Assembly: GCA_030680855.1 (NCBI GenBank)
Contig: JAUXUN010000067.1
Span: 1-39,699, forward strand
Direction: 5' to 3'
DNA from: Aestuariivirga sp.
GTDB taxonomy: Bacteria > Pseudomonadota > Alphaproteobacteria > Rhizobiales > Aestuariivirgaceae
DNA length: 39,699 bases
The position numbers were made by a program, and so were the translations under genes. Within the stretch, counting starts at the first letter, position 1; each line of letters opens with the position of its first letter. Under the pieces are notes generated by a model. The model was not told the DNA's origin. It did no database searches and worked only from the letters and a program-made list of their open reading frames with translations. Below, one piece after another: positions 1-39,699 of this stretch.

Positions 1-1317
1 GCCGCCCACCGCGATGTCATGACCTACGAGGAAAAGGGCGAACGCTTCGCCATCGGCAACCGCCTGCCGCGCGAACAGAAGGATTGGACCGACAAGCGCA
101 AGGCCGTTGACACGGTCATGTATGAAGTAGGCGGTGTCGTCACCCGGGTTGGCGATGAAACCGTGGGCGAAATGTGGTCGCTCTGGGACGGCAAGGACAT
201 TCTGAACGAGATTGATCCGCGCTTTGCCGCCAACATCGAGCGCCATATCCATCAGTCCATTGCCAATGACCCATTCCATGTCTCGGCCAATACGGACCCC
301 AAGGGCGACCGCTCAAAGCCGCCCCAGGAGCAGGACCCGGACATGCTGGTCCATGTCGTCAAGGAAACCGATGCCGGGATCATCATTCGCGGCGCCAAGT
401 ACGAAACCGCCGCCGCCTACGCCAATCAGGCCTTCCTGAAACCAACCATTGCCAACTGGGGTGATGCCAAGCTTTCCGAATATGCCCTGGGCTGCATTGT
501 GAAAATGAATGCCCCGGGCGTGAAGCATATCTGCCGCACCGGCTTTACCGGCCGTGCTCCGGCGCGCGATTATCCGCTGTCAAACAAGTTCGATGAAGTC
601 GACACCATCGTCATTCTCGACAATGTTCTTATTCCTTGGGAGGACGTGCTGTTCTACCAGCACACCCGCGCCGCCGCCTTCATCCGCCAGACGCTGCATC
701 GTTATTCCGCTTTTCCCTTCGTGCAACGAACCCTGTCCTATGCCGACCTCATCATCGGTGCCGCCCTGTGGAACGCCAAGCAAACCGGCCTCGACAAGCA
801 GCAGGCCGTGCAGGAAAAATTGACCGAGCTTGCCGTTTGGCGTGAAGGTATCAATGCCCATCTCACCGCCTCCATCGTCATGGCCGAGCAAAGCCCCAAT
901 GGCCTGCTTATGCCGAACCAGTCATTGCTGATGTCGGGCCGCTGCTACGCGCTCAACAATCTTCCCAGGATGATGCACACGGCGCGCGAGCTCTGCGGCG
1001 GGCAAATCTGCGTAACTCCCGATGCCGCCGTATTCGAGCACCCGGAAACCAAGAAGTGGATGGACAAGTACTACACCATCAACGATGAGTGGGTCGCTGA
1101 TGACCGCCGCAAGCTGCTGGTCCTTGCCCGTGATCTCCTGAATTCGGACTACGCCGGCCACCGCCTAACCTTCCAGTTATTCGCCCAAGCTCCGCCTTTC
1201 GCCCAATCCGCCGCTGTCTACCGGAATTTCGACTGGAACAGCACCTTGAAATTTGCCCAGAAGGCTGGTGGGATGAGCCCCCGCATCTGGGGAGCAAGGA
1301 AGCAGGCGGCGGAATAA
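1..1317 (+). CDS. HpaB/PvcC-like flavin-dependent monooxygenase, 5' end cut by window
   Basis: Resembles the 4-hydroxyphenylacetate 3-hydroxylase oxygenase family (HpaB, PvcC), FADH2-using monooxygenases with an acyl-CoA-dehydrogenase fold that need a separate flavin reductase. The reading frame is open from base 1, and the first ATG at 19 leaves no room for the family's N-terminus, so the gene begins upstream; about 438 codons are visible against a usual 480-520. The visible part holds the substrate/flavin barrel (GAKYETAAAYANQAFL, around residue 130) and the helical C-terminal domain (RELCGGQICVTPDA, around 330). Its stop overlaps the start of the next flavoprotein by one base, so the two are probably translated together. 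The substrate cannot be told from sequence; no HpaC-type reductase is seen in the window. Family call is good, exact reaction unknown. Confidence 0.8.
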   Translation, partial: AAHRDVMTYEEKGERFAIGNRLPREQKDWTDKRKAVDTVMYEVGGVVTRVGDETVGEMWSLWDGKDILNEIDPRFAANIERHIHQSIANDPFHVSANTDPKGDRSKPPQEQDPDMLVHVVKETDAGIIIRGAKYETAAAYANQAFLKPTIANWGDAKLSEYALGCIVKMNAPGVKHICRTGFTGRAPARDYPLSNKFDEVDTIVILDNVLIPWEDVLFYQHTRAAAFIRQTLHRYSAFPFVQRTLSYADLIIGAALWNAKQTGLDKQQAVQEKLTELAVWREGINAHLTASIVMAEQSPNGLLMPNQSLLMSGRCYALNNLPRMMHTARELCGGQICVTPDAAVFEHPETKKWMDKYYTINDEWVADDRRKLLVLARDLLNSDYAGHRLTFQLFAQAPPFAQSAAVYRNFDWNSTLKFAQKAGGMSPRIWGARKQAAE

Positions 1318-2594
1318 TGTCAGTTGAGAAGATAGAAGCCCTCGTTGTGGGCGCGGGCCAGGCGGGATTGGCCATGAGCGGCCACTTGGGCCAACGCGGC
1401 GTGCCTCACCTCGTTCTTGAACGGAGCAGGATCGCCGAACGCTGGCGTTCAGAGCGCTGGGATGGTCTGGTTGCCAATGGCCCCGCCTGGCACGATTGCT
1501 ATCCGGGCCTGGAATTTCCTGGCTACGATCCGGACGCTTTCGTGCCCAAGGAAAAGGTCGCGGATGCTTTCGTGACCTATGCCGAAAAGATCAAGGCGCC
1601 CATCCGCTGCGGCATCGAGGTCAAATCGGTCAGGAAGAATGATGGCCGTCCCGGTTTCCGCGTGGAGACATCGCAAGGTGTGATTGAAGCCAATTTTGTA
1701 ATTGCCGCCACCGGGGCTTTCCAGAAGCCGATCATTCCCGCTCTCGTTCCCGAGAGTGCCGGGATCATGCAGATACATTCCACCGCCTACCGCAATCCGG
1801 GCCAGCTGCCCGAGGGCGCCGTGCTTGTGGTGGGCGCGGGGTCGTCAGGTGCGCAGATTGCGGAAGAACTTATGCGTGCGGGCAAGCGCGCCTACCTCTC
1901 GGTTGGACCTCACGACCGGCCTCCGCGCCGCTATCGCGGGCGTGACTTCTGCTGGTGGCTGGGCGTTCTCGGCAAATGGGATGCCGCCGCTCCGGCGGAA
2001 GGCAGGGAGCATACCACAATTGCCGTGAGCGGAGCCGATGGCGGCAAGACAGTCGATTTCCGCAATCTGGCCGCGAGCGGCATGACGCTGGTCGGCAGAA
2101 CGGAAAGATTCAAGGACGGTGTGATGCATTTCGCAGCCGATCTCACGCGCAATGTCGCGCAAGGCGACGCGAATTATTTATCAGTGTTGGACGAAGCCGA
2201 TGCGTTTGTGGCCCGCAACGGCCTCAACTTGGCCGAAGATCCCCAAGCCCGCATCATCGGGCCAGACCCGGAGTGCATGACCAATCCCATTCGTGAGTTG
2301 AATCTACAGAACGCCGGTATCACAGCGATTATCTGGGCAACGGGTTTTTCGGCTGATTATGGGTGGCTGCAGGTGGATGCATTTGACGCGAAAGGCAAGC
2401 CGAAGCACCAGCGCGGCGTTTCATCCGAACCCGGCATCTATTTCCTCGGATTGCCATGGCTGTCGCGCCGGGGATCAAGCTTCATCTGGGGCGTCTGGCA
2501 CGACGCCAGGTATCTGGCGGACCATATCACCACGCAGCGCGGGTATTTGGCCTATAAAGAGCCCCGGGAAAACAAGACAGGAAACAGGCAATGA
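1317..2594 (+). CDS. FAD/NAD(P)-dependent monooxygenase, FMO/CzcO type
   Basis: A 425-residue class B flavoprotein monooxygenase-like protein. An N-terminal FAD Rossmann motif (GAGQAGLAMSG, residues 12-22) is followed by the typical ERWR segment. An FMO-like signature (IMQIHSTAYRNP, near residue 150) precedes a second dinucleotide motif for NAD(P)H (VVGAGSSGAQIAEEL, near 172), and the C-terminal ATG motif is present (IIWATGF). Members oxygenate N or S atoms or insert oxygen next to a carbonyl. The ATG overlaps the previous stop (TAATG), and its own stop overlaps the next start by four bases, so it is the second gene of a coupled four-gene run. Two unrelated oxygenases side by side suggest stepwise oxidation of one compound, perhaps nitrogen-containing given the RidA neighbour (inference). 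Confidence 0.82.
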   Translation: MSVEKIEALVVGAGQAGLAMSGHLGQRGVPHLVLERSRIAERWRSERWDGLVANGPAWHDCYPGLEFPGYDPDAFVPKEKVADAFVTYAEKIKAPIRCGIEVKSVRKNDGRPGFRVETSQGVIEANFVIAATGAFQKPIIPALVPESAGIMQIHSTAYRNPGQLPEGAVLVVGAGSSGAQIAEELMRAGKRAYLSVGPHDRPPRRYRGRDFCWWLGVLGKWDAAAPAEGREHTTIAVSGADGGKTVDFRNLAASGMTLVGRTERFKDGVMHFAADLTRNVAQGDANYLSVLDEADAFVARNGLNLAEDPQARIIGPDPECMTNPIRELNLQNAGITAIIWATGFSADYGWLQVDAFDAKGKPKHQRGVSSEPGIYFLGLPWLSRRGSSFIWGVWHDARYLADHITTQRGYLAYKEPRENKTGNRQ

Positions 2595-3007
2595 CAGCAC
2601 ACAAGCGAATTCGTCCCTTCAACACTAAGGACACTTACCCCGAGCAGAAGCTCGACAATGATCTCTGCCAGGCCGTTGTGGCGCGCGGTGCGACCGTGTT
2701 CCTCCGCGGGCAGGTGGCACAGGATCTCGACACGCGCGAGTCCCTGCATGCGGGCGATGCAACGGCCCAGACCGCCAAGACTATGGCCAACATAAAGCTG
2801 TTGATGGAAGAGGCGGGTGGTCACATGGATCATATTTGCCGCATCGTGGTTTATCTCACCGATGTGCGTTACCGCCAGGATGTTTACCGCGAAATGGGCA
2901 AGTGGCTGAAGGGCGTGTTTCCCTGTTCAACCGGCCTGGTCATCACGGCGCTGGCCCGGCCCGAATGGCTGGTGGAAATCGAAGTCACCGCCGTCATTCC
3001 GGATTGA
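2591..3007 (+). CDS. RidA/YjgF/RutC-family protein
   Basis: A 138-residue member of the Rid superfamily, small trimeric proteins of which the archetype RidA hydrolyses reactive enamine/imine intermediates. The family end is clear (LVEIEVTAVIP, with the conserved Glu). The place where archetypal RidA has its substrate-binding Arg reads PCSTGLVI, so that Arg seems absent and ordinary 2-iminobutanoate deaminase activity is doubtful. It starts inside the end of the FMO gene (ATGA overlap) and is followed after four bases by the DUF1028 gene. In the uracil-degrading Rut system a Rid protein (RutC) sits beside a flavin monooxygenase, so a role in clearing an unstable oxidation product of the two upstream oxygenases is plausible but inferred. 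Confidence 0.85.
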   Translation: MTAHKRIRPFNTKDTYPEQKLDNDLCQAVVARGATVFLRGQVAQDLDTRESLHAGDATAQTAKTMANIKLLMEEAGGHMDHICRIVVYLTDVRYRQDVYREMGKWLKGVFPCSTGLVITALARPEWLVEIEVTAVIPD

Positions 3008-3011
3008 TGCG

Positions 3012-3689
3012 ATGACCTTTTCCATTGCCGGGCGCTGTGCCAAATCCGGGGCCTTCGGGGTCGCCATTACAACCTCGTCCATTGCCGTGGGTGCCCGCTG
3101 CCCCCATGCCCGCGCTGGCGTTGGCGCCGTGGCCACGCAAAACGTGACCGATCCGAACCTGGGGCCGCTGCTGCTTGATCTGATGTCGCAAGGCTTGAGC
3201 GCAAGGGCCGCCATTGATTCAATAATCCGCGACCGGCCCTTCATCGAATACCGCCAACTGACGGCGGTGGACAGCAAGGGCAACTCGGCGAGCTGGTCCG
3301 GCAAGCATATTCTCGGCACCCATGCGGTCTCCGAACAGCTGGATTGCGTCGCCGCCGGAAACCTCCTGAAGTCAGCTGATTTGCCGAAGGTAATGACCGA
3401 TTGCTTTGCGGCTAACGCCTCCGAACATCTGGCCGAGCGCCTGTTGCGTTCGCTGGAGGCGGGCTTGGCGTCCGGCGGCGAGGAGGGGCCGGCTCATTCC
3501 GCCGCCCTCATCGTTTATCACCAGCAGGATTTCCCCCTGGTCAATCTGCGCGTCGATTGGGACGATGAAAACCCCATCAAATTCTTGCGAAAACTGTGGG
3601 AAGACTACCGCCCGCAAATGGGCCCCTACCTCCAGCGAGCTATCGACCCTACCACCGCCCCAAGTTACGGCGTGCCGGGTGATCCTTAA
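3012..3689 (+). CDS. DUF1028 family protein (Ntn-hydrolase-like)
   Basis: A 225-residue protein matching the DUF1028 family: the N-terminal block TFSIAGRCAKSGAFGVAI, the GARCPHARAGVGAVATQ segment and the TDPNLGPLLLDLMSQGLSA stretch are all family hallmarks. The family is thought to share the Ntn-hydrolase fold; no reaction is firmly established to my knowledge. There is no signal peptide and no C-terminal peptidoglycan-binding extension such as some relatives carry. It lies four bases after the rid gene and is the last gene of the oxidative operon; the next 250 bases hold no gene. An amide- or lactam-cleaving step after the two oxygenases would fit the fold, but that is a guess. Confidence 0.85.
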   Translation: MTFSIAGRCAKSGAFGVAITTSSIAVGARCPHARAGVGAVATQNVTDPNLGPLLLDLMSQGLSARAAIDSIIRDRPFIEYRQLTAVDSKGNSASWSGKHILGTHAVSEQLDCVAAGNLLKSADLPKVMTDCFAANASEHLAERLLRSLEAGLASGGEEGPAHSAALIVYHQQDFPLVNLRVDWDDENPIKFLRKLWEDYRPQMGPYLQRAIDPTTAPSYGVPGDP

Positions 3690-3709
3690 AGCCTCTGGGG
3701 TTTCGGGTT

Positions 3710-3764
3710 TTACGGTGACAGCGCATTTATTCGATTATTTTGCATGCCGGCTGTCGCCCCGTAA
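3710..3764 (+). repeat. Bulged hairpin built from a 17-bp repeat and an inverted copy
   Basis: TTACGGTGACAGCGCAT (3710-3726) is followed after a 17-base loop by a degenerate inverted copy (3744-3764). The blocks TTACGG/CCGTAA, GACAGC/GCTGTC and GCAT/ATGC all pair, with small bulges between them, giving about 16 base pairs. It lies 21 bases after the DUF1028 stop. The same 17-mer recurs exactly at 4759 and inverted at 3945. Bulged imperfect hairpins of this kind are typical of REP elements and of the ends of IS200/IS605-type elements; membership in either is inference, as no transposase is present here. Confidence 0.6.
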
Positions 3765-3944
3765 TCGGTGCGCCACCGCCCTGCGCGAGCAGTGGAGGGT
3801 ATTTTTTTTGCAAAGGTAGAGTTCATTGCCCGGCAGCCCAATAGGGGATACCTTTCCCTGAAATAGGTGGGGATGTGATGAATGTCCTCCAACCGAAAGA
3901 TACATGCTGAAATTCAGGGAAGCCGCAAGCGGAGAATTAAATAG

Positions 3945-3961
3945 ATGCACTGTCAACGTAA
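3945..3961 (-). repeat. Inverted copy of the 17-bp repeat overlapping the start of the AT-rich ORF
   Basis: Read on the - strand this is TTACGTTGACAGTGCAT, 15 of 17 bases identical to the copies at 3710 and 4759. It coincides with the first codons of the hypothetical gene that starts at 3945, so the first five residues of that protein are encoded by the repeat. Together with 4759-4775 it forms an inverted pair around the gene. Confidence 0.6.
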
Positions 3962-4730
3962 TTCTGGTGACTACAGGCTAATTAGGATAATTTCCCTTTG
4001 GCTATTTGTTGGCTTGGCGTGTGTGCCGTTAATTACATCATCATATGCCTTCGAACTTCCCCAAGCAGAAAAAACCACCTACTTGCGCCTTGCACTTGGC
4101 AACTCAAACGGAGTTGTCAGAAAATTTTCCAAGACTGGCGCGCTTGCAGTGATCGGAGCTTGCACAAGTATTCGAGGTGACAAATGCAGAGCCATTCTCA
4201 ATAGGAAACTTTACGACTCATTGTTGGGCATCATTCGAGTTGAAGTCGAAATAACGTCACAGAATCCAGACATTATATCTTTGTTTACCGACACATCTGG
4301 CGCGACGCAAATAAGGCGACAGCTATCGAAGTCGTATGCTGGTGGCTTCATTGACTCGGATGATGTCGATTGTCAGCTCTACTACTCGATTAAACAGAAT
4401 GTTATTGAGAAAGTTCACATTGTTGTTTCGCTAGACGCACCCGAGCTCAAGCAAAAACTTTGTTTGGCAGTGCAATTGCCGCATGGGCTGGGATTGGCTT
4501 TGACTTCTGATCTGCCTTTTTCAAAAATATGGAAGCACGCCCCAGTCGAGATGCTTGACGGCGAGAAAGCCTTTACCGAACGCAATGTCTCTGTGATTAA
4601 AGAGGGCTACGGAGTGTTCTCCTATATTCACATGTGCCCTGATATCAAGCCGGGCATGAAGGCCGACGATCTAGTGCGAATATTATCGGGGAAATCAACT
4701 TGCGCAGACGGATTAAAACTGCTTCCTTAG
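3945..4730 (+). CDS. Hypothetical exported protein, AT-rich
   Basis: I do not recognise this 261-residue protein. Residues 11-35 look like a signal peptide: basic RLIR, a hydrophobic run (IISLWLFVGLACVPLI), then SSYA before FELPQ, so signal peptidase I cleavage after residue 35 is likely and the mature protein would be periplasmic or secreted. The mature part has several Cys (for example near 'IGACTSIRGDKC', 'DVDCQLYY', 'KQKLCLAVQ', 'HMCPDIKPG', 'STCADGLK'), so disulfides are possible. The start is the only sensible one in frame, with GGAG ten bases before it, although the ATG falls in a repeat copy. Base use differs sharply from its neighbours: lines 4201-4260 and 4381-4440 contain 24 and 22 G+C in 60. 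The composition and flanking repeats suggest a recently acquired insert. Confidence 0.6.
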   Translation: MHCQRNSGDYRLIRIISLWLFVGLACVPLITSSYAFELPQAEKTTYLRLALGNSNGVVRKFSKTGALAVIGACTSIRGDKCRAILNRKLYDSLLGIIRVEVEITSQNPDIISLFTDTSGATQIRRQLSKSYAGGFIDSDDVDCQLYYSIKQNVIEKVHIVVSLDAPELKQKLCLAVQLPHGLGLALTSDLPFSKIWKHAPVEMLDGEKAFTERNVSVIKEGYGVFSYIHMCPDIKPGMKADDLVRILSGKSTCADGLKLLP

Positions 4731-4758
4731 TGGCAAAAAATTAAACACCAATTTAGTA

Positions 4759-4775
4759 TTACGGTGACAGCGCAT
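4759..4775 (+). repeat. Exact direct copy of the 17-bp repeat
   Basis: TTACGGTGACAGCGCAT, identical to 3710-3726, lies 28 bases after the stop of the AT-rich gene and just before the 3' end of the convergent argE-type gene. It marks the right-hand edge of the AT-rich segment. Unlike the left copy it has no nearby inverted partner. Confidence 0.65.
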
Positions 4776-4800
4776 CCAATTTAACGACGGTTCAAATGCG

Positions 4801-5952
4801 TTAAGCCGACAACCTGTCCAGCAGGCGCCCCAGCATCGCATCACACAATGTCAGTTGCTCTTCACTCACATATTCATCAGGCTTGTGCGCTACCGCAATA
4901 TTGCCGGGGCCGCAGACGACGGCGGGGATGCCGAGTTCCTGCTGGAACAATCCGCCTTCAGTGCCGAAGGTGATCTTGCCCGTGGAATTTCCGCCCGTGA
5001 GCGTCCGGACGAAATTCACCGCCTCGCTGTCAACCGGCGTGTTGAGGGCAGGGTAGCTCTGCAGGGTTGCGAACTCAACGCGCGCCTTTGGAAAAACCTT
5101 CTGGAAGCCCGCAGCAATTTTGTCCGCCGCTTTCTGAATGCGCGCGAATATCGCCTGGCCGTCATCTTCCGGCAGGTAGCGGATTTCAAAATCAAAGCTC
5201 GCAAGATTCGGCACGATGTTCATCACTTCACCGCCCACCATCTTGCCGACATGCAGCGTGGTATAGGCCACTTCATAGTCGCCGTCGCGCTTGCCGTTCC
5301 TGGCAATGTCCTCCTGAATGCGGCGGATCTCCGCGATCAGGTCGCAGGCCATGTAGATGGCATTCACCCCGATGGGTGCAAGACTCGAATGCGCCTCAAG
5401 GCCGTGCGCCGTCACGCGGTAACCCAGTTTGCCCTTATGCGCCGTCACCACCTGCAGCATGGTGGGCTCGCCAACGATGCAAAGCCGCGGGCGCACCGGC
5501 ATGGTCTTGAGCATGTCGAGCATGCGCCTCACCCCGATGCAGCCGATCTCCTCGTCATAGGAAAAAGCAAAATGCAGCGGCGTGTGAAGTTTTCGTTTCA
5601 CCGCATGATGCGCCAGATGCAGGCACGCCGCGATAAAGCCCTTCATGTCGGCGCTGCCGCGGCCCAGCAGATTGCCGCCGCGCGAAGTAAGCTTGAACGG
5701 ATCGCTGCTCCAGTTCTGCCCTTCCACGGGCACCACATCCGTATGCCCGGAAAGCGCAACACCTTGCGCATTGGCCGGGCCAATTGTGGCCCAGAGATTG
5801 GCCTTCCTGCCATCCTCGTTGTGAATAAGCGTGGAAGCAATTCCAAGCGCCTTAAGCTCGCTAGCAACAAAATCGATAAGCGCCAGATTGCTGTCGCGGC
5901 TGACCGTTGGAAAAGCCACAAGTTTTTCAAGATAGTGGAGGGTGGACTGCAT
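4801..5952 (-). CDS. argE: Acetylornithine deacetylase (M20 family)
   Basis: A 383-residue zinc M20 deacylase that fits ArgE, which removes the acetyl group of N-acetylornithine in the linear arginine pathway. The metal and catalytic residues can be placed: SGHTDVVP gives His70 and catalytic Asp72, GRGSADMKGF Asp102, SYDEEIG Glu134 (general base) and Glu135, GEPT Glu162 and AHKPDEYV His356. The central dimerisation domain starts after 'TAHKGKLGYRV'. The start has GAGG just upstream. No other arginine gene is nearby. Many alphaproteobacteria make ornithine with ArgJ and carry ArgE paralogues of catabolic role, so the exact substrate is less sure than the family. It is divergent from the HAD gene with almost no space between them. 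Confidence 0.85.
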   Translation of the reverse strand: MQSTLHYLEKLVAFPTVSRDSNLALIDFVASELKALGIASTLIHNEDGRKANLWATIGPANAQGVALSGHTDVVPVEGQNWSSDPFKLTSRGGNLLGRGSADMKGFIAACLHLAHHAVKRKLHTPLHFAFSYDEEIGCIGVRRMLDMLKTMPVRPRLCIVGEPTMLQVVTAHKGKLGYRVTAHGLEAHSSLAPIGVNAIYMACDLIAEIRRIQEDIARNGKRDGDYEVAYTTLHVGKMVGGEVMNIVPNLASFDFEIRYLPEDDGQAIFARIQKAADKIAAGFQKVFPKARVEFATLQSYPALNTPVDSEAVNFVRTLTGGNSTGKITFGTEGGLFQQELGIPAVVCGPGNIAVAHKPDEYVSEEQLTLCDAMLGRLLDRLSA

Positions 5953-6010
5953 GGCGCCTCTGTTATACGCTCGGTTTTTTCAATGCAACTGCCGTGTGGC
6001 TGGGGCCTGC

Positions 6011-6682
6011 TTGCGCAAAATTTCCCTTGTTATTTTTGACTGCGATGGCGTCCTCGTCGACAGCGAGTATCTGAGCGCCCAGGTTCTTGTGGAAACCTTT
6101 GCCGACATCGGCGTGAATATCGACCTGCCGTTTGTCTACACGCATTTTCTGGGTCACAGCTTCTCCTCCGTCGCGGCAAAATTCGCCAAGCTGCATGGCA
6201 CCGGGGTCACCGAGTCATTTGAGTCTGATTACCGGGCAAGTCTGCTCCGCCGCTTCAGCACCGAGCTCAAGCCCATGCCGGGCGTGATTGCCGTGCTGGA
6301 CAGTCTCGCGGTGCCCTATTGCGTGGCCACCGGCAGCAGCCCGCTCCGCGTTACCCGTTCGTTGGAATTGGCGGGCCTCACCTCAAGGGTTAAGGACCGC
6401 GTGTTTACCACGTCGATGGTCACCCGCGGCAAACCGGCCCCGGACATCTTCCTCCATGTCGCCCGCGAAATGGCCGTATCCCCTCAGGAATGCCTGGTGA
6501 TCGAGGACAGCGCCACAGGTATAGAGGCTGCAAAGGCGGCCGGAACGGTGGTCTGGCAGTTTACCGGCGGCTGCCATTTCCAGCACGGCTATAACCATCA
6601 GGGCACAGAACATTTGGTGGATCGGGTTTTTGATCGTATGGATGCTTTTTTTGAAGCCGCACCAGACCTGCGGTTGACCTAG
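6011..6682 (+). CDS. HAD-superfamily sugar-phosphate phosphatase/phosphoglucomutase-like
   Basis: A HAD subfamily IA phosphatase (223 residues from the chosen start). Motif I is FDCDGVLVDSE with nucleophile Asp10 and Asp12, motif II is the ATGSS segment, the motif III Lys is in TRGKPAPDIF, and motif IV is IEDSATGIEAAKAAG. The cap domain lies between residues 20 and 85. Relatives include phosphoglycolate phosphatase, beta-phosphoglucomutase and various sugar-phosphate phosphatases; the substrate is not set. The start is chosen as TTG at 6011, with GGGG five bases upstream and the family's usual short leader; ATG at 5942 would add 23 atypical residues and overlap the divergent argE. It ends 16 bases before the SorC regulator. 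HAD genes next to smo operons are common, so a link to polyol use is likely. Confidence 0.8.
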   Translation: MRKISLVIFDCDGVLVDSEYLSAQVLVETFADIGVNIDLPFVYTHFLGHSFSSVAAKFAKLHGTGVTESFESDYRASLLRRFSTELKPMPGVIAVLDSLAVPYCVATGSSPLRVTRSLELAGLTSRVKDRVFTTSMVTRGKPAPDIFLHVAREMAVSPQECLVIEDSATGIEAAKAAGTVVWQFTGGCHFQHGYNHQGTEHLVDRVFDRMDAFFEAAPDLRLT

Positions 6683-6698
6683 GGACATTGCCGCCGCC

Positions 6699-7652
6699 AT
6701 GGTGCGAAACATCGAACAGGAGACAAGCCGCCTCGACGAAGCCGCCCGCGCCGGCTGGCTCTATTATATTGCCGGCAACACCCAGGATGAAATCGCCCGG
6801 AAACTCGGCGTCTCGCGCCAGACCGCGCAGCGGCTGGTCTCCCTCTCGATCAGCGAAAAGCTCATAAAAGTGCGCCTCGATCATCCCATCGCCAATTGCC
6901 TTGAGCTGGCCGAACGGGTGAAGCAGAAATACGATATCGATTTCTGCGAGGTTGTGCCAAGCGACCCTGAATCGGACACGGTTTCGCTGGGCGTGGCCCA
7001 AGCCGCCGCGGCCGAGCTTGAGCGCTATATCATGTCGCCCCATCCCGTCATCGTTGCCATGGGAACGGGCCGCATGCTGCGCGCCATGGTCGATCAGTTG
7101 ACGCCGATGGATTGCCCCCAGCACAAGATCGTTTCCCTCGTCGGCAATATCGCCACCGATGGTTCGGCCACGCTCTACGATGTGGTGAGCCGGGTGGCCG
7201 ACACGGTCAAGGCCCCGCATTATCCCATGCCCCTTCCGGTCATCGCCACAACGGTTCAGGACAAGACCCTCATGCTGGCGCAAAAACCCGTGCGCAACGT
7301 AATCGAACTGGGCCGCCAGGCTGATGTCACCTTTGTCGGCGTCGGCACCATGGGCGACGATGCGGCCCTTATCCGCGATGGCTTCGTGAAGCCGGAAGAA
7401 ATGCGCGCCCTGGTAAAAGCCGGCGCCGCAGGCGAGATCATCGGCTGGGCCTACGACGCCGAAGGCCAGCTCATCGAAGGTCAGACCAATGACCGGGTTG
7501 TGAGCGCCCCCCTCGAGCAGCCAGCCAAGCGCCGGGTGATCGGCATCGCCATGGCCCCGCCGCGTCTCCGCGCCGTCAAAGGAGCTTTGATCGGAAAATT
7601 GATCAACGGTCTCATCACCAACGAAAAGATGGCTGAGCTTTTGCTTAAATAA
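6699..7652 (+). CDS. SorC-family sugar-responsive regulator of the smo operon
   Basis: A 317-residue SorC/DeoR-type regulator. An N-terminal helix-turn-helix (about residues 22-45: NTQDEIARKLGVSRQTAQRL) is followed by a NagB-like sugar-phosphate-binding domain (about 60-317) with family marks such as the MGTGRML loop near 115 and the C-terminal LITNEKMAELLL. These proteins bind DNA as tetramers and release or activate on binding a phosphorylated sugar. Its position directly upstream of the SmoEFGK operon, with a 173-base promoter gap, points to control of sorbitol/polyol uptake; rhizobial smo loci have such a regulator (often called SmoC). It follows the HAD gene after 16 bases and probably shares its transcript. 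Confidence 0.87.
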   Translation: MVRNIEQETSRLDEAARAGWLYYIAGNTQDEIARKLGVSRQTAQRLVSLSISEKLIKVRLDHPIANCLELAERVKQKYDIDFCEVVPSDPESDTVSLGVAQAAAAELERYIMSPHPVIVAMGTGRMLRAMVDQLTPMDCPQHKIVSLVGNIATDGSATLYDVVSRVADTVKAPHYPMPLPVIATTVQDKTLMLAQKPVRNVIELGRQADVTFVGVGTMGDDAALIRDGFVKPEEMRALVKAGAAGEIIGWAYDAEGQLIEGQTNDRVVSAPLEQPAKRRVIGIAMAPPRLRAVKGALIGKLINGLITNEKMAELLLK

Positions 7653-7663
7653 AATGCAAAAGC
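7637..7663 (+). other. Inverted repeat across the stop of the smo regulator gene
   Basis: GCTTTTGC (7637-7644) and GCAAAAGC (7656-7663) form a perfect 8-bp stem with an 11-base AT-rich loop that contains the stop codon. There is no T-run, so it is not a standard terminator. GCAAAAGC appears again at 7790-7797, just before the ribosome binding site of smoE, so the half-sites could be operator elements for the adjacent SorC protein (inference). Confidence 0.35.
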
Positions 7664-7745
7664 CTGACATCGATTAATCTCTTTTATTTCAATCTGTTAA
7701 AGCGCGAACCGCATCCCATTTGTGCGCTGCGGCAACGAATTCCTA

Positions 7746-7776
7746 TTGACTCCAGTAAGATTAAGAGTGAGTATAT
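7746..7776 (+). promoter_or_regulatory. Candidate sigma-70 promoter for the smo operon
   Basis: TTGACT (7746-7751) and GTATAT (7771-7776) are 19 bases apart (18 if the -10 is read as AGTATA). It lies in the only non-coding gap before smoE and would start transcription about 40 bases ahead of the coding region. Prediction by eye. Confidence 0.4.
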
Positions 7777-7825
7777 GCCCGCTTAGTTGGCAAAAGCTCA
7801 ACAAAATGCATTTGGGAGGAATTCA

Positions 7826-9127
7826 ATGAAACCCGTCTTTACAGGCGTCTTTGGCGCTTTCATGTTTGCCGCTTTGGCCTCAACCGCCATAGCCGAAACC
7901 AAACTCACCATCGCCACCGTGAACAATGGCGACATGATCCGCATGCAGGGTCTGACCGATGATTTCACCAAGGCCAATCCGGATATTTCACTGGAATGGG
8001 TCACCCTCGAAGAAAACGTGCTGCGTGAAAAAGTGACCACCGACATCGCCGCCAAGGGCGGCCAATTCGACGTGCTCACCATCGGCACCTATGAAGTTCC
8101 GATCTGGGGAAAAAAGGGCTGGCTCGTTCCATTGACGGAAGTTGATGATCCGGCCGACATTCTGCCCGCTATCGCCGGCGGCCTCACCGTTGACGGCAAG
8201 CTCATGGCAGCGCCGTTCTATGGCGAAAGCTCAATGGTCATGTACCGCAAGGACCTGATGGAAAAAGCAGGTCTCACAATGCCTGATGCGCCAACCTGGG
8301 AATTCATCGGCCAGGCAGCCCGTGCCATGACTGACAAGTCGGCGGAGACCTATGGCGTGTGCCTTCGCGGCAAGGCCGGCTGGGGCGAAAACATGGCTTT
8401 CCTGACAGCCACGTCAAACTCTTTCGGCGCCCGCTGGTTTGATGAAAACTGGAAGCCCCAGTTTGATCAGCCGGAATGGAAAGCAACCCTGGATTACTAT
8501 CTCAGCCTGATGGCTGATGCTGGCCCTCCAGGCGCATCGTCGAACGGCTTCAATGAAAATCTTGCTCTGTTCAATTCCGGCAAGTGCGGCATGTGGATTG
8601 ACGCCACGGTTGCGGCATCGTTTGTAACCGGCAAGGAATCAACCGTTGCTGACAAGGTGGGCTTCGCGCTCGCCCCCGATAACGGCCTCGGCAAGCGCGG
8701 CAACTGGCTGTGGGCCTGGTCGCTCGCAATCCCGGCCGGCACGCAAAAGAACGATGCTGCCCAGAAATTTGTCTCTTGGGCAACCAGCAAGCAATACACG
8801 GCCCTCGTGGCCGAGAAGGAAGGCTGGGCCAACGTGCCTCCGGGCACCCGCACCTCGCTCTACGAGAACGCCGAATATGCCAAGGTTCCATTTGCCAAAA
8901 TGACCCTGGACTCGATCAACTCCGCTGACCCGACCAAGCCGACTGTGAAGCCGGTGCCCTATGTCGGCGTGCAGTTCGTGGCCATTCCTGAGTTCGCAGG
9001 CATCGCAACGACGGTAGGCCAGATCTTCTCGGCGGCCCTTGCCGGCGAAAAGACCGCGGATGAAGCCCTTGCCGAAGCGCAAACGGCGGCGACGCGCGAA
9101 ATGACAAAGGCCGGTTACATCAAGTAA
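7826..9127 (+). CDS. smoE: Sorbitol/mannitol ABC transporter, periplasmic binding protein
   Basis: A 433-residue family 1 extracellular solute-binding protein. The Sec signal peptide is MKPVFTGVFGAFMFAALASTAIA, cleaved before ETKLTIATVNN. The start at 7826 is fixed by a strong GGGAGGA (7814-7820); an in-frame ATG at 7787 would put 13 extra residues before the signal peptide. The mature protein binds the polyol in the periplasm and hands it to SmoF/SmoG. Substrate is inferred from the operon: the permeases, ATPase and especially the SmoS-like dehydrogenase match the Rhodobacter/rhizobial sorbitol-mannitol system. A strong stem-loop follows the gene, as is usual where the binding protein must be made in excess over the permeases. 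Confidence 0.87.
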   Translation: MKPVFTGVFGAFMFAALASTAIAETKLTIATVNNGDMIRMQGLTDDFTKANPDISLEWVTLEENVLREKVTTDIAAKGGQFDVLTIGTYEVPIWGKKGWLVPLTEVDDPADILPAIAGGLTVDGKLMAAPFYGESSMVMYRKDLMEKAGLTMPDAPTWEFIGQAARAMTDKSAETYGVCLRGKAGWGENMAFLTATSNSFGARWFDENWKPQFDQPEWKATLDYYLSLMADAGPPGASSNGFNENLALFNSGKCGMWIDATVAASFVTGKESTVADKVGFALAPDNGLGKRGNWLWAWSLAIPAGTQKNDAAQKFVSWATSKQYTALVAEKEGWANVPPGTRTSLYENAEYAKVPFAKMTLDSINSADPTKPTVKPVPYVGVQFVAIPEFAGIATTVGQIFSAALAGEKTADEALAEAQTAATREMTKAGYIK

Positions 9128-9149
9128 CATCCCTCCCATGGAAACTTGG

Positions 9150-9172
9150 CTGCCCGGCTTGCCGCCGGGCAG
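9150..9172 (+). other. Intercistronic stem-loop between smoE and smoF
   Basis: CTGCCCGGC (9150-9158) and GCCGGGCAG (9164-9172) pair perfectly around a TTGCC loop. No T-run follows, so it is more likely a 3'-end stabiliser of smoE mRNA or a partial terminator than a full terminator. It would favour binding protein over permease output. Confidence 0.6.
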
Positions 9173-9210
9173 TCCCTTCTGATCCATAAATTCAGGTCGC
9201 GGGTGAAGAC

Positions 9211-10119
9211 ATGGCCACGCAGCAAACACGCACACTCGGAAAGCTGGCGGTTTCGCCATCGGTTTTTGCGCTGCTCATGTGGATGATCGTGCCGCTGTCC
9301 ATGACCATCTACTTCTCCTTCCTGCGCTACAACCTGCTTGACCCCAATCCCATCTGCTCGCTTATGACGCCGGGCGCTTTATTGGACGCCGAGAACCGCT
9401 GCCTCGCCGGCTTCAGCAACTACTCCTATTTCCTGACCGACCCCGCCTTCTTCAAGGCCATGGGAAATTCGCTGAAACTTGTGGGCTGGGTGCTGGCCAT
9501 CAGCGTGGCGGGCGGAACGCTTCTGGCACTTCTCCTCGACCAGGCCTTCTATGGCCGCGGCTTCGTGCGCATCATGATGATAGCGCCCTTCCTCGTCATG
9601 CCCACCGTCAGCGCGCTGGTCTGGAAAAACATGATGATGAATCCGGTCTCCGGCTTCCTCGCTTACCTGTTCAAGCTTGTGGGCCTGCAGCCCATTGACT
9701 GGTTCGCCCATTTCCCCATGACCGCCGTTGTCATCATGGTCTCCTGGCAATGGGTGCCCTTTGCCACCCTGATTTTGCTCACTTCGCTGCAGTCGCTCGA
9801 TGAAGAGCAGAAGGAAGCCGCCGAAATGGACGGCACGCCGCCGCTTTCCTATTTCTGGTACATCGTGCTGCCCCATCTCATCCGCCCGATGACCGTGGTC
9901 ATCCTCATCCAAACGATTTTCCTGCTCAATGTCTTTGCCGAAATCTATGTGACCGGAACTGGCGGCCGCGCCGGCAATTTGCCCTTCCTTGTCTACCAGT
10001 ACGGCCTTATCGCCAACGACATCGGCGGCGCTTCCGCCGGTGGCATCATCGCCGTCATCCTCGCCAACATCGTTGCCATCTTCCTGATGCGGATGATTGG
10101 CAAGAACCTGGACGCCTGA
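9211..10119 (+). CDS. smoF: Sorbitol/mannitol ABC transporter permease (MalF type)
   Basis: A 302-residue inner-membrane subunit with about six membrane segments, the first at residues 14-34 (VSPSVFALLMWMIVPLSMTI). The EAA loop that docks on the ATPase is near residue 197 (EEQKEAAEMDGTPPLSYFWYIVLPHL in part). It pairs with SmoG to form the translocation channel. The gene starts 38 bases after the smoE stem-loop and is followed after two bases by smoG. The symbol rests on operon order and on the recognised SmoS. Confidence 0.85.
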   Translation: MATQQTRTLGKLAVSPSVFALLMWMIVPLSMTIYFSFLRYNLLDPNPICSLMTPGALLDAENRCLAGFSNYSYFLTDPAFFKAMGNSLKLVGWVLAISVAGGTLLALLLDQAFYGRGFVRIMMIAPFLVMPTVSALVWKNMMMNPVSGFLAYLFKLVGLQPIDWFAHFPMTAVVIMVSWQWVPFATLILLTSLQSLDEEQKEAAEMDGTPPLSYFWYIVLPHLIRPMTVVILIQTIFLLNVFAEIYVTGTGGRAGNLPFLVYQYGLIANDIGGASAGGIIAVILANIVAIFLMRMIGKNLDA

Positions 10120-10121
10120 CC

Positions 10122-10952
10122 ATGGCCCGCAATGTTTCCTTCCGCCGCAAACTGGTCGTCACCGCCCTCGCATGGGCCATCGGCCTTCTCATTTTCTTCC
10201 CGATCCTTTGGACAATCATCACCAGCTTTAAATCGGAAGGTGACGCCATTGCGCTGCCCCCTAAATTTCTGTTCTTTGACTGGACCCTGGAAAATTACGG
10301 CGTGGTGCAGGAGCGCTCGGATTATCTCAGGTTTGCCATGAACTCGGTCATGCTGGCGCTGGGTTCCACCTTCTTTGCCCTTGTGATTGCCATTCCCTCC
10401 GCCTGGGCCATGGCCTTCGCGCCAGGAAAGCGCACCAAGGACCTTCTCATGTGGATGCTCTCCACCAAGATGATGCCGCCGGTCGGCGCCCTTATTCCGG
10501 TCTACCTGATCTTCCGCGATTTTGGCCTGCTTGATACGCGCGGCGGCATTATCGCCGTGCTGATGCTGCTCAACCTGCCGATTATCATCTGGATGCTCTA
10601 CACTTACTTCAAGGAAATCCCCGGAGAGATTCTCGAAGCCTCGCGCATGGATGGCGCTTCGCTGGGGAAGGAGTTGCTCTATGTGCTTACTCCCATGGCA
10701 ATCCCCGGCATTGCTTCAACCCTGCTGCTCAACATCATTCTCGCCTGGAACGAAGCCTTCTGGACCTTGGCCCTGACGACAAAGGACGCGGCCCCCCTGA
10801 CGCAGTTCATCGCGTCTTATTCAAGCCCGGAAGGCTTGTTCTGGGCAAAACTTTCGGCGGCTTCCACCATGGCCATTGCCCCCATCCTGGTGCTTGGCTG
10901 GTTTGCGCAGAAACAACTTGTTCGCGGTCTTACATTCGGAGCGGTGAAATAG
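10122..10952 (+). CDS. smoG: Sorbitol/mannitol ABC transporter permease (MalG type)
   Basis: A 276-residue permease, partner of SmoF. About six membrane helices are visible, the first at residues 11-30 ([20 protein letters not shown]). The large MalG-type periplasmic loop follows, and the EAA motif is near residue 167 ([20 protein letters not shown]). Only two bases separate it from smoF and one base from smoK, so the three are translated as a unit. Length and layout are normal for the family. Confidence 0.86.
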
Positions 10953-10953
10953 C

Positions 10954-11958
10954 ATGGGCACGATTTCTCTCAAGAACGCACGCAAGGCCTTTGGCGACGT
11001 GGTCATCATTCCGGGTGCCAGCCTCGACATTAAGAATGGTGAGTTCGTGGTTTTCGTCGGCCCCTCGGGCTGCGGCAAATCCACTCTGCTCCGCATGATC
11101 GCAGGGCTTGAGGATCTCACCTCCGGCGCCATCCTCATTGACGGCAAGGACATGACCGAGGAAGCCCCATCCAAGCGCGGCCTCTCCATGGTGTTCCAGT
11201 CCTATGCCCTCTATCCGCACATGAGCGTGCGCGGCAACATTTCCTTCGGCCTGAAAATGGCCGGCATGCCCAAGAATGAAATCGAGGCCAAGGTAGCCAA
11301 GGCCGCCGCAACCCTCAATCTCACCGAATATCTTGACCGCAAGCCGCGCCAGCTTTCCGGCGGCCAGCGCCAGCGCGTTGCCATCGGCCGCGCCATCGTG
11401 CGCAATCCCGAGGGCTTCCTGTTTGACGAGCCGCTGTCAAACCTTGACGCAGCACTTCGCGTCAACATGCGCCTTGAGATCATGCAGATGCACAAGGACC
11501 TGGGCGCCACCATGGTTTACGTGACCCATGACCAGGTGGAAGCCATGACCATGGCCGATCGCATTGTCGTTTTGAACCGGGGGAATATCGAACAGGTGGG
11601 CTCTCCACTTGAACTCTATAACAGGCCAGACTCTCTCTTTGTTGCCGGATTTATCGGCTCTCCAAAAATGAACCTGATATCCGGAAAACCAGCCGAAAAA
11701 TATGACGCCCAGACAATCGGGATCCGTCCCGAGCATCTCGGAATTTCCCTCAAGGACGGCACCTGGCCCGCAAAGATTTCGCTTGCGGAACATCTGGGGG
11801 CCGATACTTACCTTCACGTAGATGCGGGGCCCTGCGGCATGATGACGGTGCGGGCCGCTGGCGAATATGATGCCGCTCCCGACGCGAAAATCTTCCTGAC
11901 GCCTGAGCCTGACCGCATTCATCGCTTTGACGGGGATGGGAAGGCCATTCGTAAATGA
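10954..11958 (+). CDS. smoK: Sorbitol/mannitol ABC transporter ATPase (UgpC/MalK type)
   Basis: A 334-residue ATP-binding subunit of a carbohydrate ABC importer. The Walker A motif GPSGCGKST (around residue 36), signature [14 protein letters not shown] (around 133), Walker [12 protein letters not shown] and the H-loop VTHD are intact. After about residue 235 a MalK-like TOBE/OB regulatory domain follows. The C-terminal domain is rather short compared with 350-370 residue relatives. Its last four bases overlap the smoS start. Confidence 0.87.
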
Positions 11959-12725
11959 GATTGAAGGGCAAATCCGCAATCATCACCGGCGGGGCGCGCG
12001 GCATTGGCGCAGCCTTCGCCGGGGCCTATGCGCGCGAAGGGGCAACCGTTGCCATCGCCGATATCGACATGGTGCGGGCCGGGCAGACCGCAAAGACCAT
12101 TGGCCCCTCGGCCTTTGCCATTCGCCTCGACGTGACGGATCAGGCTTCAATCGACAGCGCCATCGCCGAAGTTGAAAGTCGCTGCGGCGGCATTGATATT
12201 CTCATCAACAACGCCGCACTGTTTGATATGGCGCCCATCGTGGAGATCACCCGTGCCAGCTATGACCGCTTGTTCAGCATCAATGTTGGCGGCGCATTGT
12301 TCACCCTTCGGGCCGTTGCCCGTTCCATGATCAAGAACAAGCGCAAGGGCAAGATCATCAACATGGCAAGCCAGGCTGGAAGGCGGGGCGAGGCTCTGGT
12401 CGCTGTCTATTGCGCCAGCAAGGCGGCTATCATCAGTCTCACCCAATCGGCGGGCCTTGATCTCATCAAGCACGGCATCAATGTCAATGCCATTGCCCCC
12501 GGCGTTGTTGAAGGCGAGCATTGGGAAGGCGTCGATGCGCTCTTCGCCAAATATGAGAATCTCGCCATCGGCGAAAAGAAAAAACAGGTGGCTGCCAGCG
12601 TTCCTTACGGGCGCATGGGCACTGCGGAAGATCTCGTCGGCATGGCGGTTTTTCTGGCCTCGGATGAAAGCAATTATATCGTCGCCCAGACTTACAATGT
12701 CGACGGCGGCCAATGGATGAGTTGA
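11955..12725 (+). CDS. smoS: Sorbitol dehydrogenase (L-iditol 2-dehydrogenase), SDR family
   Basis: A 256-residue short-chain dehydrogenase that oxidises sorbitol to fructose with NAD+ in the cytoplasm. It closely matches, from memory, the Rhodobacter sphaeroides SmoS protein over the whole length, including the [16 protein letters not shown] stretch, [13 protein letters not shown] and the end [13 protein letters not shown]. Cofactor motif TGGARGIG is at residues 11-18, and the catalytic residues are Ser139, Tyr152 and Lys156 (YCASK). The start overlaps smoK by four bases (ATGA). This is the best evidence that the operon handles sorbitol and probably related polyols. Confidence 0.92.
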
Positions 12726-12737
12726 GGGAAAGAGAAA

Positions 12738-13514
12738 ATGTATCTGGAAAAATTGAAACTTGATGGACAGGTCGCCGTGGTAACGGGGGCCGGGCAGGGC
12801 ATTGGCGCTGCCTGCGCCAGGGCTTTGGGCGAGGCCGGGGCAAAAGTCATTGTCGCCGACTTCATGCCGGACCGCATTGAGGCAACTGTGGCAGCGCTCC
12901 GCAAGCTCAAGATCGATGCCCATGGCGCGAAACTCGATGTAACTAAGTCCAAGGAAGTTGACGCCGTCTGCGCCGGCATCCTCAAGGCCCATGGCCATGT
13001 CGATATTCTGGTGAACAATGCCGGCGTGGCCAAAAGCGACGTGCGTGCCGAGGACACAACCGACGCCCATTGGCGCCACCATATGGATGTGAATGTCGAT
13101 GGCCTGTTCTGGTGCTGCCGCGCCTTTGGCGGCGCCATGCTCAAGCAGGGCAAGGGCTCGATCGTGAATATCGGCTCCATGTCGGGCTTCATCGTCAACA
13201 AGCCCCAGCCGCAATCCTTCTACAATGCCTCGAAGGCCGCCGTGCATCATCTCACCCGCTCACTTGCGGCCGAATGGGCCACCCGCGGCGTGCGCGTCAA
13301 TGCCGTGGCACCTACCTACATTGAAACGCCGCTCACCGCCTTCGGCATCAAGGAATCCCCTGACATGTACAAGACGTGGCTGGAAATGACACCCATGGGC
13401 CGCGTCGGCCAGCCCGATGAAATTGCCTCCGTCGTGCATTTTCTCGCCTCCGACGCCGCCAGCCTGATGACCGGATCGATTGTCCTGGCCGACGGCGGCT
13501 ACTGCTGCTGGTGA
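12738..13514 (+). CDS. SDR-family polyol/ketose dehydrogenase
   Basis: A 258-residue classical short-chain dehydrogenase. Cofactor motif TGAGQGIG is at residues 16-23, NNAG at 93-96, and the catalytic set Ser147, Tyr162 and Lys166 is complete; Asp41 after the second strand (VIVAD) favours NAD(H). It resembles SDRs active on polyols or ketoses (galactitol, threitol, xylitol/arabinitol type). It starts 12 bases after smoS. In Rhodobacter and rhizobia this slot of the operon usually holds mtlK, a long-chain mannitol dehydrogenase, so here a second SDR seems to take that place; whether it acts on mannitol is not known. Confidence 0.82.
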   Translation: MYLEKLKLDGQVAVVTGAGQGIGAACARALGEAGAKVIVADFMPDRIEATVAALRKLKIDAHGAKLDVTKSKEVDAVCAGILKAHGHVDILVNNAGVAKSDVRAEDTTDAHWRHHMDVNVDGLFWCCRAFGGAMLKQGKGSIVNIGSMSGFIVNKPQPQSFYNASKAAVHHLTRSLAAEWATRGVRVNAVAPTYIETPLTAFGIKESPDMYKTWLEMTPMGRVGQPDEIASVVHFLASDAASLMTGSIVLADGGYCCW

Positions 13515-13528
13515 GGGCACTTCTCATC

Positions 13529-13550
13529 GCGCTGCTCACTTGAGCAGCGC
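13529..13550. terminator. Palindrome between convergent sugar operons, possible bidirectional terminator
   Basis: GCGCTGCTCA (13529-13538) and TGAGCAGCGC (13541-13550) are perfectly complementary around a two-base centre. It lies 14 bases after the SDR stop and includes the stop of the convergent Gfo/Idh/MocA gene, so it can fold at the 3' end of both transcripts. There is no T-run on either strand, so termination strength is uncertain. Confidence 0.5.
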
Positions 13551-14666
13551 CCGTGCTTCATCCGGCCCCAGTGCCTTTGGCCGCGTACAGGTAGTCTTCA
13601 CCGCAATGAATTTTCCCGTTGCACCTGAAGAGAGAATAGACGTCATCACCTCAACCCCGTGCAGGGTCCGGTCCAGCGAACATCGCGTATCGCGTTTGCC
13701 TTTGATGGCGGCGGCCATGTCGGCCAGTCCGGCAGCGCGGTAGTTGGCCACCAGGCCATCGTTGTCCTGGTTGGGAATGCCGAAGGGATGGTCCCAAGCC
13801 GGCAAGGCCTCGGCCTCTCCGTTGCGCTTGGTGGAAAGCACTTCGCCGCCAAAGAAATTTGGGTCTGGCACGTAAAGCGAGCCCTCCGTGCCAAACAGTT
13901 CCATGTGGCTGTGCCGATGGGCCCATACGTCCCAGCTGGCAATCAGGCTGACAGTAGCGCCGTTGGCAAACTCCAGAAGCGCCTGAATGTTCGTTGGCGT
14001 CTTCACCGGGATTTTCAGCCCGGCGCGTGGCTGGCTGGTAATCGTGCGGAACTTCTGCGCTATCGAAGTTAGAGCCACCACCCGCCTCACTGGGCCAATG
14101 AGGTTGATCAGATTGGCGATGTAGTAGGGTCCGAGATCAAGAATGGGCCCGCCGCCCGGCTTGAAGAAAAAGTCCGGATTGGGATGCCAGTGCTCCATGC
14201 CGTGACTCATGACGATGGCCGTGCCCGAGGTGATCTTGCCGATCAGGCCGTCATCGATGGCCTTGCGGGCCCGTTGATGGGCGCCGCCCAGAAAGGTGTC
14301 AGGCGCGCATCCAACGCGAACCTCCTTCGCATCGGCCGCCTTTTTCAATGTCGTGCCGTCTTTCATGGAAAGCACCAGCGGCTTTTCCGAATAAACATGC
14401 TTGCCGGCCTTCACCGACGCCAGCGAAACACCGAAATGCGCGTTGGGCACGGTGAGATTCAGGACAAGGTCAATATTCTTGTTCGCCAGCAGTTCGGCGG
14501 GCTTCATGGCCTTCACGCCATATTCCTCCGCCCGTGTTTTGGCCATTTCATGATTGAGATCGGCGCAAGCCGTAATCTCAACGCCCTTGAAGAGAGGAGC
14601 AAATTTGAAATAGGTGGTTGAAATGTTGCCGCAGCCCATAACACCAATCCGAAGCTTGTCTGTCAT
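13536..14666 (-). CDS. Gfo/Idh/MocA-family NAD(P)-dependent dehydrogenase
   Basis: A 376-residue oxidoreductase of the Gfo/Idh/MocA family, enzymes that oxidise sugars, inositols or their derivatives at one hydroxyl. The N-terminal Rossmann motif is GVMGCGNIS (residues 8-16) and the EKP motif with the catalytic Lys is at 94-96 (YSEKPL). The C-terminal sheet domain begins around residue 125. The start at 14666 is preferred because GAGGA lies seven bases upstream and the Rossmann strand follows at once; an upstream ATG at 14711 would overlap the preceding isomerase gene. The isomerase/epimerase gene lies seven bases upstream in the same operon, a common pairing in sugar catabolism. Substrate unknown. 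Confidence 0.82.
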   Translation of the reverse strand: MTDKLRIGVMGCGNISTTYFKFAPLFKGVEITACADLNHEMAKTRAEEYGVKAMKPAELLANKNIDLVLNLTVPNAHFGVSLASVKAGKHVYSEKPLVLSMKDGTTLKKAADAKEVRVGCAPDTFLGGAHQRARKAIDDGLIGKITSGTAIVMSHGMEHWHPNPDFFFKPGGGPILDLGPYYIANLINLIGPVRRVVALTSIAQKFRTITSQPRAGLKIPVKTPTNIQALLEFANGATVSLIASWDVWAHRHSHMELFGTEGSLYVPDPNFFGGEVLSTKRNGEAEALPAWDHPFGIPNQDNDGLVANYRAAGLADMAAAIKGKRDTRCSLDRTLHGVEVMTSILSSGATGKFIAVKTTCTRPKALGPDEARALLK

Positions 14667-14673
14667 TTTATCC

Positions 14674-15423
14674 TCAATATTTCCTTGCTGCGGCAATGGA
14701 GCGGCGGGCAAATCTTTCCGCGTCGCTTGGTTTGTCGTGTTCCATGATATAATGCGTGCAGCGCGTTTGCCGCAGCGCCTCCATCATCGTTTTCCACTTC
14801 ACCGTGCCATGGCCCACATCAGCCCAGCCGTCTTCGTCAAGGCACTTGCCCGCAGGTGCAATGTCCTTGACATGGGCAAGGGTAATGGCACCCGCATAGG
14901 CCTTGATCCATTTCAGCGGATTGGATTTGGCGCTTATGACCCAGGCCACGTCAATCTCCCAATCCAGGGTGGGTGCCGCCGAAAACATGAGTTCGTGGGG
15001 CGTGCTGCCGTCCTTGAGCGGGAAAAATTCAAAATCATGATTGTGCCAGGCAAAACCAAAACCTTCCGCCCGGTAATATTGCGAAAGGGCTTCCAGCCTC
15101 TTGCCGAAATCTTTCCAGCCCTTGGCCGACTTTGGCCTCTTGTCAGCGGCTAGATAAGGGCAAACCAGCTTGTTCATGCCCAACGTCGAGGCGATTTTCA
15201 GAACCTTCTTCTTCTCTTTTTCCAGCATGTCGATGGAAAAATGTCCGGATGGCATGGTGAGGCCAAGACGGTTCATATCCACCCGAAGCTTTTCCGGCTC
15301 GCCATAAACGCCGCCAAAGCCTTCAACCCCGGAGTAACCAAGGTCAGACAGTTTTTTCAGGATGGTTTCCAGCGGCGGATGGTTGCGCGCCGAGTAGAGT
15401 TGATAGGAATAGCGGGCCGGCAT
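14674..15423 (-). CDS. Xylose isomerase-like TIM-barrel sugar (phosphate) isomerase/epimerase
   Basis: A 249-residue protein of the AP-endonuclease-2/xylose-isomerase-like barrel family. Marks are the opening YQLYSARNHPP, GYSGVEGFGG at the second strand, the metal-site segment WHNHDFEF near residue 127, DWEIDVAWV near 152 and LAHVKDI near 180. Relatives include hydroxypyruvate isomerase, tagatose/psicose epimerases, IolE/IolI and apiose or erythrulose isomerases. It is the first gene of the two-gene - strand operon, divergent from the DhaKL kinase gene 247 bases away, so the three enzymes could serve one ketose pathway (inference). Confidence 0.8.
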   Translation of the reverse strand: MPARYSYQLYSARNHPPLETILKKLSDLGYSGVEGFGGVYGEPEKLRVDMNRLGLTMPSGHFSIDMLEKEKKKVLKIASTLGMNKLVCPYLAADKRPKSAKGWKDFGKRLEALSQYYRAEGFGFAWHNHDFEFFPLKDGSTPHELMFSAAPTLDWEIDVAWVISAKSNPLKWIKAYAGAITLAHVKDIAPAGKCLDEDGWADVGHGTVKWKTMMEALRQTRCTHYIMEHDKPSDAERFARRSIAAARKY

Positions 15424-15670
15424 GGGAAATCCCTGTTTGGCGATGACTCTTGAATTGGGGATTTAGAACCGTATCGGTCCTCCGGCAATCGACATTATGA
15501 AATGAGGCGGCACGTGGCTGCCTTTCTGTGGCGTGGGGTTGTTTGCAGCGCCTCCAAACCGGGGAAGCCGCGGCAGGCGCCGGCTTGACTTGGATTCAGC
15601 CCGGCATTTCTTGACCGGCCTAAATTAACGTGGCAATTCGCTTGTGTCTTGAGCGCTGGAGGGGCTGTCC

Positions 15671-17305
15671 ATGAGTTTGTTTGTCAACGTCAAAGAGCAG
15701 ATTGTCACCGAGTCCATTGATGGCTTGCGCCGCGCCTCGGGAGACCCCTCGATTGCCACGCTTGATGGCTATCCGCACATCAAGGTTGTCTGCCGCACCG
15801 ATCTCCCGTCATCCAGGGTTGCGATCATTTCCGGAGGCGGATCGGGCCACGAGCCGTCCCACGCCGGATTTGTCGGCAAGGGCATGCTCACTGCCGCCGT
15901 CTGCGGCGAGATCTTTGCCTCGCCGAGTTTTGATGCGGTTCTCGCAGCCATCCTCACCGTGACTGGTAAGGCCGGCTGCCTTCTCATCGTTCCAAATTAT
16001 ACTGGCGACCGGCTCAATTTCGGCCTTGCCGCCGAACGGGCCCGCGCCCTTGGAAAAAAAGTCGAGATGGTGATTGTCAGCGACGACATTGCCATTCCCG
16101 ATATCGCTCAGCCGCGCGGTGTGGCTGGTGTGCTCTTCGTCCATAAGATTGCGGGCTACCTCGCGGAGAAGGGGGCAAACCTTGCCACCGTCGCCGCCGC
16201 CGCCAGAAGCGTTGCCGGGAAATCAGTGACGCTCGGCATTTCCCTGAGTTCCTGCACCCTGCCGGGTGCCGGCCGCGAAGACCGCGTGCCGCCGGGCCAG
16301 GCAGAACTGGGCCTTGGCATCCATGGCGAGCCGGGCGTTGAACTGATTGATTTCAGCGGCGCCAAGGCGGCCGCCGACATTCTCTGCAAGCGCCTGTTTG
16401 AGCGCGTTGGCAAGGCCTCGGGCTATGCCCTGCTGCTCAACAACCTGGGGTCCACGATGCTGCTTGAGATGGGCGTGCTGGCCAATGAATTTCTCTCCGC
16501 CGCAAACGGCAAGAAGATCAAATTGATCATCGGCCCGTCCTTGCTGGTAACTTCCCTGGACATGCACGGATTTTCCGCTTCGCTTCTGCCGCTCACCCGC
16601 GATTTCGTTACGGCACTTACGGCGCCCGTTGCGCCCACGGCCTGGCCTTCGGCGCGGACGCCCACCAAGTTGAAACGTCTCAAGCTTCCCAAGGAATTGA
16701 AAAGTGCGGCCAACAAGCCAAGCCGCAATGACGCCGTGACAGTATTCATTTCGAAATCCTGCGATCTGCTGACGGCGCTTGAGGCGGAACTCAATACCCT
16801 TGATGCCAAGGTGGGCGATGGCGATACGGGATCGACAATTGCAACGGGCGCGCGCAGCCTCAAATCCCACCTCGCCAAATTGCCCTTGGCCGATAACGCA
16901 AGCCTTCTGGCATCGATCAGCGATCTCCTCGGAAAATCCATGGGCGGCTCGAGCGGTGTTTTGCTGGCCATCATGTTTGCCGCCGCAGGCCAGGCCTTGA
17001 AAGCCGGAGGTTCATTGCCCGCCGCCTTGCAGGCAGGCCTCACGCGCATGAAGGAAATCGGCGGCGCCAAAACCGGCGACCGCACCATGATCGATGCGCT
17101 GGAACCGGCCCTTGCCGCACTTGCCGGCGGAAAGTCCCTGGCCAGCGCCGCAGCCGTAGCCCGCCAGGGTGCCGATGCAACGGCTTACATGACGCGCGCC
17201 GGAGCCGGCCGCTCAACCTACGTGTCATCGGCCAACCTCAAGGGCGTTCCCGATCCGGGCGCCGTAGCCGTGGCGCGCCTGCTGGAAGGGATGGCGGGAC
17301 TATAA
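15671..17305 (+). CDS. ATP-dependent dihydroxyacetone/ketotetrose kinase, DhaK-DhaL fusion
   Basis: A 544-residue single-chain kinase. The DhaK half (about 1-330) binds the substrate: GGGSGHEPSHAGF contains His60, NYTGDRLNF Asp113, and GIHGEPG His218, the residue that bonds covalently to the ketone in characterised DhaK. The DhaL half (about 345-544) binds ATP through Mg-binding aspartates in KVGDGDTGST. This is the one-protein ATP-using form, not the PTS-linked DhaKLM. Besides dihydroxyacetone, relatives phosphorylate erythrulose or apulose, and the nearby SDRs, isomerase and Gfo/Idh/MocA enzyme make such substrates possible. A good GGAGGGG lies nine bases before the ATG. No DhaR or DhaM is present. 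Confidence 0.88.
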   Translation: MSLFVNVKEQIVTESIDGLRRASGDPSIATLDGYPHIKVVCRTDLPSSRVAIISGGGSGHEPSHAGFVGKGMLTAAVCGEIFASPSFDAVLAAILTVTGKAGCLLIVPNYTGDRLNFGLAAERARALGKKVEMVIVSDDIAIPDIAQPRGVAGVLFVHKIAGYLAEKGANLATVAAAARSVAGKSVTLGISLSSCTLPGAGREDRVPPGQAELGLGIHGEPGVELIDFSGAKAAADILCKRLFERVGKASGYALLLNNLGSTMLLEMGVLANEFLSAANGKKIKLIIGPSLLVTSLDMHGFSASLLPLTRDFVTALTAPVAPTAWPSARTPTKLKRLKLPKELKSAANKPSRNDAVTVFISKSCDLLTALEAELNTLDAKVGDGDTGSTIATGARSLKSHLAKLPLADNASLLASISDLLGKSMGGSSGVLLAIMFAAAGQALKAGGSLPAALQAGLTRMKEIGGAKTGDRTMIDALEPALAALAGGKSLASAAAVARQGADATAYMTRAGAGRSTYVSSANLKGVPDPGAVAVARLLEGMAGL

Positions 17306-17476
17306 ACCTGTAATAGGTATTTAAACTCATTTAGAGCGCCCTACAGCGGGTTTCTCACCCAGGGAGCTAGGGTGGTGGCCCAAAGGGGCAGATTCCTGCC
17401 TACGGGCCTCGCAGATGTCTTAGGATCAATTTCAACTTAAAGTATTAAATTCCTAACCATGCTGCGCGCAACATGC

Positions 17477-17505
17477 TTGACTATGTTCCTGATTTGTTCT
17501 TTCAT
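17477..17505 (+). promoter_or_regulatory. SOS promoter of the nth-like/imuA/imuB/dnaE2 operon
   Basis: TTGACT (17477-17482) and TTTCAT (17500-17505) are exactly 17 bases apart, and the LexA box fills most of the spacer. Transcription would begin around 17511-17513, at the ATG of the first gene (17512), implying a leaderless message. The -35 is a good match; the -10 is moderate. Confidence 0.5.
17485..17499 (+). promoter_or_regulatory. LexA (SOS) box GTTC-N7-GTTC
   Basis: GTTCCTGATTTGTTC is an exact match to the alphaproteobacterial LexA operator, two direct GTTC repeats with seven bases between. It stands immediately upstream of a mutasome operon that is LexA-controlled in other bacteria, which makes a chance match unlikely. 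LexA bound here would cover the spacer of the promoter. Confidence 0.85.
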
Positions 17506-17511
17506 GGGTTC

Positions 17512-18240
17512 ATGCAAACCACTTTGGACTTCAAGCAAGCAGAAGACCTGCGTTCCATACGGGACCGTCTCACTGCGCATTTCGGCAAAATCCGGATTGA
17601 AAACCGGCCTGATCCGGTCAGCCAATTCGCGGGCTCTATTCTCGGCAGCCGCACCCGTGATGAAATATCTTTGAACGCTTTTGCGCGTCTCATCACGCAT
17701 TTCCGAAGAAACTGGAATGCCATTGCAGATGCACCAGAAGCTGACATTGAAGGCCTTGTCTGGGATGTCACCTATCCTGAAAAGAAAGCTGCATATCTTA
17801 AAAGGGCCCTGAGAATCATTCGTGCAAGTTCTGGCGAGATCAATCTCGATTTTCTTGCCGATTGGGAAGTGGAACAAGCGCTGTGCTGGCTTGAGCGGAT
17901 TGATGGTGTCGGCCGCAAGACTTCTGCAGCAACGTTGAATTTTAGTTCTTTGCGCGGACGCGCTTTCGTCGTTGATACGCATGTCCTGCGTATTCTGCAG
18001 CGGTTTGGTTTCGTGGGCGCCAATGCTTCAGCAGAAACTGCCTATGACGCTATTATGACGGCAGCGGATGATTTCGATGCGGACGATCTCTTTGAGATGC
18101 ACTGGCAAATAAAAAGCTTGGGCCAAACTGTCTGCACATATGCGCAGGCCCGATGTTCGTCCTGCCCGCTTTCGGTCTGTTTGCAGCGCCTGGAAGCAGG
18201 CGCGATCATGGCGATGTCGGCTCCCGCCTGCGTCGCATGA
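17512..18240 (+). CDS. Endonuclease III-like HhH-GPD DNA glycosylase
   Basis: A 242-residue Nth-family base-excision enzyme. The helix-hairpin-helix with the catalytic Lys is LERIDGVGRKTS, followed by VVDTHVLRI with the catalytic Asp, so a bifunctional glycosylase/AP lyase is expected. A C-terminal 4Fe-4S set is present but spaced C-x6-C-x2-C-x4-C, one residue shorter at the last gap than in E. coli Nth. The N-terminal part (RDRLTAHFGKIRIENRPDPVSQFAGSI in part) differs from canonical Nth and suggests a subfamily. The start at 17512 is chosen because the open frame from 17473 would run through the LexA box. It lies 12 bases before imuA and so should be induced with the mutasome. Confidence 0.8.
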   Translation: MQTTLDFKQAEDLRSIRDRLTAHFGKIRIENRPDPVSQFAGSILGSRTRDEISLNAFARLITHFRRNWNAIADAPEADIEGLVWDVTYPEKKAAYLKRALRIIRASSGEINLDFLADWEVEQALCWLERIDGVGRKTSAATLNFSSLRGRAFVVDTHVLRILQRFGFVGANASAETAYDAIMTAADDFDADDLFEMHWQIKSLGQTVCTYAQARCSSCPLSVCLQRLEAGAIMAMSAPACVA

Positions 18241-18252
18241 GATGCCAAACCC

Positions 18253-19008
18253 ATGCGCGCCGAAAAAATAGCGGCCCTTCGGGCTTCCCTCGCCAGGCCG
18301 GGGTTGGCGGAAGCCTCCATCCGCGTTCCGATCGGCCATGCCGCCGCCGATCTCTGCCTGAAGGGCGGGCTTGAGCCCGGCGTGCTGCATGAGGTTTTCG
18401 CAGGGCTCGGCCATGAAGCGGCGGCAACCGGTTTCACGGCAGGCCTCGCCGCCCGCGTGTCCCTAGGCAAGCGCCTGTTGTGGATTCGTCAGGATTTTTC
18501 CGCCCTGGAATTCGGCGAACTTTCGGCAACCGGGTTTCTGGAATTTGGATTAAATCCGGCGCGCCTGCTGCTGCTCTGCGTCGGCGATGCGGCGGGCGCA
18601 CTTCGCGCCGCAAATGATGCGCTCTCCTGCGCCGCCCTGGGCGCTGTTGTGATCGAGATTGCGGGCAGGCCGAAAATTCTCGATCTGATGGCAAGCCGGC
18701 GGCTGACGCTGGCCTGCGCCCAAAAAAACGTCACCGCTTTTCTCCTGCGCTTCAACGCGGAGCCCGAGGCCAGCACCGCCGTAACCCGCTGGCTGGTGCG
18801 CGCCGCTCCTTCGCCGCCGCAGGCGGAAAACTGGGGCCATCCGGTTTTCGAGGCAGGCCTCGTCCGCAACCGGCATGGGCGAACGGGGGAGTGGGTCATG
18901 GAGTGGAATTGTGATGATGGTCTCTTCAAGGAAGCGGATCGTGGCGCTGTGGTTTCCGCGCCTTCCGACCGACCGGCTGCAGCGGCGCGGCAAGCGGCAA
19001 GCCTCTGA
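18253..19008 (+). CDS. imuA: ImuA, mutasome accessory protein
   Basis: A 251-residue RecA/SulA-like protein of the ImuA family, which with ImuB and DnaE2 carries out damage-induced translesion synthesis. Recognisable parts are the leader MRAEKIAALRASLARPG, the GLEPGVLHEVFAG segment, the WIRQD strand, and ARLLLLCVGDAAGALRAAND, where RecA-like proteins have their core sheet. No intact Walker A is visible, as usual for ImuA. Its 3' end overlaps imuB by about 95 bases in another frame, a long overlap that ties the two translations. Regulation is by the LexA box at 17485. Confidence 0.88.
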   Translation: MRAEKIAALRASLARPGLAEASIRVPIGHAAADLCLKGGLEPGVLHEVFAGLGHEAAATGFTAGLAARVSLGKRLLWIRQDFSALEFGELSATGFLEFGLNPARLLLLCVGDAAGALRAANDALSCAALGAVVIEIAGRPKILDLMASRRLTLACAQKNVTAFLLRFNAEPEASTAVTRWLVRAAPSPPQAENWGHPVFEAGLVRNRHGRTGEWVMEWNCDDGLFKEADRGAVVSAPSDRPAAAARQAASL

Positions 19009-20443
19009 TGCGCCGCCGCTGGTGGCTGTGGCCAAGGTGGACAATGCGCTGCGCCTCTCCGCCGTGGACCGCAAGGCCACCGCGCTGGGCCTTGCCATTG
19101 GCCAGCCGCTGGCCAATGCGCGCGCCATGCTGCCGGCGCTGACAGTTGTGGCGGCGAATGAACCCGATGATCTGAAACTGCTCACCCGCATCGCCGACTG
19201 GTGCGACCGCTTCACCCCCCATGTGGCGCTCGATGGCCCGCGCGGCCTTCTGCTGGATGTAACCGGTGCCGCCCATTTGTTCGGCGGCGAGCAGGCGCTG
19301 CTCAACCGGATCCGCGAAAGCCTGAAGGCCCAGGGCTTTGCCGTGCGCGGCGCCATGGCCGGAACCGCAATCGCGGCCCGTGCCTTCGCCCGCTACCGCG
19401 ATGGAACTGTTATTGCTCCCGGTGAAGAAGCAGAAATGATAGCACCGCTTCCCGTCGCAGCCCTCAACCTTGATCACATAACCACCCACGCCTTCCGCCG
19501 CGCCGGCCTCAAAACCGTGGGGCAGGTGGCCAGCCGCAAACGCGCCGAGATGACGGCGCGCTTTGGCGCCGGCATGGTCGCAATACTCGATGAGGCCCTG
19601 GGCCATGGCACACGGCCGCTCTCGCCGCGCCTGCCAATTCCCGATTACTGGAAGGAACAGGGCTTCGCCGAACCCATCGCCACGGAGGAGGTGATCCGCG
19701 CCACGCTCAAATCCCTCGCCGCCGCTTTGGCGGACGTTCTGGAAAAGCGCGGCGAAGGGGCGCGCCGCCTCGAAGCCGTGTTCTTCCGGGCCGATGGCGC
19801 GGTGCGCCGCATCGCCATTGAAATGGGTGTGCCCACCCGCGAGCCCGCAGTCATCGAGCGCCTCTTCCGCGAAAAACTGGATACGCTTGCCGATCCACTT
19901 GATCCGGGTTTCGGCTTCGATCTCATCCGGCTTTCCGCCAGCCGCGTCGAACGCGCCCACTGCGAAGTGGTCGATTTCGATGCCAGCATCAATGAGAAGG
20001 CCGACATCGGTTTTCTGGTGGACCGCTTGGCCACACGCTTTGGCAGCCAGCGCATTCTCGCCTTCCAGCCCAACGATACGCATATTCCTGAAGCGGCGTG
20101 GCTGGCTTTACCGGCGCAATATGTGCAGCCAACAAAACTAATGTGGAAAAAACTCCGCAGCGTTGGAGATGCCCCGCGCCGTCCCTTGCGCCTCTTCACC
20201 CGGCCCGAACCTGTAACGCTTCTGGCAACAGCCTCAGGCGCGCAACATCTGCGCTGGCGAAAAGTGCAGCATGCCGTGGCGCAGTGTGAAGGGCCGGAGC
20301 GCATCGCCATGGAATGGTGGCGTCACGAGACGCCGCCGCCGGCCCGCGATTATTTCCGCCTTGAGGACGGTGAAGGCCGGCGTTACTGGCTTTACCGCGC
20401 CGGCATGCCCCCGCAATGGTTCCTGCATGGGGTTTTCGCATGA
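18914..20443 (+). CDS. imuB: ImuB, catalytically inactive Y-family polymerase-like protein
   Basis: A 509-residue Y-family protein that acts as the hub of the mutasome, linking DnaE2 to the beta clamp. The N-terminal palm reads RIVALWFPRLPTDRLQRRG where active Y polymerases have acidic metal ligands, so polymerase activity should be lacking, as known for ImuB. DVTGAAHLFGGE and the helix-hairpin-helix region (about 180-230) are typical, and the conserved C-terminal motif RPLRLFTRPEPV is present. The start at 18914 has GGAG ten bases upstream and gives the usual short leader; an in-frame ATG at 18875 would add 13 residues. The end overlaps dnaE2 by four bases. Confidence 0.9.
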   Translation: MMVSSRKRIVALWFPRLPTDRLQRRGKRQASDAPPLVAVAKVDNALRLSAVDRKATALGLAIGQPLANARAMLPALTVVAANEPDDLKLLTRIADWCDRFTPHVALDGPRGLLLDVTGAAHLFGGEQALLNRIRESLKAQGFAVRGAMAGTAIAARAFARYRDGTVIAPGEEAEMIAPLPVAALNLDHITTHAFRRAGLKTVGQVASRKRAEMTARFGAGMVAILDEALGHGTRPLSPRLPIPDYWKEQGFAEPIATEEVIRATLKSLAAALADVLEKRGEGARRLEAVFFRADGAVRRIAIEMGVPTREPAVIERLFREKLDTLADPLDPGFGFDLIRLSASRVERAHCEVVDFDASINEKADIGFLVDRLATRFGSQRILAFQPNDTHIPEAAWLALPAQYVQPTKLMWKKLRSVGDAPRRPLRLFTRPEPVTLLATASGAQHLRWRKVQHAVAQCEGPERIAMEWWRHETPPPARDYFRLEDGEGRRYWLYRAGMPPQWFLHGVFA

Positions 20444-23400
20444 GTGCCTATGCCGAAATCGCCGTGACGACGAATTACTCGTTCCTGCGCGGCGCTTCGC
20501 ATCCCTGGGAGTTTGCCGGAATGGCGGCAAAGCTCAGGCTTGCCGCCATCGGCATTGCCGACCGCAACACCCTGGCTGGTATCGTGTGCGCCTATGCGGC
20601 GGTGCAGGCGATCGAAGAAAACAGGCCCAAGCTGCTGGTTGGCGCGCGCCTTGTCTTCGTCGATGGCACCCCCGACATTCTCGCCTATCCCACGGACCGG
20701 GCCGCCTATGGCCGCCTCTGCCGGCTGCTGAGCGCCGGAAAATTGCGCGCCCCCAAAGGCGAATGCCATCTTGCTCTCCACGATCTTCTCAAATGGCAGG
20801 AAGGCCTGCTGCTGGTGGTGATGGCGCCGCATCCCGGCCAGAAGGAAAAGGTGGATGACTCTCCCAAAAATTTCTGGAACAAAAACCTTGCCGAGGAAGA
20901 TGAGGAGGTGGGCGAACTCCCCGAAGAAACACATGCCAACGCTTCGCAAGTGAGCCCCGAAGAAATCCAGTCTCTTCTGGAAAAGCTATCCCACGCCGCC
21001 CCCGGCAGGCTTTGGCTCGGGGTTTCCATGCCGCATAAGGGCGATGACCGCCGCCGCCTGCGGGAATGGCAGCGCGTGGCGTGCGCCGCAAGTGTGCCGC
21101 TGCTGGCCACCAATGATGTGCTCTATCACTCTCCCGAGCGGCGCGAATTGCAGGACGTCGTCACCTGCATCCGCGAGCATGTCACGCTGAACGAGGCAGG
21201 CCGGCTTCTCGAAGCCAATGCCGAACGGCATCTGAAAGCGCCGGGCGACATGGAGGAGCTTTTTAAGGAAGCGCCCGAGGCCATCGCCGAAACCATCCGT
21301 TTCGCCGACCGGATCACCTTCTCCCTCGACCAGCTCAAATATAATTATCCCGACGAACCCGTACCCAAGGGAAAAACCGCGCAGGAGCATCTTGAGGAAA
21401 TCGCCTGGCAGGGTGCGGCTTCGCGCTATAACGGCGTCATATCCGACAAGCTGCGCGCCACGCTGGAAAAGGAACTGGCGCTCATCGCCAAGATGGACAT
21501 CGCGCCCTATTTCCTGACGGTTCATGACATCGTGAGTTACGCCAGGAGCCAGGACATTCTCTGCCAGGGGCGGGGCTCCGCGGCTAATTCCGCCGTCTGT
21601 TATGTGCTAGGCATCACCGCCGTCGATCCGATGCAGATCGATCTTCTGTTCGAGCGTTTCATCAGCGAGGAGCGCAAGGAGCCGCCCGACATCGACGTCG
21701 ATTTCGAGCATGAGCGGCGCGAGGAAGTCATCCAGCATGTCTACAAGCGCTACGGCCTTCATAACGCGGCGCTAACCGCCACCGTCATCTGCTACCGCCC
21801 GCGCAGTGCCATCCGCGAAACTGGAAAAGTCTTCGGCCTTACCGAGGACGTGACCGCAAATCTCGCCAGCGGCGTCTGGGGAAGCTGGGGCAGCGCGTTG
21901 AAGGAAGGCCAGGTCCGGCAGGGCAGGCTCGATCCCTTCAACCGGATCATCAAGCGCGCGGTGGAGGCCGCCAATGACCTCATCGGTTTTCCACGCCATC
22001 TCTCCCAGCATGTTGGCGGCTTCGTGCTGACCCGTGACCGGCTCGACGAGATCGTGCCCGTGGGGCCTGCGACCATGGAGGACCGCCATTTCATCGAATG
22101 GGACAAGGACGATATAGATGCCCTGCGCATGATGAAGGTCGATGTGCTGGCGCTTGGCATGCTCACCTGCATCCGGAAAGCCTTCGACCTCATCCGCATC
22201 CACAAGGGCGAGTCATATGAGCTTGCCACGGTAAAGCGCGAAGATCCCCGGGTTTATGACATGCTGCAGAAGGCCGATGCCATCGGCGTGTTCCAGGTCG
22301 AAAGCCGCGCCCAGATGAGCATGCTGCCGCGTTTGAAACCTAAGGAATTCTATGATCTCGTCATTGAGGTCGCAATCGTCCGCCCCGGTCCCATTCAGGG
22401 TGGCATGGTTCATCCCTATCTCAGGCGGCGCAGCGGTGTTGAGAAGGTCGAATATCCGTCACCGGGTCCGGAGCATGGTGAAAAAAACGAGCTATTCGAT
22501 GTGCTCAGCAAGACGATGGGTGTTCCGTTGTTTCAGGAACAGGCGATGAAACTAGCCATTGTGGCGGCGGAGTTCACCCCCGATGAAGCCAATGGCCTGC
22601 GCCGCGCCATGGCGACCTTCCGCCATGTCGGCACCATCAACAATTTCAAGGAAAAATTTGTGGGCCGCATGGTGGATCGCGGCTACGAGCCGGAATTCGC
22701 TGAACGCTGCTTCAAGCAGATCGAGGGCTTCGGTTCCTACGGCTTTCCTGAAAGCCACGCCGCAAGCTTCGCCCATCTCGTCTATATTTCCGCCTGGATC
22801 AAGAAATTCCACCCGGATGCCTTTGCCTGCGCATTGCTGAATTCGCAACCCATGGGCTTTTACGCGCCAGCCGAAATCGTGCGCGATGCCCGCGAACATG
22901 GCGTCGAGGTGCGCCACGTTGACGTGAATTTCAGCGAATGGGACAATACGCTCGAACCCTGCGAGGGCGGCCTGGCGCTTCGCCTGGGCTTTCGCCAGGT
23001 CAGCGGCTTCCGCGAGGACTGGGCCAGGACGCTGCTCAGCTCGCGCGCCAATGGCTACCGCGCCGTGAGCGAGGTTGCCCGGCGGGTGCGCCTGCCGAAG
23101 CGTGCCTTCATCATTCTGGCGGAAGCCGACAGCTTCCAGTCGATCAGCATGGATCGCCGCGAAATCCTCTGGGCGGTTCGCCGCATTGCTGACGACGATG
23201 CCTTGCCGCTCTTTGCCGCGCAATATGTCGAAGAGCAGACAGAAGAGGAGATCGCACCCCTGCCGCTCATGCCGTTGAGCGAGCATGTCCTTGCCGATTA
23301 CCAGATGCTGCGCCTGTCGCTTCGCGCCCACCTGATGTTTTTCCTGCGCGATATGTTCTGCAGCGAAGGTGTCTGGGATTGCGCGCAAATCTCTGGGGCG

Positions 23401-23766
23401 AAAGACGGCACACCTGCTTCCTGTGCCGGCATTGTTCTGGTGCGCCAGATGCCGGGTGATTCCGGCGTGGTCTTCATGACGCTCAGCGACGAGGCGGGCA
23501 TCGCCAATGTCGTGGTCTGGCCCAAGCTGGTTGAAACCTTCCGCCGCGAAATCATGGGCGGGCGGCTGCTGCTGGTCGAGGGCCGGGTGCAGCGCAGCCC
23601 CGAAGGCGTTGTCCATCTCGTGGCCGAACGCTTCTTCGACCGCTCACACGAACTGGAGCGCCTGTCGGAAGATGTGACGGAGGCGCCCTCGTTCCGCGCG
23701 CAGGCCGCCAGGCACCGCCACCCCCGCAATGTCCGCACCGTGCCGAAGTCGCGGGATTTCCACTAG
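20440..23766 (+). CDS. dnaE2: Error-prone DNA polymerase DnaE2 (ImuC)
   Basis: A 1108-residue C-family polymerase that copies damaged DNA in the SOS response. The PHP domain occupies about residues 1-210 (start SAYAEIAVTTNYSFLRGASHP). The polymerase palm has the catalytic aspartates in PPDIDVDFEHERREEV (around 415-420) and the KVDVLALGML segment (around 565). A helix-hairpin-helix region follows, and the OB fold (GVVFMTLSDEAGIANVVVWP, around 1010) is near the end. The chosen ATG overlaps the imuB stop (ATGA) and gives the family's normal leader; an in-frame ATG at 20416 is less likely. It is shorter than replicative DnaE and lacks its C-terminal tail, as expected. Last gene of the SOS operon, 23 bases from a convergent ABC ATPase gene. 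Confidence 0.93.
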   Translation: MSAYAEIAVTTNYSFLRGASHPWEFAGMAAKLRLAAIGIADRNTLAGIVCAYAAVQAIEENRPKLLVGARLVFVDGTPDILAYPTDRAAYGRLCRLLSAGKLRAPKGECHLALHDLLKWQEGLLLVVMAPHPGQKEKVDDSPKNFWNKNLAEEDEEVGELPEETHANASQVSPEEIQSLLEKLSHAAPGRLWLGVSMPHKGDDRRRLREWQRVACAASVPLLATNDVLYHSPERRELQDVVTCIREHVTLNEAGRLLEANAERHLKAPGDMEELFKEAPEAIAETIRFADRITFSLDQLKYNYPDEPVPKGKTAQEHLEEIAWQGAASRYNGVISDKLRATLEKELALIAKMDIAPYFLTVHDIVSYARSQDILCQGRGSAANSAVCYVLGITAVDPMQIDLLFERFISEERKEPPDIDVDFEHERREEVIQHVYKRYGLHNAALTATVICYRPRSAIRETGKVFGLTEDVTANLASGVWGSWGSALKEGQVRQGRLDPFNRIIKRAVEAANDLIGFPRHLSQHVGGFVLTRDRLDEIVPVGPATMEDRHFIEWDKDDIDALRMMKVDVLALGMLTCIRKAFDLIRIHKGESYELATVKREDPRVYDMLQKADAIGVFQVESRAQMSMLPRLKPKEFYDLVIEVAIVRPGPIQGGMVHPYLRRRSGVEKVEYPSPGPEHGEKNELFDVLSKTMGVPLFQEQAMKLAIVAAEFTPDEANGLRRAMATFRHVGTINNFKEKFVGRMVDRGYEPEFAERCFKQIEGFGSYGFPESHAASFAHLVYISAWIKKFHPDAFACALLNSQPMGFYAPAEIVRDAREHGVEVRHVDVNFSEWDNTLEPCEGGLALRLGFRQVSGFREDWARTLLSSRANGYRAVSEVARRVRLPKRAFIILAEADSFQSISMDRREILWAVRRIADDDALPLFAAQYVEEQTEEEIAPLPLMPLSEHVLADYQMLRLSLRAHLMFFLRDMFCSEGVWDCAQISGAKDGTPASCAGIVLVRQMPGDSGVVFMTLSDEAGIANVVVWPKLVETFRREIMGGRLLLVEGRVQRSPEGVVHLVAERFFDRSHELERLSEDVTEAPSFRAQAARHRHPRNVRTVPKSRDFH

Positions 23767-23789
23767 CCTGTAATTGCCGGGCAGGGCGT

Positions 23790-24845
23790 TCAATAACGCA
23801 ATCGCTCGCCTGTCTCGCCATCGAAAAGATAGATGCGGTCCTTGAGGAAGGTGAAGGCAATCGGCGTGTCAATGTTCTGACGGAACGTCCGGTGCCCCTT
23901 GGCGACCACAAGCTGCTCGCCGGCCCATGCGGCCACCAGGGTTTGATCGCCCGTCGGTTCAAGTGAATAGATTTTCGATACGAAATTGCCGTCCTTCGCC
24001 GGGCTGATTTCCATGTCTTCCGGGCGAATGCCAAGGACGACATTTTTGTGCGATGCCTTGCCCAGGTTTTTGACTTGGGTGTTTGGTCCCGTGAATGTTC
24101 CCTTTTCCAGCGATCCCTTGATGAGGTTCATCGGCGGCGAGCCGATGAAGCTTGCCACAAAAATATGGTTCGGGTCATTGTAGACTTCATCCGGCGTGCC
24201 GAGCTGCTGGATCTTGCCCTTGTTCATGATGGCGATGCGGTCAGCCAGCGTCATCGCCTCGATCTGGTCATGAGTCACATAGATCGTCGTCGTCTCAAGA
24301 TCGCGTTGAATGTGCTTGAGTTGCGCCCGCATGGTGAGGCGGAGCTTGGCATCGAGATTGGAAAGTGGCTCATCCATCAGGAAGACTTGCGGCTGGCGCA
24401 CAATGGCGCGGGCCAGGGCGGCGCGCTGGCGCTGGCCGCCGGAAAGGGCCCGAGGTTTGCGGTCGAGATAGTCGCCCAGTTCAACCATTTCGGCCGCCTT
24501 GCGCACCAGCCGGTCGTGATCGGCCTTGGGAACGCCGCGCATGCGCAACGGGAAGCGGATGTTCTCGTAAATCGACATGTTGGGATAAAGCGCATAGCTC
24601 TGAAAAACCATGGCCACGTCGCGGTCGCGCGCGTCAACATCGGTGACCAGCTCGCCGTCGATTTCAATTTCTCCGGCGGTAGGCTCTTCCAACCCGGCGA
24701 TCATGCGCATGGTCGTGGTCTTGCCGCAGCCCGAGGGGCCGAGAAAAACCATGAATTCCTTGTCCCGGACTTCAAGGTCAATGGCATCGACACCCACGAA
24801 TGAGCCCCACGCCCTGCTGATTCCGCGAAGTTTGATTTCCGCCAT
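23790..24845 (-). CDS. Carbohydrate ABC transporter ATPase (UgpC/MalK type)
   Basis: A 351-residue ATP-binding subunit with all motifs: Walker A GPSGCGKTT (residues 37-45), signature [14 protein letters not shown] (around 136), Walker [14 protein letters not shown]-loop VTHD, and a MalK-like C-terminal domain from about residue 240. The start has AGGAAGG upstream. It is a lone gene divergent from the DRL operon, with 278 bases between them, and no permease adjoins it. The binding-protein/permease operon at 31514-34912 has no ATPase of its own, so this protein probably energises that importer, alone or with the ATPase at 39189-39699. Confidence 0.88.
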   Translation of the reverse strand: MAEIKLRGISRAWGSFVGVDAIDLEVRDKEFMVFLGPSGCGKTTTMRMIAGLEEPTAGEIEIDGELVTDVDARDRDVAMVFQSYALYPNMSIYENIRFPLRMRGVPKADHDRLVRKAAEMVELGDYLDRKPRALSGGQRQRAALARAIVRQPQVFLMDEPLSNLDAKLRLTMRAQLKHIQRDLETTTIYVTHDQIEAMTLADRIAIMNKGKIQQLGTPDEVYNDPNHIFVASFIGSPPMNLIKGSLEKGTFTGPNTQVKNLGKASHKNVVLGIRPEDMEISPAKDGNFVSKIYSLEPTGDQTLVAAWAGEQLVVAKGHRTFRQNIDTPIAFTFLKDRIYLFDGETGERLRY

Positions 24846-25062
24846 GTGCCTTCCTGAATGTCACTTCGGCGCTTGATAACACACCGACAATCGTCCGTAG
24901 AGCATCAGCAGTGATATACATGCCGACAATAAATGCAACATTTTTAACGAACGAAGAACTTTTGATACATGAATTATGGGGACAGAGAGGGTTTCCCTGT
25001 GGAATTTATCTCTTCAGATATCCTAAATTGGCGCAATTCAGATCATAATCCAGTATTACATA

Positions 25063-25090
25063 TTGACATTTTAGAGTATAAAAGTATCTT
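25063..25090 (+). promoter_or_regulatory. Candidate promoter of the DRL-E1-E2-kinase operon
   Basis: A perfect -35 TTGACA (25063-25068) is followed after 16 bases by TATCTT (25085-25090). It lies in an AT-rich stretch that contrasts with the surrounding coding DNA and would start transcription roughly 30 bases before the ATG at 25124, which has GAGG as ribosome binding site. Visual prediction. Confidence 0.5.
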
Positions 25091-25123
25091 TATTGAAATC
25101 ACGAAGACAGGATGAGGTGACCC

Positions 25124-26485
25124 ATGGGTGGTGCGGTTAAGAGAGCGCGGCACGATGGCCCGAGGGCCATTGGTCCTGCCAGCGGTCTTGCGACGGATCT
25201 GGCCGGCCGCCTGCGGAAGGAAGGGCGGCCCATTCGCATCGGCCTGATCGGCTCCGGCGAAATGGGCACCGATATCGTCACCCAATGTGATCAGATGACC
25301 GGCATCACCGTCGCCGCCATTGCCGAGATCAACATTGATGCGGCGAAAAAGGCTTTGCGGATTTCCGGCCGCCCGCCCGAGAGCTTTGCCGTTGCCGATT
25401 CAAAAACTGCCTTTGACGCCACGTTGAAAAGCGGCATGACCGCCATCACCAATGACGCCCAGGCGGTTTGCACCAATGACCAGATCGACGTCATCATCGA
25501 TGCCACCGGCAGGCCCGCCGTGGGGGCTGAAATCGGCCTCGCCGCCATGGAGCATGGCAAGCATCTGGTGATGATGAATGTCGAGGCGGATGTCACGATC
25601 GGCGCCTATCTCCAGCATGAGGCCAAACGGCTTGGCGTTGTCTACACATTGGGTGCCGGCGACGAACCCAGCTCCTGCATGGAGCTTGTCAACTTTGTCA
25701 TCGGCCTTGGCTATCCGATTGTGGCCGCGGGCAAGGGCAAGAACAATCCGCTGAACATCGATGCAACGCCTGACCAATACATGGATGAAGCCAAACGGCG
25801 GAACATGAATCCGCGCATGCTGGTTGAATTTGTCGATGGCTCGAAGACCATGGTGGAGATGGCCGCCATTTCCAATGCGACCGGGCTGGTGCCCGATTGC
25901 CCGGGGATGCACGGCCCCGCCGCAACCCTTGAACAGCTTGAATCCGTTCTGTGCCCCGTGGCCGATGGCGGCTTACTGTCGCGCAAGGGCGTTGTCGATT
26001 ATTCCATTGGCAAGGGCGTGGCGCCTGGCGTTTTTGTGGTGGCCGAGATGGCCCACCCCCGCGTGCGCGAGCGCATGCATGATCTGAAACTCGGCAAGGG
26101 GCCTTACTACACGTTCTACCGGCCCTATCATTTGACCAGTCTTGAGGTGCCCCTGTCCTGTGCCCGCGCCGTGCTTTACGGCACCGCCGACATGCAGCCC
26201 TTGCCGCATCCTTCGGCGGAGGTCTGTGCGGTTGCAAAGAAGGATTTGCAGCCCGGCGATACGCTCGATGCCATTGGTGAATACGCATATCGCGCCTGGA
26301 TCATGACCTATGAAGGAGCCGCCGCTTCGCAAGCCATTCCCTGCGGGCTTCTTGAAAACGGCAAGGTTACCAAGCCCATCAGGAAGGGCGAACTGATTAC
26401 CTACGGCAATGCCGCTGTCGATCAGGCCTCGCGCATTGTGGCGTTGCGCAAAAGGCAGGACGAACTGCTGGCAAGGATCAACTGA
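25124..26485 (+). CDS. DRL (DXR-II)-like 1-deoxyxylulose-5-phosphate reductoisomerase family protein
   Basis: A 453-residue NAD(P)-dependent oxidoreductase with homoserine-dehydrogenase-like architecture and a C-terminal SAF-like domain. It closely matches my memory of the Brucella DRL protein, which catalyses DXP to MEP in place of DXR: GLIGSGEMGTDIVTQ (residues 40-54), GKHLVMMNVEADVTIG, LGAGDEPSSCMELV, GKGKNNPLN, NMNPRMLVEFVDGSKTMVEM, KGVAPGVFVVAEM, and the SAF part with AVAKKDLQPGDTLDAIGEY. Such proteins are often mislabelled as flagellar FlgA because of the SAF domain. It is the first gene of the operon and overlaps the E1 alpha start by one base. That context is catabolic, so the enzyme may run from a methyl-branched polyol phosphate to a deoxyketose phosphate rather than serve isoprenoid synthesis (inference). 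Confidence 0.8.
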   Translation: MGGAVKRARHDGPRAIGPASGLATDLAGRLRKEGRPIRIGLIGSGEMGTDIVTQCDQMTGITVAAIAEINIDAAKKALRISGRPPESFAVADSKTAFDATLKSGMTAITNDAQAVCTNDQIDVIIDATGRPAVGAEIGLAAMEHGKHLVMMNVEADVTIGAYLQHEAKRLGVVYTLGAGDEPSSCMELVNFVIGLGYPIVAAGKGKNNPLNIDATPDQYMDEAKRRNMNPRMLVEFVDGSKTMVEMAAISNATGLVPDCPGMHGPAATLEQLESVLCPVADGGLLSRKGVVDYSIGKGVAPGVFVVAEMAHPRVRERMHDLKLGKGPYYTFYRPYHLTSLEVPLSCARAVLYGTADMQPLPHPSAEVCAVAKKDLQPGDTLDAIGEYAYRAWIMTYEGAAASQAIPCGLLENGKVTKPIRKGELITYGNAAVDQASRIVALRKRQDELLARIN

Positions 26486-27519
26486 TGGCAGAGCCTGTCG
26501 CAATGATGAAAGGCGATGCGGCTAGCAATCAGCGCCCGTTCTATGCGCAGTTCACGCCCGAGCAACTGAAAGAGGCGCTGCGCCGCATGTGCCTCATCCG
26601 GCGTTTTGAAGAGGGTGCCGAGGAAGCCTATATGCGCGGCCTCATTCACGGCACCATGCATCTCTCTATCGGCCAGGAGGCAAGCGCCGTAGGCTCCACC
26701 ATGGCGCTGCGCAAAACCGATTACATCACCTCAACGCATCGCGGCCATGGCCACTGCATCGGCAAGGGGGCCGATCCAAAGCTGATGTTCGCCGAGTTTT
26801 TTGGCAAGGAAGAAGGCTATTGCCGCGGCCGCGGCGGCTCCATGCACATCGCCGATGTCGAGAGCGGCAATCTCGGTGCCAACGGAATTGTGGCCGGCGG
26901 CATTCCCATTGCCGTGGGAGCGGCGCTTGCCATCAAGAAGCAGAAGCGCGACGACGTGGCCCTGTGTTTCTTTGGCGATGGCGCCACCAATGAAGGAGCC
27001 TTCCACGAAGCCCTCAACATGGCCTCGATCTGGAAACTGCCGGTGATTTTCGTGTGCGAGAACAACAAATACGGCATGTCGGTTTCAACCGAACGCTCCA
27101 TGGCAGTTGCTAATGTGGCTGACCGCGCCAGCGCCTACAACATGCCGGGTGTCATCGTCGATGGTAACCGGATCGAAGAGGTGGCCGAAGCCGTTTTGAC
27201 CGCCATTGCGCGGGCCCGTGAAGGGCAGGGACCAACGCTGGTTGAATGCAAAACCTACCGCACCCGTGGCCATTCGAGAAGCGACCGCAATCGCTACCGC
27301 ACCAAGGAAGAGATTGAGGAATGGAAACTGCGCGATCCAATTGGCCATTTCGAAACCGAGCTTGTGGCCAACGGCATCGCGACCGCCGATGAAGTTGCAG
27401 CGATTTTTGCCGCTTCCGATGCGGAAATCGCGGCAGGGTTGATATTTGCGCAGAACGGCACCGACCCTTCCCCCAATGAAGTGACGCGCGACGTCTACAC
27501 CCCCGGAATTCCGGCATGA
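26485..27519 (+). CDS. Thiamine-dependent dehydrogenase E1 alpha (acetoin/pyruvate dehydrogenase type)
   Basis: A 344-residue E1 alpha subunit. The thiamine diphosphate site is GDGATNEG (164-171) and ENNKYG (192-197). [14 protein letters not shown] (84-97) and [22 protein letters not shown] (in part) follow the AcoA/PdhA pattern, and the phosphorylation-loop region reads [12 protein letters not shown]. With E1 beta it cleaves or decarboxylates a keto substrate and passes the acyl group to lipoyl-E2. AcoA-type E1 splits acetoin to acetaldehyde and an acetyl unit. No acetoin regulator (AcoR) or acoX is nearby; the neighbours are a DXP-type reductoisomerase and a sugar kinase. Its ATG overlaps the DRL stop by one base, and its end overlaps E1 beta by four. 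Confidence 0.87.
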
Positions 27520-28514
27520 ACGCGCCCATCCGCGAACTGACCTATGCGCAAGCCATTCAGGAAGCGCTGGCCACTGCCATGGAAGCCGATGAACGGGTTT
27601 TCATCATGGGTGAAGATATCGGCGTTTATGGCGGGGCCTTTCAGGTAACCGGCGATCTTGTCCACCGCTTCGGTGAGGATCGTGTCATGGACACGCCGAT
27701 TTCCGAACTTGGTGCGGCCGGCATCGCGGTTGGTGCGGCACTTGCCGGCAGCAGGCCCATTCTGGAATTTCAGTTCTCAGATTTCGCCACGCTGGCCATG
27801 GAGCAGATCGTCAACCAGGCGGCCAAGATGCGCTTCATGCTTGGCGGCAAAGTGTCGGTGCCGCTCGTCATGCGCTTGCCCTCGGGTTCTGGCACGGGAG
27901 CTGCCGCCCAGCACAGCCAATCGCTGGAGGCCTGGCTCGCCCATGTTCCGGGCTTGAAGGTGGTTCAGCCATCCACGCCCCATGATGCAAAGGGATTGCT
28001 GCTCGCGGCCATCGATGATCCCGATCCGGTGATGGTCTTCGAACACAAGCTTCTCTACAAGATGAAGGGCGAAGTGCCCGAGAAAGCCTACCGCATTCCG
28101 ATTGGCAAAGCTGTCGTCAGGCGCGAAGGCCGCCACGTCACCATTGTCGCCACCTCCATCATGGTGCATCGCGCCCTTGAGGCTGCCGAAGTTTTGGCAG
28201 GCGAAGGCATTGAGGCCGAGGTTATTGACCTCCGGACTCTGCGCCCCCTCGACACCGCCACCATCATCGAAAGCGTGAAGAAGACAACCCGGCTTGCCTG
28301 CGTTTATGAAGGGGTGAAAACCCTGGGCATCGGCGCCGAGATCAGCGCGCTGATCGCCGAAAGCGAAGCCTTCGATTATCTCGATGCGCCAATCCTCAGG
28401 CTGGGCGGCGTCGACTCGCCCATTCCCTACAATCCAACTCTCGAAAAAGCTGCCGTGCCGCAAACCCCTGGAATCATTGAGCAGGTCCGCAATCTCGTGA
28501 AGGGCAGGATTTGA
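27516..28514 (+). CDS. Thiamine-dependent dehydrogenase E1 beta
   Basis: A 332-residue transketolase-like beta subunit of the E1 heterotetramer. Family blocks are [17 protein letters not shown] (near residue 28), [17 protein letters not shown] (near 63), the EFQFSDFA strand, [22 protein letters not shown] (in part) and the transketolase C-terminal domain from about 200 ([16 protein letters not shown]). It has no lipoyl extension, unlike some PdhB proteins. The four-base ATGA overlap with E1 alpha and the three-base gap to E2 make co-translation certain in practice. Acetoin versus pyruvate specificity cannot be read reliably from sequence by eye. Confidence 0.88.
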
Positions 28515-28517
28515 CCC

Positions 28518-29732
28518 ATGCCTGTCGAGGTCATACTGCCCAAAGTTGATATGGACATGGCGACCGGCAAGATTGCGAAGTGGCATGTGAAGGAAGGCGA
28601 CGCCGTCAGGAAAGGCGCGTTGCTTTTCGAGATTGAGACCGACAAGGCGGCGATGGAAATCGATGCACCCGGCGATGGCATCATCCGCAATATCACAGCA
28701 GCTGAAGGTGCCGTTGTGCCGGTTGGGCAGACGGTGGCACTTATCTATCAGGACGGCGAAGCCGCTTCGGCCCCCGTTGCAGCGGAACCCTTACCCCCGG
28801 TGAAGCCCATTACACCGGCACCTCGTCCAGATGCGGAACAGACGGCTGTACTCCCTGCAGCCTCCGCATCTGGACGTTTTCCTGCAACCCCGCTCGCGAG
28901 AAGCCTGGCAAAGCAAGGCGGCATTACCCTCGAAAACATTGCAGGGAGCGGCCCGCGCGGGCGCATCGCCGCGATCGATGTTCACGGCGTTCTTGCCAAG
29001 CCAACTGCCCCGCAACATGGGGATGAGGGCGGCTTTGAGGTGATTCCACTGGATGGAATGCGCCGCACCATTGCCCAGCGCCTGACGCTTTCCAAGCAGA
29101 CGATCCCGCATTTCTATCTCACCGTGAACTGCGACCTGACCAGGCTTTCGGAAATTCGGGAAATCCTCAATGCCCAGGCGCCACGAGACGCGCAGAAGCT
29201 TCCGGTTTGGAAATTGTCGATCAATGATTTCATTATCAAAGCCATGGCGTCAGCCCTCGAGCTGGTACCTGACGCCAATGTGACTTGGGCCGACGAGGCA
29301 ATTCACAAGTATCACAGTTGCGATGTGGGCGTGGCCGTTGCCGTCGAAGGCGGCCTGTTCACACCTGTTGTGAGGGCCGCAGAGACCAAGTCGCTGTCAC
29401 AGATTTCGGAGGAAATGAAGGATCTCGCCACGCGCGCGAGGGCGCGAAAACTGTTGCCTTCGGAATACCAAGGCGGCACTACGACTATTTCCAATCTTGG
29501 CATGTACGGCATTGAACAGTTCACGGCGATCATCAATCCGCCCCACGCGACAATCCTGGCCGTTGGCGCCGGCATGGAGCGCTTCGTGCCCGTTAACGGA
29601 TTGCCGGTGTTGCGCACCCAGATGACCTGCACGCTTGCCTGCGATCATCGCGCCGTTGACGGGGCCCTTGGCGCGCAACTGCTGGCCGCATTCCGCAATT
29701 TCATCGAAGAACCGGCCTTGATGCTGGCCTGA
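28518..29732 (+). CDS. Dihydrolipoamide acetyltransferase-type E2
   Basis: A 404-residue E2 core with one lipoyl domain (1-78; lipoylated Lys43 in ETDKA), an Ala/Pro-rich linker, a peripheral-subunit-binding domain (about 119-155: ATPLARSLAKQGG...GSGPRGRI) and the acyltransferase domain (about 170-404) with catalytic His377 and Asp381 in HRAVDG. It transfers the acyl group from E1 to CoA and normally binds an E3 lipoamide dehydrogenase; no lpd gene is present in the window, so E3 must be shared. The linker region of the gene contains a 14-bp perfect inverted repeat (28824-28876). Specific acyl group unknown, acetyl most likely. Confidence 0.88.
   Translation: MPVEVILPKVDMDMATGKIAKWHVKEGDAVRKGALLFEIETDKAAMEIDAPGDGIIRNITAAEGAVVPVGQTVALIYQDGEAASAPVAAEPLPPVKPITPAPRPDAEQTAVLPAASASGRFPATPLARSLAKQGGITLENIAGSGPRGRIAAIDVHGVLAKPTAPQHGDEGGFEVIPLDGMRRTIAQRLTLSKQTIPHFYLTVNCDLTRLSEIREILNAQAPRDAQKLPVWKLSINDFIIKAMASALELVPDANVTWADEAIHKYHSCDVGVAVAVEGGLFTPVVRAAETKSLSQISEEMKDLATRARARKLLPSEYQGGTTTISNLGMYGIEQFTAIINPPHATILAVGAGMERFVPVNGLPVLRTQMTCTLACDHRAVDGALGAQLLAAFRNFIEEPALMLA
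28824..28876. repeat. 14-bp perfect inverted repeat inside the E2 linker region
   Basis: CGTCCAGATGCGGA (28824-28837) and TCCGCATCTGGACG (28863-28876) are exact reverse complements separated by 25 bases. They encode parts of the Pro/Ala-rich linker between the lipoyl and subunit-binding domains. In mRNA this would form a strong hairpin inside the E2 message. Confidence 0.75.
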
Positions 29733-29774
29733 ACCATGCAATAGTATTGTTTCTTTGAACGGAGACGAAAACCC

Positions 29775-30719
29775 ATGCGCTATGACTACGCGTCGATTGG
29801 CTTCTACACCTTCGACTGCCTCGGCTGGCCGTTCACCGCCGTTCCGCCCGGGGGCGGGACAAATTTCATTGATGAGCTCACCTTGGCCGTTTCCGGTGCG
29901 GCCGGAACCGCGTCAATCGCCGCCTCGAAGATGGGTCTGAAAACACTGGCCGTCGGCGGCGTGGGCTTCGATCTCATGGGGGACTGGGTGCTGAAACGCT
30001 TGCAGCACTTCGGCGTCGATACCTCCGCCATGCAGCAGCGGGATGGCTGGAAAACGTCTTCTTCAATCGTGACAACGCGCCGCGATGGCTCGCGGCCGGC
30101 GCTGCACATGAAGGGTGCCACCGCTGATTTCTACGTTGATGACGCCATGATGAATCAGGTGACTGACGCGAAGGTGGTTCACATCGGCGGTATCGGCCTG
30201 ATGAAAAAAATGGACTCAGGCCGCAATGCCGAGTTGATGAAACGGGCCAAGCAAAACGGCGCGGTGACGACGGTGGATATTTTCGCGGGCTCGAAAGACG
30301 ATATGCCCGCCGTAGCCATGGTCTTGCCCCATACCGATTATTTCATGCCCTCCATCGAGGAAGCCCAGGCCTTGACCGGCCTTGCGGACATGGGGGAAAT
30401 CGCCCGGCATTTCATTGGCCTCGGGGTGAGGTGCTGCGTGTTCACGCTGGGCGGCGATGGCGCCTATTATCATCACGCCGATGGCAGCGTATTCAAGATT
30501 CCGGCCTTCGATATCGCCGTCAAATGCACCTGCGGCTGCGGTGACGCATTCAACGCAGGCTTCGCCGTTGGACTCAACAAGGGCCTTGACCCGCAAACGA
30601 CCGTGCGCTTCGCCCAGGCGACATCCGCCCTCAATGCAACGGGGCTCGGTTCGCAGGCTGGCGTCGAATCCTTCGAGCATACAATGAATTTCATGAAGAC
30701 GACGAAGGTTAAGGCTTAG
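29775..30719 (+). CDS. PfkB-family carbohydrate kinase
   Basis: A 314-residue ribokinase/PfkB-type sugar kinase. The substrate lid and glycine pair lie near the N-terminus (PPGGGTNF, and SGAAGTASIAASKMG around residues 40-54), GGVGFDLMGDWV follows, and the second PfkB signature is KCTCGCGDAFNAGF with catalytic base Asp257. It phosphorylates a sugar, polyol or nucleoside with ATP; PfkB proteins act on fructose, ketogluconate, ribose, erythritol-like polyols and others. It is the last gene of the DRL operon, 42 bases after E2 with GGAG upstream, and converges on an unknown gene five bases away. In the proposed pathway it would make the branched polyol phosphate. Confidence 0.85.
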   Translation: MRYDYASIGFYTFDCLGWPFTAVPPGGGTNFIDELTLAVSGAAGTASIAASKMGLKTLAVGGVGFDLMGDWVLKRLQHFGVDTSAMQQRDGWKTSSSIVTTRRDGSRPALHMKGATADFYVDDAMMNQVTDAKVVHIGGIGLMKKMDSGRNAELMKRAKQNGAVTTVDIFAGSKDDMPAVAMVLPHTDYFMPSIEEAQALTGLADMGEIARHFIGLGVRCCVFTLGGDGAYYHHADGSVFKIPAFDIAVKCTCGCGDAFNAGFAVGLNKGLDPQTTVRFAQATSALNATGLGSQAGVESFEHTMNFMKTTKVKA

Positions 30720-30724
30720 GGCAA

Positions 30725-31504
30725 TCAATACATCGCCTTGATGCTTGCCAGCTCCGCAGAAAGTCCGGCCACATCGCGTTTTGCGATGAAGGCTGAGATG
30801 TCCTTCAGCCGCGGCAGGATAAGCGCCCCGACAATGGCAAAGAACTCATCCTCGTCCTGGATTGCAATGGGCTTGCCTTGCTCGGCAAACAGCAGCGCAA
30901 CGCAGGCAATCGCGAATACTACGATGTTGGGATCCGTGTCTTCAAACAGGCGCGCCGATCCCAGGGATTTTCCAACTCGCGCCACCGGCGCCGTTTCCAC
31001 CAGGGCCAAAAGCGTACGTGCCAGGAAATCTGTTTCCGCCTCGGCCACCGAACCGATATCCTCGCTGGCCAATAGCCTGCGCGCCGCATCCACGCGATGT
31101 TCGAGCAGGAGATAGGGCGGCTCCGAATAGCGTTTGATGATGTGAATTGCAGCGCGGAAGAAATAGGCATTGAACAGGGGATTGTGAACCAGGCTGTTCT
31201 TGCGGATGGCTTCGGCCACCTCATTCATCATGCCCGGCGCGAACGGTGACGGCAGCTTGCGCCAGCTCGGCAGGAACAGCGCAATGGATACATTGGCGCC
31301 CCATGTCATGAAGCGGTCCGCCTGCCGCGCCATGCGGGCAACAAGGCCCGACAGGAAAGCGACATTGCGCCGCTCATTGCCCCTGTCGGCTCGCGACATG
31401 TCACGCACATAGAATTGCGCCGTGCGCAAGCCGTCACGGGTGCCGGCGGCAACGCATACGGCGTGGGCGGCAAGGGTGTTTGCGGTTTGGAATTCAATCT
31501 TCAT
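30725..31504 (-). CDS. Conserved-looking protein of unknown function in the ABC operon
   Basis: I do not recognise this 259-residue protein. It has no signal peptide or clear membrane helix and appears mostly alpha-helical and cytoplasmic, with Arg/Ala-rich helices (AAIHIIKRYSEPPYLLLEHRVDAARRLLASE). The C-terminal part (FAIVGALILPRLKDISAFIAKRD) might be taken for a helix pair. It starts nine bases after the second permease gene, so it belongs to the importer operon, and ends five bases from the convergent PfkB gene. Base composition and codon use look like the neighbours. Conservation beside this transporter in other genomes would be the first clue to its role. Confidence 0.65.
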   Translation of the reverse strand: MKIEFQTANTLAAHAVCVAAGTRDGLRTAQFYVRDMSRADRGNERRNVAFLSGLVARMARQADRFMTWGANVSIALFLPSWRKLPSPFAPGMMNEVAEAIRKNSLVHNPLFNAYFFRAAIHIIKRYSEPPYLLLEHRVDAARRLLASEDIGSVAEAETDFLARTLLALVETAPVARVGKSLGSARLFEDTDPNIVVFAIACVALLFAEQGKPIAIQDEDEFFAIVGALILPRLKDISAFIAKRDVAGLSAELASIKAMY

Positions 31505-31513
31505 AAGGCCAAT

Positions 31514-32347
31514 TCAACCCTTAACTGCGCCCATCGTCAAGCCACGGGACAAGTGATTCTGTATCAGGATTACCAAAAGCAGAATCGGGAAGAAAGCCAT
31601 GAAGGAAACCAGCGCGATGGCATTGTAGATGATGCCGTCGGACCCACCTGAGAAATTGGCAAGGGCCACGGAAAGCGGATAGGCGTTTCTGGAGGCAATG
31701 ATGAGCGTGAAGAGATATTCATTCATCGCGAAGATGGCGGCAATGACGGCAGCCGTCACAATGCCCGGCAGGCACATGGGAATGATGATGGACCACAGAA
31801 TGCGCAGATCCGAAGCGCCATCGGTGCGGGCCGCATCCTCGATTTCCGGGGGGATATCGAGCATGTAGGACCGGATAATCCAAACCACGATGGAGAGATT
31901 CATGGCGGCGTAGACGAGCATAAGGGCCCAGACCGTGTCGAGAATGCGGAATTGGCCGAACAGCACAAAAATCGGAATGGCGACTGCGGCGGGCGCCATC
32001 ATCTTGGTCGAGAGAATGTAGAACCCGATGTCTTCGCGGCCCCTGAATTTGTAGCGCGCCAGCGCGTAAGCCGCAGGGATTCCGAGCAGCAGGCAGATGA
32101 AAACACTGCCGGCAATCGCCATCACGGAATTCTTGAAATAGGTGATAAGTGGCCATTCGTCCATGATCTTGGCCCACGTCTCGATCGTCAGCGTGGGGAA
32201 ATAGATGGGACGGGGTGCGATGATTTCATTGCGCGGCCGCAACGCTATTGTTGCAAAAAACAGGATGGGGAGAAAGCAGAGGAGGCCCCAGATCGCCAGA
32301 ACCAGCTTGCGCAGCCAGATGCCTCTTTCAGGTTTTGCGGCCATCAT
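31514..32347 (-). CDS. Carbohydrate ABC transporter permease (MalG type)
   Basis: A 277-residue inner-membrane subunit. Helix 1 is at residues 10-30 (KLVLAIWGLLCFLPILFFATIAL in part), and five further helices follow. The EAA loop PPEIEDAARTDGASDLRILWSIIIPMCLPG lies around residues 160-190 (partly quoted). It overlaps the MalF-type partner by four bases and is followed by the unknown 259-residue protein. The substrate is not known; the locus points to a polyol or sugar. Confidence 0.87.
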   Translation of the reverse strand: MMAAKPERGIWLRKLVLAIWGLLCFLPILFFATIALRPRNEIIAPRPIYFPTLTIETWAKIMDEWPLITYFKNSVMAIAGSVFICLLLGIPAAYALARYKFRGREDIGFYILSTKMMAPAAVAIPIFVLFGQFRILDTVWALMLVYAAMNLSIVVWIIRSYMLDIPPEIEDAARTDGASDLRILWSIIIPMCLPGIVTAAVIAAIFAMNEYLFTLIIASRNAYPLSVALANFSGGSDGIIYNAIALVSFMAFFPILLLVILIQNHLSRGLTMGAVKG

Positions 32348-33258
32348 TCAACCCCTGACTTGAAGAAGCGGCGCACCAATGTTTGCGCCAGAATGATTGT
32401 GGCAACCAGAAGCAAGACAGACGCGGCGGAGGCATAGCCCTGTTCGAAGCTCTTGAAGGCCGTGCGGTAGATGAAATAGCTCAGGGTTTCAGTGTTTCCG
32501 CCCGGCGTGCCCTGGGTAATGATATGCACCGATGCAAACATGGTGAGAATGTCGATGCCACGCAGCACCAGCGCAATGGCAATCACCGGCCGCATCATTG
32601 GCAGCGAAATATTGAAAAAAATCTTGCGCCACGAGGCGCCGTCAAGCCGCGCGGCCTCTTCCACCTCCTTGTCCATACCCTGCAAGGCGGCCACGAAAAT
32701 GATGAACAGGAAGGGCGTCCATTGCCAAACGTCGGTCACCACCAGGACGAGCCGGGCGAGAACTGTAGAGCCCATGAAATCAATATTGCCGGTGATGAAC
32801 CCCGCGCGGGTCAGCAGGTCGCTGATCACCCGGCCGTCGTTGAACAGGAGTTTCCACAGGAATGAAACGGCGGACGGCATGAACAGCATGGGCAGCAGGA
32901 ACAGGATGCGCCAGGCCTTCACCCAGCGGTCACGGTAAACCAGGGCGGCAAGCGTCAAAGCGATGAAGAATTCGAGGGACAGGGTGACGACGCCAAGCAC
33001 CAGCGTGTTGCTCAGGCTGGTCCAGAAGGCATTGTCAACCAGAAGCTCGCGGTAATTCTGCAGGCCGGCATATTCAAGCTTGAACTTGCCGGTCATCGTG
33101 CTGCGGTAAACCGCATAGATGCCGGGATAAAGCGTGATGCCCAACAGGTAAATGACTGCCGGGGCCAGCAGGAAATAGGGGAAAGCCTTGCGCATGAAAG
33201 GGCTGCGGCGGACCAGTGTCCGTTTCGCTGGATGTAATGTGAGCGCCACATCGGTCAT
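32344..33258 (-). CDS. Carbohydrate ABC transporter permease (MalF type)
   Basis: A 304-residue permease with six predicted helices, the first at residues 26-46 (AFPYFLLAPAVIYLLGITLYP in part). The EAA motif is EVEEAARLDGASWRKIFFNISLPM (partly quoted), near residue 205. It follows the binding-protein gene after 79 bases that hold a terminator-like hairpin, and its end overlaps the MalG-type partner by four bases. The Shine-Dalgarno before the ATG is weak, in line with lower output than the binding protein. Confidence 0.87.
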   Translation of the reverse strand: MTDVALTLHPAKRTLVRRSPFMRKAFPYFLLAPAVIYLLGITLYPGIYAVYRSTMTGKFKLEYAGLQNYRELLVDNAFWTSLSNTLVLGVVTLSLEFFIALTLAALVYRDRWVKAWRILFLLPMLFMPSAVSFLWKLLFNDGRVISDLLTRAGFITGNIDFMGSTVLARLVLVVTDVWQWTPFLFIIFVAALQGMDKEVEEAARLDGASWRKIFFNISLPMMRPVIAIALVLRGIDILTMFASVHIITQGTPGGNTETLSYFIYRTAFKSFEQGYASAASVLLLVATIILAQTLVRRFFKSGVE

Positions 33259-33294
33259 GACAGTAGTTTACCAGCCTTGTTTCGATTGGGTATG

Positions 33295-33323
33295 AAAAAA
33301 TGGCCGGGTCACCCCGGCCATTT
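33295..33323 (-). terminator. Terminator-like hairpin between binding-protein and permease genes
   Basis: On the - strand an 11-bp perfect stem (AAATGGCCGGG and CCCGGCCATTT, bases 33298-33323) with a four-base loop is followed directly by a run of U residues (six A on the + strand from 33295). This has the form of an intrinsic terminator, yet the permease genes of the same transporter start only 37 bases further on, so partial read-through is implied. Confidence 0.75.
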
Positions 33324-33337
33324 CAGCGTTGTTGCGC

Positions 33338-34912
33338 TTAGAATGGCAATTTCTTGTCCTTGCCAACCCACATGCCGGGGGCCATCGAGGCGTAAGAAAC
33401 TGGATCGGCGCCTTTGTAGAAGCCGCTCTTTTCCATGATCGCCTTGACCTTGCCTGCCGCTTCATCGAGGGCGGCCTTGGGTTGCATTTCGCCAACAACC
33501 ACCTTGTTGATCAGGAAGCCGATTTCCTGGTCCATCTGGAAGGCGTTTGGCAGGCGCGGCGCGCACCAGCAATAATCCAGCTCTTCAGCCCAGACTTTGG
33601 CTGGCTGTGCAACGGCACGGAGCTTTTCATTGTTCAGCACCGACTTGTAGCCCGGCGCCACGCCATTGGCATTGGCTTCGTTCATAGCCATGATCGAGGC
33701 CGTGGTGAGGAAAGCCAGCATGAGGAATGCGGCTTCTGGTTCGGGCGAGGTCGAAGTGACGCCCGATGTCGAACCGGCGATATTTGGCGGCGCGAAGCGC
33801 CCACCTGTAACGCGCGGCTCATAAATAGTGAGAACATCATCGCCGATCTTGCTTTGGTCGGGGCGGGTGGCCTGTGTGCCCGAATCCTGCCACGAGATGT
33901 TGCAGGCAATCTGGCCGCCGAGCCAGGCGGCGCGGTTGGTTGGCCAGTCGGCCGCCGCCACGCCTTCGATGGCATGCTTCGAAAGCGCCACGATGGTTTC
34001 AAGGCCCTTGACGCCGGCGTCGCCGTTGAAAATGGGTTCCCACTTGTCGTCGAACAGCTCAAGGCCATACTGGGCCGCAACATGCTGCCAGGTATATGTC
34101 GCCCAGAAGCCGCGGCCGCACATCATGCCGATGGCGTTCACGCCCGGTTCGGCTTTGTTCAGTTCCGGCGCCAGACGGATCATTTCGTCATAGGACGGGA
34201 TGGTGTTGACGCGGTCCGCATCGTTGCCGAGAACTTTTTTGAAGATCGAGGGGCGGATGTGAACCTGCTGGATGTCGCAGTCGAACGGAATGCCCATCAG
34301 GCCCTTGTCACCCCAGTGGCCGTAATTCAGCGTGTAGGTTTCGTAGAAATCGTCGATCGGCAATTTCCACTTCGCGGCATATTCATCCAGCGGCTTGAGG
34401 AAGCCCTGGGCGGCGAAATCGCCAAGCCAGGGCGAGAAGAATTGCAGAGCATCGAAGCTGGCATTGCCCGAAAGGAACTCGGCCACAACCTTGTCGTACA
34501 TCGAGTCATCGGGAATGGCGACAAGCTCGACATTGATGCCGGAGAGTTCGAGGAACGGCTTGATGCCATCCTGGGCCGATTCACGGTCGGCGGCGCCAAT
34601 GGCAAAGCGCACCGTCTTGCCCGCATGCTCCTTGCGCACGGCTTCCCAGTCCACGGTTCGGATCCAGTCCTTGTTCGGGTCCCACAATTCATCATTGTCG
34701 CCAAGCTTGTATTGCTCGCGGTATTCCTTCTTCACGTATTTTCCAACGTTGATCCCCGCCAGAACGTCGGCCGGATCCGCCATCGCGGCAAGTGCGCCAG
34801 TGACATTGAACATCGATACGCCGCCAACTCCCGAAACCAGGGCAGCACCCGCTGCAGCGCTGGATTTCAGAAGCGACCTGCGCGTGATAAGGCCGGATTT
34901 TTTCTTCAGCAT
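33338..34912 (-). CDS. Large Tat-exported ABC substrate-binding protein
   Basis: A 524-residue family 1 solute-binding protein, larger than the usual 400-430. The signal is of twin-arginine type: MLKKKSGLITRRSLLKSSAAAG, hydrophobic to ALAAMADP, so export of a folded protein is likely. GGAGGAAA eight bases before the ATG at 34912 decides the start; an in-frame ATG at 34978 would add 22 residues before the Tat motif. An unusual segment of about 70 residues (GKYVKKEYREQYKLGDNDELWDP in part) comes before the typical VRFAIGAADRESAQDGIKPFLE start of lobe 1. It is the first gene of the importer operon and lies divergent from a SorC regulator. Ligand unknown. Confidence 0.87.
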   Translation of the reverse strand: MLKKKSGLITRRSLLKSSAAAGAALVSGVGGVSMFNVTGALAAMADPADVLAGINVGKYVKKEYREQYKLGDNDELWDPNKDWIRTVDWEAVRKEHAGKTVRFAIGAADRESAQDGIKPFLELSGINVELVAIPDDSMYDKVVAEFLSGNASFDALQFFSPWLGDFAAQGFLKPLDEYAAKWKLPIDDFYETYTLNYGHWGDKGLMGIPFDCDIQQVHIRPSIFKKVLGNDADRVNTIPSYDEMIRLAPELNKAEPGVNAIGMMCGRGFWATYTWQHVAAQYGLELFDDKWEPIFNGDAGVKGLETIVALSKHAIEGVAAADWPTNRAAWLGGQIACNISWQDSGTQATRPDQSKIGDDVLTIYEPRVTGGRFAPPNIAGSTSGVTSTSPEPEAAFLMLAFLTTASIMAMNEANANGVAPGYKSVLNNEKLRAVAQPAKVWAEELDYCWCAPRLPNAFQMDQEIGFLINKVVVGEMQPKAALDEAAGKVKAIMEKSGFYKGADPVSYASMAPGMWVGKDKKLPF

Positions 34913-34952
34913 TGGTCGTTTCCTCCATTTAATGGCCTGCTCATGATTGTTT

Positions 34953-34982
34953 TTGCGTGCCGTCAGGCCTGAATGCACGCAA
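34953..34982 (-). other. 30-base nested palindrome in the binding-protein leader
   Basis: TTGCGTGC (34953-34960) pairs with GCACGCAA (34975-34982), and the loop itself contains the perfect palindrome TCAGGCCTGA (34963-34972). In the - strand mRNA it would sit about 40-70 bases before the start codon. It may be an operator or a 5' stabilising hairpin; the sequence alone does not decide. Confidence 0.55.
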
Positions 34983-35314
34983 GTTCTTGATGGTCTTTTT
35001 GCCGGCTGAATGACCGGATAGGGGAGAGCTGGCGCGCAATTGGGCGCTCACTGAAGAATGGAAACGTGGTGTTCTCTCACTCAACTCCTGCTTCTCCCTT
35101 GCCCGGTGTTTATCGTTGGTCTGGTGTGCCAGCCGGTTTCAATTGCAGAGTGAGGATTATAATACTTAATTCATTTTAAAAATGCAAATGTTTCGTTATG
35201 AGGCGCCAAAATTAACCCGTTCTCATCACAAGGCTGATAGTTGTACTGCGATAAAGCCATAAATTCCTTGATTGGGTCTAATTTTGTCTCTATTTTGCTG
35301 TTTGGAGTGAAATG

Positions 35315-35344
35315 TACAAAAGTTGCAAATTATATATTTTTGTA
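35315..35344. promoter_or_regulatory. Dyad TACAAAA-N16-TTTTGTA, possible regulator operator
   Basis: Two 7-base half-sites, TACAAAA (35315-35321) and TTTTGTA (35338-35344), are exact inverted repeats in an AT-rich stretch about 110 bases before the SorC gene. SorC-family proteins bind extended dyads near their own genes, so this is a candidate site. AT-rich DNA yields such dyads by chance fairly often. Confidence 0.3.
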
Positions 35345-35451
35345 TCTTCGAACGTCGGTCCTTCATTTGACGTGCTATCGCCATTGCCCCTCTCGGCTGT
35401 TACAGAGAGTGAACTGACAAATCAGCGGTTTTCGCGAGGCTAGAAGCCAAA

Positions 35452-36447
35452 ATGCTAGAAAAAACCACATCCCGGAAGGCCAGGCCCGCCAGCAGCAGTG
35501 ATCGTGGTGCCGGGCGGGTGGCGCGCAACCGCCTGCGCATCGCCTGGATGTATTATGTCGAAGGCCTGACCCAGAACGAGATCGCCGACAAGCTTGGCAT
35601 TGGCCGGGTGACCGTGGTGCGAAACATCAACGAGGCCCTCAAGCAGCGGGAAGTAAAAATCTGGATTGAGGGCGAGATCGCCGAATGCTTTGAACTTGAG
35701 GTGCAATTGAAGAAGGCCTTTGGCCTGCGCGAGGCCATCGTTGTCCCCGAGCCTTCAAGCCCTGCGAATGTGACCAAGGCGATTGGCGTGGCGGCCGGCA
35801 TGTATATTACCGACAGCCTCACCGACGACATGTCAATTGGCGTAGGCTGGGGGGCAACCCTTTATGAATCGCTCCAGACGCTGACGCCGCGCGAACTTGA
35901 GAATGTGCAGGTCGTGTCCCTGCTGGGCGGCATCGTCCAGGCCCGGCGTTATAATCCTTCGGAATTTGCATGGCAGTTTGCCCGCATTGTTGGCGCCGAT
36001 TGCTACCTCCTTGCGGCACCCGCCGTCGTCGATTCGCCCGAAACCAAGGAAGCGCTGATTGAGCGCTGCGGCTTGCGCGACGTGCTGCGCCGCGCCGAAC
36101 GGATCGATATGGCGCTTCTCAGCGTTGGCACCATGGCGCCGGATTCAACCGCCTTCCGCTTTGGTTTCAGTTCCGAAGAAGAGCGCACCGCCCTGATCCG
36201 CCTGGGCGCCGTTGGTGACCTGCTTTACAATTTCTATGATAATACCGGCACGCTCGTTGACCACCCCATCAATCAGCGCGTGATGTCCATTCCGCTTGAG
36301 CAATTGCGCGGCGTGCCGCTGCGGGTCATTGCCTCCGGCGGCCATGAGAAGGTTGAGCCGATCCTTGGCGCCATCAAGCTGGTGAACTGCAATGTCCTGA
36401 TCACCAATGAGGCAACGGCGCGCGAACTGTTGCTGAGGCGGAGCTGA
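35452..36447 (+). CDS. SorC-family sugar-responsive regulator
   Basis: A 331-residue SorC regulator. The helix-turn-helix is at about residues 38-60 (LTQNEIADKLGIGRVTVVRNI), followed by the NagB-like effector domain with IGVGWGATLYESLQTL (near 125) and VVSLLGGIVQARRYNP (near 155) and the family end NVLITNEATARELL. A basic, low-complexity leader (RKARPASSSDRGAGR) precedes the DNA-binding part. It is divergent from the binding-protein gene and so probably controls the importer operon and itself. A single base separates its stop from the next ATG. Confidence 0.88.
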   Translation: MLEKTTSRKARPASSSDRGAGRVARNRLRIAWMYYVEGLTQNEIADKLGIGRVTVVRNINEALKQREVKIWIEGEIAECFELEVQLKKAFGLREAIVVPEPSSPANVTKAIGVAAGMYITDSLTDDMSIGVGWGATLYESLQTLTPRELENVQVVSLLGGIVQARRYNPSEFAWQFARIVGADCYLLAAPAVVDSPETKEALIERCGLRDVLRRAERIDMALLSVGTMAPDSTAFRFGFSSEEERTALIRLGAVGDLLYNFYDNTGTLVDHPINQRVMSIPLEQLRGVPLRVIASGGHEKVEPILGAIKLVNCNVLITNEATARELLLRRS

Positions 36448-36448
36448 G

Positions 36449-37078
36449 ATGCTCACTCCTCTCAAATCTGAAATCCTCAAAGTTGATGACCTGAGCCACG
36501 AGGCGCGCCGCTTCAGAACCATTCTGTGGTCCTTCGAACGCAACATGGACCTTCTGTTCAAGGATACGGGACTCACCGCCGAGGTCGATCACGCCGCACT
36601 GGCGGAAGCCTTTTCCCGCTGGCGCTTGGCCTTCGACAATTCCAAGTATCTGGCCAGCACCGACCGGCGCGACTTCGTCATCTACGCGGCGGGCCTTATG
36701 CTCAAGGAACTCATTGCCGCTTCGCCGCTGAAGGCCGTAGAAGGAAAAGAGCAGGGGCTTTCCGTCCTGCCCATCGAGATCGATCATCGCCTGAAGCGCT
36801 GGCCCGAGGGCTATGCCTATACCAGCTTCTGCCTGTCGGTCGCCGCCGCCATCCTCAAGGAAATGGGTGATGCGGAGCCGGTTCTGGCATCAAAGACCGA
36901 CGATCCCCGCTTCTGGGATTCCTTCCGGGAGAATGCCCTGGAAAGCCCAACCATGGCCGTGGCCTTTTTCGATCTTGTCTGCGGGCAGGATCCCAATTGG
37001 GAAGCGCCTGACGTGCCATGGCTGCGCCGCGTTGTCTCGCGGTCGATTGACGTCGCCTCCCATGTAAGGGCCTCGTAA
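36449..37078 (+). CDS. Protein of unknown function coupled to the SorC gene
   Basis: A 209-residue cytoplasmic protein I do not recognise. It lacks a signal peptide and membrane segments and looks largely helical, with conserved-looking patches such as RFRTILWSFERNMDLLF (near 22), SRWRLAFDNSKYLASTDRRDFV (in part, near 60), RWPEGYAYTSFCLSVAAAIL (near 109) and DPRFWDSFRENALESPTMAVAFFDLV (in part, near 148). It starts one base after the regulator stop, so it is co-translated with it, and its stop codon abuts the stop of the convergent SorC gene with no space. Close coupling to a regulator of a sugar importer suggests a part in the same pathway, but no function can be assigned. Confidence 0.68.
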   Translation: MLTPLKSEILKVDDLSHEARRFRTILWSFERNMDLLFKDTGLTAEVDHAALAEAFSRWRLAFDNSKYLASTDRRDFVIYAAGLMLKELIAASPLKAVEGKEQGLSVLPIEIDHRLKRWPEGYAYTSFCLSVAAAILKEMGDAEPVLASKTDDPRFWDSFRENALESPTMAVAFFDLVCGQDPNWEAPDVPWLRRVVSRSIDVASHVRAS

Positions 37079-38131
37079 TCAGCTTCCGGCTTTGCGCTGC
37101 GAACCGGCGGACTGGCTCACCGCCAGTGGCTGCCGCCGCCCGTCAGCGCGGTCCAATACGCCGCGCGCCGTCTGTTCATCGGTCACCAGGACATTTACAA
37201 AACCGGCAAACAAGGCACCGTACAAGACCGTCACCTTGCTGCGGCCGCCGGAAGCAAGAATGACGCGGGGAATGCTCTTCAGCTTGTTGGGCGGCAAGGC
37301 AATGACGCGCCGGTTGAGCGGGTGATCAATCACCTCTCCGGCGGCATCAATCCAATGCACGCAAATATCACCTACAGCACCTGCTTTCAGAAGGCTTGTC
37401 GCTTCGGCATTCGAAATCAGGCCAACCTGCATCATGGTATTGGGATGGGTAAGCTCGCCAACCGAGAGAAGTGCCAAATCGACCTTTGCGCCGCGCTCAA
37501 ACACGTCGCGGACCATGGACTGCTTCAGGAATATGTCACGCGTTGCTTCTGAATCGGTGAGCGCGGGAGCCGCTATGTAATAGCATTGCGCTCCAACGAT
37601 ATCGGCCAGATGCGAGGCGGTTTCATGCGGATTGACCAGCGAAGCTTGCGTGAGGCCACCCATCAACGACACAACGGATAGATCTTTGTACAGGCGGCGG
37701 GGAACCGAGCGCAGGGAATAGCGAAGGGTTCGCCCCCAGCCTACGCCGACCGACATGCCATCCTTCAACTGCGATCCCAGATAATGCCCGGCGGCATTTC
37801 CAATCAGATAGGGCAGCTGGTTTCGATTGAGCGGCGTTGGAACAACCACCGCATGATGGAGCATGAACCGTTCCTTGAGCTGTTCCTCCAGGGACACGCA
37901 GTCCGCCAATCGGCCGGTGACCTTGATCTGAACAAGGCCCTGTTCGCGCGCCAGGGCAAGCAGGCGGTTGATGCGAACCCGGGTCAGCCCCAGCTTCTTG
38001 CCGATTTCAGCCTGGGTATTGCTGCCGACAAAATAGAGCCAGGCCGCGCGGGTGGCCAATTGCTCCTCAGGATCAAATCCTGACAGCTCTTCCGCGCTTG
38101 GCAGCTCCATGTCCATGACACCGGTTCTCAT
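37079..38131 (-). CDS. SorC-family sugar-responsive regulator, second of this locus
   Basis: A 350-residue SorC regulator. The helix-turn-helix is at about residues 36-58 (NTQAEIGKKLGLTRVRINRLL), the effector domain follows with SVGVGWGRTLRYSLRSV and VVSLMGGLTQASLVNP, and the end NVLVTDEQTARGVLDRADG carries a basic tail. The start at 38131 overlaps the stop of the GpsA-like gene (ATGA), implying coupling; an ATG at 38161 is also in frame. It is clearly a paralogue of the regulator at 35452 but differs through much of the protein, so the two probably sense different ligands. It is the last visible gene of an operon that enters from beyond the right edge. Confidence 0.87.
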   Translation of the reverse strand: MRTGVMDMELPSAEELSGFDPEEQLATRAAWLYFVGSNTQAEIGKKLGLTRVRINRLLALAREQGLVQIKVTGRLADCVSLEEQLKERFMLHHAVVVPTPLNRNQLPYLIGNAAGHYLGSQLKDGMSVGVGWGRTLRYSLRSVPRRLYKDLSVVSLMGGLTQASLVNPHETASHLADIVGAQCYYIAAPALTDSEATRDIFLKQSMVRDVFERGAKVDLALLSVGELTHPNTMMQVGLISNAEATSLLKAGAVGDICVHWIDAAGEVIDHPLNRRVIALPPNKLKSIPRVILASGGRSKVTVLYGALFAGFVNVLVTDEQTARGVLDRADGRRQPLAVSQSAGSQRKAGS

Positions 38132-39192
38132 GTGTTGCTTACCCGGTGAAATACCCGCCACGGAATTTCAAGTGGCGTGTCCGACAACAATGTTTTCAGC
38201 AAGGCATTGGCCAAGGGCATTGCAGCTTCATCCAGCACCCCGCCGGCCATCATGGCCCGGAGCGAATGGGCCGTTGCCACACCCAGCTCAGCGCCTTCGA
38301 TGGTGTCGCCTTTCATCGGGCCATTCCGGGTTTCGCTATAGGTGAGCCCGCGCCCCAGATTATTTCCAAGCCGGGAATTGCGCCCGGCTTGGCACGTGAC
38401 GTACAGATCGCCAACCCCCGGCATTCCCCAAACGCTTTCCGCCGTGCCGCCCAATGCCTGGGTAAGCGCAATCATCTCGCGCACCGACTGGTCAAAGATA
38501 ACCGATGCCGCATTGTTGTTCTGCGCCTTGTTTTCGGCAGGCGCCATGCGCGCCATGGCGCCATGGGCCCAGCCTACCGCAATGGCAAAGAAGTTCTTGA
38601 AGGCGGCACAGGTTTCAACCCCCACCATGTCGGTTGAGGGACGGGGGTGATAGTAATCCGTTTCCAGGGCGGCGCATAGTTGTGCAGCCAGCGCTTCATC
38701 ATGCGAAACGATAACCGTGCCTGTGAGCCTCCGCACCGCAAGTTCGCCAGCGATGCAAGGTCCGCCAATGGCCGCCACGGGCACATCAAATCCCAGTTTC
38801 TGCTTCAGGGATTTAGCAACCAGATCCGGCAGTGTGGCAAGGGATGTTGATTGGGGGTGCATGCCCTTGGTGATCATGAGCACGGGAATGGGCTTTTTGA
38901 GTGTTTCAGAAAGGCGTTCAATCGCCCAATTGACGCCCGCTGAGGATATGCCCAGCAGAATCAGGTCCGTGTCGTTGCCAACCGCCTCGGCAAACTGGTC
39001 ATAGGTATAGCTTTTCACCGGCGTGGGTAGCGTCACGTTCAGCTTGGGGTGAAGCAGGTTTGCTCTTAAGCTTTCAATGATTTCGCCATCCAGATGCGTG
39101 CCGACAAGGCGCACCTCAAAGCCGCGATCGGCAAAGGGCAGTGTCATGGCGGACCCCATGACCCCGGCGCCGAGGATGGTGACTGTTTTCAT
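38128..39192 (-). CDS. GpsA-like NAD(P)-dependent glycerol-3-phosphate dehydrogenase paralogue
   Basis: A 354-residue member of the GpsA family, which interconverts sn-glycerol 3-phosphate and dihydroxyacetone phosphate. The N-terminal Rossmann motif ILGAGVMGSAM (residues 5-15), MITKGMHPQ (near 108), GGPCIAGELAVRR (near 142), GVETCAAFKNFFAIAVG with the catalytic Lys (near 190), and GVGDLYVTCQAGRNSRLGNNLGRG (in part, near 262) are recognisable. Several signature positions depart from housekeeping GpsA (GGPCIA instead of the usual SGPSFA, NNNAASV instead of GDNARAA). Set between an ABC ATPase and a SorC regulator, it is more likely a catabolic polyol-phosphate dehydrogenase than the phospholipid enzyme (inference). 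It overlaps both neighbours by four bases. Confidence 0.82.
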   Translation of the reverse strand: MKTVTILGAGVMGSAMTLPFADRGFEVRLVGTHLDGEIIESLRANLLHPKLNVTLPTPVKSYTYDQFAEAVGNDTDLILLGISSAGVNWAIERLSETLKKPIPVLMITKGMHPQSTSLATLPDLVAKSLKQKLGFDVPVAAIGGPCIAGELAVRRLTGTVIVSHDEALAAQLCAALETDYYHPRPSTDMVGVETCAAFKNFFAIAVGWAHGAMARMAPAENKAQNNNAASVIFDQSVREMIALTQALGGTAESVWGMPGVGDLYVTCQAGRNSRLGNNLGRGLTYSETRNGPMKGDTIEGAELGVATAHSLRAMMAGGVLDEAAMPLANALLKTLLSDTPLEIPWRVFHRVSNT

Positions 39193-39699
39193 CCTATCGC
39201 CATTGTGGTTTTGGCATCGAACAGGTGGACCTTGTCGAGCCGTGGGGCAAATTCAACAATACTGTCGCGCTTGAAGACCTGGCGTTCACGCACAATGGCG
39301 CAAATCTCAGTGTCGCCCAAATCCGCGTAGATATGGATTTCAGGGCCGGTGGGTTCGGTCACCGAAATTTTCGCCGGAAAGCCTTTCCCAACTTCCAGAT
39401 CCTCCGGGCGAATGCCATAGATCACCTCCTGGCCCGGCTTGGCTTTGTGGGATTTTGGCAAGGGCAGCTTCACGCCACCCGCCGAGATTACGTGGGTCTT
39501 TTCGGCAATTCCCTCGATCAGGTTCATCGACGGAGAACCGATGAACTGGGCCACGAACAAGTTGATGGGATGGTCATAAACCTCCAGCGGGGTGCCCACC
39601 TGCTCGATGATGCCATCGCGCAGGATGACAATCTTGTCAGCCATGGTCATCGCTTCGATCTGGTCATGGGTGACATAGACCGTTGTCGTCTTCAGCCGC
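39189..39699 (-). CDS. Carbohydrate ABC transporter ATPase (UgpC type), 5' part beyond the window
   Basis: The C-terminal 169 codons of a MalK/UgpC-type ATPase; the frame is open to the right edge, and the first ATG inside the window (39650) is internal. The H-loop YVTHDQIEAMTMADKIVIL is present, then GTPLEVYDHPINLFVAQFIGSPSMN and the TOBE/OB regulatory domain (YGIRPEDLEVG, EIHIYADLGDTEICA). Walker A, signature and Walker B lie outside. Its stop overlaps the GpsA-like start by four bases. With the ATPase at 23790 it is one of two candidates to drive the importer at 31514-34912, or it belongs to another transporter further right. Confidence 0.87.
   Translation of the reverse strand, partial: RLKTTTVYVTHDQIEAMTMADKIVILRDGIIEQVGTPLEVYDHPINLFVAQFIGSPSMNLIEGIAEKTHVISAGGVKLPLPKSHKAKPGQEVIYGIRPEDLEVGKGFPAKISVTEPTGPEIHIYADLGDTEICAIVRERQVFKRDSIVEFAPRLDKVHLFDAKTTMAIG

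Follow-up and report, generated by a model that had tools for sequence, protein, structure and literature searches.

A candidate catabolic operon for 2-C-methyl-D-erythritol or a closely related branched tetritol, built around a DXR-II reductoisomerase in Aestuariivirga

The erythritol and sorbitol operons (ery, srl/gut) combine alditol import, by an ABC transporter or a glucitol PTS, with a kinase and a SorC-type regulator. The acetoin dehydrogenase complex AcoABCL cleaves the C-C bond beside a methyl ketone and releases the product as acetyl-CoA. The DXR-II of Brucella (structures 3UPL and 3UPY; Carretero-Paulet 2013, PMC3847144) acts on its substrate through Lys191, Lys193, Thr229, His250, Arg320 and Tyr322, and isoprenoid biosynthesis is its sole role described in the literature covered. 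We examined a locus that shares features with all three systems. No pathway of the form proposed below was found in the open-access papers searched.

The five-gene run and its cassette

The window is a stretch of 39,699 nucleotides from Aestuariivirga sp. A sequence-only reading had claimed a plus-strand run of a DRL, a two-subunit E1, a lipoyl E2 and a sugar kinase, and open reading frames, Pfam domains and motifs confirmed it: DXR-II (DRL), E1-alpha, E1-beta, E2 and a PfkB kinase form one tight run at 25124-30719, in which the first two pairs of neighbours overlap by 1 and 4 bp and the next two are 3 and 42 bp apart. The motifs, which we take to have their usual meanings, were ETDKA (lipoyl) and DHRAVDG in E2, the thiamine-diphosphate motif in E1, GCGDAF in PfkB and GKGKNN in DRL. 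As the extent of the unit, however, the run was too narrow. In other genomes it is accompanied by transporter genes, a regulator of the SorC family and an orphan gene, and the cassette as a whole spans 23790-37078 (Table 1).

Table 1. Features of the cassette and the evidence for each
Feature	Position	Strand	Evidence or occurrence
MalK-type ABC ATPase, proposed polyol transporter	23790..24845	-	ABC_tran + OB_MalK
DXR-II (DRL) DXP/MEP reductoisomerase, 453 aa; MEP to DXP proposed	25124..26485	+	DRL_cat PF21135, 230 bits
E1-alpha, thiamine-dependent dehydrogenase, STHRGHGH; DXP cleavage proposed	26485..27519	+	E1_dh PF00676, 300 bits
E1-beta	27516..28514	+	Transket_pyr PF02779 + Transketolase_C PF02780
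E2 lipoyl acyltransferase; acetyl unit to CoA proposed	28518..29732	+	Biotin_lipoyl PF00364, E3_binding PF02817, 2-oxoacid_dh PF00198
PfkB-family kinase; 2-C-methylerythritol 4-kinase proposed	29775..30719	+	PF00294
259-aa protein	30725..31504	-	Homologs, among loci of the order, only at L004 and L032
ABC permease 2	31514..32347	-	PF00528; present at other cassettes
ABC permease 1	32344..33258	-	PF00528; present at other cassettes
Extracellular solute-binding protein	33338..34978	-	PF01547; Tat-type signal PF10518 weak (19.8 bits, below the cut-off of 22.1)
SorC-family sugar-binding regulator	35452..36447	+	PF04198, 210 bits
Orphan 209-aa protein, family c4	36449..37078	+	Related proteins at 13 order loci

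Copies of the MalK-type ATPase, 59-83% identical, were present at nine other PfkB-bearing cassettes. The PfkB kinase reached none of the NCBIfam equivalog cut-offs, and its closest solved structure was YdjH (3H49, 95.7 bits). SorC-like ORFs were found at 17/76, 10/12 and 48/79 DRL loci, and the regulator probably senses a phosphorylated intermediate. Family c4 was present in both ABC and PTS cassettes of alphaproteobacteria. Its member in the window had no NCBIfam family and no significant Pfam match, the family profile gave a best E of 0.19 against solved structures, and a single-sequence structure model (mean pLDDT 41.8) was too poor to use. A shared operator motif was sought in two intergenic regions of the window, with nothing convincing found. 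Other Pfam-scanned neighbours in the window were GpsA-like and polymerase genes.

Reductoisomerases inside and outside the cassette

The window DRL matched Brucella DXR-II (3UPL) with 606 bits across 433 residues, and all six substrate residues were kept in the alignment. Among cassette DRLs, K191, K193, T229 and R320 were present in 68/68, H250 in 63/68 and Y322 in 66/68. The protein falls in the DXR-II class (489-495 bp, at least 212 bits) and not in a 552-bp DRL class, which we infer to be the DLO2 of PMC3847144. In a DRL tree (ORFs shorter than 380 aa left out, L061 carrying no cassette label), the window protein sat with other cassette DRLs, the Brucella enzyme among them; the closest to the Brucella enzyme of the 169 DRLs compared was a cassette copy (L041, 75%). 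The tree also required 25 changes of E1 label, which counts against a stable association, and linkage of E1 to DRL is therefore not fixed within a lineage.

Canonical dxr (DXR-I) was sought in the window genome and was absent. Being the only reductoisomerase present would mark a housekeeping enzyme, yet the window DRL is not alone, as a second DXR-II is encoded at G000:C61. This second copy also adjoins a kinase, which weighs against the catabolic reading, since either copy may serve isoprenoid synthesis here. An IolB-like neighbour was ruled out as part of its locus, since it belongs to an adjacent iol-type operon.

Another reductoisomerase was found outside the cassette in 18 of the 23 cassette genomes of the order. 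In the other five (G223, G278, G170, G079 and G165, the last with two cassettes), the cassette DRL was the sole one found; all five have IspG and lack HMG-CoA reductase, and in G278 the only full-length DXS match lies inside the cassette locus. These genomes tie the DRL to DXP and MEP, and cassette DXR-II therefore probably interconverts the two. The cassette DRLs of these five genomes share 55-75% identity with that of the window.

The same observations bear on whether the operon serves another branched polyol by the same logic, such as a different 2-C-methyl tetritol stereoisomer or an apiitol- or hamamelitol-like compound, with E1 cleaving to acetyl-CoA or another acyl-CoA. The PTS and kinase families do indicate a polyol without singling out one compound, and DRL also occurs in loci with other enzymes. 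We nevertheless regard this as unlikely, given the conserved substrate residues and the five MEP-pathway genomes; moreover, a hydroxymethyl-branched substrate should, by reasoning, yield an ordinary pentulose phosphate, for which an acetoin-type E1 is needless.

A biosynthetic operon, in which DRL makes MEP for isoprenoids, E1/E2 is a surplus pyruvate dehydrogenase and the adjacent sugar transporter has nothing to do with either, would fit the missing DXR-I of the window genome, the pyruvate dehydrogenase-like scores of E1/E2 (see below), the DXS gene beside the G278 cassette and the five sole cassette DRLs. Set against this are the second DXR-II, the reductoisomerases outside the cassette in the 18 genomes of the order, a separate PDH-type E1 in the window genome, and the exchange of transporter and kinase together around the core. 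DXR-I was also present in 19 of 24 named cassette genomes; these 24 come from 37 named E1 loci, with 12 MAG records and one Candidatus Hakubella left out of the DXR-I and IspG check. Two of the named genomes, Virgibacillus subterraneus (L130) and Lentibacillus halodurans (L131), carry a complete PTS-DRL-E1-E2-LpdA (E3) operon. Both have HMG-CoA reductase, the check for which covered 17 order genomes and 12 named genomes, and a search of both for DXR-I and IspG saw neither. Isoprenoid synthesis therefore cannot explain the operon in these two organisms. On the second DXR-II and these two genomes we rejected biosynthesis as the main reading and consider it improbable for the window; the catabolic interpretation first drawn from the sequence was strengthened, above all by L130 and L131.

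Gene linkage, import modules and the type of E1

Among 297 genomes of the order, 60 carried DXR-II. Orthologous E1-alphas (29 matches of at least 461 bits, the next being 321) occurred in 28 genomes, all of them within those 60 (28/28 vs 60/297 overall; Fisher 7e-23, ignoring kinship), and 24 of the 29 shared one gene run with DXR-II. In Sinorhizobium meliloti Rm41 and S. fredii NGR234, tblastn likewise put DRL beside the E1 ortholog. Against tight linkage, the E1 set lay apart from DRL in 5/28 genomes. E1 pairs were near 23/76 DXR-II loci of the order and 37/79 named loci. The former count rises to 24 if L061 is included; this locus, excluded from cassette counts, has a diverged E1 pair some way off. 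At 20 control loci, hand-picked from the listed matches of the other DRL class, neither E1 nor glucitol-PTS genes were nearby, and one (L224) had PfkB- and FGGY-like ORFs. Chance linkage of DRL with E1 was rejected on the absence of E1 pairs from these controls. The DRL-E1-E2 set was also found in Bacillota, Chloroflexota, Actinomycetota and Spirochaetota, so that the grouping of DRL with E1/E2 and a kinase holds across phyla, with the place of the PfkB kinase taken at some loci by an FGGY kinase or by a PTS, which phosphorylates what it imports.

The import module changes around a constant DRL-E1-E2 core and consists of ABC plus PfkB, a glucitol-type PTS, or an MFS carrier plus FGGY kinase. 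With any of the three, a phosphorylated polyol is the expected result. The 23 cassettes of the order comprised 9 with ABC and PfkB, 9 with PTS and 5 with none seen (10 and 4 for the first and last if L073 is counted, its PfkB having passed one search only). All 37 named cassettes had either PTS (32) or no module seen (5). Twelve of the 111 plasmid records that matched DRL were examined and yielded six cassettes (2 ABC+PfkB, 3 PTS, 1 FGGY). One plasmid cassette, L081, has an unspecified alcohol dehydrogenase 6 kb downstream. Counting against a single pathway, PTS was present without an E1 pair at 13/79 loci with SorC (including L136, truncated within its E1 genes) and at 5/79 loci with PTS alone. 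Another product outlet must therefore exist in some loci. Further DRL neighbours included FGGY kinase, class II aldolase, ADH or SIS-domain genes, and at such loci, which also weigh against one pathway, the DRL substrate may differ.

The E1 had been called acetoin-type, a claim that held in part, through a motif and pairwise identity. The window E1-alpha carries STHRGHGH, as does the E1 at L246, where a 2,3-butanediol dehydrogenase gene adjoins; four PDH-type E1s aligned had YRDHGH in its place. The motif was nearly constant in 66 cassette E1-alpha rows (S 64, T 63, HRGH 66, G 65, H 65), and the window E1-alpha is 49% identical to the E1 of the acetoin locus. Against the assignment, L112, which is an E1 with no assigned function, carries the same motif, the best-scoring named models of E1/E2 are pyruvate dehydrogenase ones, and the nearest solved relatives are pyruvate dehydrogenase E1s. 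The NCBIfam pyruvate dehydrogenase equivalog cut-offs were missed, though (E1-alpha 379.5 < 393.85, E1-beta 403 < 454, E2 416.6 < 445), while a broader E1-beta subfamily model was passed (413 > 321).

The acetoin-type motif is what would favour degradation of acetoin or imported 1-deoxyxylulose by E1/E2, with DRL draining DXP into MEP. We give this very little credence: neither a butanediol dehydrogenase nor a sigma-54 regulator was present among the Pfam-scanned window neighbours, in contrast to L246, or annotated at five plasmid cassettes (L081, L082, L086, L087, L090); the glucitol-type PTS and GutM indicate an alditol; and identity to the acetoin-locus E1 is modest.

A single origin of the 66 cassette E1-alphas was rejected with a Clostridioides difficile plasmid E1 as outsider (p-AU 0.004) and not rejected without it (p-AU 0.47); that sequence, 72% identical to a cassette E1, was set aside only after the first result. 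Three duplicate rows and ORFs shorter than 280 aa were removed from the E1 trees, L061 carried no cassette label, and L108 was left out of both tests.

Proposed route and comparison with known systems

We conclude that the cassette probably serves the catabolism of 2-C-methyl-D-erythritol or of a branched tetritol very like it, its substrate, direction and E1 reaction being inferred. The ABC transporter would bring in the tetritol, which PfkB would then convert to MEP. Other lineages would achieve import and phosphorylation through a glucitol-type PTS or through an MFS carrier paired with an FGGY kinase. DXR-II, whose identity is well supported, would then oxidise and rearrange MEP to DXP. From E1 type and gene linkage, we propose that the E1 thiamine diphosphate attacks the methyl ketone of DXP and splits the C2-C3 bond, giving glyceraldehyde 3-phosphate and hydroxyethyl-ThDP, and that the two-carbon unit would then be oxidised by E2/E3, yielding acetyl-CoA. 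A point against the route is that the reductoisomerase reaction lies towards MEP at equilibrium, and flux in the catabolic direction must therefore be drawn by E1. In its favour, PMC13001223 gives Dxr as reversible, and aceE (PDH E1) mutants permit DXP production in E. coli according to PMC3424233.

On a broader scale, we see even chances for a picture in which DXR-II is mainly catabolic in at least five phyla: methylerythritol of plant or isoprene origin is turned into MEP and then DXP, a thiamine E1 devoted to the task breaks this sugar phosphate down oxidatively to acetyl-CoA, and isoprenoid use is a repeated secondary takeover allowing loss of DXR-I. Such a takeover would answer why a redundant DXR-II arose and spread patchily. 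If the catabolic reading is true, a terpenoid-making enzyme widely serves nutrition, methylerythritol has a new carbon-catabolic route, and a 2-oxoacid-dehydrogenase-type complex acts on a sugar phosphate; we know of no earlier complex of this type that does. The reading also bears on fosmidomycin, which is reported to hit DXR-II, and on genes annotated merely as 'NAD(P)H-dependent oxidoreductase', 'SAF domain-containing protein' or 'homoserine dehydrogenase'.

The window DRL resembles Brucella DXR-II in family and substrate-site residues but is linked to import, a kinase and E1/E2, and the reverse direction is proposed for it. With AcoABCL the cassette shares the two-subunit STHRGHGH E1, the lipoyl E2 and E3; it differs in having a SorC and not a sigma-54 regulator, in its linkage to DRL and polyol import, and in the sugar phosphate proposed as substrate. 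DXS and the PDH aceE suppressors (as described in PMC3424233) share the chemistry hydroxyethyl-ThDP + glyceraldehyde 3-phosphate <-> DXP, whereas the window E1 is proposed to cleave the C-C bond, the two-carbon unit being retained as acetyl-CoA. The cassette is like the ery and srl/gut operons in import, kinase and SorC-type regulator, but its five-gene run has a reductoisomerase and E1/E2 in place of a polyol-phosphate dehydrogenase.

Extent of the cassette in the window

The operon described in the sequence-only reading was confirmed as a run of five genes whose ends overlap or nearly touch, and was enlarged to include a transporter, a SorC regulator and an orphan protein. The MalK-type ATPase and the downstream genes were counted as part of the unit, since homologous sets accompany the run in other genomes. 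The contig (C54) belongs to a 3.73 Mb genome rated 100% complete.

Features of the window and their assignment
Feature	Position	Assignment
ImuB-like Y-family and DnaE2-type polymerase genes (Pfam)	18875-23766	an error-prone repair set
MalK-type ATPase	divergent, upstream of the five-gene run	part of the unit
Five-gene run	25124-30719, + strand	part of the unit
Permeases, binding protein, SorC regulator, orphan 209-aa protein	downstream of the run (orphan, 36449-37078)	part of the unit
Second SorC regulator, GpsA-like glycerol-3-phosphate dehydrogenase relative, partial MalK-like gene (the last by eye)	37079-39699	probably a further polyol locus

The orphan family gave no significant match in Pfam or NCBIfam. 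In its alignment a WPEG motif is invariant, as are W, E and N residues near the C-terminal third, and members are found in the ABC as well as the PTS form of the cassette in alphaproteobacteria.

Distribution of the cassette

DRL genes were assigned to DXR-II by limits that we set (at least 212 bits, 489-495 bp); 20 loci of the next DRL class (about 210 bits or less, at least 552 bp) served as the control. DXR-II was found in 60 of the 297 genomes of the order (76 genes), and the neighborhoods of all 76 were read for about 8 kb per side where contigs allowed, with ORFs labelled by BLAST. In a check that the sequence-only reading had proposed, DRL grouped with E1/E2 genes in other genomes: E1-alpha and E1-beta adjoin it at 23 of the 76 loci (24 with L061) and additionally in genome G241. 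Orthologs of the window E1-alpha numbered 29 in 28 genomes (at least 461 bits, 66-100% identity; next match, 321 bits), and DXR-II was present in all 28. E1 lies apart from DRL in five of the 29 cases (G265, G190, G141, G267, G254); in G141 the neighbors of E1 are glucitol PTS genes and the orphan gene.

DRL, E1 and E2 stay constant while the import module swaps between an ABC transporter with PfkB and a glucitol-type PTS (GutM, IIC, IIBC, IIA, EI-HPr). The best plasmid matches of the window DRL were in Sinorhizobium, Agrobacterium, Rhizobium and allies (64-70% identity). Plasmid cassettes include those of Agrobacterium (L081, with LpdA and lipoyl synthase) and Sinorhizobium americanum (L087, with LpdA), the PTS forms of Pseudoroseomonas and Terrarubrum (L086, L090), and that of Priestia, of the Bacillota (L082: MFS, FGGY kinase, two SorC regulators, E1, E2, LpdA).

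On a quick DRL tree (170 rows, several long-branch warnings), the E1 label required 25 changes. By this tree the DRL-E1 linkage is often gained or lost, as expected if a single enzyme serves both uses. Brucella DRL, most similar to a cassette DRL (75%), is placed within a starred set of 42 rows, 17 of them cassette rows; its E1 label of 'none' was assigned by default.

Named genomes were scanned with a Priestia-led DRL alignment. The scan confirmed 565 stretches, and the counts here cover the best 79 distinct loci, of which 27 span less than 15 kb. Of the 79, 50 had glucitol PTS genes, 37 E1-alpha and E1-beta, 32 both, 48 a SorC regulator and 22 LpdA; because the query was picked to reach Bacillota, these fractions are not natural frequencies. 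PTS-DRL loci without E1 occur, for example, in Listeria, Enterococcus, Bacillus altitudinis, B. safensis and B. xiamenensis, and need a different outlet. Those with a SorC-DRL-GutM-PTS arrangement (L184, L188, L189, L195, L201, L203; B. altitudinis and relatives, Listeria) would share the start of the route with the cassette. LacD-, FSA-, transketolase- or class II aldolase-like genes lie near some DRL loci, and DRL grouped with ADH, SIS and FGGY genes may act on other compounds. A Clostridioides difficile plasmid (L245) carries SorC-E1a-E1b-E2-LpdA and an MFS gene; no DRL is annotated within 5 kb of this set. The plasmid E1-alpha and the Anaerosalibacter cassette E1 share 72% identity.

Isoprenoid synthesis or catabolism

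A check of the window genome for canonical dxr (DXR-I) found none; two DXR-II genes are present, 55% identical to each other. The second (L003, G000:C61:14667-15158) lies next to genes for a class II aldolase and for an FGGY kinase. This grouping, parts of which reappear at loci of the same genus and family (L059, L061, L063, L068, L070), is possibly a second branched-polyol route; the neighboring iol-type operon looks separate from it. DXR-I was also present in 9 of the 60 DXR-II genomes of the order, as tallied by hand from listings. Within the genus, G095 has IspG and lacks DXR-I, and its sole DRL match is weak (2e-9): its reductoisomerase either falls in a gap of the assembly or is of an unknown kind. 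The setting at L071 (G168) is of the isoprenoid type, with a single 297-aa ORF separating DRL from a DXS of the same strand.

Of the 23 order genomes with a DRL-E1 run (G241 counted), 18 have a reductoisomerase outside the cassette. IspG is present, and HMG-CoA reductase and any further reductoisomerase are absent, in the other five (G223, G278, G170, G079 and the two-cassette genome G165), where a cassette DRL should therefore make MEP. In G278 the sole full-length DXS match falls within the cassette locus. HMG-CoA reductase was found in 2 of 17 order genomes tested, and each of the two (G206, G096) has a second DXR-II. Among 24 named cassette genomes tested, 19 had DXR-I and 22 IspG. The genomes of loci L147, L149 and L153 have IspG and lack DXR-I and HMG-CoA reductase; two of them carry two DRLs (L148 and L149; L153), and therefore a double role of DRL is expected there.

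In Virgibacillus subterraneus and Lentibacillus halodurans, HMG-CoA reductase is present and DXR-I and IspG are lacking; a draft assembly can miss genes, yet two markers are absent from each. Both Bacillota retain SorC-GutM-IIC-IIB-IIA-DRL-E1a-E1b-E2-LpdA. With DRL a DXP/MEP enzyme by one genome set and not isoprenoid by the other, catabolism through MEP and DXP would be the simplest joint reading. The comparative genomics lends the proposed catabolic role support exceeding that of the sequence-only reading. Full-text searches of open-access papers returned no title or abstract opening on methylerythritol catabolism or on this operon; a description could exist in subscription papers.

Comparison of the E1/E2 genes with known enzymes

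The window E1-alpha, E1-beta and E2 fall near pyruvate dehydrogenase in NCBIfam, under the equivalog cut-offs, and the closest solved E1 structures are pyruvate dehydrogenase ones. A PDH-like E1 elsewhere in the genome (G000:C44) is 40% identical to the window E1-alpha. Cassette E1-alphas carry STHRGHGH, whereas four PDH-type rows, which we take to act on pyruvate, have YRDHGH. The cassette motif also occurs in one other E1 (L112) and in an Enterococcus plasmid E1 whose neighbors include a sigma-54 regulator and 2,3-butanediol dehydrogenase, a locus presumably for acetoin breakdown; both assignments are ours and draw on gene content and sequence. DXP chemistry would lie within reach of thiamine E1 enzymes, since laboratory-selected E. 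coli aceE variants permit DXP production (PMC3424233).
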